NCBI RefSeq assembly: GCF_033842475.1
Contig: NZ_JAWXYB010000018.1
Coordinates: 3,021,501 to 3,085,500, forward strand
Source of the DNA: Acidiphilium acidophilum
GTDB taxonomy: Bacteria; Pseudomonadota; Alphaproteobacteria; Acetobacterales; Acetobacteraceae
DNA: 64,000 nucleotides
Direction: 5' to 3'
Shown here: piece by piece, positions 1-64,000 of the stretch
How the letters are laid out: each line of letters begins with the position of its first letter
Position numbering within the stretch: the stretch's first letter is position 1
Notes under the pieces: model-generated
The model's database searches: none
Seen by the model: the letters and a program-made list of their open reading frames with translations, nothing else
What the model was told of the DNA's origin: nothing
Program-made: the position numbers and the translations under genes

Positions 1-1031
1 CCCTCATGATCGGTCAGCCAGCCGAGCGCATCGCCGTTGCCGGTGAATTCGAACGGCCGCGCCGGCGCCAGCGGTGTGGCCAGCCGGGCGTTTACCTCGC
101 GCTTGAACCAGTCCAGCCCGTGCGTGTCGATCGTGTATTTCAGCCGCGCGTGCTTGCGGTTGGTGCGGTCGCCGTAATCGCGCTGCACCGTGACCACCGC
201 CTCGGCCACCGGAATCAGATCCGCCGCCGCGCAATAGCCGATCACATCACCCACCCGCGGATACGTCGCGGGCTCGCCGTGCGACGCGCCCATGCCGCCA
301 CCCGTCACCACATTGTAGCCGACGATCGCCTCGCCCTCGACGATCGCGATGAACGACAGATCATGCGCGAACACATCGACATCGTTCGACGGCGGCACCG
401 CCACGGTCATCTTGAACTTGCGGGGCAGATAGGTTGGCCCATAAATTGGCTCGGCCTCCGGCTCGCCGCCCAGCACCCGCTCGTCACCAATGAAAATCTC
501 GCGCCACGCCCCCGTGCGCGGCAGGAAATGCGCGGATAACTGCCGCGCCGCCTCCACCGCCTCGCCATGCGCGCGCGACAAATACGGGTTCGCCGCCGCC
601 ATCACGTTGCGATTAACGTCGCCGCACGCCGCAATCGTATCGAGCAAAGCCGCATCCATCGCGCGCATCGCCTCGCGCACGTTGCTCTTGATCACGCCAT
701 GAAATTGAATCGTCTGCCGCGTGGTGAGCCGCACCGTGGCATTGCCGCGCTCGGTCGCCAGACGGTCCATCGCCAGATACTGCCGTGGCGTCAGAACCCC
801 GCCGGGAACCCGCAAACGCGCCATGAACATATACGCCAGATCCAGCTTCCGCTTGGCACGCTCCGGCCGCAAATCACGGTCGTCCTGCACATAGACGCCA
901 TGGAACTTGATGAGCTGGCCATCGTCCTCGCCCAACCCGCCGAACGCCTGCACATCCAGCTCATCCGCCAGAGTGCCACGTAGAAAATCACTCCGCGCCT
1001 TGATCGTTTCATTGCGCGCTAAATCAGCCAT
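1..1031 (-). CDS. cysI: Sulfite reductase [NADPH] hemoprotein beta subunit, N-terminal part
   Basis: Reading leftwards from an ATG at 1031, the frame stays open to the window edge (about 343 codons), so the C-terminal half with the [4Fe-4S]/siroheme cysteines lies outside. The protein has the nitrite/sulfite reductase ferredoxin-like half-domain near residues 50-120 with the motif RLTTRQTIQFHGV, followed by the first nitrite/sulfite reductase core (KFKMTVAVPPSNDVDVFAHDL). With CysJ it would reduce sulfite to sulfide in the cytoplasm using six electrons from NADPH. It is the last gene of the minus-strand sulfate-assimilation cluster and is separated from cysH by a repeat-rich gap. The identification is confident from motifs and neighbours; completeness cannot be judged. 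Confidence 0.93.
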   Translation of the reverse strand, partial: MADLARNETIKARSDFLRGTLADELDVQAFGGLGEDDGQLIKFHGVYVQDDRDLRPERAKRKLDLAYMFMARLRVPGGVLTPRQYLAMDRLATERGNATVRLTTRQTIQFHGVIKSNVREAMRAMDAALLDTIAACGDVNRNVMAAANPYLSRAHGEAVEAARQLSAHFLPRTGAWREIFIGDERVLGGEPEAEPIYGPTYLPRKFKMTVAVPPSNDVDVFAHDLSFIAIVEGEAIVGYNVVTGGGMGASHGEPATYPRVGDVIGYCAAADLIPVAEAVVTVQRDYGDRTNRKHARLKYTIDTHGLDWFKREVNARLATPLAPARPFEFTGNGDALGWLTDHE

Positions 1032-1039
1032 CGTGCGTC

Positions 1040-1297
1040 CTTTCGCGATATGTGCCGAAGGGTGGGGCTTCGCCCCACGCCCCACCAGGGGCTCCGCCCC
1101 TGGACCCCGCTGGGGCCTTAGGCCCCAGACCCCGCTAGTTTCAGATGAGAGGGGGCATCAATTCCGTTGCCTTTCAAAGGGCGTGGTAAGCCCCCTCTCA
1201 TCTGAAACTAATGAGGTCCAGGAACTAAGTTCCTGGCGGGGGTCCAGGGGGCAGAGCCCCCTGGTCGGGGTCCGGGGCGGAGCCCCGCCTTGCCGGC
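1040..1297. repeat. Intergenic palindrome cluster between cysI and cysH
   Basis: This 260-nt gap has no gene but is packed with inverted repeats. A perfect 21-bp inverted repeat occupies 1136-1156 and 1190-1210, with a 33-nt spacer. It is flanked on both sides by short GC palindromes of the GGGGCTCCGCCCC type (for example around 1089-1101 and 1264-1290) and by GGGGCC/GGCCCC and AGGAAC/GTTCCT pairs. This looks like a REP/MITE-like intergenic element. It would form strong hairpins in the cysH-cysI transcript and could attenuate or stabilise it. Confidence 0.6.
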
Positions 1298-1978
1298 TCA
1301 TGCCGCGACCGGCCGTGTGAGGAAGATGCCGCATTCGATTTTGCCGGTACCGCTCCAGCGTCCGGCGCGTGGTGGTTCGCCGGGCTGGATGCGGCGGGTG
1401 CAGGTATGGCAGCCGATCGAGGCGAAGCCATCGGCCTGAAGCGGGTGGTGGGGCAGGTTGCGGCTGGTGAAGTAGGTTTCGATATCGGTCTGGGTCCAGG
1501 CGCGCAGCGGGTTGACGATGATGCGGCCATCGGGGCCGGTTTCGGTGGCTTGCAGGGTGGCGCGGCTGTCGGACTGGGTGTGTTTGCGCCCGCTGATCCA
1601 GGCTTCGAACGGCAGCAGCGCGTCGTCGAGCGGCATGGTTTTGCGCAGGGTGCAGCATAAATCGGGGTCGCGGGCGAACAGGGTGCCGTTAGGGTCGAAG
1701 CTGGCGAGGTGGGCGGGGTCGGGGCGGATGGTCCGCACGTCCGACAGGCGCAGCCGGGTGATCAGGGCGTTGCGATAGGCGATGGTATCGGGGAAGAGTT
1801 TGCCGGTATCGAGAAAGATGACCGGCAGGGTGCGGTCGATCCGCGCGACCAGGTCGAGCAGCGCGGCGGATTCGGTGCCAAAGGATGAGACCAGGGCGAT
1901 GCGGCCAGGGTGGGCCGCGATGCTGGTGCGCAGCAGATCGAGCGCTTCGGCTTCCGGTTTTGTCAGGGTTTCAAGCAT
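1298..1978 (-). CDS. cysH: Assimilatory adenylylsulfate (APS) reductase, CysH family
   Basis: 226 aa. The start is the ATG at 1978, which shares one base with the cysJ stop (translational coupling); an in-frame extension further upstream lies inside cysJ and is Arg/Pro-rich. The protein has the PAPS-reductase fold with an ATP-pyrophosphatase-like P-loop (SSFGTESAALL), the catalytic C-terminal IECGIF segment, and two cysteine pairs, DLCCTLRK and GCHTC. A CC...CxxC set is the hallmark of the [4Fe-4S] APS-reducing branch, so the substrate is more likely APS than PAPS. It makes sulfite for the adjacent CysJI. Confidence 0.92.
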   Translation of the reverse strand: MLETLTKPEAEALDLLRTSIAAHPGRIALVSSFGTESAALLDLVARIDRTLPVIFLDTGKLFPDTIAYRNALITRLRLSDVRTIRPDPAHLASFDPNGTLFARDPDLCCTLRKTMPLDDALLPFEAWISGRKHTQSDSRATLQATETGPDGRIIVNPLRAWTQTDIETYFTSRNLPHHPLQADGFASIGCHTCTRRIQPGEPPRAGRWSGTGKIECGIFLTRPVAA

Positions 1979-3726
1979 CAGTAGACGTCCTTTTTGTAGC
2001 GACCGGCGGCGATCAGCGCATCGAGTTCGTGCTGGCCGCGATCGGCATCGTCCTTGCCGAGAATGCGGACGAGGGTGGCATCGACGTCGCGGGCCATCGC
2101 CTTGGCGTCGCCGCAGAGGTAGAGCGTGGCCCCCTGGTCGAGCTGGGCGCGCAGGTGGTGGCGCTGGTTCCAGAGCACGTGCTGGACGTATCGTTTTTCG
2201 GGCTGGTCGCGCGAAAAGGCGAGGTCGAGCCGGCCGAGCACGCCGGATTTCAGCCAATCCTGGATGTCGAGCTGGTAGAGGAAATCGTGCAGGAAGTGAC
2301 GGTGGCCGAAGATGAGCCAGGATTTGCCGGCGATGCCGAGGGCTTCGCGCTCCTGCAGAAAGGCGCGGTAGGGCGCGATGCCGGTGCCGGCGCCGATCAT
2401 CACGATCGGGGTTTCGGCACTTTCGGGCAGGCGGAAATGCGGATTGGCCTTGACGTGGACATTGACGCTGCCGCCGGTTTTGCGGCGTTCCGCGATCATG
2501 CCGGAGGCGACGCCGAGCCGGGCGCGGCCTTGGCTTTCGTAGGCCACTTTGGCGATCGCGAGATGGGCGGCCTCGCCGACCAGCCGTTGCGATGAGGCGA
2601 TCGAGTAATAGCGGGGCGGCAGCTTGCGCAGCAGGGTGGTGAGTTCCGCGGTGGTCAGGGTGTGGGGGTAGGTTTCGAACAGGTCGATCGGCTGGCGCCC
2701 GGCGATGAAGCGGCCGCGTGCCTCTGCATCGGCCGCGAGGGTGGCGAGGTTCGTATCGCCGGTGAGGGCGGCGTAATCTTGGATCAATTTGCCGCTGAGC
2801 GTGGTGATGTCGCGTTCGCGGGTGAGCGCGCTATGGGCGGCGCTGTCATCGAACAGGCCGGTGGCGCGCAGCACCGCGCCGACCAGGGCGGGGTCGTTTT
2901 CGGGCGCGATGCCCAGGGTATCACCGGGTTGGTAGGCGATGCCCGAGCCGGTCAGGTCGAGTTCGAGATGCAGGGTTTCCGAGGACGAACGCGACGAGGT
3001 GATGGCGTGCAGGGCTGCGATTTCGGCGACGAAGGGGGCGGTCTTGCCGACCGGTTCGGCTTCGGCGCGGTGGAAATCGACATGGATGACCGAGCCGGCA
3101 TCGGCGGCGGGGGTCAGTTTTTCGAGCAGGGACGCGATGAAGCCGGCGGCCGGGGTTTCGTAATCGAGGTCGCAATCGAGCCGTTCGGCGATGCGGACGC
3201 CGCCGAGCGCTTCGAACCGTGCGTCGATCTGTTTGCCGGTTTCGCAGAACTGCGCGTAGGAGGAATCACCCAGCGCGAGCACCGCGAAATTCACGCCATC
3301 GAGCGTCGGTGCGCCCTCGGCCATCAGGGCGCGCATGAAGGGGGCGGCGCGTTGCGGCGGCTCGCCTTCGCCCCAGGTGGAGGCGATGACAAGCAGGTTG
3401 ACGGTGTCTTTCAGCGTGGCGAGGTCGGCATCCGCCATGTCGAGCAGGCGGGGGGCGAAGCCGCGCTTCTGGGCATCGCGCCTGGCGGCACCGGCGAGGG
3501 CTTCGGCGTTGCCGGATTCGGTGCCGTACAGGATGGTGAGCTTGGTTTTGACCGCCGGCGCCGCTGCGGGCGGCGCCACTTCGCTGTTGGCGGCATCGAT
3601 CCCGGCGAGAAACCCGGTCAGCCACGCACGCTGCACGGCTGAGGCGCGCCCGATCACCTGATCGAGGGCACTGATGTCCTCGGGCGCGAACGGGGCGGTG
3701 CGGGGCAGAGCGGTGGTTCGGGTCAT
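1978..3726 (-). CDS. cysJ: Sulfite reductase [NADPH] flavoprotein alpha subunit
   Basis: 582 aa, normal for the family. The N-terminal extension is followed by a flavodoxin-like FMN domain from about residue 64 (ILYGTESGNAEALA, STWGEGEPP, LALGDSSYAQFC). Next come the FAD-binding connecting domain (PRYYSIASS) and a ferredoxin-NADP reductase module with the pyridine-nucleotide motif GAGTGIAPYRAFLQER. The C-terminus is the usual aromatic residue (KKDVY). It passes electrons from NADPH through FAD and FMN to CysI. The gene starts four bases after the siroheme gene stop and overlaps cysH, so the four genes form one operon. Confidence 0.95.
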   Translation of the reverse strand: MTRTTALPRTAPFAPEDISALDQVIGRASAVQRAWLTGFLAGIDAANSEVAPPAAAPAVKTKLTILYGTESGNAEALAGAARRDAQKRGFAPRLLDMADADLATLKDTVNLLVIASTWGEGEPPQRAAPFMRALMAEGAPTLDGVNFAVLALGDSSYAQFCETGKQIDARFEALGGVRIAERLDCDLDYETPAAGFIASLLEKLTPAADAGSVIHVDFHRAEAEPVGKTAPFVAEIAALHAITSSRSSSETLHLELDLTGSGIAYQPGDTLGIAPENDPALVGAVLRATGLFDDSAAHSALTRERDITTLSGKLIQDYAALTGDTNLATLAADAEARGRFIAGRQPIDLFETYPHTLTTAELTTLLRKLPPRYYSIASSQRLVGEAAHLAIAKVAYESQGRARLGVASGMIAERRKTGGSVNVHVKANPHFRLPESAETPIVMIGAGTGIAPYRAFLQEREALGIAGKSWLIFGHRHFLHDFLYQLDIQDWLKSGVLGRLDLAFSRDQPEKRYVQHVLWNQRHHLRAQLDQGATLYLCGDAKAMARDVDATLVRILGKDDADRGQHELDALIAAGRYKKDVY

Positions 3727-3730
3727 CGGG

Positions 3731-4207
3731 TCAGCCTCGGGATTGTGGTGTGGTGAAATCGCAGACCCGGTCGCACAGCCAGTTCCGCTCGGAGGCGAGG
3801 GTCGCGATGCGTTTGGCGGCTTCCGGCATCGTGACCCCCTCGCGCCGCCAGCCTTCCCGGAGCGCGCCGATCTCGGCGACGCGCCCGGCCCATTCCGGCC
3901 CGTAGCGCAATTCGAGATTCCGCCGGATCACGCCGGCCAGGCCGGGGGCGCGGCAGTTGGTGGAAATGGTGAGCAGCAGATCGCCGACCCACAGCACGTG
4001 CAGCGCCGCCAGATCATCGGGTCCGGGCATGGCGCGGCGCAACGCGGCACCGGCTTCAACAACGGCCTCATCATCCGGCGCATCGGAAAACAGCAGCGCA
4101 TCGGCGGCCCCGCCAGCCCGCAGGGCGCGAAACCGGCGCAGCGCCAGAGGGCCGTTACCGGCAACCGCGAGGCGGACAAAACGAGGATCGAGCGCAATCG
4201 GGATCAT
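3731..4207 (-). CDS. Siroheme synthase N-terminal domain (precorrin-2 dehydrogenase/sirohydrochlorin ferrochelatase type)
   Basis: 158 aa from the ATG at 4207, chosen because AGGAGA lies just upstream; longer in-frame extensions have no ribosome site. The sequence MIPIALDPRFVRLAVAGNGPLALRR resembles the NAD-binding beta-alpha-beta start of Met8/CysG-N proteins, and LTISTNCRAPGLAGVIRRNLE matches the conserved TNGxSP-like segment of that family. It lacks the uroporphyrinogen methyltransferase half of CysG. It heads the sulfite-reductase operon, where it would supply siroheme for CysI. Family membership is fairly sure; whether it also chelates iron is not. Confidence 0.78.
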   Translation of the reverse strand: MIPIALDPRFVRLAVAGNGPLALRRFRALRAGGAADALLFSDAPDDEAVVEAGAALRRAMPGPDDLAALHVLWVGDLLLTISTNCRAPGLAGVIRRNLELRYGPEWAGRVAEIGALREGWRREGVTMPEAAKRIATLASERNWLCDRVCDFTTPQSRG

Positions 4208-4354
4208 GTCATCTCCTGGGCAAAACATAGCGGGACAGGCGGGCGTATGAAATCCCATTCTCCCCGTAGGCCCAAAAACGCCATAAATAAGATTGATTTT
4301 CCAATCTCGACGTCGCAAGGAGAAAATAAGCTTCCATACCGGAGTTTTCACGCC

Positions 4355-4834
4355 ATGTCAGAGTTACCGGCCACTCCACCCTTGATGCTCGACAAGATCG
4401 ACCGTGGCATCCTGCGGCTGATCGCGCATGATTCCACCACTCCCCTCGCAGCCATCGCAAGCGAGGTCGGCCTGTCGGCGACGCCGTGCTGGAAGCGGAT
4501 CAAACGCATGGAGGAAGCGGGCGTCATCACCGCGCGGGTGGCGCTGCTTTCGCCCGCACGCCTCGGCTACCCGGTCTCGGTGTTCGCCTCGATCGAAACC
4601 GCCGATCATTCGGAAGACTGGATCAGCCGGTTCGCCGGCGTGGTCGCCGCCATGCCGGAAATCGTCGGCGCCTGGCGGATGAGCGGCGATGTCGATTACC
4701 TGTTGCATATCATGGTGCCGGATATTCCGGCTTATGATGCGTTCTATCGCCGCCTGATCGCGGCGATTCCGTTACGAAACGTCTCGTCGCGCTTCGCGAT
4801 GGAGCGGATGAAGGCGAGCCCGCCGCCGATTTGA
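4355..4834 (+). CDS. Lrp/AsnC family transcriptional regulator
   Basis: 159 aa. The ATG at 4355 is preceded by GGAG. There is an N-terminal winged helix-turn-helix (DRGILRLIAHDSTTPLAAIASEVGLSATPCWKRIKRMEEAGVI pattern, residues about 13-55) and a C-terminal RAM effector domain (MSGDVDYLLHIMVPDIPAYDAFYRRLI). It is divergent from the siroheme-cysJHI operon across a 147-nt gap, so it is a candidate regulator of that operon or responds to an amino acid. The effector is not visible from sequence. Confidence 0.88.
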   Translation: MSELPATPPLMLDKIDRGILRLIAHDSTTPLAAIASEVGLSATPCWKRIKRMEEAGVITARVALLSPARLGYPVSVFASIETADHSEDWISRFAGVVAAMPEIVGAWRMSGDVDYLLHIMVPDIPAYDAFYRRLIAAIPLRNVSSRFAMERMKASPPPI

Positions 4835-4895
4835 CAGCACACGGCGCGGTTCGAATAAAGCAGGGCCCTTCGCGATCCGACCGAGGTGAACCTTC

Positions 4896-5213
4896 ATGGC
4901 CCCGAACCCCGCATGCCGCCGCCCTGCCGGCCGATGCGCCCTCGTCACCGGTGGCGCCACCGGTATCGGGCGCGCCATCGCGGAACGGTTCGCGGCGGAG
5001 GGAGCGGGTGTGACCATCACCCACCTGCCGGATGGCGGGGATGCCGCCGCCGTGTTCGCCGCGCTGCGGGCGATCAATCCGGAAGGGCCGCATGCGGCGG
5101 AGCCCGCCGATGTCACCGATCACAAAGCCATATTCCGATGGGCCGCGCCGCCGAGGCCGCGGAAATCGCCGCCGTGGCCGCGTTTCTGGCCTCGTCCTCA
5201 TCCAGAACGGCAT
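4896..5213 (+). pseudogene. Short-chain dehydrogenase/reductase, internally deleted relic
   Basis: The 5' part encodes an SDR Rossmann start (ALVTGGATGIGRAIAERFAAEGAGVTITHLPD), ending near the usual DVTD segment. The frame then moves directly to an SDR C-terminal signature in a different frame (PMGRAAEAAEIAAVAAFLASS, about 5130-5213). The whole catalytic YxxxK core is missing. The gene is therefore a relic with a large internal deletion and no C-terminal end. Confidence 0.75.
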
Positions 5214-5545
5214 AGATCGCGGGCATTGATGGGCGCTCGGCGATCGCGAGGGCTTCTGGCAGCCGGAATCCTGTGTGACGTTCCCGCGCCCGATGATGGA
5301 TGCCGCTTTCGGCGGCCTGCGACTTGGCGCTCACCTGATGGCGCACCGGACCGCATCGCATAAAGATGATCGGGTTATGCCCGTCCTTTCCGGCGACAAG
5401 CTCAAAGCTTGCGGCGGACAGATGATGGCACTCATCGACGACAAGATAGCCGCAATTGGCAACGATATCATCAACCTCGCTTCTGCGAACCAGGCTCTGG
5501 ATCAGCCCGACGTCGATGACACCGGTGGGTTTGCGGATCTATCAC
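5190..5545 (-). pseudogene. Superfamily 2 helicase fragment (DECH-box) relic
   Basis: On the minus strand the frame reads KPTGVIDVGLIQSL, then CGYLVVDECHHLSAASFELV (Walker B/DECH). It jumps to GKDGHNPIIFMRCGPVRHQ and ends RPSMPAIYAVLDEDEARN. These blocks are colinear with conserved parts of a DEAD/DEAH-box restriction-type helicase family, but the segment between DECHH and KDGH (motif III) is lost and both ends are missing. The 3' edge abuts and overlaps the SDR relic. It is a deletion scar, not a functional gene. Confidence 0.6.
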
Positions 5546-5758
5546 GGTTTGTCAGTTATTTTTAATAGCACCACATTTCGTTTGTCCGTTCAAAAAACCG
5601 CGGCATTTCAGGACTTTTTCACGCGCGTGAAGGGCACAGTGTCGGTCGGGTCAGAGTCTGTTCGTGGGTGACATGATATGATTATTTTATAATTGTGAGT
5701 CAGGCTCTCACCGACTTATGGAACCACTGTCAATTCGGCCCCCCCCCACTCAATACCG
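5546..5758. other. AT-richer spacer downstream of the prm operon
   Basis: There is no gene here. A short hairpin (GTGAG/CTCAC, 5695-5711) lies 48 nt beyond the activator stop. On the minus strand it is followed by an A/T-rich tract, so it may be a weak terminator of the prm operon. Confidence 0.25.
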
Positions 5759-7720
5759 TCACTCAGTGCTTTTACGCATACGCGTCAATCTCCGATGCAG
5801 GGTGCTGCGCGAGATTCCGAGCCGGCGCGATGCTACCGAAAGATTACCGCCTGTCTCGCGGATCGCGGTGTCGATGGCATTCTGTTCGAGGTTCGCCAAC
5901 AACGCGGATGGCGCGGCCGATCCCGAGGGCCAGGGTCGACCGCAGGGGAAGTCCTCGATCGTGACCGCGCCGCTCCCGGTGAGCAGCAGGCATTCGACCA
6001 GATTGCGCAATTCGCGCACATTGCCGGGCCAGTCGTGGGATTTGAGCCGGTCGAGCGCCGCGATCGGAAAGATGCGCGGTGCCACACCGTGGCGGGCGGC
6101 AAGGGTCCGGTTGAAATAGGCGAGCAGGTCCGCAATGTCGTCGAGCCGGTCGCGCAGCGGCGGAACCGTGATCGAGGCGACATCGATGCGGTAGAACAGG
6201 TCGCGGCGGAACCGCCCGGCGGCGACTTCGGCCTTCATGTCGCGATTGGTGATCGCGATCAGCCGGACCGAAACCCTGCGCGGCGTGGTATCGCCAAGCC
6301 GGTAGATCACGCCTTCCTCAAGCGCGCGCAGCAGCATCGGCTGCAATTCGAGCGGCAGTTCGCCGATTTCATCGAGGCAGAGCGTACCACCATCGGCGAG
6401 TTCGAACCGTCCGGGCCGGCCCTCGGTCGTCGCGCCGGTGAAGGCGCCTTTCACATGGCCGAAGAGTTCCGCCCCGATCAGGTCCTTCGAGGTGGCACCG
6501 CAGTTGAACACGACGAAGGGTGCCGAGAAATCGAGGCTGCCGTGCATCGCCCGCGCGAGCAATTCCTTGCCGACACCGGTTTCACCCTGAATGAGCACCG
6601 GAACGCGGTGGCGGGCGAGTTGCGTGGCCCGCCGGATGGTTTCCGCCATCACCGTGCTCGACCCGATGATATGATGAAACAGGCTGCGGCTGGCATCGGC
6701 TTCCGAACCGGCGGGCAGGGCAGCGGTTTTCGCCGGGCGGTTGCGGGCCGGCAGCACGACCATCGCGCCGACGGTGCGGTCGTCGAGAATGACCGGATGA
6801 AACGCGCCATCGGCGCGCAAGGGTTCGGGCATCCGGTCGAACCAGCGCTCCACCGGCTGTTCGGGGTTGAACCCCGCGACGGTCTCGCCAACCCCGATCA
6901 AGCCACCCTTGCCGTTGGAATAGATGATCCGCCCGGTCCGGTCGATCACGAGCAGCTCCGAATTGCCAATGGTCGGCATACGTTCCAGGCAGCGTTCCAG
7001 CAGCCGCATCCGCTCTCGCCCGATCCGCTCGGCAAGCGCGGTCTCGATCTGCCGCGCCGTCGCCACCGCGAGGGAAAGATTGCCTCGCTGATAGGTCGAG
7101 GGCGGGCCGGAAATATCCACAATGCCCAGTATCCGCCCGCTACCCGGCTCGCGCACCGGGGCGGCGGCACAGGTCCAGCTTTTGATTCCCTCGCAGAAAT
7201 GCTCACTCGCATGCACCTGCGCCGGCTGGCCGGTGGCGAGCGCGGTGCCGATGCCGTTGGTGCCGATCACATCCTCCCGCCAGTGGCCGCCCGCGACCAG
7301 GTGAATCCGTTCGCCCTGCCCGAGCGTGCGATGATCGCCCACCGCCTCCAGCACCACACCGTCCGGGTCGGTCAGCAGCATCATGCAGTTGGCACCCGCG
7401 AACACCTCCGCGATGCGGTGGAACAGATCGCGCGAGGCCGCGATCAGATCCCGGTTGCGATGGCGCAACGCAAGGATCGTATCGCCGCGCGCCGCGATGG
7501 GCGCTTCCCGGCCGCTCGGGTTGACGCCACGTGCCAGGCTGCGCTGCCAGGACGAGATGACGACGTTGCCGAGCGGGATCGCCGCCTCCGGCTCGCCGGT
7601 CAGAAACCGCTCCCACGCCCACATCGTCTGCCGATCCGGCAGTGCCTCGCCGCAGGCGATCGGGTCAGCCGCCTGCGCCGTGTCGTGCTCGCCCATTTCG
7701 ATGATCCGCCGGTTCGGCAA
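5759..7720 (-). CDS. Sigma-54-dependent AcoR/MimR-type activator of the monooxygenase operon
   Basis: 653 aa. It has an N-terminal GAF-like sensory domain (about 95-235; [18 protein letters not shown] is typical of AcoR proteins), a PAS-like region (about 250-325), and an AAA+ domain (about 346-590) with Walker A GETGVGKE (379-386) and GAFTGA (425-430) for sigma-54 contact. It ends in a Fis-type HTH ([20 protein letters not shown]). No receiver domain is present, so it is likely activated by a ligand. It follows groEL by 12 nt in the prmABCD-groEL operon, so it would be autoregulated. It probably binds the TGTCGC-type palindromes upstream of prmA. MGEHDTAQ at 7696 is an alternative start. Confidence 0.9.
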
Positions 7721-7732
7721 ATTTACCCCCGA

Positions 7733-9364
7733 TCATGCCCTCCCGAGCAATTCCGCGCCACCGCCCAGCGCCGGACCCGATGTCGGGTCGTGATACTCCG
7801 GCCGGTCGGCAATCAAGGTATGCGTGGTCAAGATCAACGATGCCACCGAAACCGCGTTGCGCAGGGCGCTGATGCTGACCAGCACCGGGTCGATGATCCC
7901 GGCGGCCTCCATCGCCACCATCGTGCCGGTGCGGGCATCGAGACCGGTGCCCTGAATGGAGCCGATCACCCGCGCGACCATGTCCTCGCCGTTGAAACCG
8001 CTATTGGTGGCGATCGCGGCGAGCGGGGCGGTCAGGGCATCGCGCAGCAGCAGCGCCCCGGCCCGCGCGCCGTTCAGCAGTTTTGCGTTGGTGGTGAGCG
8101 TTGGTGAAATCTGGGCGAGTGCCGTGCCGCCACCGGCCACCACCCCCTCGGCGATCGCGGCACGAGCGGCGGCGAGCGCATCCTCGATCAGTTGGGCGTG
8201 GCGTTTCTGGGCCACCGGCGTCGCCCCGCCGGCCATGATCGTCGCGGTGCCGCCCGATAGTTTCGCAAGACGCTGCTCCAGCTTGTCGCGATCGATGTCG
8301 TTCGGTGCCAGTTCAAGCTGCCGCCGCACCTGCACCCGCCTTGCCGCGATGGCCGCGGCATCGCCGCCGCCGCCGGAAATCAACGTCATGTTGGCGCCGA
8401 CCCGCACCTGTCGCGCGCTGCCGAGATCGGTGCGGGTGGCGTTCGCGATGGTCCCGCCCAGATCCCGCGCGATCACCCGGCCACCGGTGATGATCGCGAT
8501 ATCCTCGAGCATCGCCTTGCGCCAATGGCCGTATTCCGGCGGATGGATCGCGGCGACCGGCACGCCCCCGGCCCGATCTGCCAGGAGCGCCACCACCGCC
8601 GCCGGGGCGACTTCCTCGGCAATCACCAGCAACGGCTGGTTGCTTGCCCCCACGATGGCGCGGATCTGCTCGATCTCGGCTGGGGTGGTGATCTTCAAAT
8701 CGGTCATCAGGATCAACGGATCGTCGAGCACCGCCTGCATCCGCTCCACATCCGTGACCATATGATGCGAAATATAGCCCCGGTCGAAGCCCATGCCGTC
8801 CACCACATCGAGCAGGGTCGCGACGGTGGCGCTGTTCTCGACCGTCACGATGCCCTGCGGCCCCGCCCGCTCGATCGCCTCGGCCACCAGCGCGCCGGTG
8901 GCGGCATCGTTGGCGGCGATGGTCGCGACCGCGCGCATCTCGGCGGCATCGCGCAGCGGCCGTGCCCGGGCGCGCAGCGCCGCGATCACCTCCTCTGCCG
9001 CCGCCTCGATCCCGGCGACCAGCTCGACCGCATTATCCCCTGCCGCCATCCGCGCCAGACCTTTCTGGACCAGGGCATCGGCCAGCACGGTCGCGGTGGT
9101 GGTGCCATCGCCGGCTTCCAGATTGGTCTGGGCCGAGACCTCGCGCAAAATCTGCGCCCCCATATTCTCGAACTTGCAGGGCAGATCGATTTCGGCGGCG
9201 ATCGAAACCCCGTCGCGCGAGACCAGCGGCGTGCCGATCGGCCGATCGATGATCGCGTTCATGCCGCGCGGCCCCATCGTGCCGCGCACGGCACGGGCCA
9301 GTTGCGCGACACCGCGCCCGAGGGCGGCGCGTGCTTCATCGTCGTGCAGCATCATCTTGGCCAT
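7733..9364 (-). CDS. GroEL-family chaperonin dedicated to the diiron monooxygenase
   Basis: 543 aa. The ATG at 9364 is preceded by GAGGAAACC; the longer in-frame frame has no ribosome site. It has the 60-kDa chaperonin fold with the ATP motif AGDGTTTATVLA, GPRGMNAIID and the late GEGVVAGGGTALA signature. It lacks the GGM-rich C-terminal tail of housekeeping GroEL and there is no groES nearby. In actinobacterial prm/mim clusters a GroEL-like protein (MimG) is required for folding of the hydroxylase large subunit. By position the same role is inferred here. Confidence 0.93.
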   Translation of the reverse strand: MAKMMLHDDEARAALGRGVAQLARAVRGTMGPRGMNAIIDRPIGTPLVSRDGVSIAAEIDLPCKFENMGAQILREVSAQTNLEAGDGTTTATVLADALVQKGLARMAAGDNAVELVAGIEAAAEEVIAALRARARPLRDAAEMRAVATIAANDAATGALVAEAIERAGPQGIVTVENSATVATLLDVVDGMGFDRGYISHHMVTDVERMQAVLDDPLILMTDLKITTPAEIEQIRAIVGASNQPLLVIAEEVAPAAVVALLADRAGGVPVAAIHPPEYGHWRKAMLEDIAIITGGRVIARDLGGTIANATRTDLGSARQVRVGANMTLISGGGGDAAAIAARRVQVRRQLELAPNDIDRDKLEQRLAKLSGGTATIMAGGATPVAQKRHAQLIEDALAAARAAIAEGVVAGGGTALAQISPTLTTNAKLLNGARAGALLLRDALTAPLAAIATNSGFNGEDMVARVIGSIQGTGLDARTGTMVAMEAAGIIDPVLVSISALRNAVSVASLILTTHTLIADRPEYHDPTSGPALGGGAELLGRA

Positions 9365-9442
9365 GGTTTCCTCATTATTATTGTTCAGCAATCGCTTGTA
9401 TTTTGAAAAAAACAAGCAAAACACTTTCTTGATTCAGCCAGA

Positions 9443-9463
9443 TGCCCGTTGGACGCGCGGGCA
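9443..9463 (-). promoter_or_regulatory. Hairpin between prmD and groEL
   Basis: The inverted repeat TGCCCG/CGGGCA lies 14 nt after the prmD stop. A second small A/T hairpin (GCTTGT/ACAAGC) lies closer to groEL. There is no T-run, so it is more likely an mRNA-processing or partial attenuation site that sets the prmD/groEL ratio than a full terminator. Confidence 0.35.
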
Positions 9464-9476
9464 CCGGGCTGAACGA

Positions 9477-9842
9477 TCACCGGTATTCGATATACTGCAT
9501 CGCCTCATCCATGTCGCCGAACAACACCACCGTGTTGTCGTCGACCATGACCATCCGCCCATAATGGGTCGAGGTCGAGATCTCGAACAGATAAGGGGTC
9601 ATCGTGCGGCCGAGCGCTTCGGAAATCTCGTCCATCCTGAACGTGATCTTGCCCTCACCGTCGATCCGGATCAGGGCGGGCTGATAGGTCACGGTAATAC
9701 CGGATTTCTCCGCCATCACATCGGCGATCGCGCGGGCTTCGACACTGTCGTTCATCGTCACGCCGCACTGGTGCGAAATGGTCTCCTCGAACTGCACGTC
9801 CTTCATCGATTTGAAGATCGTCGCGGTATGGGCCTGTGCCAT
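9477..9842 (-). CDS. prmD: Soluble diiron monooxygenase coupling (effector) protein, MmoB/DmpM family
   Basis: 121 aa, no cofactor motif, fitting the small regulatory protein that docks on the hydroxylase and controls access to the diiron site. Visible family features are GVTMNDSVEARAIADVMAEK, a central YQPALIRIDGEGKI strand and a C-terminal VVLFGDMDEAMQYIEY. It lies 15 nt after prmC in the conserved order A-B-C-D. Confidence 0.88.
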   Translation of the reverse strand: MAQAHTATIFKSMKDVQFEETISHQCGVTMNDSVEARAIADVMAEKSGITVTYQPALIRIDGEGKITFRMDEISEALGRTMTPYLFEISTSTHYGRMVMVDDNTVVLFGDMDEAMQYIEYR

Positions 9843-9857
9843 GTCTATCTGTCCTTG

Positions 9858-10940
9858 TTATTGATCGAGCGTGGAACGAACGTCGAAACCAATCTCGGCG
9901 GCAATCGCGCGCACCCGGTCTTTGGCCACACCGAGCGCTTCGGGGAACTGCGCCACCTTCACGCGCGGCTGCGACCAGATCGGCTGCAGATGATGCGCGG
10001 CATCCAGCGCGAGCGCGCCGTGCTTGTGCATCCAGGTACCGAACAGGCGGCGATTATGTTCGCCATGCTCCTGATCGAGCACCAGGATATGGAACAGCTC
10101 GACCGCATTGGCGAGGTTGCGCTCATAGTCGCCCTCCGCCGCCGAGACCACCGCCGGGGTCATGAAATCGTTCTGCGCCGCCGCCATCTGCATGATGAAG
10201 CCGCTGCGGAACAACTCGGCGACCAGGGGTTCGAACACGATATTGGTCGCGAAATACTGTTCCAGATAATCCTCCGCCCCCATGATCGCCTCGACCGCAT
10301 GGCGGGTCGCCTGCCAGATCGGGTCTTCGAGCCAATGGATCTTGCCGGCATCAAGGTCGATGCCATCGGTATCGAGCGCGATTTCGCCGAGATACAGCGT
10401 GATGTCCTGCGCGAACCGCAGCTTGTAGGATGAATTGGTCAGGATCGCGTTGTTGATCATCTGGGTGTAGCCGTAGCGCTGCGCCTGCATGGTCGCGGTG
10501 CCGAGGCCGAATTCGGCGTGCTTGTAGGCGCCGAGATGATCGGACAGAATCTTGAGCCAGGCGCGATCGAATCGCTTGGGCGCGCCGGAACGCCGGCCGT
10601 TCTCGATCAGGTTGCTGATCATGCCGACGATGGTGGACTGGCGCTGATAATGGGTGCGCTCCCATTCCTGATCGATCGCGCGGAACTGATGCCAGTTGGA
10701 GGATTTGGCGTGGGTCCAGCGCTTGTCATAGGTCGGCGTGCCGTCGGCGAAGTTGATGATCCAGTCCTGCAGGAGATACCGCTCCGGGTCGGGCTGGACA
10801 TCGACGGTCATGTCCTCGTAGTGGCTCGCCTTGCGGCCCTTGGGCGTGAAATAATTGTATTTCCGGCTGTCCGAGCCTGCGAAAGTCGCAGAGCCCGCAG
10901 CTCCCGACCGGTGTGGCGACAGGCCTTCAGTAACGCTCAT
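9858..10940 (-). CDS. prmC: Propane/ketone-type monooxygenase hydroxylase small (beta) subunit
   Basis: 360 aa. The all-helical ferritin-like beta subunit of a soluble diiron monooxygenase, with no metal ligands of its own. Its sequence (RKYNYFTPKGRKASHYEDMT, then ERYLLQDWIINFADGTPTYD) matches the PrmC/MimC family. It pairs with PrmA to form the hydroxylase. It sits 26 nt after prmB. Confidence 0.9.
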   Translation of the reverse strand: MSVTEGLSPHRSGAAGSATFAGSDSRKYNYFTPKGRKASHYEDMTVDVQPDPERYLLQDWIINFADGTPTYDKRWTHAKSSNWHQFRAIDQEWERTHYQRQSTIVGMISNLIENGRRSGAPKRFDRAWLKILSDHLGAYKHAEFGLGTATMQAQRYGYTQMINNAILTNSSYKLRFAQDITLYLGEIALDTDGIDLDAGKIHWLEDPIWQATRHAVEAIMGAEDYLEQYFATNIVFEPLVAELFRSGFIMQMAAAQNDFMTPAVVSAAEGDYERNLANAVELFHILVLDQEHGEHNRRLFGTWMHKHGALALDAAHHLQPIWSQPRVKVAQFPEALGVAKDRVRAIAAEIGFDVRSTLDQ

Positions 10941-10966
10941 GGTTTCGCTCCTCGTTTATGATTGGT

Positions 10967-12007
10967 TCAACGGACGGCAGTGGTGAACTTGTCGAAAAAG
11001 ATATGATCGGGCTCGACCCCGGCCATTTGCAGGACCGGCAGGACCGCATCGATCATCGGGGGCGGGCCGCAAGAATAGGCATCGATCTCGCCGTCGAGCC
11101 CCTCGCTGCGCAGATGGCGCGCCACCACCTCGTGAATGAAGCCGCGTTCGCCGGTCCACCCCTTGCCATCCGTGGCGTGCGAAAGCGCCGGAATGAATTT
11201 GAAGTCCGGCAGCGAGACTTCGAGTTTGGCGAATTCATCGCGGTAGAACAGATCGGCCTCGGTGCGGGCACCATAGAAAAACCGCACCGCCCGATGCTCG
11301 CCCGAGGCTAGGTGATCCTGCAGGATCGACCATAACGGCGACATGCCCGACCCGCCGCCGATCAGCAGCATCGGACCGGGTCGATCCTCGCGCCGGAAGC
11401 ACGTACCGTAAGGACCTTTCAGCTTCACCCGGTCCCCCGGTTGCAGCGCGGTATCGAGTGCTGCGGAAAACGCCCCATCGGGATATTTCCGGATGATGAA
11501 CGCCAGACGATGCGGCTCGCCCGGCGGATTGGCCATCGAAAACGAGCGCGTCACGCTGCCGTCGGGCAACGTGATATCGACGTACTGGCCCGCCCAGAAC
11601 TTCATCGGCTCCACGATATCGAGCTCCAGCCGGCGGATATCATGGGTCAGGTGCACCACCCCGGTCACCGTCGCATCGAACGACTTCACCGGGATCGAAC
11701 GGCGCAGCAGGTCTTCGTCGTAATTCAGCAACTCGATCGCGAGATCGCTATAGGCGTGGGTCTTGCACAGCAGGATATGACCGGACTCCCGTTCGTAATC
11801 GGGCAGCGCGAAGGTCGAATACTTGAGCAGTTCGATATCGCCGTCGAGCAGCAACGACTTGCAGGACGAGCATTGCCCTTCCTTGCAGCCATGCATCACC
11901 GAAATGCCCTGGCGGAAGGCCGCGTCGAGCACGGTCTCGCCTTCCTCGACCTCCATGTCGATGCCGACCGGTTCGAACCGGACCTTGTGCGTGGTCATTA
12001 CAGTCAT
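10967..12007 (-). CDS. prmB: Monooxygenase reductase, [2Fe-2S] and FAD
   Basis: 346 aa from the ATG at 12007, chosen because GGGAAA lies about five bases upstream; an ATG at 12028 adds seven residues. The N-terminal plant-type ferredoxin domain has C41, C46, C49 and a fourth Cys in HILLCKTHA. The FAD-binding domain (FSMANPPGEPH) and NAD domain (GGGSGMSPLWSIL, YSCGPPPMIDA) follow. It transfers electrons from NADH to the PrmA diiron centre. Confidence 0.93.
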   Translation of the reverse strand: MTVMTTHKVRFEPVGIDMEVEEGETVLDAAFRQGISVMHGCKEGQCSSCKSLLLDGDIELLKYSTFALPDYERESGHILLCKTHAYSDLAIELLNYDEDLLRRSIPVKSFDATVTGVVHLTHDIRRLELDIVEPMKFWAGQYVDITLPDGSVTRSFSMANPPGEPHRLAFIIRKYPDGAFSAALDTALQPGDRVKLKGPYGTCFRREDRPGPMLLIGGGSGMSPLWSILQDHLASGEHRAVRFFYGARTEADLFYRDEFAKLEVSLPDFKFIPALSHATDGKGWTGERGFIHEVVARHLRSEGLDGEIDAYSCGPPPMIDAVLPVLQMAGVEPDHIFFDKFTTAVR

Positions 12008-12082
12008 GACGTTTCCCGTTGGTTTCATCGTTCGGAACAGAACCGCCGGGCAACGCGACGATGCCCGGCGGGAAGCGCGCCG

Positions 12083-13753
12083 TCAGTTCAGCGGGTTGAT
12101 CGTGAAGCCTTTGCGGTATTCCGCCGCGGCCGCCGCCTTGCCTTCCGGCGAAAGCTTCCGGAAGTTGATCAGCGGGCTGCCGAGCGTGTGACCCCGCACG
12201 TCATCGAGGGTCCACATCTTGCTGTCCTCGAAATGCAGATGCGGTTGCGGTACCAGGGTCTTGCCGTCGTTGCGCACGAAGCCGAGATCCGTGATCGCAT
12301 CCGCGAGATCCCAGCCATCATAGCAGGTCTCCCACTCGCGCCGGCCGCTGAAACGGCCCATCGCCGGTGTCGGCCGGCCTTCGTATTCGGCGGCGAAGGC
12401 GACCTTATGGGTCCAGCGGCACGTCTCCGAGCAGTAGGTGTAGGTCTGCCCATCGACCTCATCGTAGCAGAAATCCTCGCGGATCAGGCAGGGGACCATG
12501 CAGGACCAGCACCGGTGCGGATAGACGTAGCCGGTATCGGTGTTGAACAGCATGTTGGTCTCACCGCGATGGCTGAGCTTTTCGTACCATTTCCAGTAAT
12601 TGCCGAACTCGGCGTACCAGCCTGGATATTTATGCTCGAACCATTCGAAGTCCCGCTCGGTCTGCGCTTCGATCCTCCAGAAATTGACCGGCCAGCCGAC
12701 GGAAAAGAACTGCGCCGTGTAGTGGACGTAGTTTTTCTTGACGATCCGGTCCCACGCCGCCGCGACATCGTCGTGATGGATCTTGATGCCGTATTTTTCG
12801 AGCGGCAGCATGTAGGTGCGGTAGTAATCCTCGTAGATCCAGCGATGCCACAATTCGGCATAGCTTTCCTTGTTCCTGTCGCGATCGGTCGTGCCGTATT
12901 CGACGAAGGTACCGATTGCGGCATCGACGATCGCGTGGTTCTGCCAGAACGCATATTTGATATCGCGTTCGAGCAGCAGATGATTGTCGGGATCGTTGAT
13001 CAGCGACATCAGCAGCGAATGGCCGTTGCCGATATGGCGGCTCTCATCGGATTGCACCGACAGGAACACTGTCGGCAGCGCATAGTCGCCGTTGCGCGCG
13101 GCTTCCGAGGGCATCGCGACGAACAGCGTGTTGGTGAAGGCGGTTTCGGCGACGACGGTGAGGTAGATATTGGCCGCGGTGATCGCATCGCCGGTGACGA
13201 AGCCTTCGGCGAACTGTCGCCCGATGGTCGAGGCATAGCATTTGCCGAACGCGGCTTCGGTGATGTCGAATCCCGCCGGGTCGATGTAGTTTTCCATGTA
13301 CCATTTCTTCAGGTTCATCTGGATCGTGGAATGGCGGAACTCATCGACCATCTGCATGGCAAAGCCGGTGCGCAGTTCCTCGCCGGGGGCGAGCCGTCCC
13401 ACCATCGCCATCGAGCGCGCCGCCGAAATTTCGGGGAACGGGATGATCGCGAGGAACAGCTTCATCCACTCGACCCAGCGGGGCTGGACGTTGCGGAACA
13501 TGTCGCCGCGCAGCGCCGCATCGAGCGCGCCGTAAACCCGGTTGTCCTTTTCCTCCTGCATCGGGAAATAGGAGCGCAGCACCTGTTTCATCGGATCGCG
13601 CGGGGTCTTTTTGATTTTGTAGTCGGTCGGGAAGGTCATCGCCTCCTGAACATAACTCGGCGTCCAGCCGAGATCGGCGACCCGGCGGGTGGCATCGGTG
13701 ATGCTCATTCCCTTCTGGGCAGTGATTTTGTTGAGCGTCAGGCTATCAGGCAT
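12083..13753 (-). CDS. prmA: Propane/acetone-type monooxygenase hydroxylase large (alpha) subunit
   Basis: 556 aa. The carboxylate-bridged diiron ligands are all present: E108 (FPEIS), E138-x-x-H141 (DEFRH), E203 (AETAF) and E237-x-x-H240 (DESRH). A late Cys-rich stretch (HRCWSCMVPCLIRE, YCSETCRW) is typical of the PrmA/MimA group. The alpha/reductase/beta/coupling order together with groEL, ADH and amidohydrolase fits the group that oxidises propane, acetone, methyl ethyl ketone or phenol. The exact substrate cannot be read from sequence. It is first in its operon and preceded by a sigma-54 promoter. Confidence 0.93.
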   Translation of the reverse strand: MPDSLTLNKITAQKGMSITDATRRVADLGWTPSYVQEAMTFPTDYKIKKTPRDPMKQVLRSYFPMQEEKDNRVYGALDAALRGDMFRNVQPRWVEWMKLFLAIIPFPEISAARSMAMVGRLAPGEELRTGFAMQMVDEFRHSTIQMNLKKWYMENYIDPAGFDITEAAFGKCYASTIGRQFAEGFVTGDAITAANIYLTVVAETAFTNTLFVAMPSEAARNGDYALPTVFLSVQSDESRHIGNGHSLLMSLINDPDNHLLLERDIKYAFWQNHAIVDAAIGTFVEYGTTDRDRNKESYAELWHRWIYEDYYRTYMLPLEKYGIKIHHDDVAAAWDRIVKKNYVHYTAQFFSVGWPVNFWRIEAQTERDFEWFEHKYPGWYAEFGNYWKWYEKLSHRGETNMLFNTDTGYVYPHRCWSCMVPCLIREDFCYDEVDGQTYTYCSETCRWTHKVAFAAEYEGRPTPAMGRFSGRREWETCYDGWDLADAITDLGFVRNDGKTLVPQPHLHFEDSKMWTLDDVRGHTLGSPLINFRKLSPEGKAAAAAEYRKGFTINPLN

Positions 13754-13880
13754 CTTGGTGGTCTCCTGTCATCTGGTGTGCCGAACTACAGTGTTCGATC
13801 TGAAGATCTCGCATGAAAACTCTATTGAAAGCCGACGGAGCCGATCGGTATGACTGACCGCGATCCGTCATAATCGGCAT

Positions 13881-13896
13881 TGCAACTTCGGTGCCA
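13881..13896 (-). promoter_or_regulatory. Sigma-54 (-24/-12) promoter of prmABCD-groEL
   Basis: Reading the minus strand gives TGGCACCGAAGTTGCA, a near-perfect match to TGGCACG-N4-TTGCW with GG and GC ten bases apart. The predicted transcript start is around 13870, leaving a 5' UTR of about 115 nt before prmA. Confidence 0.88.
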
Positions 13897-13957
13897 GCGT
13901 GCGCGATCGGAGAAACTGGCCGAATCTGGTGCATGATATTGTATTCGAGTTCCGTCA

Positions 13958-14008
13958 TCTGTCGCATCACGCGACAGACAGGCGGGACGATTGTCGCAGT
14001 CTGCGACA
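13958..14008. promoter_or_regulatory. Paired enhancer (UAS) palindromes for the AcoR-type activator
   Basis: Two palindromes share the half-site TGTCGC: TCTGTCGC-N5-GCGACAGA at 13958-13978 and TGTCGCA-N3-TGCGACA at 13992-14008. Their centres are 32 bp apart (three helical turns) and lie about 100 and 130 bp upstream of the predicted start, as expected for a sigma-54 enhancer. The second site lies just beyond the stop of the 59-aa gene. Confidence 0.75.
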
Positions 14009-14014
14009 CCGGGT

Positions 14015-14194
14015 TCATCGCGCGTCGCCCGGTTCGGTGCGGTGATCGGCGAAGCTCTTGCCTTCGGCGATCCAGCGGGCTGCGAGCACCAGCGCGCCCA
14101 TGGCAAAATCCTTGCCATGGTCCGCGATCATGTGTTCCGCAATCGCGCCGATCTCACGAAAATACCGGTCTTTCGAGGCGTCTTCGTCGCTCAT
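14015..14194 (-). CDS. Small protein (59 aa) coupled to the WD40 gene
   Basis: 59 aa (MSDEDASKDRYFREIGAIAE...), mixed charged and helical, with no transmembrane segment. The ATG overlaps the stop of the upstream WD40 gene as ATGA, which argues strongly for co-translation. It lies directly upstream of the prmA control region in the same direction. The family is not recognised; the product may be a partner of the WD40 protein. Confidence 0.6.
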   Translation of the reverse strand: MSDEDASKDRYFREIGAIAEHMIADHGKDFAMGALVLAARWIAEGKSFADHRTEPGDAR

Positions 14195-15270
14195 TGTCTT
14201 TCTCCGGTGCGGAACAGGGCGGCAGGCAGGATCACGGTGCCGGCCTCGCCATCGCTGGCTGCAAAGGCGAGTGCTTCCCCGTCCGGCGCGAACCCCAGCG
14301 CGACCGGCGCGGCCCCGGCCTCGCGCACCACGATCGTGTCGCCGAGGCGCGGATGCCGCAGCACGATCCGCCCGGCCCGATCGGCGCATGCCACCAGCGG
14401 TATGCGCGGATGGCAGGCGATCGGGGCGCGGCACTCTTCGGCGTGACGGCCCGCCGGCACCGGGTGAGGGTCCTCCCCGGCACGCCAGATGTGCAACCCC
14501 GCCGAGGATGCCATGACGAGCGCGCCGCAGGCACTGAACGCGAGCGCCTCGACACGGTCATCCCCCTTCAGCATGATCCAGACCTCCTCGGTGCGGCGGC
14601 GCACCGCGACGACCGGCCCCGCAGCGGCGGCAACCATGCTGCCGTCATGGCTCCAGCACAGGAGGCGGCAGGCACCGGACAACTCGCGGCGCGGGGCCAC
14701 GCGAATGGCACAGGCCTCGAGCGAGACCCCACCCTCATAGCCTCCCGCCAGATGCAGGCCCGAGGGATCGAACGCCAGCGCGGTGACGGGACCGGGCAGA
14801 GCGAGGCGCTTCCGATCAGGTCCGACCCGGTCGACCTGCCGGCCCGCGGCAAAAGCCCGCCGCCCGCCACGTCCCGCCGCCACCACCCCGATCCGCCGTC
14901 GAACCCGCTCGGCGAGCAGGGTGATCTCGCCCCCCGCCAGCCGCAGGCATTTTCCATCCGCGCCGCCCGAAACCACGCCGCCCACCGGATCGGGCGCCAA
15001 TGCCAGTACCGGCCCCCGATGCGCCCCGGTGATCATGGGCGGTGGCGGCGGCGCCGCACTCGGCACGATCGCGAGGCCCCCGCCAGGCCGGGGAGCCAGA
15101 TGCGGCGCCCCCGGCCAGTGCGCTGCCATCATCACGACAGCGCCATCCGCCAGCCCGAAACATGCAAGGTCGCCATCCCAGGCCAGGGCGTTGATCGCTG
15201 CGTTGAATACGAAGCTGACCCCGAGCAGATCGTGCAATGGCGGTGCGGTGCGTGCGGCGGCAATATCCAT
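14191..15270 (-). CDS. WD40/beta-propeller repeat protein
   Basis: About 359 aa from the ATG at 15270 (MDIAAART...); an ATG at 15294 or further upstream is possible and no strong ribosome site decides it. The repeated pattern of small-hydrophobic strands ending in GxxDGxxxxxx (GADGKCLRL, WSHDGSMVAAAAGPVVAV, FSACGALVMASSAGLHIW, FAPDGEALAFAASDGEAG) is that of degenerate WD40 blades, about six or seven. There is no signal peptide, so it should be cytoplasmic. It is divergent from the second sigma-54 activator and upstream of prmA. A propeller scaffold of this kind is not a standard component of characterised prm/mim operons. Confidence 0.7.
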   Translation of the reverse strand: MDIAAARTAPPLHDLLGVSFVFNAAINALAWDGDLACFGLADGAVVMMAAHWPGAPHLAPRPGGGLAIVPSAAPPPPPMITGAHRGPVLALAPDPVGGVVSGGADGKCLRLAGGEITLLAERVRRRIGVVAAGRGGRRAFAAGRQVDRVGPDRKRLALPGPVTALAFDPSGLHLAGGYEGGVSLEACAIRVAPRRELSGACRLLCWSHDGSMVAAAAGPVVAVRRRTEEVWIMLKGDDRVEALAFSACGALVMASSAGLHIWRAGEDPHPVPAGRHAEECRAPIACHPRIPLVACADRAGRIVLRHPRLGDTIVVREAGAAPVALGFAPDGEALAFAASDGEAGTVILPAALFRTGERQ

Positions 15271-15361
15271 GCTCAACCAGTAAGCAAGCGCCATGCCAGC
15301 CCGGCATGCCGGGATACGCGGCCCAATATTGTCGATTTTGCAATGCAGCATGATGCCCGAC

Positions 15362-15378
15362 TGTTGGCGATGGCAACA
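15362..15378. promoter_or_regulatory. Candidate operator in the WD40/activator divergent region
   Basis: The dyad TGTTG-N7-CAACA lies in the 275-nt divergent gap between the WD40 gene and the second activator. It has the form of a Fis-type HTH enhancer site and could mediate autoregulation. The rest of the gap shows no clear -24/-12 promoter. Confidence 0.3.
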
Positions 15379-15545
15379 ACAACTGAACTTGATCGATCCG
15401 ATTATGAACAATTCACGGAGCCGCCGCCGAATTTTCTATGAATTCCGGGCGTGCCGTTCTAATCAGGCTGAAACCGGCACCCGATCGCCGAAACGGCCCG
15501 CCAGAGTGCCGTGCTCCAGAATGGTGCTCGAAGGAGGGGATATCC

Positions 15546-17441
<1,896 letters not shown>

Positions 17442-17549
17442 CCCCGTGCTGTTCAGCAACGGCGCAAATGTCCCCGACGCTGTTGCACTATTGAACGCCG
17501 ACGCCCGGAAGACGCGCGCGCAACCGCCACGCAGCGCCGCAGCCGCATT

Positions 17550-17565
17550 TGGCACGAACCATGCA
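17550..17565 (+). promoter_or_regulatory. Sigma-54 (-24/-12) promoter of the adh operon
   Basis: TGGCACGAACCATGCA matches TGGCACG-N4-TTGCW with one change. The predicted start is around 17577, about 40 nt before the adh ATG. A perfect GGCACG-CGA-CGTGCC dyad at 17579-17593 lies in the leader. Confidence 0.8.
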
Positions 17566-17617
17566 AGCCTCCGCAGCGGGCACGCGACGTGCCGATCGAG
17601 GAAGCGGGGAAACCAAT

Positions 17618-18661
17618 ATGAAAGCGGCTGTCCTACACGCCTACGACGAATCGCTGAACAATCCCGTCTACGTGACGTATGAGGACGTCGCGGACCCGGA
17701 GATCGAAGGGGCCAACGACGTGATCGTGCGGATCGGCGGGGCAGGGGTCTGCCGCACCGATCTTCACGTGATCGAGGGGATCTGGCGCTCGAAAGTCGAT
17801 CTCGCGCTGCCGCATATCCTCGGCCATGAAAATGCCGGCTGGATCGAGGAGGTAGGGCCCGGCGTCACCCATCTCAAGCCGGGCGATGCGGTGATCTGCC
17901 ACCCGCTGATCACGTCGGGCCATTGCCTCGCCTGCCGGCGCGGCGATGACATGCACGCCGAGGAGAGCGAGTTTCCGGGCATCAACGTCAATGGCGGCTA
18001 CGCGCAATATCTGCGAACCGGCGCACGCTCGATCATCAAGCTGCCGGGCGATCTCGCACCCAAGGATGTCGCCCCGCACACCGATGCCGGGCTGACCGCT
18101 TATCGCGCCGCGAAGAAGGCCTCGCGCCATCTGCTGCCCGGCGAGTTCGCGGTGGTGATCGGCGCGGGCGGCCTCGGGCATATCGGCATCCAGGTGCTGC
18201 GCGCCCTGTGCGCCGCCCGGATCATCATCGTCGATCGCGCCGAGATGGCCCTGAAGCTCGCCGAGGAATGTGGTGCCGATTTCGCGGTCAAGGCCGATGG
18301 GTCGGAAGTCGATGAGGTCTTGCGGATCACCCATGGCAAAGGTGCCGAGGCCGTGATCGATTTTGTCGGCGAGGGCGATGCCGTGGCCAAGGGGCTCGCC
18401 ATGACCCGCAACGCCGGTTTCTATTACATCGTCGGCTATGGCGGGAAAATCGATATCCCGACCATCGACATGATCACCTCGGAAAAGACCATCGTCGGCA
18501 ATCTGGTCGGCACCTACGCCGAGCTGATCGAGCTCATGGCGCTGGCCGATCAGGGCAAGGTGACCCTGGCGACCCGGGAATACCGGCTGGAGGACGCCAA
18601 TACCGCCCTGCACGACCTTCACCACGGCAAGGTGCGCGGGCGCGCCGTGCTGATCCCCTGA
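17618..18661 (+). CDS. Zinc-dependent NAD(P) alcohol dehydrogenase
   Basis: 347 aa, medium-chain ADH. The catalytic zinc site residues are present (CRTDLHVIEG, GHENAG), as is the Rossmann motif GAGGLGHIG. The structural-zinc lobe is degraded: the normal four-cysteine pattern reads SGHCLACRRGDDMHAEE, leaving only two cysteines. In prm/mim clusters an ADH oxidises the alcohol made by the monooxygenase (1- or 2-propanol, acetol), and that role is inferred here. The start at 17618 follows GGGGAAACC. Confidence 0.9.
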   Translation: MKAAVLHAYDESLNNPVYVTYEDVADPEIEGANDVIVRIGGAGVCRTDLHVIEGIWRSKVDLALPHILGHENAGWIEEVGPGVTHLKPGDAVICHPLITSGHCLACRRGDDMHAEESEFPGINVNGGYAQYLRTGARSIIKLPGDLAPKDVAPHTDAGLTAYRAAKKASRHLLPGEFAVVIGAGGLGHIGIQVLRALCAARIIIVDRAEMALKLAEECGADFAVKADGSEVDEVLRITHGKGAEAVIDFVGEGDAVAKGLAMTRNAGFYYIVGYGGKIDIPTIDMITSEKTIVGNLVGTYAELIELMALADQGKVTLATREYRLEDANTALHDLHHGKVRGRAVLIP

Positions 18662-18694
18662 TACGCTGAACATCAACGGAGGAACGGAGTTACA

Positions 18695-19711
18695 ATGTAC
18701 AAGGCAAAAGACGGTTCGGAACTTTTCATCATCGACGGTCACGTGCATCTGTGGGATGCCAGCCCCGAGAACATCCGCAATATCCACGGCAAGCAGTTCA
18801 TCGACTGCTTCTACGGCTACCACGCCTCGCTCTCGCCGCCCGAACAACTCTGGACCCCGGAGAAATTCGCGAAATACGGCGCGGAACAGATGGTCAAGGA
18901 TCTGTTCATCGACGGACCGGACGATATGGCGATCTTCCAGCCGACCTATCTCAAGGATTTCTACAAGACCGGGTTCAACACGCTCGAACAGAATGCGATC
19001 CTCAAGAAGCGCTACCCCGACCGGTTCATCCTGAACGGTGCGTTCGACCCGCGTGACGGCGAAGGCGGGCTCGAAGCGCTTGAGGCGCAGGCCGAAACCT
19101 ACAAGCTCAAGGGCGTGAAACTCTACACCGCCGAGTGGAAGGGCGACAGCCGGGGTTACAAACTTTCCGACCCTGCTGCCTACAAATACTTCGAAAAATG
19201 CGAGAAACTCGGTATCAAGAACATCCATGTCCACAAGGGCCCGACGATCATTCCGCTCGACCGCGATGCGTTCGACGTGGCCGACATCGATCACTGCGCC
19301 ACCGATTTTCCGAACCTCAATTTCATCGTCGAGCATTGCGGACTGCCGCGCCTCGATGATTTCTGCTGGATCGCGGTGCAGGAGGCCAATGTCTATGGCG
19401 GCCTTGCGGTGGTGCTGCCCTTCATCCATTCGCGGCCGGGCTATTTTGCAAAAGTGATCTCCGAACTTCTGTTCTGGCTCGGTGAGGATCGCATCCTGTT
19501 CGGCTCGGATTATGGTATCTGGACGCCGCAATGGCTGGTCGAGCGGTTCATGAATTTCGAACTGCCCGAGGAGGTGATGAAAGAGACCGGCAAGGAACTC
19601 ACCATGACGGCCAAGCGCAAGATTCTCGGCGAGAACGCGGCCCGGCTCTACGATGTCGATATCGCGAGCCAGCGCGCCAAGCTCTCACGGATCGAGATGG
19701 CCGCCGCATGA
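18695..19711 (+). CDS. Amidohydrolase-2 family protein of the prm/mim cluster
   Basis: 338 aa with GGAGG before the ATG. It has the TIM-barrel metal-hydrolase features IIDGHVHLWD (first HxH), KGVKLYT, IHVHKGP, FIVEHCG and the late FGSDYG aspartate. Homologous genes accompany prm/mim monooxygenase operons in actinobacteria and alphaproteobacteria, but a defined reaction is not known to me. A hydrolase or decarboxylase acting on a ketone-derived intermediate, or a role in maturing the monooxygenase, are both possible. Confidence 0.82.
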   Translation: MYKAKDGSELFIIDGHVHLWDASPENIRNIHGKQFIDCFYGYHASLSPPEQLWTPEKFAKYGAEQMVKDLFIDGPDDMAIFQPTYLKDFYKTGFNTLEQNAILKKRYPDRFILNGAFDPRDGEGGLEALEAQAETYKLKGVKLYTAEWKGDSRGYKLSDPAAYKYFEKCEKLGIKNIHVHKGPTIIPLDRDAFDVADIDHCATDFPNLNFIVEHCGLPRLDDFCWIAVQEANVYGGLAVVLPFIHSRPGYFAKVISELLFWLGEDRILFGSDYGIWTPQWLVERFMNFELPEEVMKETGKELTMTAKRKILGENAARLYDVDIASQRAKLSRIEMAAA

Positions 19712-20526
19712 ACGCGCGCCACGATGCAGAGGGGCACGAAGCGGCAGGGAACGAGGCAATGGGGAACGAGGCAACGGGGAACGAGGCGCGCATCGCGGAG
19801 GTGCGCGCCACCCTCGACCGGGTGACCGACCCCGAACTCGACGAAAGCGTGGTCGATCTCGGCTTCATCACCGCGATCACCGTGACCGCGCCGGATGAAG
19901 TCGATGTCGCGTTCCGCCTGCCGACCTATTGGTGCGCCGCCAATTTCTCGTACCTGATGGCCTCTGACATGCGCGAGGCGGTGCTCGGCCTGTCCTGGGT
20001 CCGGCGCGCCGTCATCCACCTCGACGACCACATGTATGTCGAGGCGATCAACGAGGGCATCGCGCAGGGCAAGGATTTCACCGAGGTATTTCCCGCCGGG
20101 GACGGTCAGGATCTTTCGGCGATCAGGCGCAATTTCGCGCTGAAATCCTTCGAACGCCGACAGGAGATGCTGCTGCGCCACCTGCTGGCCGCTGGCCACC
20201 CCCCGGAAACGATCGCGGCAATCAGCCTCGCCGCCCTGGAGGCGCTGAAGCTCGATGCCGAGGGAACCGTACTGCGCACCCGGTACCTCGAACGCCGCCA
20301 CTGGCCGCAGGACGTCATGACGGTCGGAGAGGGGGTGTCACCATTCGCCTTCGTCACCCGCGACGGTGAGCGGCTGATGCCTGAAACCCTCGGCATCTAT
20401 CTGCGGCATATCCGGCGGATCGGCCTCAACGCGGAGTTCAACGGCGCGCTCTGCCGTGGCCTGCTGGCAAGCCGCTATCCCGGAACCACGCCGGCGGCAA
20501 CGCCGGATTTCATCGGCGCGTGCTGA
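19708..20526 (+). CDS. DUF59/MIP18-like metal-sulfur cluster assembly protein
   Basis: 272 aa; the ATG overlaps the amidohydrolase stop (ATGA). After a repetitive N-terminus (GNEAM/GNEAT/GNEAR) it has the DUF59 core VTDPELDESVVDLGFITAITV (about 35-110), with the conserved Cys in PTYWCAANFSYL. A C-terminal alpha-helical region of about 150 aa is not recognised. DUF59 proteins act in Fe-S or metal-site assembly; beside a diiron enzyme, a role in iron-site maturation is plausible. Confidence 0.78.
   Translation: MNARHDAEGHEAAGNEAMGNEATGNEARIAEVRATLDRVTDPELDESVVDLGFITAITVTAPDEVDVAFRLPTYWCAANFSYLMASDMREAVLGLSWVRRAVIHLDDHMYVEAINEGIAQGKDFTEVFPAGDGQDLSAIRRNFALKSFERRQEMLLRHLLAAGHPPETIAAISLAALEALKLDAEGTVLRTRYLERRHWPQDVMTVGEGVSPFAFVTRDGERLMPETLGIYLRHIRRIGLNAEFNGALCRGLLASRYPGTTPAATPDFIGAC
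19732..19791 (+). repeat. Tandem 15-nt repeats at the DUF59 gene start
   Basis: Four in-phase 15-nt units encode GHEAA, GNEAM, GNEAT and GNEAR at residues 9-28. The core GGGAACGAGGCA is repeated almost exactly. It is a likely slippage expansion of a disordered N-terminus. Confidence 0.85.
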
Positions 20527-20571
20527 AGCTGGCAAAGGTTCCATTGGCGAAGCCATTCGAATGCCCGCGCA

Positions 20572-20778
20572 TTGGCGGCGTCCGACCACCAACTCCTCCG
20601 ACCCCATGTCGCCTCGTGGTACAACAAAAATGAGCCAACCTTCACCGACGCAGTCGCCGCCATCCGCCGCGTCCTGTCACCACCGGATTTTTCGATGTCC
20701 CGGACAATGACCGCTGCCGTCATGATGCCAACACGCTTGCTAAAAATACGCGTGCAAACTCTATCGCTCGCTGCATGA
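20572..20778 (+). pseudogene. C-terminal relic of a DDE-type transposase
   Basis: The frame reading VASWYNKNEPTFTDAVAAIRRVLSPPDFSMS and ending KIRVQTLSLAA resembles the C-termini of several insertion-sequence transposases (WYxKxEPTFxDAxAAVRR...). No upstream catalytic domain and no terminal inverted repeat is visible. It marks the right edge of the monooxygenase island. Confidence 0.4.
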
Positions 20779-20795
20779 AATGCGGAAAGTCGAGC

Positions 20796-20999
20796 TTAGT
20801 TGATGGCGCAACCCGGTTTGACGCCCAGGCGTTTGAAGATCATCGCAGCGGGACAAAGGCCCGTGAACCCGGTCTGAAACAGGTTCAGGCCCACAAATCC
20901 GGTCAGCAGCAGCCACCACTGGGAAAAGGCTAAAGTCAACGCCACACTGAGCAGTACCATGAAGCCGGCTAACGCGAAGACTGATTTGTCGATATTCAT
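20796..20999 (-). CDS. DUF2892 (YgaP transmembrane-like) membrane protein
   Basis: 67 aa with two hydrophobic segments (FALAGFMVLLSVALTLAF and WWLLLTGFVGLNLFQTGF) and the family ending TGLCPAAMIFKRLGVKPG. AGGAACTGAG precedes the ATG. Such proteins often accompany rhodanese and sulfur-handling genes. It lies downstream of a TauE/SafE permease in the same direction, so the pair may be one operon. Confidence 0.85.
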   Translation of the reverse strand: MNIDKSVFALAGFMVLLSVALTLAFSQWWLLLTGFVGLNLFQTGFTGLCPAAMIFKRLGVKPGCAIN

Positions 21000-21163
21000 T
21001 CTCAGTTCCTGATTTACATTTATTGGGACGAAGGGGATTAGCGGTAAGGCCTCAGCCAAGCGCGTTCGCCAGAGTGCCCCAAATGCAGCCCGGCGCGTTA
21101 AAATTAACCGGAGCGTTGGCATTATACAAGTCTCATGCTGAGTGTGACGCGGCAAGGCTCCGG

Positions 21164-21937
21164 TTATCCGATCAAAATCAGGTACCCGGAGACTGCAAGT
21201 ACCGCTGCGAGCCCGATCCGTAGCAACGCGTCGGGCAAATATCGGGCTGTAACACTGCCAAGAATGATCCCTGGAATCGAGCCGAGTAACAGCGGCAACA
21301 GCAAGTTGAACGAGATGGTGCCAAGCGCCCAATGGCCCATCCCGGCCAGCACGGTGAGCGGCACCGCGTGCGCGAGGTCCGACCCGACGATCCTGGAGGT
21401 GGCCATTCGCGGGTAGAGCAGCATAAGCGCAACGGTCCCGAGAGCCCCTGAGCCAACCGACGTCACGCTGACCAGAACCCCGAGAGCGAAGCCCAGCCCG
21501 ATCGTCAGGCCGGGGCGAGGCCCGGCTGCCGGCTCCGCCGGAAGCAACGCCGGCGCACGCAGTATCCATGGCCGGACGATCAGGGCCGTCGCGGCAAGAA
21601 TGAGCACCAGACCAAGTATGACAGCACTCAGGCGATTGGCTGCGTCCCCATGGACACCGAGATATCCCAGGCCAAGGAGTGCCAGCGCGGCGCCGGGAAG
21701 ACTTCCCGTCGCGAGCCGCGCAACGATCCGCCACTCGATCGTATGTTTGAGGCCATGAACGATCGTTCCGACCGATTTCGTTGCGGCCGCGAATAGCAGG
21801 TCGGTTCCGATCGCCCGGGAGGGATGTACCCCGAACAGCAGGATCAGCAGCGGCGTCATCAATGCGCCACCACCGACCCCGGTCAGTCCGACTACACACC
21901 CGACCACGAAACCCGCCATTATTTCCGGCCACGCCAT
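21164..21937 (-). CDS. Sulfite exporter TauE/SafE family membrane protein
   Basis: 257 aa from the ATG at 21937 (MAWPEIMAGF); an upstream extension is not membrane-like. Two copies of the TSUP repeat are seen (GFVVGCVVGLTGVGGGALMTPLLILLFGV and GFALGVLVSVTSVGSGALGTVALMLLYP), with about eight membrane segments. It is a probable exporter of sulfite or an organosulfonate. The DUF2892 gene follows after 164 nt. Confidence 0.88.
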   Translation of the reverse strand: MAWPEIMAGFVVGCVVGLTGVGGGALMTPLLILLFGVHPSRAIGTDLLFAAATKSVGTIVHGLKHTIEWRIVARLATGSLPGAALALLGLGYLGVHGDAANRLSAVILGLVLILAATALIVRPWILRAPALLPAEPAAGPRPGLTIGLGFALGVLVSVTSVGSGALGTVALMLLYPRMATSRIVGSDLAHAVPLTVLAGMGHWALGTISFNLLLPLLLGSIPGIILGSVTARYLPDALLRIGLAAVLAVSGYLILIG

Positions 21938-22433
21938 ATGGCCGGTATACCACGAGACCGGCGCAGCGCGCCCCCCGCGCCTGAAATTGCGATCATTGAA
22001 CGCATGGAACCCCCCACGACCTCGAACGACGAATGGCAAACCCGGAACCGCCATACGCAGATCGAGTGAAAGGCTGAACATTCACCGGCGTGCCGCGCCT
22101 ACACCGCCTCCGCACCAGAATCCGCAGGTCGAGAGCTGTCGATCCGCCGAAAGCGGATGACACCCGCCGACGAGCGCTTGACGATGCCGACAAAGCTACT
22201 CATTTTACTAATATAACTATCCGGGCCCCTCTGGCGAGGACGATGACATGGTGTCGTCCAACCTCGCGATGTCGGATCACCGTACCTAATTCGACGCGTG
22301 GCTGAGACGGAATGTGATCCGCACCAATTTTTTTTCGCGATCGGATCATACCATTCTGGCGGCTTCCGCGCTCACGGTGCATCAACTGTGGAGACATCGG
22401 CGCGTGGAAAATTGCAGTGTTGATTGTAAACTT
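21938..22433. other. Non-coding stretch of about 500 nt
   Basis: No convincing gene is seen. It contains the divergent starts of the TauE gene and the 114-aa membrane gene, an A/T-rich patch near 22196-22215, and a dyad TGATCCG/CGGATCA (22314-22348) enclosing a T8 run. Confidence 0.4.
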
Positions 22434-22778
22434 ATGAACAGTCGTTCGGCCGAGGATGACAACCACCGGGAGAGGCGGTTGGAGTTGTTGATCGGACGCC
22501 TGCCGCCCCGCATCCGAAAAGCCGTGCGCTGGTTGCGGCAGCCTTCCAGGCGTTGGGCGCGAATTCCTGCTGGCCTGCTGCTCATCCTGGGCGGTGTGCT
22601 CAGCATCCTCCCCATTCTCGGCCTCTGGATGCTGCCGCTCGGTATCGTCCTCCTTTCGGATGACCTGCAATTCCTGCGGAATATGACCGGTCGCATCCTG
22701 AAGTGGGTGGAGCACCATCATCCGCAGTGGATGGGCCTCCTTGACCCGCCTGAAGCTGAGGTTCCTGATCCGGGGTAA
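22434..22778 (+). CDS. Small membrane protein with a hydrophobic hairpin
   Basis: 114 aa from the ATG at 22434; the ribosome site is weak. The hydrophobic core is IPAGLLLILGGVLSILPILGLWMLPLGIVLLSDDL, with basic helices on either side. It belongs to a widespread alphaproteobacterial family that databases often mislabel as a tryptophan synthase beta-like protein. No catalytic motif; role unknown. Confidence 0.65.
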   Translation: MNSRSAEDDNHRERRLELLIGRLPPRIRKAVRWLRQPSRRWARIPAGLLLILGGVLSILPILGLWMLPLGIVLLSDDLQFLRNMTGRILKWVEHHHPQWMGLLDPPEAEVPDPG

Positions 22779-23037
22779 GCGCGGAAGATCTTTCGAATTA
22801 TCCCCCCGGCGCTGCCCGAACCGCCGCCGCCGGTATCGATGCTCGTCTGCGGCGCTGCATGCCGAGCAGATCCCGTCAGGTTGACCAACGTTCTGTCGAT
22901 GCGCTTACAGCAACCGTCGCACTCCGGACGGGTGCGGCGGGAAGCGGGACGGTGCCGCGGGTGGTTACGTCGTTGCTCAATGAACCGGTGGCGGACCGCC
23001 CTTGCCCGGCGTCGACCATTGCCGCAATGCTCCGGCC

Positions 23038-23694
23038 ATGCGTGTGTTGCTTATCGAGGATGACGTTCTGATTGGCGACGGGCTGGTAGCAGCACTAAAG
23101 GCGGCCGGCATGGCCGTGGACTGGGTCCGCGATGGTTTGGCGGCTCAGGAGGCGCTGCGTGATACGGGATATGCGATCGCGCTGCTCGATCTCGGACTTC
23201 CCGGGATGGACGGCATGGCGGTGCTGAGAGCCACCCGGCGCCACGGTGTCGAAACGCCGGTGCTCATCCTCACCGCGCGCGATGCGGTCGAAAGCCGGGT
23301 GGCGGGGCTGGATCTGGGCGCCGATGACTACCTGGTGAAGCCGTTCGAGGTGCCCGAGCTCCTGGCCCGAATGCGCGCTTTGTTGCGCCGCCGCGCGGGG
23401 CGGGCCACGCCCATGCTGACGACAAGCGAGGCGGCGCTCGATACCGGGACACATGAACTTTCTCATAGCGGGCGGACCGAAACACTACCCGCGAGAGAAT
23501 ATGCGCTCATGCAGGCGCTGATGGAACGGCCGGGCCATATATTGTCGCGCGCACAGATCGAGGAGCGGATTTACGGCTGGGGCGAGGAGGTGGAGAGCAA
23601 CGCCATGGAAGTGCTGATCCACTCCATCCGGCGTAAATTCGGCAAGGGCGTCATTCTCAACGTCCGTGGCGCGGGGTGGATGGTGCCGAAATGA
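23038..23694 (+). CDS. OmpR/PmrA-type response regulator
   Basis: 218 aa. The receiver domain has acidic D8/D9, phospho-acceptor D51 (LLDLGLPGMDG) and K (LVKPFEVPELLARM). The winged-helix DNA-binding domain (about 125-216) ends with SNAMEVLIHSIRRKFGKGVILNVRGAGWM. The C-terminus overlaps the kinase start (ATGA). The protein resembles the BasR/PmrA/QseB group, which binds direct repeats with an 11-bp period; such a repeat lies before the PepSY gene. Confidence 0.94.
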   Translation: MRVLLIEDDVLIGDGLVAALKAAGMAVDWVRDGLAAQEALRDTGYAIALLDLGLPGMDGMAVLRATRRHGVETPVLILTARDAVESRVAGLDLGADDYLVKPFEVPELLARMRALLRRRAGRATPMLTTSEAALDTGTHELSHSGRTETLPAREYALMQALMERPGHILSRAQIEERIYGWGEEVESNAMEVLIHSIRRKFGKGVILNVRGAGWMVPK

Positions 23695-25010
23695 CCCGCG
23701 CACGGTCGCTGCGCCGCACCGCCCTGGTCTGGATTACCGCCCTGCTGGCGGTTGCAGGCGTTATCACTGCTGGCGCGGCATATCGGTACAATGAGAGCGA
23801 GATGGCGGGATTTCTCGACGGTCAGCTCCGCCAGATCGCCCTGAACGCCGGGCCGGGACTCGCCGTCGACAACGCGCCCACCGCCCCCGACCAGGACCCG
23901 GAAGACAGTTTTGCCGTCACCATCTGGGATGTGGCGGGGCATCTGGTGCATCGATCGCTCCCCGGTGCGGATATTCCACTCCAGCCCAGATCCGGCTTTG
24001 CCGATGCGCAAGGAGGCGGCGAGACATGGCGCGTCTACACGCTGTACGGCAAAACCGGAGCCGTGCAGGTGGCCCAACGCATGAAAGTGCGCGACGAGAT
24101 CGCCGGCAACGCGGCAATGGGCGCGGCGCTGCCTGTGCTGCTCCTGATCCCGCTTTCCTGGCTGGTCGTCGGGTTGGCGCTGCATCGCACGTTGCGGCGG
24201 CTCGATGGCCTTGCCCACGACCTCGCGACGCGCGGCGCCCTGGCCAAGGACCCGCTGCCGCTCGCGGATTTGCCCGCCGAGCTGAGGCCGCTGGTGGAAG
24301 GGATGAACGGACTGATCCTGCGACTGAACGCCGCGCTGGCCGCACAGAAACAGTTTCTGGCCGATGCCGCGCACACGCTGCGCACGCCGATTGCCGCCAT
24401 GCAGATCGAAATCGGCAATCTCGCCGCCAATGCGATGGCCACAAGCCAGCGCCCACGTTTTGACGCGTTGGCGGCGGGGGCGCGGCGGGCGGGGGCACTG
24501 GTTAACCAGCTTCTGCGCCTGGCCAGGCTCGATGAACCAGCTCAACCGCGCCGCGCCAAGTTCGATACCGCCGCATTGCTGCTCGATTGCGTTGCGGATC
24601 ACTCGCCGCTCGCCTGCCACAAGGGCATCGATCTCGGCGCTGCGATCGCCCCGCGTGCGATGATCTGGGGAGACGAAGAGGAAATCCGTACATTATTCGC
24701 CAATCTGATCGAGAACGCGCTCACCTACAGCGCGGCGGGCGGCAAGGTGGATGTCACGCTCCGGCATACGGAGGCAGGATTTTCAGCCGAGATACTCGAT
24801 GCCGGTCCCGGCCTGCCCCCGGGAGCCGAGGCGCATGTTTTCGAGCGATTCTACCGCGCCGCGCCGCAGGCAGCGGAGGGTTCGGGGCTGGGCCTCGCTA
24901 TTGCCCGCCGCATCGCCGAACGCCACGGTTTCGGCCTTGAGGTGAGGAACCGCGCGGATGGCGCAAGCGGGGTCCTGGCCCGGGTAACCATGCCGGATTG
25001 CCCGACCTAA
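23691..25010 (+). CDS. Sensor histidine kinase paired with the OmpR regulator
   Basis: 439 aa. An N-terminal membrane helix (about 12-30), a periplasmic segment of about 115 aa and a second helix (about 148-168) are followed by HAMP and the HisKA box with H228 (FLADAAHTLRTPIAAMQ). The catalytic boxes are N (NLIENALTYS), G1 (DAGPGLPPG), F (FERFYRA) and G2 (GSGLGLAIARRIA). All are intact. The periplasmic domain likely senses an envelope signal. Confidence 0.94.
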   Translation: MTRARSLRRTALVWITALLAVAGVITAGAAYRYNESEMAGFLDGQLRQIALNAGPGLAVDNAPTAPDQDPEDSFAVTIWDVAGHLVHRSLPGADIPLQPRSGFADAQGGGETWRVYTLYGKTGAVQVAQRMKVRDEIAGNAAMGAALPVLLLIPLSWLVVGLALHRTLRRLDGLAHDLATRGALAKDPLPLADLPAELRPLVEGMNGLILRLNAALAAQKQFLADAAHTLRTPIAAMQIEIGNLAANAMATSQRPRFDALAAGARRAGALVNQLLRLARLDEPAQPRRAKFDTAALLLDCVADHSPLACHKGIDLGAAIAPRAMIWGDEEEIRTLFANLIENALTYSAAGGKVDVTLRHTEAGFSAEILDAGPGLPPGAEAHVFERFYRAAPQAAEGSGLGLAIARRIAERHGFGLEVRNRADGASGVLARVTMPDCPT

Positions 25011-25022
25011 GTTTCTCCTAAG
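25007..25022 (+). promoter_or_regulatory. PmrA/QseB-like direct repeat operator
   Basis: CTAAG-TTTCTC-CTAAG is a direct repeat with an 11-bp period, the layout of PmrA-type boxes (TTAAG-N6-TTAAG). It overlaps the kinase stop codon and lies about 80 bp before the PepSY gene, consistent with the regulator activating PepSY and the next membrane gene. Confidence 0.6.
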
Positions 25023-25100
25023 TCTGCTCCGGCACAACAGACCTCAAGCGTCCGGCGCGAAGCCCGGCGCTCTGGTTGGAACCTTATCTGGAGAATGAAC

Positions 25101-25412
25101 ATGAAACTTTCAAATCCCGTCCGCGCACTTGGCGCGATGGCGATACTGGCGGCGTTCGTCGCTCCTGCCCTCGCCTATACCGGCCAGGACCTGGCTGGCG
25201 GTGCCAAAATCAGCCTCGATGCCGCGAAGGCAACCGCCCTCAAGGCCCAGCCCGGCACGGTGGCCGATCAGGAACTTGAGAAGGAGTCCGGCGGCAGCGG
25301 ATTGCGCTACTCTTTCGACATCAAGAACGGCGCGGTCACGCATGAAGTCGGCATTGGTGCCGTAACCGGCGCGGTGCTGGAGAACAGCGCCGAAGGTCCG
25401 AACGCGGACTGA
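25101..25412 (+). CDS. PepSY-domain periplasmic protein
   Basis: 103 aa from the ATG at 25101; the ATG two codons earlier is too close to the GGAGA site. A signal peptide (LGAMAILAAFVAPALA) precedes a PepSY domain (ISLDAAKATALKAQPGTVADQELEKESGGSGLRYSFDIKNG...). PepSY genes often sit in the regulons of PmrA/QseB-like systems and act as soluble envelope modulators; their biochemical role is poorly defined. Confidence 0.88.
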   Translation: MKLSNPVRALGAMAILAAFVAPALAYTGQDLAGGAKISLDAAKATALKAQPGTVADQELEKESGGSGLRYSFDIKNGAVTHEVGIGAVTGAVLENSAEGPNAD

Positions 25413-25483
25413 CCCGTCCATCCCGTCGTTGCCGGCCCGCTCCATCGCGCATGGGGCGGGCGCTTCATGCACAGGACAAGAAA

Positions 25484-26257
25484 ATGACCGATACGTTGAA
25501 ACAGGGCCTGACCAAAGTGCCGGAAATCGCTCTGGGATTCTGGATCATCAAAATTCTGGCGACGACCCTTGGCGAGACCGGTGGCGATGCCGTCACCATG
25601 TCGATGCATCTGGGCTATGCCGTCGGTACGCTGATTTTTCTGGCGGTGTTCGTGGCCGCGGTCATCGCGCAAATTCGCGCCACTCGCTTTAACCCTTATC
25701 TCTACTGGCTGACCATTGTGGCCACCACGACGGTTGGCACGACCATGGCCGACTTCGCCGACCGTTCGCTCGGCATCGGCTATGCGGGCGGGACGTCGAT
25801 TTTGATTCTGCTGTTGGGGGCCTCACTCGCCATCTGGCACGGGGTGGAGGGCAGCGTATCAGTGAACACGGTGGCGACGCCGCGCACGGAGGCCTTCTAC
25901 TGGGTCACCATCCTGTTCTCGCAGACGCTGGGTACAGCGCTCGGCGATTGGATGGCGGACACGAACGGCCTCGGCTTTGGCGGTGGCGCGCTGGTGTTCG
26001 GTGCGGTCATCGCGGTGACGGCGGCAGGGTATTATTTTACCCGCATCTCTCACGTCGCGCTGTTCTGGGCGGCATTCATCTTCACCCGCCCGCTCGGCGC
26101 GACGGTTGGCGACCTGCTGGACAAGCCTCTTGCGCTCGGCGGATTGGACCTGAGCCGCGTAGGGGCCTCTACTGTGCTGACGGTCGCCATTATCCTGCTC
26201 ATTCTTGTTCTGCCCCAGCGGCCAGGGCGGCATCCGGCGGTGCAACGCGCGAACTGA
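25484..26257 (+). CDS. COG4705-type integral membrane protein
   Basis: 257 aa with about eight membrane segments built from repeats containing TTLGETGGDA, TTVGTTMADFADRS, TLGTALGDWMADT and PLGATVGDLLDKPL. These internal repeats with acidic GD motifs are characteristic of the COG4705 uncharacterised membrane-anchored family. It follows the PepSY gene by 71 nt and is likely in the same regulon. Function unknown. Confidence 0.85.
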   Translation: MTDTLKQGLTKVPEIALGFWIIKILATTLGETGGDAVTMSMHLGYAVGTLIFLAVFVAAVIAQIRATRFNPYLYWLTIVATTTVGTTMADFADRSLGIGYAGGTSILILLLGASLAIWHGVEGSVSVNTVATPRTEAFYWVTILFSQTLGTALGDWMADTNGLGFGGGALVFGAVIAVTAAGYYFTRISHVALFWAAFIFTRPLGATVGDLLDKPLALGGLDLSRVGASTVLTVAIILLILVLPQRPGRHPAVQRAN

Positions 26258-26259
26258 CC

Positions 26260-26530
26260 GCCAGGTTGACCGAGAATGACCGTACCGTTCCAATTCGGGC
26301 CGGCCATGGCCGGGCCACGGTTTTCCAGCCGTGCCGCCGGCAGGGCGGCTTTTGAGGTCCCCAGCGCGGCGTTCACGTTCTGAAGCTCACCGCCCATCGT
26401 GGCCAGCGGCGTCAAATGTTCACTCGTCTCGACGACGACCGTCCCGCTCCACACGGGCCGCGCCGTTGCAGTTCCCGACAGCACCACCCCGGACCGCCAA
26501 AGCCGCAGAATGAGCCGTTGATCCACCGGC
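26260..26530 (-). pseudogene. LssY C-terminal domain remnant after PAP2
   Basis: In a frame shifted from the PAP2 gene, RLILRLWRSGVVLSG, then PVWSGTVVVE and NWNGTVIL, resembles the end of the LssY_C domain that often follows PAP2. The middle of that domain is absent, so the region looks like a deleted and frameshifted tail. Confidence 0.4.
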
Positions 26531-27508
26531 ACATGGCCACCTGTCGGTATCAGCATGATCGACAGGCAGATTTACCGCGTAACGCCGCATATCGGTCGCA
26601 TGGGCCATGGCGATATGCAGACTTCCAGCGGCGAGCAGTGCGGCAAGGGACACCCCTGCCAACCCACGGGCCTCGACGTTGGTGTTGGCGTACCGCAGAT
26701 AGACAATCCCAAGCAGGGCAGTCCAAACCGTACCGAATGCCAGACCGGCTATCACATCCGATAGCCAGTGCGCACCAAGATAGAGGCGGGAAAACGCGAT
26801 GGCGCCAACCAGGGCGATTGCGGCGAGCGTCACCGCCACGCGGGCGCGGGTGCCGACCTCACGGCAGATCAGCACCACCAGAGATCCGAACAGGGCCGTG
26901 CTCACGGTCGCGTGGCTGCTCGGGAAGGAATAGGCGTTCCATCCGTCATAAAGCGCCCCCGGCCTTGATTGGTGCACGGTCACCTTCAGCAGCAGGGCAA
27001 ACGCACTGGCGCCGCCCACGGACGCCAGCGCGTAAAATGCCGCGCGCCAGGCCCTCTGCCAGACCAGCCAGGCCAGCGCTGCCAGGGTGACGGGGATAAT
27101 CACCGCGGCATCGCCCAACTCCGTGACTGCCACCATGGCCTGATCCACCACCGGCACGCGCAGCGCCTGCAGCAGATGAAACACCGCCCGGTCAACACGC
27201 ACCAACGGGCCGCCGGACACAACATCCTGCACCACCCCGAGAAACAGCCACAACCCGCCGATCAGGGCGAGACCAAGCACCAAAAGCCCCGGCACGTCCG
27301 GCCGATCCGGGTCGATCAGCGAGCGCACCAGCCGGCGCCGCCAGTCGTCATCCCCGGCAGCGGCCCATTGTCGCATGAGCCCCCGCAGCCGTGCCGCCCG
27401 GAGCCGTGCCGCCCGGAGCGTCAGCCAGATTACCAACCCAGCCGCCACTGCCAGAAGCGACATCAGCACCACAAGACGGGCGGCAATCGCATGGATATCC
27501 GTCAACAC
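26420..27508 (-). CDS. PAP2-superfamily membrane phosphatase
   Basis: 362 aa. Several membrane helices, with the three acid-phosphatase motifs: KVTVHQSRP, SFPSSHATVS and SRLYLGAHWLSDV. It probably dephosphorylates a lipid pyrophosphate such as undecaprenyl pyrophosphate, fitting the cis-prenyltransferase 76 nt upstream. The last 50 or so residues (after MRRYAVNLPVDH) are low-complexity and lie out of frame with an LssY_C-like remnant, so the natural C-terminus seems to have been lost. Confidence 0.85.
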   Translation of the reverse strand: MLTDIHAIAARLVVLMSLLAVAAGLVIWLTLRAARLRAARLRGLMRQWAAAGDDDWRRRLVRSLIDPDRPDVPGLLVLGLALIGGLWLFLGVVQDVVSGGPLVRVDRAVFHLLQALRVPVVDQAMVAVTELGDAAVIIPVTLAALAWLVWQRAWRAAFYALASVGGASAFALLLKVTVHQSRPGALYDGWNAYSFPSSHATVSTALFGSLVVLICREVGTRARVAVTLAAIALVGAIAFSRLYLGAHWLSDVIAGLAFGTVWTALLGIVYLRYANTNVEARGLAGVSLAALLAAGSLHIAMAHATDMRRYAVNLPVDHADTDRWPCAGGSTAHSAALAVRGGAVGNCNGAARVERDGRRRDE

Positions 27509-27584
27509 TGCGCCAGCGCGGTGGCGACGTCGAAAATACCGGAGATGAAAACGGTCATGTGCCGGAAAGCGACATGGTTTCGGT

Positions 27585-28472
27585 TCAGACGCCGAACCGG
27601 CGGTCGCGGCGCTGGAAGGCGCGGATGGCGCGGAGGTAGTCGATCCGGCGCATCACCGGCCAGTTCACGTCACAGAAATACAGTTCGCTGTGTACGCTCT
27701 GCCAGAGCATGAAGCCTGAGAGCCGGACCTCGCCGCTGGTGCGGATGATCAGGTCGGGGTCGGGCATGTCAGCGAGGTAGAGATGCCGCCGGATCGCCTC
27801 CGGGCTGATGTGGGAGGCCGTTTGCGCCGTGGACAATCCCTGTTCCGCACAATGAGCCACCAAGGCCCGCACCGCGTCGGCGATCTCCTCGCGCCCGCCA
27901 TAGCCGATGGCCAGCGTGACGGTGATCTGGTCATTGCCTTTGGTCGCGGCTTCGGCAGCGTCGATGGCTTCAACCAACGCCGGAGGCAGGAGGTCAAGCC
28001 GGCCCATGGCGGCGATATGCACACCCCGGCTGTGAATGTGCGGGTCCGCCGCGAGGGCGCGCATCTTGGCTTCAACCGCGCCGAAAATGCCGCCGATCTC
28101 GGTCTCCGGTCGGCGCAGATTGTCGGGTGAAAATACCCAGAGCGTGACCCTGCGCACGCCGAGTTCAACGCTCCAGGCCAGAATATCGTCGAGTTTGGCG
28201 GCACCAAGGCGATAGATTGCCTCCGGGTCCCGCAGGCCGCTCTCCCGCGCGTGACGGCGGTTGCCGTCGAGGATGATGCCAATATGTCCGGGAATTGGCA
28301 AAGCCTGCACCTGTCGCCCAAGCTGGCGCTCATAGATGCCATAGACCAACCCCCAGAGAGGCCCCGAAATCAACCGCACCCCACGCCTCAACCCGGCCAA
28401 CCCGCCCGGCCGCGGTTTCAGAGCGGATTGGCTCTCTTGCCCGGCCGTGTGCGATAGAGACGTTTCCTTCAT
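27585..28472 (-). CDS. Isoprenyl (cis-prenyl) transferase, UppS family
   Basis: 295 aa from the ATG at 28472 (CGGGAG upstream). The signature IILDGNRRHARESGL contains the catalytic Asp and the diphosphate-binding RR. WVFSPDNLRRPETEI, AIGYGGREEIADAVR, DLIIRTSGEVRLSGFMLWQSVHSELYF and WP follow in family order. The 50-aa basic N-terminal extension is longer than in housekeeping UppS, so this may be an accessory cis-prenyltransferase. It condenses isopentenyl diphosphate onto an allylic primer to make the lipid carrier. Confidence 0.88.
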   Translation of the reverse strand: MKETSLSHTAGQESQSALKPRPGGLAGLRRGVRLISGPLWGLVYGIYERQLGRQVQALPIPGHIGIILDGNRRHARESGLRDPEAIYRLGAAKLDDILAWSVELGVRRVTLWVFSPDNLRRPETEIGGIFGAVEAKMRALAADPHIHSRGVHIAAMGRLDLLPPALVEAIDAAEAATKGNDQITVTLAIGYGGREEIADAVRALVAHCAEQGLSTAQTASHISPEAIRRHLYLADMPDPDLIIRTSGEVRLSGFMLWQSVHSELYFCDVNWPVMRRIDYLRAIRAFQRRDRRFGV

Positions 28473-28581
28473 GCTCCCGTTCTGCCGACCCCGTTGAGCG
28501 GACGACCGTACACAAACCTGCCAGCTTAGCCCATACGGCCCGAGGACAGATTTCGATCCACCCGTTTCCACCGGCTGAAGA

Positions 28582-28690
28582 ATGAACACGACGTTTTCAG
28601 ATCCGGTCCGGGCGTTATGTCGCGGTGACGATTCTGGCGACGGTTGCTGCACCTGCCCTGCCGCATAATAGTCGCTCGCCGGGATTCCCG
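28582..28690 (+). pseudogene. Degraded duplicate of the PepSY gene 5' end
   Basis: From ATG 28582 the sequence tracks the PepSY signal-peptide region at 25095 nearly base for base (TTTCA-ATCC-GTCCG-GC, then GGCGA and GCACCTGCCCT). An early frameshift breaks the frame; restoring it gives FSDPVRA...VTILATVAAPAL. It stops at TAATAG and no PepSY domain follows. Confidence 0.7.
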
Positions 28691-28722
28691 GGGAGCAGGG
28701 GCGTGGGCACCGATAACGCCTT

Positions 28723-29628
28723 TCAAAAACAGTCGTAGCGTTCGGAGAACACCGACAGAATCTGGTCGCAGAAACGCGCGGCGGCGACCGGCAGGGTGCG
28801 GCCTTTCAACTGTCCCACATACAACACCCCGTCAGGGACATCGCGCGGATCGATCGAACGCCGGACCAGATCGGGTGTGTCGACCGAGGGCAATCCCAGC
28901 GGTATCTGCAACGTAACGATGTTTTCCGCCACCGCATAATGGCGAAGAAATTCGAAGCTGTCCGATTCGACGACCGGTTGAAGCTTCTGTGAACTCCGTC
29001 GCGTCGCCGTCTCGAGCAGGTGCCTCACCCCATATGTGGCGATTGGAAGAGCGATGGGAAACCGCAGGCAGTCGCGAAGGCGGAGCATACCAGCGCTCAC
29101 GAGCGGATGCTCCGGGTGCAGCACTGCTTCAACTCGTTGGCGCACCGCCAACAGCAACTGGAGATCGGACATCCGGACCGGCTCGAATACCAGCGCGATA
29201 TCGGCCTCCCGCGTGGTCAGCGCCTGCTCCGCCGCTTCGCGGTCGCGAACATAGACGCTGAACGTAACGCCCGGGTGGGCGCGGCGATAGACCGAAATCT
29301 GCTCGGGAAGAAAATAGGGCAACATGGCCTGGCTGCACGCGATCGCGACATGGCCGCGCCTTTCTCCGGAAAGGTCGGCGATCATTCCCTTCACCCGTTC
29401 CATATCGCCCAACTGCTGGCGGATATGATGGAGCAGAATTTCGCCCGCGGCAGAGAGTCTCACGCCGCCGGGGAGACGCTCGAAGATCGGCACCCCCAGA
29501 TCCTTTTCCATGGCAAGGATGCGGCGGTTGAGCGCGGTAGAGTTTATCGACAGATTTTCCGCGGCCTTTCGAATGGAACCTGCGGTTGCAACAACTTCGA
29601 TATAACGAAGCGGAAGAAGATGGCGCAT
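28723..29628 (-). CDS. LysR-type transcriptional regulator
   Basis: 301 aa from the ATG at 29628, preceded by GGAGG. The N-terminal LysR HTH (LRYIEVVATAGSIRKAAENLSINSTALNRRILAMEKDLGVPIFERLPGG pattern) is followed by a PBP2-like effector domain. It is divergent from the NCS1 permease/hydrolase operon and is the likely regulator of that operon. The inducer is not known. Confidence 0.9.
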   Translation of the reverse strand: MRHLLPLRYIEVVATAGSIRKAAENLSINSTALNRRILAMEKDLGVPIFERLPGGVRLSAAGEILLHHIRQQLGDMERVKGMIADLSGERRGHVAIACSQAMLPYFLPEQISVYRRAHPGVTFSVYVRDREAAEQALTTREADIALVFEPVRMSDLQLLLAVRQRVEAVLHPEHPLVSAGMLRLRDCLRFPIALPIATYGVRHLLETATRRSSQKLQPVVESDSFEFLRHYAVAENIVTLQIPLGLPSVDTPDLVRRSIDPRDVPDGVLYVGQLKGRTLPVAAARFCDQILSVFSERYDCF

Positions 29629-29723
29629 CCTGTGCCTCCGGCTGGCGTGGTGCAATTTCTGCAGCGCCCTAGGGGTGAATTAGCAGTATGCAGCAGCGCC
29701 CACAAGCACCATCATGCCGACCG

Positions 29724-29740
29724 TTCACAATATTAGTGGA
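29724..29740. promoter_or_regulatory. Candidate LysR operator between the divergent genes
   Basis: TTCAC-N7-GTGGA is an imperfect dyad in the 169-nt divergent region. It is A/T-rich at its centre, as LysR sites often are. Weak evidence. Confidence 0.3.
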
Positions 29741-29797
29741 CACCTCGTAAACAGATAATCACCGAAATCCCGCAGTTAAGTGCAAAGGTAAGTTCCC

Positions 29798-31111
29798 TTG
29801 TCACATAAAGAGTATACCGCCGGCCAGATATCGGAGCATGAAGGTCTCAGTACATTCAAATTGGGAATGGTATGGGCCGGTTTTCCATTCATAATAGCCA
29901 TTACGATTACGGGATCGGTATTTGCCAGCAAGTCAAGTCTGTTGACTGCGGTTTCAGCAATTGGAATCGGCAGCTTGATTATGTTTGTCTATGTCGGCTT
30001 GCTCGGTGAAATCGGGTGGAGAGAACGTCGATCTTTCTCCCAGATCGCCCAGATGATTTTCGGCGACGTAGGTTATTTGTTCGTGGCCGGGTTGTTATCG
30101 TTCCTTGTACTAGGCTGGTTCACCATTAACACTGCAATGCCGGCAGAGATTTTTGCCACATCGTTTGGCGTGCCTTATTATCTGGTCGCAACAATCCTGG
30201 GGATTGCCTTCGTCCTGGTGACGGCGCGGGGGATCATCGGGATGAACGTCATTTCAAATTTTTCCGTACCTCTTTTCTTCGCACTTATTTTGATCGCGTT
30301 CGCCATGCTCGCCGATCGTGGTAATGCCGGAGCGCATCCGCATTATACCACGGTCGGCGATCATTCACTGACATTTCAGGAAATCCTGGCGGGTGTTCTG
30401 GCATCCTTCGCCGATAGCGGAACTCTCGCGCCGGATTTCAATCGGTGGGCGACCAGTCGGCGTGCCTCATGGATCTCCGTTTTCGCGGCCTTCCCGCTCG
30501 GCTTCGGCATCGCGATGCTGGCGGGGGTTGGGTTCACGGCGATGCTGGCCATGCATGGGCTCGGGATTGCCGATCCGTTTCAGTCGGCCAATCCGATAGG
30601 ATACCTCGTGGGTCTAGGGGGGGTATTCGCGGTGTTCGCCGTCTTGGTCGCGATCATCAATCAGGGGTCGAATGCAACCCATTGCCTTTACAACAGCGCG
30701 CTCGGGTTTTCGAAGCTGTTCCGGCAACGGTATCTGGTAACGACGGCAATTGTCGGAACCATTGGCGTCATCATCGCGGCCACCGGGGTATGGGCGTTTC
30801 TGCTCGACTGGCTGGAAATCATCGGGGTCCTGGTGCCTCCGATTGGGGCGGTGGTCATCGTTGCGTCCTACAGCGGCTACCTGGCGCGGCGCAGCAGCGG
30901 TGAGCTTTCCGGTATGGCCGTTGCTCCCTGGCTATCGCTGGGGACAGGATGGGTCTGCGGGCTGATTGTGAACTACAGTGCCGCGGTGCGCTACCTTCCC
31001 GTTCCCATTGTTTCCTTTGTGGCCGCGGCGATGGCCATGGGCGTGCTCGCCTCGGTGAAGGGCGGACAGCGGCGGCTGACTACCTCCACGCTGATCCTCG
31101 ATGAAGAATGA
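29798..31111 (+). CDS. NCS1/cytosine-permease-type transporter
   Basis: 437 aa; the start codon is TTG at 29798 with AAAGGTAAG upstream, and no suitable ATG exists near the conserved N-terminus. About twelve membrane helices. The early segment [28 protein letters not shown] and the later [22 protein letters not shown] fit the CodB/NCS1 family, which imports nucleobases, hydantoins and related ureido compounds by ion symport. It is the first gene of an operon with two amide hydrolases, so the substrate is likely a small N-rich heterocycle or ureide. Confidence 0.87.
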
Positions 31112-31809
31112 GCGCGACCGATGGTTTCAGCGTTGCTGCCAAACCGTACCGGTGGCCCTATGACGGAAAAGCCCAGCCACGGCACACCGCCCTTGTCGTG
31201 ATCGACATGCAGCATGATTTCTGTGGCGTGGGCGGCTACGTGGACGCCATGGGTTATGACATCGCGCTCACCCGCGCGGTGATCGACCCCCTGCGGCGCA
31301 CCCTCGAACGCGTTCGCGCCATCCCCGGCATGATGGTCATCCACACCCGCGAAGGCCACCGCCCGGATCTCGCCGACCTGCCGGCGAACAAACTCTGGCG
31401 CAGTCGCGCCATCGGCGCCGGCATCGGCGATCCCGGGCCGTGCGGGCGCGTGCTGGTTCGAGGCGAGCCGGGGTGGGAAATCATTCCGGAACTTGCCCCG
31501 ATACCGGGCGAAATCGTGATCGACAAACCGGGTAAAGGCAGTTTCTACGCCACCGATCTCGAACTGATCCTCCACGCAAACCGCATCACCCACCTGATCC
31601 TCACCGGGATCACCACCGATGTATGCGTGCATACCACCATGCGCGAAGCCAACGACCGGGGTTTCGAATGTCTGATGCTGACCGATTGCACCGCCGCGAC
31701 CCTGGAAAGCAACAAGCTGGCGGCAATCGAGATGATCCACATGCAGGGCGGCGTATTCGGTGCGACCGCCTCGGCAGCCGATTTTTGCGACGCTCTCGAT
31801 GATCGCTGA
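31108..31809 (+). CDS. Isochorismatase-family cysteine hydrolase (biuret hydrolase-like) 1
   Basis: 233 aa; the start overlaps the permease stop (ATGA). The D-K-C catalytic triad is D33 (VVIDMQHDF), K140 (VIDKPGKG) and C173 (TTDVCVHTT), with spacing close to that of biuret hydrolase (BiuH) and ureidoacrylate hydrolase (RutB). It would hydrolyse a terminal amide or carbamoyl group and release ammonia. It is not an isochorismatase in the siderophore sense, because no siderophore genes are near. The exact substrate is open. Confidence 0.85.
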
Positions 31810-32476
31810 AATCGATGCCAGGCCGTTCACCTTTCGGATGCCGATCGATGGCACCGCGCTGATTTTGATCGACATGCAAAGGGATTTTCTCGACCCCGGG
31901 GGCTTCGGTGCCGCTCTGGGCAACGATGTCTGCCTGTTGCGACCGGCGGTGGCCGCATGTGGGCGACTATTAGCGACATTCAGGGCAAGCGGGATGCCGG
32001 TCATCCACACGCGCGAGGCCCATCGGCCCGATCTGAGCGACTGTCCGCCCGCAAAACGGCTGCGCGGGACACCGTTGCTGCGGATTGGGGACGAGGGACC
32101 GATGGGACGAATATTGATCGCGGGAGACGCGGGCACCGAGATCGTCACCGAATGCGCTCCTGCGGCGGGTGAGCTGGTCATCGACAAGCCGGGAAAGGGC
32201 GCGTTCTACAACACGGACCTGAACCGATATCTCGGTGACAATGGGATAACGACGCTCGTGGTCGGTGGTGTGACGACGGAAGTTTGCGTGCAGACGACCC
32301 TGCGAGAGGCGAACGACCGGGGATATGACTGCCTGTTGATCGAAGAGGCGACGGAAAGCTACGTGCCCGAATTCAAGCGTGTCACGCTCGATATGATCCG
32401 CGCGCAGGGTGCCATCGTCGGGTGGACGTGCACCCTGTCCGCTTTCGAAAGCGGTCTGGCACGGTGTTTTCATTAG
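31799..32476 (+). CDS. Isochorismatase-family cysteine hydrolase 2
   Basis: 225 aa; the start at 31799 overlaps the previous gene by 11 bp. The triad is D25 (LIDMQRDF), K130 (VIDKPGKG) and C163 (TTEVCVQTT). It is a clear paralogue of the preceding gene (both share [20 protein letters not shown] and REANDRG), which suggests either a heteromeric enzyme or two successive amide hydrolyses of one substrate. Confidence 0.85.
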
Positions 32477-32596
32477 CTGTTCGACCAACCGGGCTCTGTG
32501 TTTGGTCGGGCGGTCGGGTCTTTTGCCTCACGGACATGATATGTCCCTGAACGGACATTATCGGCGGGCCGGACAACCCATTGCGGGAGACCCAGA

Positions 32597-33028
32597 TTGA
32601 GCGATGTCGAAATCAACCTCCCCGAGGTGCATGCCGAGCTTTCGGCCATTTTCGATCGTTATGAGCGGGCGTTGATCGAAAACGATATCGATGTCCTGAA
32701 CGAGTTGTTCTGGCAATCGGATCACACCATCCGCTATGGAATCTCGGAGAACCTGCACGGCTTCAGTGAAATCGCCGAATATCGGAGGCGCGTCGTCAAC
32801 AAACAGGCGTCGCGCAGCCTGGGCAACACAGTCATCACGACATTCGGCAACAATTTCGGGACCGTCAACACCGAATTCATTGTCGAAGGCGGCAGGGGCC
32901 GTCAAAGTCAGACATGGATGCGCCTGAACCATGGCTGGCGGATTGTCGCTGCCCATGTGAGCATGCCTGTCAGCCACGATACCGATTCAGGGCAACGACG
33001 ATCGGCGGCCGCCGATAATACTGCCTAA
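32597..33028 (+). CDS. DUF3225 (AtzH/HpxZ-like) protein
   Basis: 143 aa with a TTG start at 32597 (GGGAGA upstream); no in-frame ATG is available. SnoaL/NTF2-like fold: VHAELSAIFDRYERALIENDIDVLNELFW, GFSEIAEYRR, NTVITTFGNNFGTVNTEF and the WMRLNHGWRIVAAHVS ending. Its relatives are HpxZ of oxalurate catabolism and AtzH, the 1,3-dicarboxyurea decarboxylase of cyanuric acid degradation, which makes allophanate. With allophanate hydrolase in the next operon, an AtzH-like role is attractive but unproven. Confidence 0.75.
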   Translation: MSDVEINLPEVHAELSAIFDRYERALIENDIDVLNELFWQSDHTIRYGISENLHGFSEIAEYRRRVVNKQASRSLGNTVITTFGNNFGTVNTEFIVEGGRGRQSQTWMRLNHGWRIVAAHVSMPVSHDTDSGQRRSAAADNTA

Positions 33029-33054
33029 TCAGTGTATTGTATGATCACTGATTA
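33026..33054 (+). terminator. Possible terminator/operator dyad after the DUF3225 gene
   Basis: TAATCAGTG-N11-CACTGATTA forms a 9-bp perfect stem whose left arm contains the TAA stop. There is no long T-run after it, so termination is uncertain; it could equally be a protein-binding site. Confidence 0.4.
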
Positions 33055-33160
33055 ACCATTTATCGCTCATAAAATGGCCATCTAGCAGAAGAGACCCGCT
33101 ATTTTTAGCCGATCTGCTTACAAATGGATCTTGGCATGGATTTTGCTGTTATTGATCCGT

Positions 33161-33267
33161 CGCTAGGGTTCCGGTTGGTGTCTACAGTGCCGATGCTGGT
33201 CCGAGAGCAACAGCCGGGCGGGAGACATCCGCGCGGTACACGGCGGGACAAAAGCCCGGGAGAGCGT
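33161..33267 (+). promoter_or_regulatory. Guanidine-I (ykkC class) riboswitch
   Basis: The leader contains the conserved ykkC blocks in order: CTAGGGTTCCG, then CTGGTCCGAGAGC, then ACACGGCGGGACAAAAGCCCGGGAGA-like sequence (in three pieces at 33164-33174, 33196-33208 and 33238-33264). These are the nearly invariant loops of the guanidine-I aptamer, which binds guanidinium and turns genes on. A small CATGC/GCATG hairpin (33271-33287) before the AAGGAGG site could belong to the expression platform. This ties the downstream 'urea' genes to guanidine. Confidence 0.93.
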
Positions 33268-33348
33268 TTTCATGCGGGGGTTGCATGCGCTGTCCACATC
33301 CGATCCTCGCTTCACATCGACGACCGATCTGAAGGAGGCTCCGACCGA

Positions 33349-34902
33349 ATGAGCGATACCCCCATCACCCCGACCGATCACGCCGACGGGCTACGCGATC
33401 TCGGCTACATTCAGGAACTCAGGCGCGAACTCGGCCCGTTCGCCTCCTTCGCCTCTGGGTTTTCCTTCGTTTCGATCCTGACCACGGTTTTCGAGCTGTT
33501 CGCTTTCGGCTTCGGACTTGGCGGACCGGCGTTCTTCTGGACCTGGCCGATCGTGTTCATCGGCCAGTTCTGCGTCGCGCTGGTGTTTGCCGAACTCTCG
33601 GTCCGCTTTCCGGTCTCGGGCGCGATCTACCAATGGTCCCGCCGGGTCGCGACCGACCCGCTCGGCTGGTTCGCGGGCTGGTTCATGCTGATCGGGTATA
33701 TCGTGAGCGTCTCGGCCATCGCGATTGCGATGCAGGCCGCCCTGCCCGGCGTGTGGTCGGGCTTTCAGCTCGTCGGCGGCAACGCCTCGCCGACGAGTCC
33801 GACCGGCGCGCTCAACGCCATCGTTCTCGGCTCGATCGTGATCCTGATCTGCGGCCTCATCAGCGCCTTTGGCATCAAGCGGCTCGCCACCCTCACCATC
33901 ATCGGAGTGTCCACCGAGATTTTCGGGGTCTGCCTGCTCATCGTCATCCTGTTCACCCATACGGTGCGCGGCCCCGGCGTGATCATGACCACCGGCGGCG
34001 TCGAGGGCCACGGTTCCTACATCTGGCCGTTTCTCGCCTCGATGCTGATGGCGACCTATGTGATGTACGGGTTCGATTCCGCCGCCGAACTTTCGGAGGA
34101 AACCCGCGATCCGCGCCGGACCGCGCCCTCGGCGATCACCCGCTGCATGCTCGTTTCGGCGGTCGGCGGCGGACTGGTTCTGCTCGGCACGCTGATGGCC
34201 TCTCCCAGCCTCGGCGCTGATCTCGCCAATAACGGCATCGCCTATGTGTTGACCGCGCAGGCCGGCAACGTTCTCGGGCGGATCATGCTGGCGATCGTCA
34301 GCGTGTCGATCTTTTCGGCGGCCCTCGCGATCCAGGCTTCGGCGGCCCGGGTGATGTTCAGCATGGCGCGCGATGGCCGCCTGCCGTTCTCGCGCGCGCT
34401 GTCCACCGTTTCGAAACGCACGGCGACGCCGCTGCTGCCGAGCTTCGTGGTCTGCATGACCGCGATCGGGATCCTGCTGCTCAGCCTCGGTTCAGCCAGC
34501 GTGTTCGGCGATATCACCAGCGTCGCCGTCGTCATCGTGTATCTGGCCTATCTCCTCGTGACGCTGCCGTTGCTGATCCAGCGCCTGCGGGGTCATCCGG
34601 TCTATTCCAAACCGCCGCTCGCCGGGCATTTCACGCTGGGCAGATGGGGCCTGCCGGTCAACCTCGTCGCGGTGGTGTTCGGCGCGGTGCTGATGGTCGA
34701 TGTCGCCTGGCCGCGCGCGGAGATCTATAATACCGGCAATGGCCCGTGGCCGATGACCTGGTTTGCGCCGCTGTTCATTCTCGGGGCCACGATCGTCGGC
34801 GCCATCGCGTATCCCATGATGCGCCGGCAGGCGGCCTCGAAAGCGGTAATCATGCCGGACGCGACCGGCCTTACCACCGCACTCGGCCAGGACCCGGCCT
34901 GA
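33349..34902 (+). CDS. APC-family permease of the guanidine operon
   Basis: 517 aa; the ATG at 33349 follows GAAGGAGG. About twelve membrane helices. ELGPFASFASGFSFVSILTTVFELFAFGFGLGGPAFFW and ELSVRFPVSGAIYQWS are typical of the amino-acid/polyamine permeases linked to urea-carboxylase-like genes. It is directly downstream of the guanidine-I riboswitch, so it probably takes up guanidine or a guanidino/ureido compound. Its stop overlaps the next start. Confidence 0.88.
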   Translation: MSDTPITPTDHADGLRDLGYIQELRRELGPFASFASGFSFVSILTTVFELFAFGFGLGGPAFFWTWPIVFIGQFCVALVFAELSVRFPVSGAIYQWSRRVATDPLGWFAGWFMLIGYIVSVSAIAIAMQAALPGVWSGFQLVGGNASPTSPTGALNAIVLGSIVILICGLISAFGIKRLATLTIIGVSTEIFGVCLLIVILFTHTVRGPGVIMTTGGVEGHGSYIWPFLASMLMATYVMYGFDSAAELSEETRDPRRTAPSAITRCMLVSAVGGGLVLLGTLMASPSLGADLANNGIAYVLTAQAGNVLGRIMLAIVSVSIFSAALAIQASAARVMFSMARDGRLPFSRALSTVSKRTATPLLPSFVVCMTAIGILLLSLGSASVFGDITSVAVVIVYLAYLLVTLPLLIQRLRGHPVYSKPPLAGHFTLGRWGLPVNLVAVVFGAVLMVDVAWPRAEIYNTGNGPWPMTWFAPLFILGATIVGAIAYPMMRRQAASKAVIMPDATGLTTALGQDPA

Positions 34903-35720
34903 TGCTCGACCTCGATCGTTTGACACCTGACGAGTATCGCACGCGCTATCTCGAACTTCAGTTCCGCGCCCGCGCGAGGGCCGGTGCATCGAGCCCAACC
35001 GATTTGCCGATGATCCCCCCGGATGACGTCATCGCCACCGAGACCATCCCGCCCGGCGCCTATGCCAGCTTTCGTATCCGCCGGGGCGAGGCGCTGCACA
35101 TCGTCAATCCCGCCGGTACGCCGGGTGCCAGCCTGATGCTGTGGAACGCCGATGATCCCTCGGAACGCTTCAACGCCGGCGATACGCTCAAGCTGCAATG
35201 GACCACGCGCCTCACCACCGGGCGTGTGCTGTTCTCGGACATGGGGCGCATCCTCGCCGCGATCATCGCCGATAGCGGTTCCGGTCATGATGCGGTGCTC
35301 GGTCCTTCGACCGATGCCGTTCTCGGTCCTTCGACCGATGCCGTTCCCGGTCCTTCGACGCCCGATCGCGGTGCCGGGCGCAACGGGCGCGACAATCTGC
35401 GCAACGCCGCCGGTAAATTCGGCCTCAGCCGGCGCGATCTCGCCACCAGCCTCACGCTGTTCGCCGATCTCGCGGTGGGTGAAGACGGCACCATGTGCCT
35501 GCGCCGCGCGCCGTCGCCCGGAAGTTTCGTCACCTTGCGCGCGGAGATGAACCTGCTCGTCGCCCTGTCCAACACACCCCACCCCTTGGCAGCAGGCGGC
35601 GCGACCGGCTCGATCATCGTGACCCGTTATCGCACCGCTGCCGATGCCGCCGCCTTCTGCCGCGCGTTCAGCGAGGAAGCGCGGCGCGGCTTCGAAAACA
35701 ACGACGCCTACTTCGCCTGA
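34902..35720 (+). CDS. DUF1989 protein, carboxyguanidine deiminase subunit-type (UAAP1)
   Basis: 272 aa. The DUF1989 core (about 45-250) is recognisable by IPPGAYASFRIRRGEALHIVNP, LWNADDPSERFNAGDTLKLQ and LFSDMGRILAAIIADS. These 'urea carboxylase-associated' proteins were shown elsewhere to form heteromeric carboxyguanidine deiminase (CgdAB), which converts carboxyguanidine to allophanate and ammonia. A 24-nt unit is triplicated in the conserved loop (DAVLGPST three times), where homologues have one HDxxxGPS segment. The gene overlaps the permease stop by one base. Confidence 0.85.
   Translation: MLDLDRLTPDEYRTRYLELQFRARARAGASSPTDLPMIPPDDVIATETIPPGAYASFRIRRGEALHIVNPAGTPGASLMLWNADDPSERFNAGDTLKLQWTTRLTTGRVLFSDMGRILAAIIADSGSGHDAVLGPSTDAVLGPSTDAVPGPSTPDRGAGRNGRDNLRNAAGKFGLSRRDLATSLTLFADLAVGEDGTMCLRRAPSPGSFVTLRAEMNLLVALSNTPHPLAAGGATGSIIVTRYRTAADAAAFCRAFSEEARRGFENNDAYFA
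35289..35360 (+). repeat. Three tandem 24-nt repeats inside the DUF1989 core
   Basis: Units 35289-35312, 35313-35336 and 35337-35360 differ by only a few bases and encode DAVLGPST, DAVLGPST and DAVPGPST. The insertion keeps the frame and adds 16 residues next to the conserved His-Asp. Confidence 0.92.
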
Positions 35721-35728
35721 GGACCATC

Positions 35729-36361
35729 ATGCTGACCACCCGCACCAATGCCCTGCTCGATGTCACCGTACCGGCCCGCGCCCCCTTCTCGGCGGTGCTG
35801 GACCCGGGCCAGACGCTGCGCATCATCGACCTCGAAAGCCAGCAGGCGGTCGATGCGCTGTTCTACAACGCCGATGACCACACCGAGCGCTATTCCGCGC
35901 AGGACACGCTGCTCGCCCAGGCGCGGGCGGGCGGGCGCTACGACCTCACCACCGGCGCGATCCTGCGCTCCAACGAGGATCGTCCGATGGCGACGATCAT
36001 TGGAGATACCTGCGGCTTTCACGATACCAGCGCGGGCGCGTGCTCCTGCGAATCCAACACCGTCCGCTTCGGTCACGAAACCCGGTACATGCACGCCTGC
36101 CGCGAGAACTTCCTGACCGAACTGGCAAAATACGGCATGGACAAGCGCGACATCGTGGCCAACGTCAATTTTTTCATGAACGTGCCGATCCGCCCGGACG
36201 GCGAACTGACCGTGGATGACGGGGTCTCCGAACCCGGCGGCTATGTCGATCTGCGCGCCGAGATGCGCCTGCTGGTGGTGCTGTCGAACTGCCCGCAGGT
36301 CAACAACCCCTGCAACGGCTTCCGGCCCTCTCCGATCCGCTGCGTCGTGTGGGATCGCTAG
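35729..36361 (+). CDS. DUF1989 protein, carboxyguanidine deiminase subunit-type (UAAP2)
   Basis: 210 aa, the second DUF1989 subunit. Conserved features are GQTLRIIDLESQQAVDALFYNADDHTERYSAQDT and the metal-binding-like cluster DTCGFHDTSAGACSCES with three Cys and one His, followed by RYMHACRENFL. It is eight bases after the first subunit, and the two should act together. The ATG at 35729 lies after GAGGA. Confidence 0.88.
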   Translation: MLTTRTNALLDVTVPARAPFSAVLDPGQTLRIIDLESQQAVDALFYNADDHTERYSAQDTLLAQARAGGRYDLTTGAILRSNEDRPMATIIGDTCGFHDTSAGACSCESNTVRFGHETRYMHACRENFLTELAKYGMDKRDIVANVNFFMNVPIRPDGELTVDDGVSEPGGYVDLRAEMRLLVVLSNCPQVNNPCNGFRPSPIRCVVWDR

Positions 36362-36365
36362 ACCG

Positions 36366-39300
36366 GTGTTCAAGCGCGTCCTGATCGCCAATCGCGGGGA
36401 GGTTCTCGGCCGGATCTGCCGCACCCTCAGGCGGATAAACATCGCCTCCGTTGCGGTCTATGCCGATGCGGACCGGTTCGCGCCCCCGGTGCTCGCGGCG
36501 GATCATGCCGAGCCGATCGGTGCCTCCCCGGCCACTGCGAGCTACCTGAACATCGAGGCCATTATCGCGGCGTGCCATCGCAGCGGGGCGGATGCCGTGC
36601 ATCCCGGCTACGGCTTCCTTGCCGAGCGCGCCGATTTCGCCGAGGCGCTCGGCGCCGAACACATCACCTTCATCGGGCCCCGCCCCACCCATCTGCGCGA
36701 TTTCGGCCTCAAGCACACCGCGCGTGCCCTGGCCGCCGCCGCAGGTGTCCCGCTGCTCCCGGGCTCGGACGTTCTCGCCGGTCGCGACGATGCCCTGGCT
36801 GAGGCCGCGCGGATCGCCTACCCGGTGATGCTCAAGAGCAGTGCCGGCGGTGGCGGCATCGGCATGGCGATCTGCCGCGATGCCGCCGAACTTGCCGCGC
36901 GGTACGACGCCATCGCTCATCTCGCCCGCGCCAATTTCGGCGATGCGGCGCTCTTCCTCGAAAAATACGTCGAGCACGCCCGGCACATCGAAGTCCAGAT
37001 CTTCGGGGACGGCGCAGGCTCCATCCTCACCCTTGGCGCGCGCGATTGCTCCTTGCAGCGGCGCAACCAGAAAGTGATCGAGGAATCTCCGCCGCCCGGG
37101 GTCGAGCCCGCCACCATCGCCGCGATGCAGGACGCTGCCCATGCCCTCGCGGCCAGTGTGAACTACGCCTCCGCCGGCACGGTCGAATTCGTCTATGATC
37201 AGGCAAGCGGCGATTTCCACTTCCTGGAGGTGAATACCCGCCTGCAGGTCGAGCATGGCGTCACCGAGGCGATCTACGGCATCGACCTCGTCGAATGGAT
37301 GATCCGCGAGGCCGCCGGCGGCTTCACCCTGCCGCGCGTCCACCAGACGGGCCATGCGATCGAGGCCCGCCTCTACGCCGAAGATGCCGCCCACGATTTC
37401 ACCCCCGCAACCGGCCGGATCACCGTCGCCCGGTTTCCCGACAATCTGCGGGTCGATACCTGGATCGAGCCCGGGACCCCGATCACCCCGTTCTACGACC
37501 CCACCCTCGCAAAGCTGATTGCGACCGCCCCCACCCGCGACGCCGCCATCGCCCGCCTGCGCACCGGCCTCGCCACCACCACCATCCACGGGGCCGCGAC
37601 CAATCGTGACTATCTGATCGCGGCGCTCGACCGTCCGGATTTCCGCGCCGGCACCATGACCACACGGAGCCTTGCGGACCACGCTGCGCCGTCCCGCAGC
37701 GTCCGGGTGCTGGAGCCCGGCGCGCAATCATCGCTGCAATCGATCCCGGGGCGGCGTGGCTACTGGCATGTCGGCATCCCGCCCAGCGGCCCGATGGACG
37801 CGCGCAGCGCCGCCCGCGCCAACGCCATCGTCGGCAACCGGCCCGATGCCGCCGTGCTGGAATGCACCCTCGCCGGCCCGCGCCTGCAGTTTCGCAGCCG
37901 GGCCGTCATCGCGTTGACCGGTGCCGCCATGGCCGCGAGCATCGATGGCGTGACGATCCCGCATGAGGCCGCCGTCACGATCGAACCCGGCGGGATCCTC
38001 GCGATCGGTGCTATCGCCGGCCCGGGCCAGCGCAGCTATCTCGCCGTCGCGGGGGGATTCGTCGCCGCCGATTGCCTCGGCTCAACCGCAACCTTCACCC
38101 TCGGCGGCTTCGGCGGCCACGCCACCGGCGCGCTGCGGACCGGCGATGTCATCGGCCTCGCGGAGGAGCCCGCGATCCCGTCGATCCCGATTGCCGCAGC
38201 CCCTATCACCGACACATGGCAGATTACGCTGATTCCCGGCCCGCATGGCGCGCCCGATTTCTTTACGCAGGCCGACATCGCCACCCTGTTCACCGCCCCC
38301 TACGCGGTCCACCACAACTCATCGCGCACCGGGGTGCGCCTGATCGGCCCGAAACCCGCCTGGGCCCGGGCGGATGGTGGCGATGCCGGGCTGCACCCCT
38401 CCAACATCCACGACACGCCCTATGCGATCGGCGCCGTCGATTTCACCGGCGACATGCCGATATTACTTGGCCCGGACGGACCCTCGCTCGGCGGCTTCGT
38501 GTGTCCCGGCGTCATCGCGTCCGACGAATTGTGGAAACTCGGCCAGCTCCGCCCGGGCAACATCGTTCATTTCACCCGCGCCGACTCCGACCCGATCATC
38601 CTGCACCGCTCGGACACCATGACCATCCGGCGCGCCGGCGATGAGAACATCCTGATCGAATTCGGCGCGATGACGCTGGATTTCGCCCTCCGCCTGCGCG
38701 CCCACGCCCTGCAACGGGCCCTCGCCGAGCAGAACCTGCCCGGCATCATCGACCTCACCCCCGGCATCCGCTCGCTGCAGGTCCATTTCGACCCCGCCCG
38801 CCTCGACCGCGCCACCCTGCTCGGCCTGATCCGCACCCTCGAGCCGGACCTGCCCGATCCCGCCGCCATGATCGTGCCCTCCCGCATCGTCCATCTGCCG
38901 CTGTCGTGGAAGGACAGCACGGTGCTGCTGGCGATGCGGAAATATCAGGAGACCGTGCGCGAAGACGCCCCCTGGTGCCCCGACAATGTCGAATTCATCC
39001 GTCGCATCAACGGTCTCGACTCCGAAGCCGATGTCCGGCGGATCGTGTTCGACGCCGATTACCTCGTCCTCGGCCTCGGCGATGTCTATCTCGGCGCGCC
39101 GGTCGCCACGCCGATCGACCCGCGCCATCGCCTGGTCACCACCAAATACAACCCCGCCCGCACCTGGACGCCGGAGAACGCGGTGGGCATTGGTGGCGCG
39201 TATCTCTGCGTCTATGGCATGGAGGGTCCCGGCGGCTATCAGTTGTTCGGCCGCACGATCCAGATGTGGAACAGCTTCCCCAACGGCAAACCGCCGTTCG

Positions 39301-39836
39301 GCGATACCCCGTGGCTGCTGCGCAATTTCGACCGCCTGCGGTTCCATCCGGTGACCGAGGAGGAGCTCGCCGAAGCCCGCGCCGCCTTCCCCCACGGACG
39401 CTACCCGATCACGATCGAGGACGGGCATTTTTCCCTCGCGGCACATGAGGCGTTCGTTGCCGCCAACACCACCGCGATCGCGACGTTCCAGACCCGCCAG
39501 CGCGCGGCCTTCGCTGCCGAACGCGCGGCCTGGGCCGAGGCCGGGCTCGACACAGCGCCCTTGCCCGAGATTGCGCCGATCACCGTCGATACGCCGCTGC
39601 CCCCGGGGAACCGGGGCGTCGCCGCGCCGGTTCCCGGTAGTATCTGGCAGGTTCTGCATGGGCCGGGCGATCGGGTCGAAGCCGGAGACTCGCTGATGAT
39701 CGTGGAATCGATGAAAATGGAGGTCCAGATCCCTGCGGATGTTTCAGGCGTTGTCGTCTCGGTCGCAGCGGTGCCCGGTCAGGTGGTTCGTGCCGGCCAG
39801 CGCGTGGCGGTGATCGCCATGGACGAAGCGGCATGA
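36366..39836 (+). CDS. Biotin-dependent guanidine carboxylase (urea carboxylase family)
   Basis: 1156 aa, GTG start at 36366. Domain order: biotin carboxylase with ATP-grasp (about 1-450; FKRVLIANRGE, HPGYGFLAE, KSSAGGGGIGMA, EVNTRLQVEHGVTE), then the AHS2/KipA-like (about 470-770) and AHS1/KipI-like carboxyltransferase domains, ending in a biotinyl domain with K1117 (VESMKMEVQ). The family carboxylates urea or guanidine. The guanidine-I riboswitch and the two DUF1989 genes argue for guanidine to carboxyguanidine. Its stop overlaps the allophanate hydrolase start. Confidence 0.9.
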   Translation: MFKRVLIANRGEVLGRICRTLRRINIASVAVYADADRFAPPVLAADHAEPIGASPATASYLNIEAIIAACHRSGADAVHPGYGFLAERADFAEALGAEHITFIGPRPTHLRDFGLKHTARALAAAAGVPLLPGSDVLAGRDDALAEAARIAYPVMLKSSAGGGGIGMAICRDAAELAARYDAIAHLARANFGDAALFLEKYVEHARHIEVQIFGDGAGSILTLGARDCSLQRRNQKVIEESPPPGVEPATIAAMQDAAHALAASVNYASAGTVEFVYDQASGDFHFLEVNTRLQVEHGVTEAIYGIDLVEWMIREAAGGFTLPRVHQTGHAIEARLYAEDAAHDFTPATGRITVARFPDNLRVDTWIEPGTPITPFYDPTLAKLIATAPTRDAAIARLRTGLATTTIHGAATNRDYLIAALDRPDFRAGTMTTRSLADHAAPSRSVRVLEPGAQSSLQSIPGRRGYWHVGIPPSGPMDARSAARANAIVGNRPDAAVLECTLAGPRLQFRSRAVIALTGAAMAASIDGVTIPHEAAVTIEPGGILAIGAIAGPGQRSYLAVAGGFVAADCLGSTATFTLGGFGGHATGALRTGDVIGLAEEPAIPSIPIAAAPITDTWQITLIPGPHGAPDFFTQADIATLFTAPYAVHHNSSRTGVRLIGPKPAWARADGGDAGLHPSNIHDTPYAIGAVDFTGDMPILLGPDGPSLGGFVCPGVIASDELWKLGQLRPGNIVHFTRADSDPIILHRSDTMTIRRAGDENILIEFGAMTLDFALRLRAHALQRALAEQNLPGIIDLTPGIRSLQVHFDPARLDRATLLGLIRTLEPDLPDPAAMIVPSRIVHLPLSWKDSTVLLAMRKYQETVREDAPWCPDNVEFIRRINGLDSEADVRRIVFDADYLVLGLGDVYLGAPVATPIDPRHRLVTTKYNPARTWTPENAVGIGGAYLCVYGMEGPGGYQLFGRTIQMWNSFPNGKPPFGDTPWLLRNFDRLRFHPVTEEELAEARAAFPHGRYPITIEDGHFSLAAHEAFVAANTTAIATFQTRQRAAFAAERAAWAEAGLDTAPLPEIAPITVDTPLPPGNRGVAAPVPGSIWQVLHGPGDRVEAGDSLMIVESMKMEVQIPADVSGVVVSVAAVPGQVVRAGQRVAVIAMDEAA

Positions 39837-41626
39837 TCCCCGATCCGCTCGAAATCGCGGTCCTGCGCCGGATGATCCGCGAAGGACAACTGACCGTGCC
39901 GGAACTGGCGGGGATGTTGCACGACCGCGCCGTCGCCTATCCCGATCCTGCGGTCTTCATCGCCTTGCGCGACCGGGCCGACCTGCTGGCCGAAGCCGCG
40001 TCGATCGACCCCGGCCTGCCGCTCGCCGGCATGGTATTCGCGGTCAAGGACAACATCGACGTGGCAGGGCTGCCGACGACCGCAGCCTGTCCCGCTTTCT
40101 CCTATGTGCCGGTGAAGGATGCCGCCGTCGTGGCCCGCCTGCGCGCGGCGGGCGCAATCCCGCTCGGCAAGACCAATCTCGACCAGTTCGCCACCGGGTT
40201 GAACGGCACCCGGTCCCCTCATGGCGCGCCACGCTCGGTATTCGACAACGCCTATGTCTCGGGCGGCTCGTCATCGGGCTCGGCCGTCGCGGCGGGGGCC
40301 GGGCTTTGCGTCTTCGCCCTCGGCACCGATACGGCGGGCTCCGGTCGGGTTCCAGCCGGGTTCAACAATCTGATCGGCCTGAAACCCACGCGCGGCCGCA
40401 TCCCCGCCAGCGGCGTGGTGCCGGCCTGCCAGAGCCTCGATTGCGTCAGCATCTTCGCCAATTCCGCCGCCGATGCGGCACTGCTCCTTGCCATCGCCCA
40501 AGGCCATCAGCCTGACGATCCCTACAGCCGCGTACCCGCCGACATTGCCTTGCCGCCCCGGCCCCGGATCGGCGTTCTCGCCCCCGCAGAGCGGGTCTTC
40601 GCCGATGATGCCGCCTACGCTGCCCTCCACGAAGCCGCGCTCACCCGGGCCACCGCCCTGGGATGGACGCTGGTCGAAATCGATTACGCGCCGTTCCGCG
40701 CGGCGGCGGCCCTGCTCTACGAGGATGCCTTCGTCGCCGAACGCCTCGCTGCGATCCGGCCGTTCTTCCACGGCCATGCCGACGCGATGGACCCTGTCGT
40801 CGCCGCAATCATCGGGGGTGCCGAACGTTTCGACGCAGCGGACGCGTTCATTGCCGCCACCCGCCTGATGGCGCTGCGCCAGCAGACCGACGCCATTCTC
40901 GCGGGCATCGATGCGCTGCTGCTGCCGACCAGCCCGACGATCTACACCGTGGCCGAACTGCGCGCCCAGCCCATCGCCCGCAACGCCATGCTCGGGCGCT
41001 ACACCAATTTCGTGAACCTGCTCGATCTCGCAGCGGTGGCGCTGCCCGCCGGTTTCCGGCCGGACGGGCTGCCGTTCGGCATGACCCTGATCGGCCCCGC
41101 GTTCAGCGACCGCGCCCTGCTTCACCTCGCGGATGTGCTGCATGACGCAATCGGCGCCGGTGCCGGAGCGACCCGCGCGCACCCGACGACGACCCTGCCC
41201 CGCCCCGTGGACGACCGCATCTCCCTCATCGTCGCCGGCGCCCATTTGTCCGGTATGGCGCTCAACCACGAATTGACCGACCGCGGTGCGATTCTTGAGG
41301 ACGTCACAACCACCGCGCCAGCCTACCGCCTGTATGCCCTTTCGACCACGCCGCCGAAGCCCGGACTGGTCCGCGACGAGACCAGCACCACCGCGATCGC
41401 GGTCGAACGCTGGTCGCTGACGCCTGCGGCTTTCGCCAGCTTCGTCGCCTCACTCCCGGCCCCCATGACCATCGGCAAGGTCGAACTCGCCGATGGCGCT
41501 CTCCATCCGGGCTTCTGCTGCGAGCCCACCGCCATCGCCCATGCCACCGACATCACTGACCATGGCGGCTGGCGGGCCTACCGCGCCAGTATTTCGGCAC
41601 CCCCCGTTCAGGAGGCAATCACATGA
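39833..41626 (+). CDS. atzF: Allophanate hydrolase
   Basis: 597 aa. The amidase-signature domain has the Ser-cisSer-Lys triad: K72 (VKDNID), S146 (GGSSSGS) and nucleophile S170 (GTDTAGS). The C-terminal domain of about 150 aa (LIVAGAHLSGMALNHELTDRGA) is typical of AtzF/DUR1,2-type hydrolases. It splits allophanate into two CO2 and two ammonia, the final step for guanidine, urea-carboxylase and biuret routes alike. It overlaps both neighbours by 4 bp. Confidence 0.93.
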   Translation: MIPDPLEIAVLRRMIREGQLTVPELAGMLHDRAVAYPDPAVFIALRDRADLLAEAASIDPGLPLAGMVFAVKDNIDVAGLPTTAACPAFSYVPVKDAAVVARLRAAGAIPLGKTNLDQFATGLNGTRSPHGAPRSVFDNAYVSGGSSSGSAVAAGAGLCVFALGTDTAGSGRVPAGFNNLIGLKPTRGRIPASGVVPACQSLDCVSIFANSAADAALLLAIAQGHQPDDPYSRVPADIALPPRPRIGVLAPAERVFADDAAYAALHEAALTRATALGWTLVEIDYAPFRAAAALLYEDAFVAERLAAIRPFFHGHADAMDPVVAAIIGGAERFDAADAFIAATRLMALRQQTDAILAGIDALLLPTSPTIYTVAELRAQPIARNAMLGRYTNFVNLLDLAAVALPAGFRPDGLPFGMTLIGPAFSDRALLHLADVLHDAIGAGAGATRAHPTTTLPRPVDDRISLIVAGAHLSGMALNHELTDRGAILEDVTTTAPAYRLYALSTTPPKPGLVRDETSTTAIAVERWSLTPAAFASFVASLPAPMTIGKVELADGALHPGFCCEPTAIAHATDITDHGGWRAYRASISAPPVQEAIT

Positions 41627-42624
41627 CCCGTCTTTTTCGCTACCCTGACGGCATCGTCCTTAACCTCGCCGCGCTGGGGTATGCCGTTTCAGGCTGGGTC
41701 GGTGGCATCGCCCTGATCGTTGCCGCAGGACCGATCGGGTCGATCTGCGGGATTCTGCTGATTGCTCACGCCCTCGCGATCAGCGCCTATCTGATCCATG
41801 AATGCGAACACGGCACGATTTTCGCGCGCACCCGCCACAACGACCGTCTGGGCGCTGCACTGGCCTGGATGTCAGGCGCCTGCATCGCGCCTTATGCCGG
41901 GCTCAAGGAAAAGCACCTTCGCCATCATGCCGACCGGCTGGATGTGGTCAGCTTCGACTATCGCGCCGTACTTCAGGCCGGACCTTCCTGGTTCCGGACC
42001 GCCGTGCTTGCGCTGGAATATGCCTACATTCCCGCGGTCGAGTATCTGATGCGCGGGCTGATCATCGGTCACCGCTGGCAACTGGGCGGTTCATCGCGGG
42101 TCAGGATCGTGACGGTGCTGGCCATCCGGTTGGCGGCGTTCACAGCCCTCGGCATCGCCGCCCCGGCGGCCCTGATCGCCTACGCGATCGCCTATGCGGT
42201 CTTTCTCCACATCCTGCGGTTTCAGGATGCGTTCCAGCATACGTTCGACGTCTATCATGCGCCCGATCTAGCAGCGGCCCCCGCGGCATTGGTGCGGGAT
42301 CGTGCCTACGAGCAGGCCAACACCTACTCCGACGTGGTCAGCGCCGATCATCCCTGGATGAATGCTCTGGTTCTGAACTTCGCCTATCACAACGCGCATC
42401 ACGCGAAACCCGCAGAACCCTGGTATCGCCTCGGAAAACTGCACCGGAAGCTCTACGCGGAGGACAGCACCCAGGTCCTGCCGGTCCGCATGCTGCTCGC
42501 GAGCTATCACCGCCATCGAGTGACCCGCGTGATGGCCGCGCATTACGGCAGCGTGGCGCCCGAAGGGGACCGGGCAGCAGGGTTTCTCGGTGCGGTCGGC
42601 GTTTCCTTCCTTACGGCTTCATGA
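41623..42624 (+). CDS. Membrane fatty-acid desaturase/hydroxylase-family protein
   Basis: 333 aa with about four membrane helices and the three histidine boxes of membrane-bound non-haem diiron enzymes: HECEHGT (H59-H63), HLRHHAD (H98-H102) and HNAHH (H256-H260). The start overlaps the atzF stop (ATGA) and the stop overlaps the next start, so it is firmly inside the guanidine operon. This family desaturates or hydroxylates acyl chains and other substrates. In this setting it may oxidise a guanidino compound so that guanidine is released; that is inference. Confidence 0.83.
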   Translation: MTRLFRYPDGIVLNLAALGYAVSGWVGGIALIVAAGPIGSICGILLIAHALAISAYLIHECEHGTIFARTRHNDRLGAALAWMSGACIAPYAGLKEKHLRHHADRLDVVSFDYRAVLQAGPSWFRTAVLALEYAYIPAVEYLMRGLIIGHRWQLGGSSRVRIVTVLAIRLAAFTALGIAAPAALIAYAIAYAVFLHILRFQDAFQHTFDVYHAPDLAAAPAALVRDRAYEQANTYSDVVSADHPWMNALVLNFAYHNAHHAKPAEPWYRLGKLHRKLYAEDSTQVLPVRMLLASYHRHRVTRVMAAHYGSVAPEGDRAAGFLGAVGVSFLTAS

Positions 42625-43694
42625 TGAAATCGGCTGCTCTCGTCATCATCGATATGCAGCGTGACTTCTGTTGCCCCGGCGGATACGCCGATCGCGCCGG
42701 CCTCGATGTCGAGCAGCTCGCCGCGCCGATTCCCAAAATCGTCCGCCTCCTCGACCGTTTCAGGACGAAGGGGATGACGGTCATCTACACGCGCGAAGGG
42801 CATCGTCGCGATCTGTCGGATTGTTCGCCACGCAAGCTGCGCCGCTCCGTCCTGGCCGGCGCGGCGATCGGCTCCGAAGGAGCCTTGGGTCGCGCGCTCG
42901 TGCGGGGCGAATACGGCCATGACATCGTCGATGAATTGTCGGCGCAGCCCGGCGATATCATGATCGACAAGCCTGGCTATTCGGCATTTCACGCGACCGA
43001 CCTCGATCATATCCTCAGGGCACGCGCGATCGAGACCCTGATCCTGACCGGCGTGACGACGGATGTATGCGTCCATTCGACCCTGCGATCGGCGATTGAT
43101 CATGGTTATGACTGTCTGACGGTTTCCGACGCGACAGCCTGCCACGATCCGCGCATCCAGCATGCAATGCTTCAGTTGATCGAGGGCGAGTCCAACATCT
43201 TTGGACGAGTCATGGCCTGTGACCTCTCTGTGCTGCACTTGATGATCAGGAGGTGTTCGCATGACGGCCGTCCGAAAATTCTGGCCTTTGCTCACCGGCA
43301 CCTATACTTACGACAAGTCGATCTCCACCCGAAATCGTGGTATGGGTATTGCGATCGAAGCGCCGATCCTCGCCTATCTGATCGAAACCACCCAGGGCCG
43401 GATTCTCTACGATGTCGGCTGCGACTATCGCAAGATCGACGATCCCGCCTTGCGCGCCCGCTACTACGGCGATCTGCCGTTTCCACCGCCGGACATGCCG
43501 GCCGACCATCGGCTTCCCGCCCGCCTTCGCACCCTTGGGCTCGACCCGCGCGATATCGATCTGGTCTTTCTCGGCCACCTGCATTTCGACCACGTCGGTG
43601 GCCTGCACGACTTCGCCCATGCCGACATCCACGTCCACGAGGCCGAACGACTTGCGGCCGGGGAGCCCGGCGCACGCGGCTATTTCCCGGATGA
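42621..43694 (+). CDS. Isochorismatase-family cysteine hydrolase 3, stop codon apparently lost
   Basis: The triad is D11 (IIDMQRDF), K117 (MIDKPGYS) and C150 (TTDVCVHST). Family length predicts an end near 43250 (about 210 aa). The frame instead runs on for 148 more codons, in Arg/Pro-rich antiphase over the next gene, to a stop at 43694. A +1 shift just before 43250 would give TGATGA, so a frameshift near the 3' end is likely. The catalytic domain is intact. The start overlaps the desaturase stop (ATGA). Confidence 0.8.
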   Translation: MMKSAALVIIDMQRDFCCPGGYADRAGLDVEQLAAPIPKIVRLLDRFRTKGMTVIYTREGHRRDLSDCSPRKLRRSVLAGAAIGSEGALGRALVRGEYGHDIVDELSAQPGDIMIDKPGYSAFHATDLDHILRARAIETLILTGVTTDVCVHSTLRSAIDHGYDCLTVSDATACHDPRIQHAMLQLIEGESNIFGRVMACDLSVLHLMIRRCSHDGRPKILAFAHRHLYLRQVDLHPKSWYGYCDRSADPRLSDRNHPGPDSLRCRLRLSQDRRSRLARPLLRRSAVSTAGHAGRPSASRPPSHPWARPARYRSGLSRPPAFRPRRWPARLRPCRHPRPRGRTTCGRGARRTRLFPG

Positions 43695-44037
43695 TTTTGC
43701 CGCCGACTACCGGTGGCATCTCCAACGCGGTGAATACGACCTGACCCCCGGCGTCACCGCAATCGAGAGCCCCGGCCACACCGCTGGCCATATGTCGATG
43801 CTGATCGAACTCCCGCGCGGTGCTCCCATCCTGCTCTGTGGCGACGCCGCCGACCTCATCGAGAACCTTGAGGACGAAATCGCGCCCGGGCTCTGCTACC
43901 GCGATGATGAAACGGCGGCACTCGCCTCACTCCGGGCATTGAAATCCCGCGCCTGCTCGTGCGGCGCGCATCTATGGCCCAACCATGACATCGGTTTTTT
44001 TCGCACCCAGGACAGGTTCCCCCAATGGCTGGACTGA
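43261..44037 (+). CDS. Metallo-beta-lactamase-fold hydrolase
   Basis: 258 aa, AGGAGG before the ATG. It has the HLHFDHVGG zinc motif and a late GHTAGHMSML, resembling the N-acyl-homoserine-lactonase/glyoxalase-II-like branch. Its location between amide hydrolases and the ABC importer suggests that it opens a lactone, lactam or ester in the same catabolic pathway; quorum quenching is an alternative. It overlaps the next gene by 13 bp. Confidence 0.85.
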   Translation: MTAVRKFWPLLTGTYTYDKSISTRNRGMGIAIEAPILAYLIETTQGRILYDVGCDYRKIDDPALRARYYGDLPFPPPDMPADHRLPARLRTLGLDPRDIDLVFLGHLHFDHVGGLHDFAHADIHVHEAERLAAGEPGARGYFPDDFAADYRWHLQRGEYDLTPGVTAIESPGHTAGHMSMLIELPRGAPILLCGDAADLIENLEDEIAPGLCYRDDETAALASLRALKSRACSCGAHLWPNHDIGFFRTQDRFPQWLD

Positions 44038-44885
44038 CTGACGACCTGACTGACGACATGGCCGATCCCGCGCCCCCCGCTGCGGAACGGTACAAGCCGA
44101 TCCGCCCGCCGATCTGGGTCGTGCGCGGTTCGCTCGACCGCCGACGCTATCTCGGCATGGCAACCGCGAGCTTCCTCGGCCTGCTCTGTTTATGGTGGGT
44201 CGTCGCGGCGAGCGGTTCGGTCAATCCGCTGTTCCTGCCCGGTCCGGTCGCAGTGGTCCGCGCCCTGATCGACTGGTGGCAGACCGGCAATCTGGTCAAC
44301 GATATCGGAATCTCGGTCTATCGCGTCATGGCCGGATTTGCCCTCTCCGCAATCATGGCGGTGCCGCTCGGCCTGTATATCGGTGCGTATCAACCGGTTC
44401 GCGCCCTGTTCGAACCGATGATGGAGTTTGCCCGCTATCTGCCCGCGGTCGCGTTCGTTCCGCTGGTGCTGCTGTGGTTCGGCCTCGGCGAGTCTTCGAA
44501 GATCGCGCTGATCTGGATCGGAACCTTCTTTCAGATGGTCCTGATGATCTCCGAGGATGCCAACCGCGTGCCGATGGCCCAGATCGAGGCGGCCCGCACC
44601 CTCGGTGCCACCAATCGCGAAATCATGCGCCTTGTCCTGCTCCGCTCGGCCATGCCGGCGATGCTCGACACGTTGCGCATCACCCTGGGGTTCGCCTGGA
44701 CCTATCTCGTGGTCGCCGAACTCATTGCCGCCAATTCCGGGCTCGGCTACGCGATCCTCCGCGCCCAGCGGTTCCTCCAGACCGACAAGATCTTCGTTGG
44801 AATCATCCTCATCGGCCTGATCGGCCTGCTGACCGATCAGGTTCTGCGCCGTCTGCACCGCTTCATGTTTCCCTGGCTGCAATGA
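44025..44885 (+). CDS. ABC transporter permease, NitT/TauT type
   Basis: 286 aa, six membrane helices, with the EAA loop (IEAARTLGATNREIMRLVLLRSAMP). The family is SsuC/TauC-like. It overlaps the hydrolase before it and the ATPase after it. It belongs to the guanidine operon importer. Confidence 0.9.
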   Translation: MAGLTDDLTDDMADPAPPAAERYKPIRPPIWVVRGSLDRRRYLGMATASFLGLLCLWWVVAASGSVNPLFLPGPVAVVRALIDWWQTGNLVNDIGISVYRVMAGFALSAIMAVPLGLYIGAYQPVRALFEPMMEFARYLPAVAFVPLVLLWFGLGESSKIALIWIGTFFQMVLMISEDANRVPMAQIEAARTLGATNREIMRLVLLRSAMPAMLDTLRITLGFAWTYLVVAELIAANSGLGYAILRAQRFLQTDKIFVGIILIGLIGLLTDQVLRRLHRFMFPWLQ

Positions 44886-45727
44886 CCAATTCCGTCATCC
44901 TGCAGGGCGTGTCGAAAACCTTCCCCGGCGGTTTCGAGGCGTTGCAACCGATCAACCTGACCATTGCACAAGGCAGCTTCACCGCCATCGTGGGCGCATC
45001 GGGCTGTGGCAAATCCACCCTGCTGCGCATCATCGCCGGGTTGGAAACCCGAAGCACCGGCCGGATTCTGGTGGATGGCCAACCTGTCACCGGCCCGGGG
45101 CGCGATCGCACCATGGTGTTCCAGGATTACAGCCTCTACCCATGGCTGACGGTGATGGAAAACATCCGCTTCTGCCGTTCGCTCGCCGCCCACGCCCGCG
45201 ACGCGACCGACAGCGAAATCGGCGACGCGACGCGGCGCAGCGTCGCTCTGCTCAACCTGATGGGTCTCGCACGGGTCGAGCGCGCCTACCCGAACCAGCT
45301 TTCGGGCGGCATGCGCCAGCGCGTCGCCATCGCCCGTGCCCTGATGGCAAAGCCCGCGGTATTGCTGATGGACGAACCGTTCGGCGCCCTGGATGCCCAG
45401 ACCCGCGAAGTCATGCACGACCTCATCCTGCACGTGAAATCCGCGGAGCGGAAAACCATCCTCTTCGTCACCCACGACGTCGAGGAAGCGATCTACCTCG
45501 CCGACCGCGTCGTGGTCATGGCCCCTCACCCCGGGCGGATCGACGCGATCGAGGATGTCCCGTTCGCCCGCCGTCACCGCGACCTCCGCCTCGACCCCGC
45601 CTTTCTTGCCCTGAAACGCATCATTACCGACCGCATTCGCGCGACCGCTGGCATGTCCGCCGACCTCGACGGAATGAGGTCTCTCACTGAACCGGCAACC
45701 TCACATCATCCTGGGAATCAGCAATGA
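44882..45727 (+). CDS. ABC transporter ATP-binding protein, NitT/TauT type
   Basis: 281 aa. Walker A GASGCGKST, Q-loop VFQDYSLYPWLTV, signature LSGGMRQR, Walker B VLLMDEPFGALD and H-loop THDVEEA are all intact. It energises the permease encoded just upstream; the start overlaps that gene (ATGA). Confidence 0.93.
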   Translation: MTNSVILQGVSKTFPGGFEALQPINLTIAQGSFTAIVGASGCGKSTLLRIIAGLETRSTGRILVDGQPVTGPGRDRTMVFQDYSLYPWLTVMENIRFCRSLAAHARDATDSEIGDATRRSVALLNLMGLARVERAYPNQLSGGMRQRVAIARALMAKPAVLLMDEPFGALDAQTREVMHDLILHVKSAERKTILFVTHDVEEAIYLADRVVVMAPHPGRIDAIEDVPFARRHRDLRLDPAFLALKRIITDRIRATAGMSADLDGMRSLTEPATSHHPGNQQ

Positions 45728-46701
45728 AATCATACAAACTCGTCATCGCCGCGCTCGCCACCACCACCACGGTGCTTGCCGCACCTGCGGCCCGGGCTGC
45801 TACTCCGGTCACCTTCGCGATGAACGCCTGGATCGGCTTCGCCCCGCTCTTCGTCGCGGCGGACAAAAAATTCTTCGGCGCCTACCCGATCAGGTTCGTC
45901 CACATGGAAACCGGCATCAACGCAGCCGTCGTCTCCGGATCGGTCGATTCCGCCGATCTGTCGATGAACCAGGTGATCGGCGACCATCTCAAGGGGTTCG
46001 ACATCAAGATCGTCATGCCGATCGACTATTCGAACGGTGCGGACGCCATCGTGGCGCGCAAATCGATCACGTCGGTGGCCGATCTGCGTGGCAAGACGAT
46101 CCCGCTCGATACGACGTCGTATTCCGAGCTTCTGCTCGCCTACGCATTGCATCAGGCAAAACTGACATTGGCAGATGTGAAATCGACCAATATGCCGGCA
46201 TCCGATGTGCCGGCAGCCCTGTTGGGCGGCCATGCGGTAGCGGGAGTCACGTGGGCACCGCATATATCGATGGTCACGGGCAACCCCAAATTCCATGCCT
46301 TGTTCACATCGGCCGCGGCCCCCGGCCTCATCACCGATAATTTCGCGGTGAAGACGAGCTTCCTGAAAGCCCACCCCGATGCCATGCCGGCAATCATCAA
46401 GGGATTTCTCGAAGGCGAAGACTATATCAAATCCCACCCGGCGGAATCCTACGGCATCATCGGCAAGGCCCTCGGTATCTCACCAGCGGATGCAAGTTCA
46501 CAGTACAAGCTGGTCATCAATCCAAATCTCCCGGAAATGAAATACATGATGACCGGATCAGGTCACTTCAAAATCATACCCTACAAATCGAATGTCGCAC
46601 TGGTAACGAAATTGATGAGACTTCAAGGCGAAATCAAGTCAAACCAGAGTGTGACGGAACCGGATCTGTTTGATGCAAAATATATCTCTGCTATGAAATG
46701 A
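45724..46701 (+). CDS. ABC transporter periplasmic substrate-binding protein (NMT1/SsuA-like)
   Basis: 325 aa. A signal peptide (LVIAALATTTTVLAAPAARA) is followed by the NMT1/TauA-type fold (VTFAMNAWIGFAPLFVAADKKFFG). It is last in the operon. By context it binds guanidine or its precursor. Unlike nitrate or taurine importers, it is not near assimilation genes for those substrates. Confidence 0.9.
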   Translation: MKSYKLVIAALATTTTVLAAPAARAATPVTFAMNAWIGFAPLFVAADKKFFGAYPIRFVHMETGINAAVVSGSVDSADLSMNQVIGDHLKGFDIKIVMPIDYSNGADAIVARKSITSVADLRGKTIPLDTTSYSELLLAYALHQAKLTLADVKSTNMPASDVPAALLGGHAVAGVTWAPHISMVTGNPKFHALFTSAAAPGLITDNFAVKTSFLKAHPDAMPAIIKGFLEGEDYIKSHPAESYGIIGKALGISPADASSQYKLVINPNLPEMKYMMTGSGHFKIIPYKSNVALVTKLMRLQGEIKSNQSVTEPDLFDAKYISAMK

Positions 46702-47083
46702 GCGTACGATGGTGATCGCACTCTACCGGGGCATCGATCCGCCTGGGCTTTGAAAGCATACGTGGCATTGCCCGGACGCGTCGTGACGGCTGGCAAGCCT
46801 GCGGGCGATCGAGATAGAGATAAATGATCCGCATGGGATGGAGGGTCAGGATCATTCCCATCCCACTGTGGTGCCAGGTCAGTTCTGGTCTCTGCCGCAG
46901 GCCAGCAGAACCTTCTGCTGGTTGCCTCCTGAAAGGGCGGCCGAATTCGACCTGATCGGTATCGACCTTCAGGGCCGCCGGGGTGGTGACCACATTGTCG
47001 AACGAGATGGCCGGAAGTGCTGCGGCTCCCGCCCCGGCAGCGAGCCCGGCAGGCACGGTGCGGCGGGTGGCATCGATTGTCAT
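46691..47083 (-). pseudogene. Truncated gene with a Tat-like signal peptide
   Basis: The ATG at 47083 has a good ribosome site (GGGGAGAG) and begins MTIDATRRTVPAGLAAGAGAAALPAISF, a twin-arginine-like leader. After about 85 residues the frame becomes Arg-rich and overlaps the binding-protein gene end. The family is not recognised. It is probably the 5' remnant of an exported enzyme. Confidence 0.4.
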
Positions 47084-47237
47084 GTGTCTCTCCCCTGAGT
47101 TCGTATTCGATCATTATCGATAGAACACCGCATTTATGATCAGAGGCCAACAGGTTTCCGGGCGCCTCATCGCAGGCGCCGCCGCAGCTTATCGATATGG
47201 ACCGCGCGGCTTGCGATCCTCGCGAGACCATCATCCA

Positions 47238-47271
47238 TCCCGAAATCGGGACGTCAATCCCATTTCCGGGA
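47238..47271. promoter_or_regulatory. Paired operators (UAS) upstream of the efflux sigma-54 promoter
   Basis: TCCCGAAATCGGGA (47238-47251) and TCCCATTTCCGGGA (47258-47271) are 14-bp dyads spaced 20 bp start to start (two helical turns). They lie 65-97 bp upstream of the -24 element. They are the likely binding sites for the NtrC-class regulator at the end of the operon. Confidence 0.65.
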
Positions 47272-47334
47272 TAAGTCGACGTCGGAATTGATCCGTCCCG
47301 CCCGGCTCGGCTGGTATTCAGGGCAATCGCGGGC

Positions 47335-47350
47335 TGGCATGGAATTTGCT
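47335..47350 (+). promoter_or_regulatory. Sigma-54 (-24/-12) promoter of the efflux operon
   Basis: TGGCATGGAATTTGCT fits TGGCACG-N4-TTGCW with one change. The predicted start is near 47362, about 30 nt before the HlyD gene. Confidence 0.85.
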
Positions 47351-47391
47351 GTCCACTACGCCGATCGCCTGCCAACCGTTCGGGAACCGCA

Positions 47392-48660
47392 ATGCCTGAT
47401 TTTCAGATTCCTGCCGATGTGCAACGCCGTAATCGGCGGAAGCGTCAGGTCGCCTGGGTCGGTATAGCGGCGCTCTGTGTCGTTGTGGTGGCGGCCCTGG
47501 TGGTCCTGCTGCCCTCCGGCCCCTCGGTCGCGCGGGATTCGCTGGTGATCGCTCGCGTGCGTCAGGGGGTCTTCCGGGTGCGGGTGCAGGCACCCGGCGT
47601 GCTTCGGCCGCGCGGGGAACGTTTCGTTACGGCGTCCGTCCCCGGAACGGTCGCACGGGTGGAGGTCCGGCCCGGTGACTCCGTGGCACCGCGCACCGTG
47701 CTGGTCCGGCTGGTCGATCCTCATCTGGACTCGGCGATGATATCCGCCCGATCGGATCTGGCCGATGCCCGGGCCACACTGGCCTCCACCGCCGCAATGC
47801 TGGACAATACCCGCCTGAGCATGGAGGCCGAACTGGCAACCGCGCGGGATGCGGCGGAGGCGGCGTCGTTGCGCGCGCGGGCCGAGCGCGGGCTGGCCGC
47901 CGAACACGTCGTCGCACAACTCGATTACCGCAAGACCGTGCTCGATGCCACCACGGCGCGCGAGCAGGTCGGGCTGACCGAACAACGGATCGCTGCCTTT
48001 GCACGTAATCAGGTCGCCCAGATCGCGGCGCAGAGGGCCCGGGTAGCCGCATTTCAGGCGGCTTTCGCCGAGGCGCAGGCGAATGTCGCGGCCCTGACGG
48101 TGACCGCCGGCGAAGCAGGGGTGGTGCAGAGCGTAGCCGCCCATCCGGGGCAGACGCTCGCTCTCGGCGGCGCGATCGCGCGGATCGCCAGCCTGACCGA
48201 TCTCAAGGCCGCACTCGATGTCGCGCCCAGCGAAGCCGGTGAGGTCGTGGCCGGCCAGACCGCCAGCATCCGCCTGAACGATGAAGGCGAGAGCCGGATC
48301 GCGGGGATTGTCAGCCGCGTGTCTCCGTCGGTGGAAAAGGGCAGCGTGCGGGTCGATGTGAAACTCCCTGCCCGCCTGCCGCCGGGGACGAGACCCGATC
48401 TGGCGGTGCTGGGCGATATCGACGTGACAACCATTGCCCGCACGATCTTCGTTGCCCGTCCGGTCGATGCCCGGCCCGACAGTTCCGCGCGGGTCTATAA
48501 GCTGATCGATGGCGGACGGCGGGCGATCCCGGTGGCGGTACGGTTCGGCGCCACTTCGGCCAATGCGATCCAGGTGCTCTCCGGCCTCGCGCCGGGCGAC
48601 CGGATCATCGTGTCCGATACCGGCGACTTCGCCGGCAAGGCGATGGTGCGCATCCGATGA
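47392..48660 (+). CDS. Periplasmic membrane-fusion protein (HlyD/MacA-like)
   Basis: 422 aa. One N-terminal membrane helix (VGIAALCVVVVAALVVLL), a split lipoyl domain (TASVPGTVARVEVRPGDSV ... VTAGEAGVVQSVAAHPGQTL) around a coiled coil of about 120 residues, then beta-barrel and proximal domains. It bridges the ABC permeases and the outer-membrane channel. It overlaps the TolC gene by 4 bp. Confidence 0.9.
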   Translation: MPDFQIPADVQRRNRRKRQVAWVGIAALCVVVVAALVVLLPSGPSVARDSLVIARVRQGVFRVRVQAPGVLRPRGERFVTASVPGTVARVEVRPGDSVAPRTVLVRLVDPHLDSAMISARSDLADARATLASTAAMLDNTRLSMEAELATARDAAEAASLRARAERGLAAEHVVAQLDYRKTVLDATTAREQVGLTEQRIAAFARNQVAQIAAQRARVAAFQAAFAEAQANVAALTVTAGEAGVVQSVAAHPGQTLALGGAIARIASLTDLKAALDVAPSEAGEVVAGQTASIRLNDEGESRIAGIVSRVSPSVEKGSVRVDVKLPARLPPGTRPDLAVLGDIDVTTIARTIFVARPVDARPDSSARVYKLIDGGRRAIPVAVRFGATSANAIQVLSGLAPGDRIIVSDTGDFAGKAMVRIR

Positions 48661-50045
48661 GGCCGCTGGTTTTGATCGCCGTGATGCTGGCGAGCCTGCC
48701 TGGCGTGGCACGCGCGTCATCCCTCTGGCAGGTCTGGCAGGCAGCGCGGGCCAACGATCCTGCCTTTGTCGCGGCATCGGCGCGGCTGCGCGCAGCGGCG
48801 ACAGCATCACCTTCGGCTCTCGCGGTGCTCCTGCCGCATTTCGTGGTTGCGGCCGGTGCCGGACCGCAGAACCAATCCTTCAGCGGGGCCGATTTCTATG
48901 GCAGCGGGTTCGAGCCGATCGCCGAGACGCAGCACCTGAACACGTCCACCTGGCAGGCGACCCTGACCCAGACCCTGTTCGACTGGAGCCAGATCAAATC
49001 CTTCCAGGCCGCAGGCTTTTCGGTGCAGGCCGCCGCCGCCACCTACCAGGCGACGCTGGAGCATCTGGTTGCCACCGTGATCGGCGATGATGTCGCGGTA
49101 CTGGCCGCCCGGAGCGATCTGACCGCGCTGCGCCAGGCCGCACGGGGATTCGGGGCGCAATATCACGACGCCGAGGCCCGGTACCGCGCGGGCCTGTCCG
49201 GCGTGATCGGTGCGGACGAAGCGCGTGCCGCCGATCAATCGATCAAGGCACAAGTGATCGAGGCGCAGGCGAAGCTGATCGCCGCGCGCGAAAACCTCGC
49301 CGCGATCACCGGCACTGCCGGGATCGCCGCAGCCGGCGACCTGCCGACTGTCCTGCATCTTCCTGCACCCGGCTCGGTCGGCGCGTGGCTCAATCGGGCC
49401 CGATCCGGCAACCCGACGCTTGCGGCATCGCGCCTCACCGCGCGGGACGATGCCGAACTGGTCGCCGCCGCACGCGGCTCCGATCTGCCCGATATTTCGT
49501 TACAGCTCCAGCACACCCAGGCCGCGCAGGCCGGGACCGCAGGCTACGCCTTCTTCGGGCAGGATCTGAACGGGCCGGGGTACTCGGCGCAGCAGGGCAA
49601 TTCCGTGACCGTGCAACTGAACTGGAACGTCTTTTCCGGCGGGGCGACCCGAGCGGCGACGGACCGGGCCCGCGCCATCCGCGATGAAGCCCTCGCCAAC
49701 GCCGCCACCGCCCGGCTCACCGTGATCCGCACGGTGCGAACCGATTATTTCGCCGTGATGCTCGATCGCGCCCGGCTGAAAGCCGCGCGATCGGCGGCGA
49801 GGGTTGCCGCGCGAGCGGTGCGGGCCGCGGGGGACGGTGTTCGCGCCGGTCTGATCAGCGAAAGCGACCTGATCGCGGACCGACAGCAACTCCTGTCCGC
49901 CCAACTCGCCCTGCATCGCGCGATCGTTGCGGCAATTACCCACGAGGTCGGGCTGGCCGAGGCGGCGGGCAGTGCCACGCCCCTGCTGGTCCGGCAGATT
50001 TCGACCACCATCATCCGTTCATCCGGGAGTCACGAGCATGGCTGA
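48657..50045 (+). CDS. Outer-membrane efflux protein, TolC family
   Basis: 462 aa. A signal peptide (LVLIAVMLASLPGVARA) precedes the two-fold TolC repeat with long coiled coils (about 110-190 and 330-430). It forms the exit duct of this tripartite system. It overlaps the ATPase start by 8 bp. Confidence 0.88.
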   Translation: MRPLVLIAVMLASLPGVARASSLWQVWQAARANDPAFVAASARLRAAATASPSALAVLLPHFVVAAGAGPQNQSFSGADFYGSGFEPIAETQHLNTSTWQATLTQTLFDWSQIKSFQAAGFSVQAAAATYQATLEHLVATVIGDDVAVLAARSDLTALRQAARGFGAQYHDAEARYRAGLSGVIGADEARAADQSIKAQVIEAQAKLIAARENLAAITGTAGIAAAGDLPTVLHLPAPGSVGAWLNRARSGNPTLAASRLTARDDAELVAAARGSDLPDISLQLQHTQAAQAGTAGYAFFGQDLNGPGYSAQQGNSVTVQLNWNVFSGGATRAATDRARAIRDEALANAATARLTVIRTVRTDYFAVMLDRARLKAARSAARVAARAVRAAGDGVRAGLISESDLIADRQQLLSAQLALHRAIVAAITHEVGLAEAAGSATPLLVRQISTTIIRSSGSHEHG

Positions 50046-50784
50046 AACCGTCATCGATGTCGTCGATCTGAAAAAAATCTACCGCACCGATCAGGTCGAG
50101 ACCCACGCGTTGGCCGGCGTCGATCTCCTGGTTCAACGCGGCGAATACGTCGCGGTCACCGGACCGTCGGGGTGTGGCAAGTCGACGCTGATGGCCATTC
50201 TCGGCCTGCTCGACGACCCGACCGCCGGGAGCTACCGTCTCGCCGGTCAGGATGCGGCACATCTGCGCGAACGCGACCGGGCCTCGTTCCGCAACCGGCA
50301 TATCGGCTTCGTGTTCCAGGCGTTCAATCTGATCGGCGATCTGACCGTCGCTGAAAACGTGGCCCTGCCGCTGGTCTATCGTGGCGGCATCGCCAAGGCC
50401 GCGCGCGATGAGCGGGTCGCCGCCATCCTGGCCGATATCGGCATGGCCCACCGCGCCCGGCATTACCCGGCGCAATTATCGGGCGGTCAGCAGCAACGCG
50501 TCGCGATCGCGCGTGCGCTGGTCACCGAGCCCGACATCATCCTCGCCGACGAACCCACCGGCAATCTCGATTCCAAAGCCGGCGAGGCGGTGATGACGCT
50601 GCTCGAAGATCTGAACACCAACAAGGGTGCGACCATCCTGATGGTCACGCACGACCTGCACTACGCCCGCCGCGCCCGCCGTATCGTGCGGCTCTCCGAC
50701 GGTCAGGTGGTCGATGAAAGCTTCGGCGAAGCGGTAGTGGCGCTGCACCCGGAGGACGATGATCTGCCCAACGGAGGCAAATGA
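50038..50784 (+). CDS. MacB/LolD-type ABC ATPase
   Basis: 248 aa. Walker A GPSGCGKST, Q-loop FVFQAFNLIGDLTV, signature LSGGQQQR and Walker B IILADEPTGNLD, the last being the hallmark of the LolD/MacB/FtsE branch. It is a separate polypeptide from the permeases and probably serves both. Confidence 0.93.
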   Translation: MAETVIDVVDLKKIYRTDQVETHALAGVDLLVQRGEYVAVTGPSGCGKSTLMAILGLLDDPTAGSYRLAGQDAAHLRERDRASFRNRHIGFVFQAFNLIGDLTVAENVALPLVYRGGIAKAARDERVAAILADIGMAHRARHYPAQLSGGQQQRVAIARALVTEPDIILADEPTGNLDSKAGEAVMTLLEDLNTNKGATILMVTHDLHYARRARRIVRLSDGQVVDESFGEAVVALHPEDDDLPNGGK

Positions 50785-53204
50785 TGGGCGGCACGCTCGG
50801 TCACGATATTGCCACCGCCTGGCGCGGTCTCGCGCGCCGCCCCTTCTATGCCGTGGCCAGCATCGTGATGCTGGCGCTGGCGATCGGGGCCAATGCAACG
50901 GCGTTCGGGATCACTTACGGGTTTCTGATCCGGTCCTTGCCTTATCATGCTGCCGACCAGCTTTTCCTGGTCAACGAACATGCGCCGGCCACACCATATA
51001 ATGCCGATAAGCTCTCGCCCAGCGCCTATCGGGCGATCCGGCGAAACAGTCCGGCGTTCGCCGATTCGGGCCTGTTTCTCGCGGGCGGCGTCGAGCCCGC
51101 GACCATTGCCGGGCATCCGACGCCGGTGACGTTCAACCGGGTCACGCCGTCCTTTTTGCGCACGCTCGGGGTTCGGCCGGTCATCGGGCGGCTCCCGCGT
51201 CTTGCCGCCGGTCGGCGTGGCGGGCCGGACGAAGCGATGATTTCCTACAAATTCTGGCAGAAATCCTATGGTGGCAGCCCGTCCGTGCTCGACCGGCGGA
51301 TCACGTTCGACGGAGGCAGCTACCGGATCGTCGGGGTTCTGCCGCCCGACTACGCCTTCACTCAAGGCGCTGATGTCCTGACCCCCCTTCGGTTCCCGCA
51401 AGCGGGGCTTGCTGAACAAAATCCAGAGGCGGCGATGGTCGTGCGGCTGGCGAACGGGCAGTCACGCACGCGGATCGACAACGACTTGAAGCAGGCGCTC
51501 CCTGCAGTGATCGCGCGATTGTCGCCTTTCTTCCGACAGCCATTGCGTCATGCGGAACTGGATATCGTGCCGCTGCGCCCCGCGCTTGAACGCGAGACGA
51601 ATCTCGGTGTCCTGCCCTTTGTTCTGCAGGGTACAGCATTGCTCCTGCTGTTGCTCGCAATCGCCAATACCGCCAACCTCGCCCTGATCCGCCATCGGGC
51701 ACGGGTGCACGAATTCGCGCTCCGCCGCATTCTCGGTGGTTCACGCGCCCTCATGTTGCGCCGGCTGTTGCTCGAACAATTGCCGATCCTGCTGGTCGTC
51801 TTCGGGCTTGGCTGCCTTCTGGCATGGATCGGCTCCCGGTTCATTCTCTCCTACGGGCCGGCAATCGTGGTGGCGCCGTTTCGGTTCGGATTCGGATGGG
51901 ACGAGGTCGGGTTTGCGGCTGTGCTCAGCGTGGTCGCAGTAACCGTGACGGGCATTGCCCCCGCGATCATGACCATGCGATATCAGTTGCATGCCGCGCT
52001 CAGCGGCGGGGCGAAGGCGACCCTCGGCCCCGCGACGAGGCGCGTCCAGCGTCTACTCGGCATTATCCAGATCGCCCTGGCCTTCGCCTTGCTCGCGGGG
52101 AGTCTGACGCTCGGCATCGGCCAGTTCGAATTTTTGAACCGTCCGCTCGGGTTCACGCCGACCCATCGGATCATCGCTCAGGTGATCGCTCCGAAAACAA
52201 CGGTGCTCGTACCGGCGCTGGAGGCGACGCTCACGCGCTTGCGCAGCGCGAGCTATGTACGCGACGCCACTGCGGCGGGGTTCATGACCATCCCTTTCAG
52301 TTCCAGTAAAGCCGGTCTCGCGATCGAGCGCGACCACGCCGATGCCAAGGGCGGTCTGGTCAACGTCGCGATCATGGCGGAACACTATGTATCGACGCTC
52401 GGCATCACGGTTCGAAGCGGCCGCGATATCGACGATTTGGATCAGGCGTCTGGTGCCAGAGTCGTCATGATCGGCAGCGGGGTCGCCCGTCGTCTGTTCG
52501 GCAAGGTCGACCCGACCGGACATGTCGTGAAGATCGAGCCGATCGGAAAATTCCGGATCATCGGGGTTGCCGCGCCGGTGGTATGGCGCATCGCTCCCTG
52601 GCGCCAGTCTCTTGGTACGATCTATCTGCCCATGGCGGCCTTCGCCGTTCCTGGCTACCCGATGGATGTCGCAGGTATCGTCGTCGACGTCCGCGGCTCG
52701 ATTCCAGCCGCCGCGCACGATGCCAAAACCCTGATCCAGACCATGATTCCCGGCAGCGTGGTCGCGTCGATCCACGCTTACTCCACAACCATCGATCGTC
52801 GGTTGGGCCTGCGGCGCATGGCCGCATCGATCGTCGCCATCTTCGCCGGTCTCGCGCTGATCCTCGCGGCTCTCGGTGTCTATGCGGTCAATGCTTTCAT
52901 CGCCCGTGCCCGTCTGCCCGAATTGGGCATGCGGGCGATGCTTGGAGCCAGCCCGTCACGCCTGCTGCGACTGGCGATGACCGACGCGGCCTGGCTTCTT
53001 GGCCTCGGCCTCGCCGGCGGGGCGATCGGCGGCTATCTGTTGATCCGCGCCATGTCGCCCCTGCTGTTTCACGAGGCTGGGATCGCACCGTTGGTATTCG
53101 CCGCGGCTTTTGCAATCATCGCCGTCATTGTCCTCACCGCAGCCTGGCGGCCAGCCGCCCGGGCGGCCACTACGCCGGTCAAGACATTGCTGGATGCAGG
53201 ATAG
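50781..53204 (+). CDS. FtsX/MacB-type ABC permease 1, duplicated architecture
   Basis: 807 aa. An N-terminal helix (ASIVMLALAIGANATAFGI) and a MacB-type periplasmic domain with PSFLRTLGVRPVIGR are followed by an FtsX helix set (about 275-410), a second periplasmic domain and a second FtsX set with LGVYAVNAFIARARLPELGMRAMLGASPSRLLRLAM. Two FtsX halves in about 800 aa is the ADOP arrangement. These act by mechanotransmission rather than as simple channels. Confidence 0.88.
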   Translation: MMGGTLGHDIATAWRGLARRPFYAVASIVMLALAIGANATAFGITYGFLIRSLPYHAADQLFLVNEHAPATPYNADKLSPSAYRAIRRNSPAFADSGLFLAGGVEPATIAGHPTPVTFNRVTPSFLRTLGVRPVIGRLPRLAAGRRGGPDEAMISYKFWQKSYGGSPSVLDRRITFDGGSYRIVGVLPPDYAFTQGADVLTPLRFPQAGLAEQNPEAAMVVRLANGQSRTRIDNDLKQALPAVIARLSPFFRQPLRHAELDIVPLRPALERETNLGVLPFVLQGTALLLLLLAIANTANLALIRHRARVHEFALRRILGGSRALMLRRLLLEQLPILLVVFGLGCLLAWIGSRFILSYGPAIVVAPFRFGFGWDEVGFAAVLSVVAVTVTGIAPAIMTMRYQLHAALSGGAKATLGPATRRVQRLLGIIQIALAFALLAGSLTLGIGQFEFLNRPLGFTPTHRIIAQVIAPKTTVLVPALEATLTRLRSASYVRDATAAGFMTIPFSSSKAGLAIERDHADAKGGLVNVAIMAEHYVSTLGITVRSGRDIDDLDQASGARVVMIGSGVARRLFGKVDPTGHVVKIEPIGKFRIIGVAAPVVWRIAPWRQSLGTIYLPMAAFAVPGYPMDVAGIVVDVRGSIPAAAHDAKTLIQTMIPGSVVASIHAYSTTIDRRLGLRRMAASIVAIFAGLALILAALGVYAVNAFIARARLPELGMRAMLGASPSRLLRLAMTDAAWLLGLGLAGGAIGGYLLIRAMSPLLFHEAGIAPLVFAAAFAIIAVIVLTAAWRPAARAATTPVKTLLDAG

Positions 53205-53208
53205 TCCG

Positions 53209-55632
53209 ATGAGAGAAATCCTCACCAACGACGCTGCCCTGGTGTGGCGCGGCCTGGTGCGCCGGCCGTTCTTTGCCGTGGCAACGGTGGTGATGCTGGC
53301 GCTGGCGATCGGGGCAAATGCCATGGCGTTCGGTATTGTCCATGATGTCTATGTCGCCCCCCTGCCGTATCACAATCCCGGTCGGCTCGTATTGCTGCGC
53401 CATATGCGACCGCGGACCGGGCTGACCCAGCCCCTGATCTCGCCGGATGATTATGTCAGGCTTGCGCAATCCTTGAAGGGCATCGAGGATACGGGGCTCT
53501 ATGTGCAGGGCGGTGAAGCGACGGCGATGATCGGCGGCGTGGCACGCGGCGTCTCCTTCGCGCAGGTCACGCCATCGTGGTTTCGCACGTTGGGATTGGT
53601 GCCGGCTCTGGGAGCGCTGCCGGGTCTCGATTCAGGGCGGCCGGGCGGACCACCGGAGGCGATGATATCCTATAAGTTCTGGCAGTCGGCGTTTGGTGGC
53701 GCAGCCTCGGTGATCGGCCGCACGATCGATGTGGGCGCGGGCGCGAAGCGGATCGTCGGTGTGCTGCCGCGCGATTATGCGTTTGCCGATCACAAGGATG
53801 TCCTCGAAGTCGTGCCGCTGCCCATGGCCAGGCCGATCATGCAGAATGTCAACGAGTTCGGCGTCGCCCGACTGGCGCCGGGGGTCACGTTGGCCGATCT
53901 CGACCGCCAGATCGACGAGGTCAAACGCTTCGTGCTGGCATACCAGCAGCCGAATACCGCCGCCTCCGCCGGCGTGGATATCCTCGACGCCCGATTTCTG
54001 CGGCCCGTGTTGATCGGGAGTGATAATCTCGCTGTTCTGCCCCTCGTGCTGCAAGGCATGGCCCTGCTGCTGCTGGTTCTGGCGATTGCCAACGCTGCCA
54101 ACCTCGCTTTGGTCCGCCAGCGCGGCCGCATCAACGAATACCGCTTGCGCCGCGTCATCGGCGCCTCGCGCGGCGCGGTGATGCGCCTGCTGCTGCTCGA
54201 ACAGGTGCCGATCGGCATCGCCGTCGCAGCCTTGGCGCTCGCGATTGCGTTCGCCGCCGAGCGCGGCGGGATCGCCCCATTGGGTACAGCGCTCGGGGTG
54301 ACGCCGTTTCACTTCGGTTTTGGTTGGCCCGCGGTGCTGACCGTATTCGCGCTTACCTTGATGTCGGTCCTGATGGTTACCGCGATCCCGCTTGCGCAGG
54401 TGTCGCGCCGGGCACCGGGGCAAGGGATCGGCCAGGGTGGCAAGTCCACGATGGATCGTGGCGCCAGAGGGGCGCAGCGGCTGATGGGCATCGTGCAGGT
54501 GATGCTCGCGCTGTCATTGCTGATCGCCGGTTTCGCACTTGGTGGCAGCCTTTATGCGGCACTGAGCCGGCCGCTCGGATTTCAATCCGCGCACCGGCTG
54601 ATCGCCTCGGTGCTGTTGCCGCAAGTCGCGGCCAACACCGGCTCCCTGGCAGCGATCGAAGCGAGCGTGGGCAAGGAGCCCGGTATTGTCGCCGTCGGTG
54701 GCTTCGGATTTGCAGCCTACCCGTTTTCGCAAAGCCATTACTATTCACTGATGAGCCGCAATCAGCCCCTCGCACGGCGATTCCATGCGAATATGGTGAC
54801 GCCGGATCGGGGATATTTTCGCGCCATGGGCATATCGTTGCGGGCAGGAAGGCGGATCACCAAAACCGAGTATCGCAGCGGGGCCCGGGTCATGATCGTC
54901 GGAGCGGGTCTGGCCCGACGCGTCTTCGGGACCGACCGCGTAATGGGCAAAACCCTCAATTTGTACGGGCTCGGCAAATATCGCATCGTGGGCGTCGCCC
55001 AACCGGTGGTCTGGCGGGTAGCCCCCTGGCACCAGACACCGGGGACGATGTATTTCCCGGTGGCATCGGTGAAATTTCCCGGCGCCACCCTGCAGGAAGT
55101 CCATCTGGTGGTGCATTATCGGGGCAGTGTGATTGCAGCAAAACGTCATGTGACTGCCGCAGTCGCGTCGGCGGTGCCGGGGGCGGTGGTAAGCCGGGTG
55201 CTGCCCTACCGGCGGCTGATGTTCATCGAGACCGCGTTTCGCACCCTGGCGGCGTGGATGGCGCTGAGTTTCGCACTCATCGCCCTGGTCGTGGCGGGGC
55301 TTGGCGTCTATGCGGTAAACGCCTTCATCGCCCGGGCCCGGTTGCCGGAATTCGGCATGCGGGCGATGCTGGGGGCAAGCCCGGCGCGGCTGCTGCGCCT
55401 CGCCTTGCGCGATGCGGCCTGGCTACTCGCGTTCGGTCTGGGGGGCGGTGCATTGGGTGGCTACCTGTTGATCCGGGCGATGTCGCCCTTGCTGTTCGAA
55501 ATCGAGCGGATCGAACCCCTGGTGTTCATCCTCGCGATGATCGTGGTCAGCCTGATCGTGCTGGGCGCGGCATGGAAGCCGGCCTCGCTTGCCGCAAACA
55601 CGCCGGTCAAATCCATGCTGGACGCCTCGTGA
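53209..55632 (+). CDS. FtsX/MacB-type ABC permease 2, paralogue of permease 1
   Basis: 807 aa from the ATG at 53209 (ATG at 53194 is an alternative). It has the same architecture as permease 1, with shared blocks VMLALAIGANAMAFGI, EAMISYKFWQSAFGG, VVWRVAPWHQTPGTMYFP and LGVYAVNAFIARARLPEFGMRAMLGASPARLLRLAL. The pair probably forms an asymmetric heterodimer driven by the upstream ATPase. Confidence 0.88.
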   Translation: MREILTNDAALVWRGLVRRPFFAVATVVMLALAIGANAMAFGIVHDVYVAPLPYHNPGRLVLLRHMRPRTGLTQPLISPDDYVRLAQSLKGIEDTGLYVQGGEATAMIGGVARGVSFAQVTPSWFRTLGLVPALGALPGLDSGRPGGPPEAMISYKFWQSAFGGAASVIGRTIDVGAGAKRIVGVLPRDYAFADHKDVLEVVPLPMARPIMQNVNEFGVARLAPGVTLADLDRQIDEVKRFVLAYQQPNTAASAGVDILDARFLRPVLIGSDNLAVLPLVLQGMALLLLVLAIANAANLALVRQRGRINEYRLRRVIGASRGAVMRLLLLEQVPIGIAVAALALAIAFAAERGGIAPLGTALGVTPFHFGFGWPAVLTVFALTLMSVLMVTAIPLAQVSRRAPGQGIGQGGKSTMDRGARGAQRLMGIVQVMLALSLLIAGFALGGSLYAALSRPLGFQSAHRLIASVLLPQVAANTGSLAAIEASVGKEPGIVAVGGFGFAAYPFSQSHYYSLMSRNQPLARRFHANMVTPDRGYFRAMGISLRAGRRITKTEYRSGARVMIVGAGLARRVFGTDRVMGKTLNLYGLGKYRIVGVAQPVVWRVAPWHQTPGTMYFPVASVKFPGATLQEVHLVVHYRGSVIAAKRHVTAAVASAVPGAVVSRVLPYRRLMFIETAFRTLAAWMALSFALIALVVAGLGVYAVNAFIARARLPEFGMRAMLGASPARLLRLALRDAAWLLAFGLGGGALGGYLLIRAMSPLLFEIERIEPLVFILAMIVVSLIVLGAAWKPASLAANTPVKSMLDAS

Positions 55633-55743
55633 ATCGCAACTTTCTCACGCTGATCGGCGCCACGTTCGGGATGTTCGCCGTGTTCGTCCGGCTGGCGCTC
55701 ACCGCCTTTCGACGCGCCGGCGCAGCACCCTCCGCCTCCGATC

Positions 55744-55751
<8 letters not shown>
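55629..55751 (+). CDS. 40-aa single-span membrane microprotein
   Basis: GTG start at 55629, overlapping the permease stop (GTGA), and an 8-bp overlap with the response-regulator start. The peptide VNRNFLTLIGATFGMFAVFVRLALTAFRRAGAAPSASDHG has one strong membrane helix with a basic cytoplasmic flank. Overlap on both sides suggests that it is translated. It may stabilise the permeases or simply couple translation. Confidence 0.5.
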
Positions 55752-57077
<1,326 letters not shown>

Positions 57078-57081
<4 letters not shown>

Positions 57082-58274
57082 CGATCATTTTTGCGCTTGC
57101 CGGCGCCGGTATCGCAGGCTTGTTCGGCTACGTCCTGGCGCGGCGACGATCGGGGCGCGATCACCGTCAGATCGCGGCCCTGCTGCTCGGGTTGCGGGAG
57201 GGCGATTACACGCTGCGGGCGGTTCCGGCGCGCGGTGCCCCCGGGACCGCGTTCGCTGCGTTCAACGTTCTGGCCGACAGCCTGATGGGAACCCGGCGGG
57301 CGGGTATCGAGTCTGACGCCCTGCTCGGAAAACTGCTCGGCGCGGTCGATCTCGCGATCATCGTGATCGGACCCGGCGGTACCATCGTCGGCGGCAACGG
57401 TGCCGCGGGATCGCTGCTCGGCACCGATGCCGAACGACTGACCGGCCGGCGCCCCGATGCGCTGGGCATCGGCGACTGGCTCGACCTCGCCGGCCCCCAT
57501 CGTTTCGAGACCCCGTTACCCGGCGGGACCGGCCCGTGGGACGTGCGGCGCGTGCCGTTCCGGCGCGGCGGGCGCGACCACCTGATCGTGGTTGCGAGCG
57601 ATCTGTCCCGTGCCCTGCGCGATGAGGAACGCCGCGTCTGGCGCGGGCTGATCCGGGTGCTCAGCCACGAAACCGGTAACTCGCTCGGCCCGATTCAGGC
57701 CACGGCGGAAGCCCTGCAACAGCATGCGCACGACCCGGCCCAGACGCGTGCCGGCCTCGCCCTGATCGAGCGCCGCTCGCGGAGCCTCGCCAGCTTCATC
57801 CGCCGCTACGCCGAACTCGCCCGATTGCCGCCACCGGTTCCCGAACCGGTCTTACTCGGCCCGCTGGTGCAGCGCATCGCCGATCTCGAAACCCGGGTTC
57901 CGGTGATCGCGACGATCGCAGACGAGGGCGCCACTATGCTCGATCCGGCCCAGATCGAGCAGGCTTTGATCAACCTGATCCGTAACGCCGCCGACGCCTC
58001 GCTGGAAACCAATGGCCGTGTCGCGATCACGCTCGACCTCATCGAATCGCGTATCCGCATCGTCATCACCGATGACGGCGAAGGTCTTCCCCGCTAGGAA
58101 AACCTGTTCGTGCCGGGCTTCACCACCAAGCCGGGCGGCAGCGGCATCGGCCTGATCCTGGCCCGCGAAATCATCGAGGCGCATGGCGGAACGTTGCGAT
58201 TGAAGAACCGGGAAGATGCGCCCGGTGCCGAGGCGATCGTGATCCTGAAATGTCGGGCGACAGATCTGGAATAG
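57078..58274 (+). pseudogene. PAS-type sensor histidine kinase interrupted by an amber codon
   Basis: The start overlaps the regulator stop (ATGA). The frame encodes an N-terminal helix, a PAS-like domain (about 85-180), an H box (LIRVLSHETGNSLGPIQA), an N box (NLIRNAADAS) and G1 (DDGEGLP). It then hits TAG at 58095-58097. The frame continues unchanged after it with [31 protein letters not shown] (F and G2 boxes) to TAG at 58272-58274. The full gene would be 398 codons. Without F and G2 the ATP lid is missing, so the product should be catalytically impaired unless the stop is suppressed or a sequencing error. Confidence 0.85.
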
Positions 58275-58343
58275 TTACGGGACCAACATCTATCCGGGCC
58301 GGTGATGTGGCGCTCGGCCTTGACGTCCTCGCCCGGTTCCTGA

Positions 58344-58640
58344 TCATCCGCCACCGCGTTGCAGCACCGGCCCGGAAAGGCCGAGCGCTGCGGTAACGAG
58401 CGCAAGATGACTCAATGCCTGCTGGAAGTTTCCGGCCAGGCACATCGTACTCCTCGGAAAGCAGCCCGAGATCATTTCGAATGGCCAGCACCCGTTCCAG
58501 CGTCTGCCGCGCTTCTGCGCTTCGGCCCTGCATGTTTTGGCAGTCGGCGAGCCACAACGTGCAGGCGATGAAGCTGCCTTCGGAAACCTCGCCCTCGGGT
58601 CTTTTCCGTCGGACGAACCCGTCCTCGGTCAGCGCGAGCG
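58344..58640 (-). pseudogene. C-terminal relic of a GH15-type glucoamylase/trehalase-like protein
   Basis: LTEDGFVRRKRPEG, SEGSFIACTLWLADCQ, RNDLGLLSEEYD and, after a one-base frameshift, LAGNFQQALSHLALVTAALGLSG match in order the end of GH15-family glycoside hydrolases. Everything upstream is missing. Confidence 0.6.
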
Positions 58641-58799
58641 ACGGCGGGCCCTTGTTCCACCGCACCTCGTCTTGTATGCGGCCCCACGCCGCCTGGTTCG
58701 ACTGGGTCATCAGGTTCCGGCCCACCAGCCCCGACCCGTTGGCGAGCCCCTCGGGGAACCGGTCGGTCGCAGATCGCGCCGGTTCAATTCCATGCGCAC

Positions 58800-59655
58800 A
58801 ATCCCGCGCCGTATCTTCAGATCCCGCGCATACCAGTTCGCGACCGACCCGGAATCGGCGGGCAGAATGCAGTTTTCCGGCAGCTTGGGCGAAAGTTCCC
58901 AGAACACCCGCTGCGGGTTGAGCGGTTCGGCAGGCTGCATCGCCCGGCCTTCGAGCGTCTTCCACCACTCCGCCACGTTCTTCTCGATGGTCGCGCGCCA
59001 ATCGCTGTTGGTGTTCTGCTCCAGCATCGGCAGAAGCTTGCGCAGGGTCGAGGCGGCATCCCCGACGATATTCACCTCCATCGGATAGCGCAGGCTGAGG
59101 TGCCGCCCGTCGATATCGATCTGAACGCCACGGGCATCGCCCGGTTTCGGCAGAAACTCGGAAGAGGGAAAGCACGACCCGATCACGAAAAACGTATCGC
59201 AATTCTTCAGCATGTCCCAGCTCGGCTTGGTCCCGAGCAATCCGAGCGAGCCGGTCACGTAGGCCAGATCGTCGGGCACGGCGGCCTTGCCGAGCAGGGC
59301 CTTGGCGATCCCGGCATTGAGCACGGCAGCGGCCTTGTGCGGCACGATGACGGTAGTGACCACCCGCAACGTCCGGGCAATCCGAACCGCGCGGTCGATC
59401 AGGTGCCTGACCTGCCCCGGCAGCGTCGCGGTCATGACGTAATCGCCCGCCACATCCTTGAACAGGTTCTGCAGATCGACTTCCTGCTGGTAGCTGGCCC
59501 CGAGCGACATCCGCGATTGCGTGCCGACAATGGCGACCACCGGCATGTGATCCAGCTTGGCATCGTAGAGCCCGTTCAGCAGATGGATCGCACCGGGACC
59601 GGAGGTGGCGTAGCACAGCCCGACCTCGCCGGTGAACTTGGCACCGGCTAAACCC
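58800..59655 (-). pseudogene. Thiamine-diphosphate enzyme (pyruvate oxidase/acetolactate synthase-like) relic
   Basis: The sequence begins at AKFTGEVGLCYATSGPGAIHLLNGLYDAKLDHMPVVAIVG and runs through the central domain to ADSGSVANWYARDLKIRRG. The first 55 or so residues, including the catalytic Glu, and the whole C-terminal ThDP-binding domain are absent. The right edge falls beside the GH15 relic. Confidence 0.7.
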
Positions 59656-59787
59656 ATCACCGCCGTGGCCCGGACCCAGAACCGCGTGAACCGGCGCGGA
59701 TGGCGCGACGGCCCGAGCGCCGCATTGGACATCAACGCCGCCGCGACCGGCGGCAGGCTGACCGGCAGAAAGGCAGGGGAGGCAAGC

Positions 59788-59905
59788 TCTTCTTTTTTGC
59801 AAAAAAGAACCAAAAAACTCTCTGACTCTGAGCCCGTGCCCCCTGACAACGCCCGTAGCCCAGATAACAAAAGTTTTTTGGCTACTTTTTTTCAAAAAAG
59901 TAGTC
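59788..59905. repeat. Pair of inverted A/T-run hairpin units
   Basis: TTCTTTTTTGCAAAAAAGAACCAAAAAACT-type sequence at about 59788-59822 reappears inverted at about 59869-59905 (AAGTTTTTTGG ... CTTTTTTTCAAAAAAG). Each unit is itself a hairpin with a T/A run. It resembles the bidirectional terminator-like repeats common between Acetobacteraceae genes. Confidence 0.6.
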
Positions 59906-59961
59906 CTTCCTTCCCTTTCCTCTGCTTTCTCACCCCCCTGATCCTATGCTTATAGTCCCAT

Positions 59962-60477
59962 GTGACCCAAGCATCTCCCCCTCGTGAAGCCTTGGCCGAA
60001 AACTTCAAAGTCATATTTGAAGACTTCCGCCATGCCTGCGAGGCGGACGCCGATCACCATCATCCCGCCATCGTGAAGTTCATGGAACTTCTGTTCCTCC
60101 TGCTCGACAGCATCGCCGCCAGTCTCGCCAAAGCCGTCGCAGCCTTGTCCAATCCGCTCGCGCCCGCCCGGCAACCGTGCGACACCAAGCGCACGCCCGC
60201 CAATCCCCGCCGCAAGCGCGTCCCCGCGCCGTGTCCGCTCGATTCCGACTGGCGGGACGATCCGTGGCCCCCAACCCAAATTCCCACCGCATCGACCAAT
60301 TCCGAACCGATCGATCCGGTCGAAACCTTGCCACCGGTCGCCCCGACCGCAGCAAAATGCGGCGGCGAGTGCGTCCCCGTCATTACCCGGACCGGCAATA
60401 ATCCCATCGCCGCCCCGCACAGGCCCCGTTCCCGCTTTCGCCCCCCAAAGCGAAAATTCGCCATACCTCGCGCACGA
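59962..60477 (+). CDS. Hypothetical protein, His/Pro-rich, unclear 3' end
   Basis: GTG start at 59962. The N-terminal amphipathic helix region (EALAENFKVIFEDFRHACEA) and hydrophobic segment FMELLFLLLDSIAASLAKAVAAL are followed by a Pro/Arg-rich tail. It looks like a short protein family found beside mobile or strain-specific regions in this family. Protein-like sequence stops where a large palindrome begins; the frame itself runs on to 61539, antisense to livF, so the native stop appears displaced. Confidence 0.4.
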
Positions 60478-60528
60478 TCAATCACGTCTAAATCGTTACG
60501 ATATCATAACGATTTAGACGTGATTGAT
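60477..60528. repeat. 52-nt near-perfect palindrome
   Basis: Two perfect 22-nt complementary arms (60477-60498 and 60507-60528) enclose the 8-nt loop CGATATCA. The arms are A/T-rich compared with the surrounding DNA. No U-run follows in either direction. It could be a very stable bidirectional terminator, a mobile-element scar or a protein-binding site. About 280 nt without a gene follow to the livF stop at 60811. Confidence 0.85.
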
Positions 60529-60810
60529 TATCACACGTTGAACGCCATCCGCCCTTCGATGATGGAGATGAACACGCGAGGTCCACGAGGCCGCACTCGC
60601 GAAGGAAAACAAGCGCAGAAGCGACCGGCTGAACCGCTCGCCCCGGTTGCGCCAGCCGTACTGGCGGAACTCCCCGGCGATGACATTCCCCTCGCCGTGC
60701 CGCCACCCCCACCGGCTCCACCTCGGCTACCTTCGATGACAGGACCCGTTCACGGCGATCGGAGCATATCAGTTCGCAACCGGAACCTGTTGCGCAACAA
60801 CAGGGCTGTC

Positions 60811-61521
60811 TCAGCCGTGATGACTGACACCTGCCAGTTGTTCCATCCGGTCCCGGTCGGCCTGCAGGACCGCCGCTGCGCCGTCATAAACCACTGCGCC
60901 ATCCGAGAGCACATACGCACGATCCGCGAGTTGCAGGGCGAGAAACGCATTCTGCTCGACCAGCAGGATCGACATCCCCTCCCCTTTCATCCGCTCCACG
61001 GTGCGCATCACCTCCTGCACGATCACCGGTGCGAGGCCCTGCGAGGGTTCGTCGAGAATCAGGAGTTTGGGGTTGAGCAGCAGCGCGCGGGCAATCGCCA
61101 GCATCTCCTGCTCGCCGCCCGAAAGCCGCCCCCCCTTGCTGGTGCGCCGCTCGGCGAGCCGGGGAAACAGCTGATAGACCGTCTCGATCGTCCACGGCCC
61201 TTTGGTTTCAGGCGGGACCAGCAGATTTTCATGCACGGTGAGATGGCCGAAAATCTTGCGCCCCTCCGGCACGTAGCCGACGCCGAGCGAAGCAACCCGG
61301 TAGGGTGGCCTGCCGGTCGTCTCCTGGCCGAACAGCCTGACCCGGCCCGCACGCGGCGCGGTGAGTCCCATGATGCTGCGCATCGTCGTCGTCTTACCGG
61401 CCCCGTTGCGGCCAAGCAGCGCGACCAGTTCGCCGGCCCCGACAGTGAGCGAAACGCCATGCAGAATGTGGCTCTTGCCGTAATAGGTCTGCAGCCCGTC
61501 GACCTCGAGCACCGCACTCAT
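60811..61521 (-). CDS. livF: Branched-chain amino-acid/amide ABC transporter ATPase LivF-type
   Basis: 236 aa. Walker A GRNGAGKTTTMRSIMGL, GVGYVPEGRKIFGHLTV, signature LSGGEQEM and Walker B LLILDEPSQGLAP are characteristic of LivF. Last of four overlapping genes on the minus strand. No binding protein is in view, so the substrate (branched-chain amino acids, urea or amides) is open. Confidence 0.92.
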   Translation of the reverse strand: MSAVLEVDGLQTYYGKSHILHGVSLTVGAGELVALLGRNGAGKTTTMRSIMGLTAPRAGRVRLFGQETTGRPPYRVASLGVGYVPEGRKIFGHLTVHENLLVPPETKGPWTIETVYQLFPRLAERRTSKGGRLSGGEQEMLAIARALLLNPKLLILDEPSQGLAPVIVQEVMRTVERMKGEGMSILLVEQNAFLALQLADRAYVLSDGAVVYDGAAAVLQADRDRMEQLAGVSHHG

Positions 61522-62267
61522 GCCGCCTGCCCCAGATAGGCCGACTGCACGCGGGGATCGGCGGCAATTTCCTCGGCATTGCCCTCGGCGAGCATGTGCC
61601 CGTTGTCGAGCACCGTGATCCGGTCCGCGATCCCGAACACGATCGCCATGTCATGCTCGACGAACAGCATGGTAATCCCCTGCTCGCGGTTGAGCCGGCG
61701 GATCAGGTCGGTCATGTGATTGGTTTCCTCATCACCCATCCCGGCGGTCGGCTCGTCGAGCAGCAGCAGCTTGGGCGACTTGGCCAGCACGATGCCGATT
61801 TCCACCACACGCTGATCGCCATGCGACAATTCGCCCGCGATCCGATGAAGCTTCGGCGCGATCCGCACGATCTCGGCGAGTTCCTCGACCCGCCGCTCCA
61901 CCGCCGCGCGCGTGGCCGCCGAAATCCAGGGCCGCAAATTCAGCCCCATCGCGGTCTCGACCGCGATCCGCAGATTGTCATGCACCGAAAGTGCAAGAAA
62001 AATCTCGGTAATCTGGAACGTGCGAATAATGCCGCGTTTGACCAGCGCCGCCGGATTGACCGCGGTGATGGTCTCCCCTGCGAACACGATACTGCCTTCG
62101 GAGGGCGGGAAAAACCCGCTGATCAGGTTGAACAACGTGGTCTTGCCCGCACCGTTCGGGCCGATGATCGCGCGGAGTTCGCCCGGTTCGACGCTGAGCG
62201 AAATCCCCGACAGCGCCTGCAACGCCCCGAACCGCCGCCCGACCCGATCCAGCACCAGCAGGCTCAC
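61518..62267 (-). CDS. livG: Branched-chain amino-acid/amide ABC transporter ATPase LivG-type
   Basis: 249 aa. Walker A GPNGAGKTTLFNLISGF, the LivG-type FQITEIFLALSVHDN, signature LSHGDQR and Walker B LLLLDEPTAGMG. It overlaps livF and livM by 4 bp each. Confidence 0.93.
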   Translation of the reverse strand: MSLLVLDRVGRRFGALQALSGISLSVEPGELRAIIGPNGAGKTTLFNLISGFFPPSEGSIVFAGETITAVNPAALVKRGIIRTFQITEIFLALSVHDNLRIAVETAMGLNLRPWISAATRAAVERRVEELAEIVRIAPKLHRIAGELSHGDQRVVEIGIVLAKSPKLLLLDEPTAGMGDEETNHMTDLIRRLNREQGITMLFVEHDMAIVFGIADRITVLDNGHMLAEGNAEEIAADPRVQSAYLGQAA

Positions 62268-63250
62268 GACTTCGCCCCGCGGTTGAAGAATCCGAGGACC
62301 CCCATCGGGAAAAAAATCACGGAAACGACAAAAACGAGGCCGATCACCGTCATCCAGTTGTTGGTGATCGAGCTGACATAGTCGCGCACCAGCACGAAAA
62401 TCACCGCCCCCATCAGCGGGCCCCAGAAATTGCGCATCCCGCCGAGCACCGCGATGATCAGGAAATCGCCCGAGAGCGTGTAGTTCAACGTGTTCGGGGA
62501 CGTGAAATTATCGAGCAGGGCATTCAAACCACCGGCCAGGGCGGCGACAACGCCCGAGATCGCAAAGGAAATCGCGACATAGCGCTGGGTGCGGATGCCG
62601 AGAAAGGTGAGCCGCTTGTAATTCTCGCGGATCGCCACGAAACTGTGCCCGAGCGGCGCGTTGAGCACCACCCAGAGGGCGAGCGCCGCCACGCCGAAGC
62701 AGACCAGCACGAGGTAATAAAACCCGACCGATCCCATCGGCAGGGTCAGCCCCGGCAGATGGATCGGGTGGCGGGAAAACCCGGTCAGCCCATCCTCGCC
62801 GCCGGTCAGCCCGTTCCAGCGCACCGCGATGAAATAGAACATCTGACCGATCGCAATGGTGATCATCGAAAAATAGATCCCCCGCCGCCGCACCGCGATC
62901 GGCCCGAGCAGCGCGGCGGCGAGGCCACCGACCAGGGTGCCGACCAGCAGTGCCAGCAATATGCTGTGGGTTTCATATTTCAGCATCAACCCGACCCCGT
63001 AGGAGCCAAGCCCGAAATACGCGGCATGACCGAACGAGAGGCCGCCGGTGAAACCAAGCAGCAGGTTCAGCCCCATCGCGGCCAGCGCATAAATCAGCAC
63101 CCGCGAGGCCAGATCGGTATAGCCGCCGACCAGCGGCAGCCAGACCGGCACGGCGAACAGCACCAGTCCGAGCGCCACATTGCCGAGGATGCGCCGCGAG
63201 ATCATCGGCCCGCCGGACACGGAGGCCGGCGCACCGGCAACGCCGCTCAT
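62264..63250 (-). CDS. livM: Branched-chain amino-acid/amide ABC permease LivM-type
   Basis: 328 aa, eight to ten membrane helices. ALAAMGLNLLLGFTGGLSFGHAAYFGLGSYGVGL is the LivM signature, and VLGGMRNFWGPLMGAVIFV and the FNRGAKS end also fit. It overlaps livH by 4 bp. Confidence 0.93.
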   Translation of the reverse strand: MSGVAGAPASVSGGPMISRRILGNVALGLVLFAVPVWLPLVGGYTDLASRVLIYALAAMGLNLLLGFTGGLSFGHAAYFGLGSYGVGLMLKYETHSILLALLVGTLVGGLAAALLGPIAVRRRGIYFSMITIAIGQMFYFIAVRWNGLTGGEDGLTGFSRHPIHLPGLTLPMGSVGFYYLVLVCFGVAALALWVVLNAPLGHSFVAIRENYKRLTFLGIRTQRYVAISFAISGVVAALAGGLNALLDNFTSPNTLNYTLSGDFLIIAVLGGMRNFWGPLMGAVIFVLVRDYVSSITNNWMTVIGLVFVVSVIFFPMGVLGFFNRGAKS

Positions 63251-64000
63251 TCGAACAACCCTTCCTGCCCCATCAGCCCGCGCGGTCGCACCACCAGCGT
63301 GATCCCCATGATGACATAAATCACAACCTCGCTGGCCGCTGGAAAGAAGGCGGTGGTAATGCCGGAGGCCAGGCCGATGATCAGCCCGCCGAGCAGCGAA
63401 CCGACCAGCGAGCCGACCCCGCCGACCACGATCGCAACGAAGGCGGGCATGATCAAACTATCGCCCATGGTCGGTGTCAGCCCGATCTGCCCGGCGGCAA
63501 GAATGCCCGCAACACCGGCAAAAATAATGCCGATCACGAAATTCGCCGAGCGCAGCAGATAAATGTTAACGCCGAGCGCCGATATGGTTTCAAGGTCGGA
63601 ATTCCCCGCGCGGATGCGGATGCCGATACGGGTGAACCGCAGGACGGCAAACAACGAACCGGTCCCGAGCAACGCCACCGCGACCACGAACAGCCGATAG
63701 CCGGTGACAAAGAAATACGTGCTGCTGAGCGGATGGTTGAGAAACGCCGGAATCGCGAGCGGCTGTCCCTGCGCACCCCACACGGTGCGGATCAGGTCCT
63801 GGATGATGAACGCGAGCCCGAACGTGAGCAGCAACGTATAGATCGGGTCCTTGCGGTTATAGAGCCGCCGCACCAGCACCATCTCGACCCCAAGTCCGAT
63901 CGCCCCGGCCAGCAGCGGCGCGATGACCAGCCCGCCCCAGAATCCCACATACGGCACCAGCGTGAACGCAAAATACGCCGCCAACGCCATGAACGCGCCC
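63247..64000 (-). CDS. livH: Branched-chain amino-acid/amide ABC permease LivH-type, 5' end outside the window
   Basis: About 251 residues are present (from GAFMALAAYFAFTLVP), through LLTFGLAFIIQDLIRTVWG and VAIVVGGVGSLVGSLLGGLIIGLASG to the stop at 63247. Roughly the first 45 residues lie beyond 64000. The frame stays open to the edge. It is the upstream permease of the liv cluster. Confidence 0.92.
   Translation of the reverse strand, partial: GAFMALAAYFAFTLVPYVGFWGGLVIAPLLAGAIGLGVEMVLVRRLYNRKDPIYTLLLTFGLAFIIQDLIRTVWGAQGQPLAIPAFLNHPLSSTYFFVTGYRLFVVAVALLGTGSLFAVLRFTRIGIRIRAGNSDLETISALGVNIYLLRSANFVIGIIFAGVAGILAAGQIGLTPTMGDSLIMPAFVAIVVGGVGSLVGSLLGGLIIGLASGITTAFFPAASEVVIYVIMGITLVVRPRGLMGQEGLFE

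Follow-up and report, generated by a model that had tools for sequence, protein, structure and literature searches.

The described guanidine carboxylase operon combines guanidine carboxylase (Gca), the carboxyguanidine deiminase subunits CgdA and CgdB, and allophanate hydrolase (AtzF) with a Guanidine-I riboswitch, and Asp in place of Asn at the equivalent of Kluyveromyces lactis urea carboxylase position 1330 is a published mark of the carboxylase (PMC11410670, available part). Asp at K. lactis position 1584 is a further criterion for the enzyme. A Gca operon extended by oxygenase-based guanidine release is known from Vreelandella boliviensis, where a methylguanidine demethylation operon encodes the 2OG dioxygenase MgdH and the N-(hydroxymethyl)guanidine lyase MgdL (PMC12508155, available part). 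Two further systems concern amidases of the isochorismatase family, namely the guanylurea hydrolase GuuH of Pseudomonas mendocina GU and of strain MET (PMC9800807, available part) and the biuret/triuret hydrolases BiuH and TrtA (PMC7948467, available part). Our literature searches, partial in coverage and leaving absence from print unproven, found no paper describing a desaturase in guanidine operons; in the available parts of PMC12186494, PMC11410670 and PMC11018352 the word denotes the dioxygenase NapI.

Composition of the riboswitch-led operon

The window, meaning the whole 64,000-nucleotide stretch of Acidiphilium acidophilum DNA that was analysed, carries the following features:

33152..33264, + strand, Guanidine-I riboswitch aptamer (RF00442, 77.2 bits, gathering score 63)
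33349..34902, + strand, APC permease of the urea/guanidine carboxylase type (PF13520; TIGR03428 599 bits, under the cut-off of 740)
34902..35720, + strand, CgdA, carboxyguanidine deiminase subunit (DUF1989) (PF09347; TIGR03425 213.3 bits, cut-off 205.95)
35729..36361, + strand, CgdB, carboxyguanidine deiminase subunit (DUF1989) (PF09347; TIGR03424 302 bits, cut-off 284.7)
36366..39836, + strand, guanidine carboxylase, Gca (TIGR02712 1618 bits; Asp692)
39833..41626, + strand, allophanate hydrolase, AtzF (TIGR02713 728 bits, cut-off 511; PF21986 C-terminal domain)
41623..42624, + strand, membrane desaturase-type protein, proposed diiron hydroxylase (PF00487 106 bits; invariant His; conserved cassette)
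42621..43259, + strand, isochorismatase-family cysteine hydrolase, guanylurea-hydrolase-like (about 60% identity to plasmid hydrolases; Glu190)
43261..44037, + strand, MBL-fold hydrolase, lactonase branch (PF00753)
44025..44885, + strand, ABC importer permease, abcP (PF00528)
44882..45727, + strand, ABC importer ATPase of the nitrate/taurine type, abcA (PF00005; TIGR01184 below cut-off)
45724..46701, + strand, ABC importer substrate-binding protein of the NMT1 type, sbp (PF09084; TIGR01728 and TIGR03427 both below cut-off)

Rfam and the family models agree with the earlier note that a Guanidine-I aptamer heads a permease, two DUF1989 subunits, a carboxylase and an allophanate hydrolase, and the aptamer is the sole Guanidine-I match in the host genome. 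CgdA and CgdB match the UAAP1 and UAAP2 models above their cut-offs. Gca has Asp692 within the motif GAVDFTGD, where the aligned residue of the K. lactis urea carboxylase (3va7) is Asn; judging from the motif this Asn is probably residue 1330, which gives the window enzyme the guanidine carboxylase mark. The locus therefore shares with the known Gca operon the riboswitch, the Asp-signature carboxylase, both deiminase subunits and the allophanate hydrolase, and differs from it in adding the desaturase-type protein, the amidase, the MBL hydrolase and a second import system. The order and families of the three enzymes between AtzF and the ABC importer are as first described. Their joining by 4-bp overlaps is true for some joins only, since a 4-bp overlap is seen at gca/atzF, atzF/desaturase, desaturase/isochorismatase, abcP/abcA and abcA/sbp, while isochorismatase and MBL are separated by 1 bp and MBL/abcP overlap by 13 bp (all depending on start codons picked by hand for this analysis). 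Between 32900 and 47400 neither promoter-like sites (2 vs 2.6 in shuffles) nor terminator-like sites (4 vs 6.3) were in excess. Co-transcription of the genes is presumed.

In the predicted fold of 33152-33360 the Shine-Dalgarno region is paired with an upstream stretch; the fold is about as stable as its shuffles (z -0.52) and RNA folding gave no significant switch over this region. The riboswitch reports guanidine and not the substrate of the pathway. Another Rfam match in the window, TB10Cs3H1, was taken as chance.

We consider it probable that the operon unites the known guanidine carboxylase pathway with a conserved peripheral route supplying guanidine.

The desaturase-type protein and its conserved cassette

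The product of 41623..42624 belongs to the membrane fatty acid desaturase/hydroxylase superfamily by its PF00487 match and its conserved histidines: His 59, 63, 98, 101, 102, 206, 256, 259 and 260 are invariant among eight aligned homologues and would bind iron. Its structure model was too weak for comparison (pLDDT 68). A PF00487 match would also be shown by an ordinary lipid desaturase that was caught up in the operon and has nothing to do with guanidine metabolism; the NCBIfam lipid and carotenoid models, however, reach only about 20 bits, far under cut-off, and the relatives are linked across many genera to MgdL homologues, importer genes and guanidine riboswitches. We regard a lipid desaturase as very improbable and rejected it on this conservation.

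Concerning the relatives, our own motif scan puts a Guanidine-I motif immediately upstream of an sbp/desaturase cassette in 60 of 80 loci (these loci, each encoding a relative of the desaturase-type protein, are the best of 334 and share ancestry; one genome piece appears twice, as L010 and L026). In 42 of these 60, gca, atzF and cgdB are all missing from the retrieved piece. Acidiphilium sp. PA (L018) carries the desaturase-amidase-MBL-ABC-sbp block behind a separate riboswitch of its own, and no such cassette riboswitch was found at L019, L022, L023, L026, L034 and L072. Rfam placed Guanidine-I just upstream of the cassette in 35 of 45 tested cases (34 above cut-off), by coordinates compared without contig names; the motif scan agrees in all 35 except L063, whose Rfam match of 53.4 bits is below cut-off. 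Direct cmscan runs covered 24 loci. Guanidine-I is present somewhere in all 45 searched carrier genomes, which we chose from the 80 and which mostly represent longer loci, and gca in 43 of them at E 1e-150 (41 at 1e-200), the genomes of L046 and L095 having Guanidine-I and no gca match. The extra enzymes are thus conserved with guanidine genes, contrary to an outcome that the earlier note had named as refuting its proposal: riboswitch-headed cassettes recur and 43 of 45 carriers have guanidine carboxylase. In a phylum-wide comparison gca occurred in 39 of 391 desaturase-negative genomes vs all six positives other than the window's own (p 1.6e-6, kinship uncorrected); in two of the six (G336, G391) the relative is a distant one and the other cassette genes are missing.

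The long loci (48 in which the desaturase-type gene is followed by 7 kb or more) were searched for accompanying families with our own ORF search and thresholds. The gene set of the cassette varies, because the amidase type was detected in 36, MBL in 33 and an MgdL homologue in 39 of them; creatininase was detected in 33, and SDR dehydrogenases occur in varying sets in long cassettes of other bacteria. For the window MBL hydrolase the best NCBIfam models are 4-pyridoxolactonase and AiiA; it stays well below the curated cut-offs for AHL lactonase and 4-pyridoxolactonase (132 vs 325 and 123 vs 375 bits), and H106, H108, D110 and H111 are kept in more than 95% of 46 sequences.

The amidase and guanylurea hydrolases

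The isochorismatase-type amidase had been placed outside known guanidine metabolism; its identity values and Glu190 instead make it a close relative of a guanylurea hydrolase. Across 93% of its length it shares 61.4% identity with plasmid hydrolases from Pseudomonas KHPS1, hydrolytica and mendocina (57.8% over 211 columns for the KHPS1 protein); within this group, guanylurea hydrolase activity has been tested for the enzyme of strain MET (PMC9800807, available part). The KHPS1 protein probably equals MET BB_00025, to judge from the table in that paper and the equal match values of H1 and H3. The amidase keeps the catalytic triad Asp11, Lys117 and Cys150 and has in common with the KHPS1 homologue, our reference for the plasmid GuuH type, Ala23, Ala26, His100, Tyr120 and Glu190. 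The likeness refers to this plasmid type, which shares no more than 44.8% identity with the GuuH described first, that of strain GU. BiuH/TrtA shares family and triad (PMC7948467, available part); we rejected 42621-43259 as a biuret hydrolase on the BiuH model NF050097 (236 bits, under the cut-off of 370) and on the change from Gln to Glu at the substrate-reading position 190. The base of the amidase tree is not resolved, so that the tree decides neither nearness to GuuH or BiuH nor the ancestry of GuuH.

This relationship bears on a rival reading, in which guanylurea enters through the importer and is converted directly to guanidine by the GuuH-like amidase, and the desaturase and MBL proteins serve a separate purpose. 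Apart from the 61% identity to the group of the tested MET enzyme, it is favoured by the KHPS1 plasmid, where the neighbours of the homologue are genes for an ABC importer, a LysR protein and a nucleoside deaminase, with no desaturase among them. The window amidase differs from GuuH in standing behind a desaturase-type protein, and it is guanylurea-hydrolase-like by sequence only. Against the guanylurea reading, desaturase relatives head riboswitch cassettes even where no amidase-type gene was detected (12 of the 48 long loci), and MBL and MgdL-like genes recur with them; we find it unlikely.

MgdL, creatininase and the proposed release of guanidine

The putative MgdL homologues from cassettes have both Asp49 and Arg51 in all 46 rows (45 distinct), as do all ten dioxygenase-paired homologues; these ten, found elsewhere, each lie within 2.3 kb of an MgdH-like dioxygenase. 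No MgdH-like protein was found on the retrieved pieces of 87 desaturase loci (86 distinct). MgdL homologues pair, therefore, with either type of partner. A stretch with gca at L112 holds sbp, EamA, MgdL-like, MgdH-like, MBL and creatininase genes and looks like a similar cassette in which a dioxygenase replaces the desaturase-type protein; its MBL and EamA are not close to those of the cassettes. The MgdL-like protein gave a confident, strand-rich structure model, with which a PDB search returned weak matches, the best to lipocalin-like barrels and none at E 0.001; a plasmid search with the protein gave two weak matches only.

Our best reading, by analogy, is that the putative membrane oxygenase probably stands in MgdH's place in riboswitch-controlled guanidine release from an oxidised N-substituted guanidine. 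The window operon resembles the MgdH/MgdL operon (PMC12508155, available part) in extending a Gca operon by apparently oxygenase-based guanidine release, and relatives of its cassette share the MgdL homologue; it differs in having a membrane desaturase-type protein instead of a 2OG dioxygenase, and many relatives carry a riboswitch of their own ahead of the cassette. The analogy is strongest for the relatives, because no MgdL homologue was found in the window genome (nine of 41 other genomes searched match), no MgdH-like match was found there in a search run without a positive control, and the operon has no SDR or creatininase.

Creatininase opens a different possibility, an oxidative creatinine route. 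Here creatinine or a cyclic relative would be the substrate of the membrane enzyme and would then be oxidised by SDRs, and creatininase, MBL and amidase would open the product to guanidine or methylguanidine. Methylguanidine forms abiotically from creatinine, as cited in PMC12508155 (available part). One cassette creatininase scores 374.9 bits with the NCBIfam creatininase model, above the cut-off of 235, and residues 34, 36, 45, 120 and 122 are kept in all 54 cassette rows. We take these residues to have a metal role. The cassette rows have Phe, Tyr or Thr at position 174 (54/54) and mostly Cys at 78 (49/54), unlike the window genome's own creatininase with Trp and Ser; the wild-type P. putida enzyme presumably has Trp174, and the PDB reference row has Phe there. 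At position 154 the own-genome copy has Phe, the reference and all 54 cassette rows Trp. That copy (353 bits, cut-off 235) lies outside the operon beside creatinase-like and amine-oxidase genes, and release of guanidine rather than methylguanidine requires an extra step. We therefore judge the creatinine route unlikely, and did not adopt creatinine as the certain substrate, given the differences at 78 and 174 and the lack of creatininase in the window operon.

Under the peripheral guanidine-making pathway, the ABC importer would take up an N-substituted guanidine and the desaturase-type enzyme would act first, hydroxylating the carbon beside a guanidine nitrogen to a hemiaminal resembling N-(hydroxymethyl)guanidine, the product of MgdH. 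Elsewhere, in most of the long cassettes, an MgdL-type lyase would then free guanidine; in the window, where the genome shows no MgdL, hydrolysis of an oxidised, acylguanidine-like product probably falls to the GuuH-like amidase and the MBL hydrolase. Freed guanidine would bind the riboswitch and be mineralised by Gca, CgdAB and AtzF. The scheme of the earlier note (import, oxidation, hydrolysis, release of guanidine) fits in outline; given the link of the cassette to MgdL, a small N-substituted guanidine is a likelier substrate than a long-chain compound.

The natural origin of free guanidine is little known, though guanidine riboswitches are widespread, and a cassette that in many Proteobacteria follows a guanidine riboswitch of its own offers concrete genes and a testable reaction. 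We tentatively suggest, as a possibility short of an even chance, a new membrane diiron class acting as a non-homologous stand-in for MgdH by hydroxylating small guanidino compounds (creatinine, methylguanidine or a relative), with the cassette a widespread natural source of riboswitch-sensed guanidine and its amidase the one from which the guanylurea hydrolases of metformin waste were recruited. If the proposed role of the cassette is right, guanidine release would gain an unrelated oxygenase and MgdL a second partner, and there would be a hint at a role for guanylurea hydrolases before metformin.

The extended guanidine operon

A Guanidine-I aptamer (Rfam, 77.2 bits) is the sole match across the 4.16-Mb genome, and 11 genes follow it on the same strand, neighbors overlapping by at most 13 bp or lying at most 8 bp apart. 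Their order is permease, CgdA, CgdB (carboxyguanidine deiminase subunits), guanidine carboxylase (Gca), AtzF (allophanate hydrolase), desaturase-type protein, isochorismatase-type hydrolase (the amidase), MBL hydrolase, ABC permease, ATPase and binding protein. The aptamer and extended guanidine operon described in the earlier note are thus confirmed in order and gene families. The features concerned are:

33152-33264, Guanidine-I aptamer, same strand as the genes below
41623-42624 (+), desaturase-type protein
42621-43259 (+), isochorismatase-type amidase
43261-44037 (+), MBL hydrolase

Asp692 of the carboxylase aligns with an Asn of Kluyveromyces lactis urea carboxylase, and Asp versus Asn at this position is reported to separate guanidine from urea carboxylases (PMC11410670). 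A locus 98% identical to this one is present in an Acidiphilium MAG. Elsewhere in the window, the stretch 29798-33028 encodes a CodB-like permease; BiuH, at 421.7 bits against a cut-off of 370; a TrtA-like hydrolase that scores higher against TrtA 6xix (284 bits) than against BiuH (201); and an AtzH/HpxZ-like gene. These likely form a biuret/triuret route, which would have AtzF in common with the guanidine operon. A terC RNA (42.5 bits) is located at 22213-22284.

Recurrence and guanidine control of the cassette

The desaturase-type protein is rare, being present in 2/200 genomes of its own family and 7/398 of a phylum sample (own genome counted in both). Its relatives were collected by scanning named genomes, and the best 80 of 334 were taken. 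Many share a cassette of binding protein (sbp), desaturase, two SDR dehydrogenases, EamA transporter, creatininase, isochorismatase-type amidase, MBL hydrolase, ABC permease and ATPase, and a small protein that matches PF16815 weakly. Among the 48 loci extending at least 7 kb beyond the desaturase, our own ORF search, with threshold-dependent counts, found the amidase type in 36, MBL in 33, creatininase in 33 and the small protein in 39.

The earlier note had looked to conservation of the extra enzymes with guanidine genes as a check, and this was found. Our motif scan placed Guanidine-I immediately 5' of the first cassette gene in 60 of these best 80 loci; gca, atzF and cgdB all went undetected on the fetched piece in 42 of the 60, many pieces being short or ended by the contig. 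Rfam detected Guanidine-I in all of 45 chosen genomes, just 5' of the cassette in 35 (34 above cut-off) and in at least two copies in 36 (one, G612, only through a below-cut-off match). Within this set, six loci (L019, L022, L023, L026, L034 and L072) showed no Guanidine-I of the cassette's own by Rfam. The carboxylase occurs in 43/45 of these genomes at E 1e-150 and 41/45 at 1e-200. In the phylum sample (1e-200) it occurs in 6/6 non-own desaturase carriers against 39/391 others (Fisher p = 1.6e-6, kinship uncorrected), two of the six (G336, G391) being distant relatives that lack the other cassette genes.

Arrangements vary. At L081 Guanidine-I precedes abcP-abcA-sbp-desaturase, and at L065, L088 and L096 the cassette lies downstream of guanidine genes on the same strand. 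In Acidiphilium sp. PA (L018), desaturase-amidase-MBL-ABC-sbp stands behind a separate riboswitch with the carboxylase on another contig, the window operon being a fused form. Guanidine-II riboswitches were also observed at guanidine-gene loci (L038 3603-3650, L060 8230-8275, L065 3173-3221, L096 2444-2488). An Acidocella-type variant (L010, L023, L024, L026) has the desaturase with a putative luciferase-like monooxygenase, LysR and ABC genes beside gca, its own riboswitch not seen on the piece. More distant desaturase relatives (42-44%) in L015 and L016 adjoin an ABC importer without the remaining cassette, and a xylose-isomerase-like TIM-barrel gene accompanies distant relatives in L008 and L015.

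Enzymes neighboring the desaturase

The best plasmid matches of the window amidase (61.4%) are from Pseudomonas KHPS1, P. hydrolytica and P. mendocina. KHPS plasmids are listed as carrying guanylurea hydrolase (GuuH), and the MET plasmid protein BB_00025 is reported to hydrolyze guanylurea at 11 umol/min/mg and to have very little activity on biuret (PMC9800807). Ala23, Ala26, His100, Tyr120 and Glu190 are common to the window amidase and the KHPS1 protein, at positions occupied in BiuH by Val, Met, Trp, Lys and Gln. Glu190 is kept in 50/50 amidase-group members with a residue there; its TrtA counterpart, Q202, is described as substrate-binding (PMC7948467), and the spacing is equal, Q202 lying 40 residues past catalytic Cys162 and Glu190 40 past Cys150. 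A carboxylate at this position would suit guanidinium. The KHPS1 plasmid carries its amidase homologue with an importer but without a desaturase; a nucleoside deaminase lies directly ahead of this homologue (L100 8499-8984).

The creatininase in 33 of the 48 long cassettes may point to a cyclic acylguanidine as substrate, e.g., creatinine or an oxidized form. At position 174, however, the cassette enzymes lack the Trp seen in the own-genome copy, which stands apart from the guanidine operon with creatinase-like and amine-oxidase genes. That copy (353 bits, cut-off 235) lies outside the window; with a creatinase-like M24 protein and a DAO-family amine oxidase nearby, it looks like part of a separate creatinine cluster (L099 9229-16468).

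The small cassette protein resembles MgdL. In methylguanidine demethylation, the dioxygenase MgdH is reported to hydroxylate the substrate and MgdL, a modeled beta-barrel requiring Asp49 and Arg51, to cleave N-(hydroxymethyl)guanidine (PMC12508155). Asp48-x-Arg50 is invariant in 15 aligned rows of the small protein, whose confident model is strand-rich, with weak top PDB matches to lipocalin-like barrels. Its profile, run against 42 genomes (39 gca carriers without desaturase, plus G000, G336 and G391), retrieved 10 homologues from nine of them, one genome having two; none was found in the window genome. Gca lies on the same fetched stretch for 7/10. An MgdH-like dioxygenase is encoded within 2.3 kb in 10/10 and was found in 0/87 desaturase loci (86 distinct; fetched pieces searched), so MgdL-type proteins pair with either the dioxygenase or, seemingly, the membrane desaturase-type protein. 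Both residues are kept in 10/10 dioxygenase-paired homologues and 46/46 cassette rows (45 distinct), exactly at 49 and 51 in L114, where the order cgdB-gca-dioxygenase-homologue resembles the published MgdH/MgdL operon but differs in having other ABC genes before atzF. L112 combines sbp, EamA, MgdL-like, MgdH-like, MBL and creatininase genes with guanidine genes, its EamA and MBL not being close kin of those of the cassette.

A putative guanidine-releasing route

Nine histidines at box-like positions are invariant in eight homologues of the desaturase-type protein, which we interpret as the oxygenase attacking the carbon adjacent to a guanidine nitrogen. An MgdL-type lyase may then free guanidine; alternatively, the hemiaminal may be oxidized to an acylguanidine and hydrolyzed. 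The acylguanidine branch, with the GuuH-like amidase and the MBL hydrolase, is likelier in the window because MgdL was undetected in its genome; the dehydrogenase would be supplied by genes elsewhere. The literature searched yielded no description of such a membrane oxygenase in guanidine operons. The earlier note's central idea, release of guanidine from a larger compound, is strengthened and narrowed by the riboswitch and carboxylase linkage, the GuuH-like amidase and the MgdL link, and the window probably holds a guanidine operon extended by a guanidine-releasing pathway.
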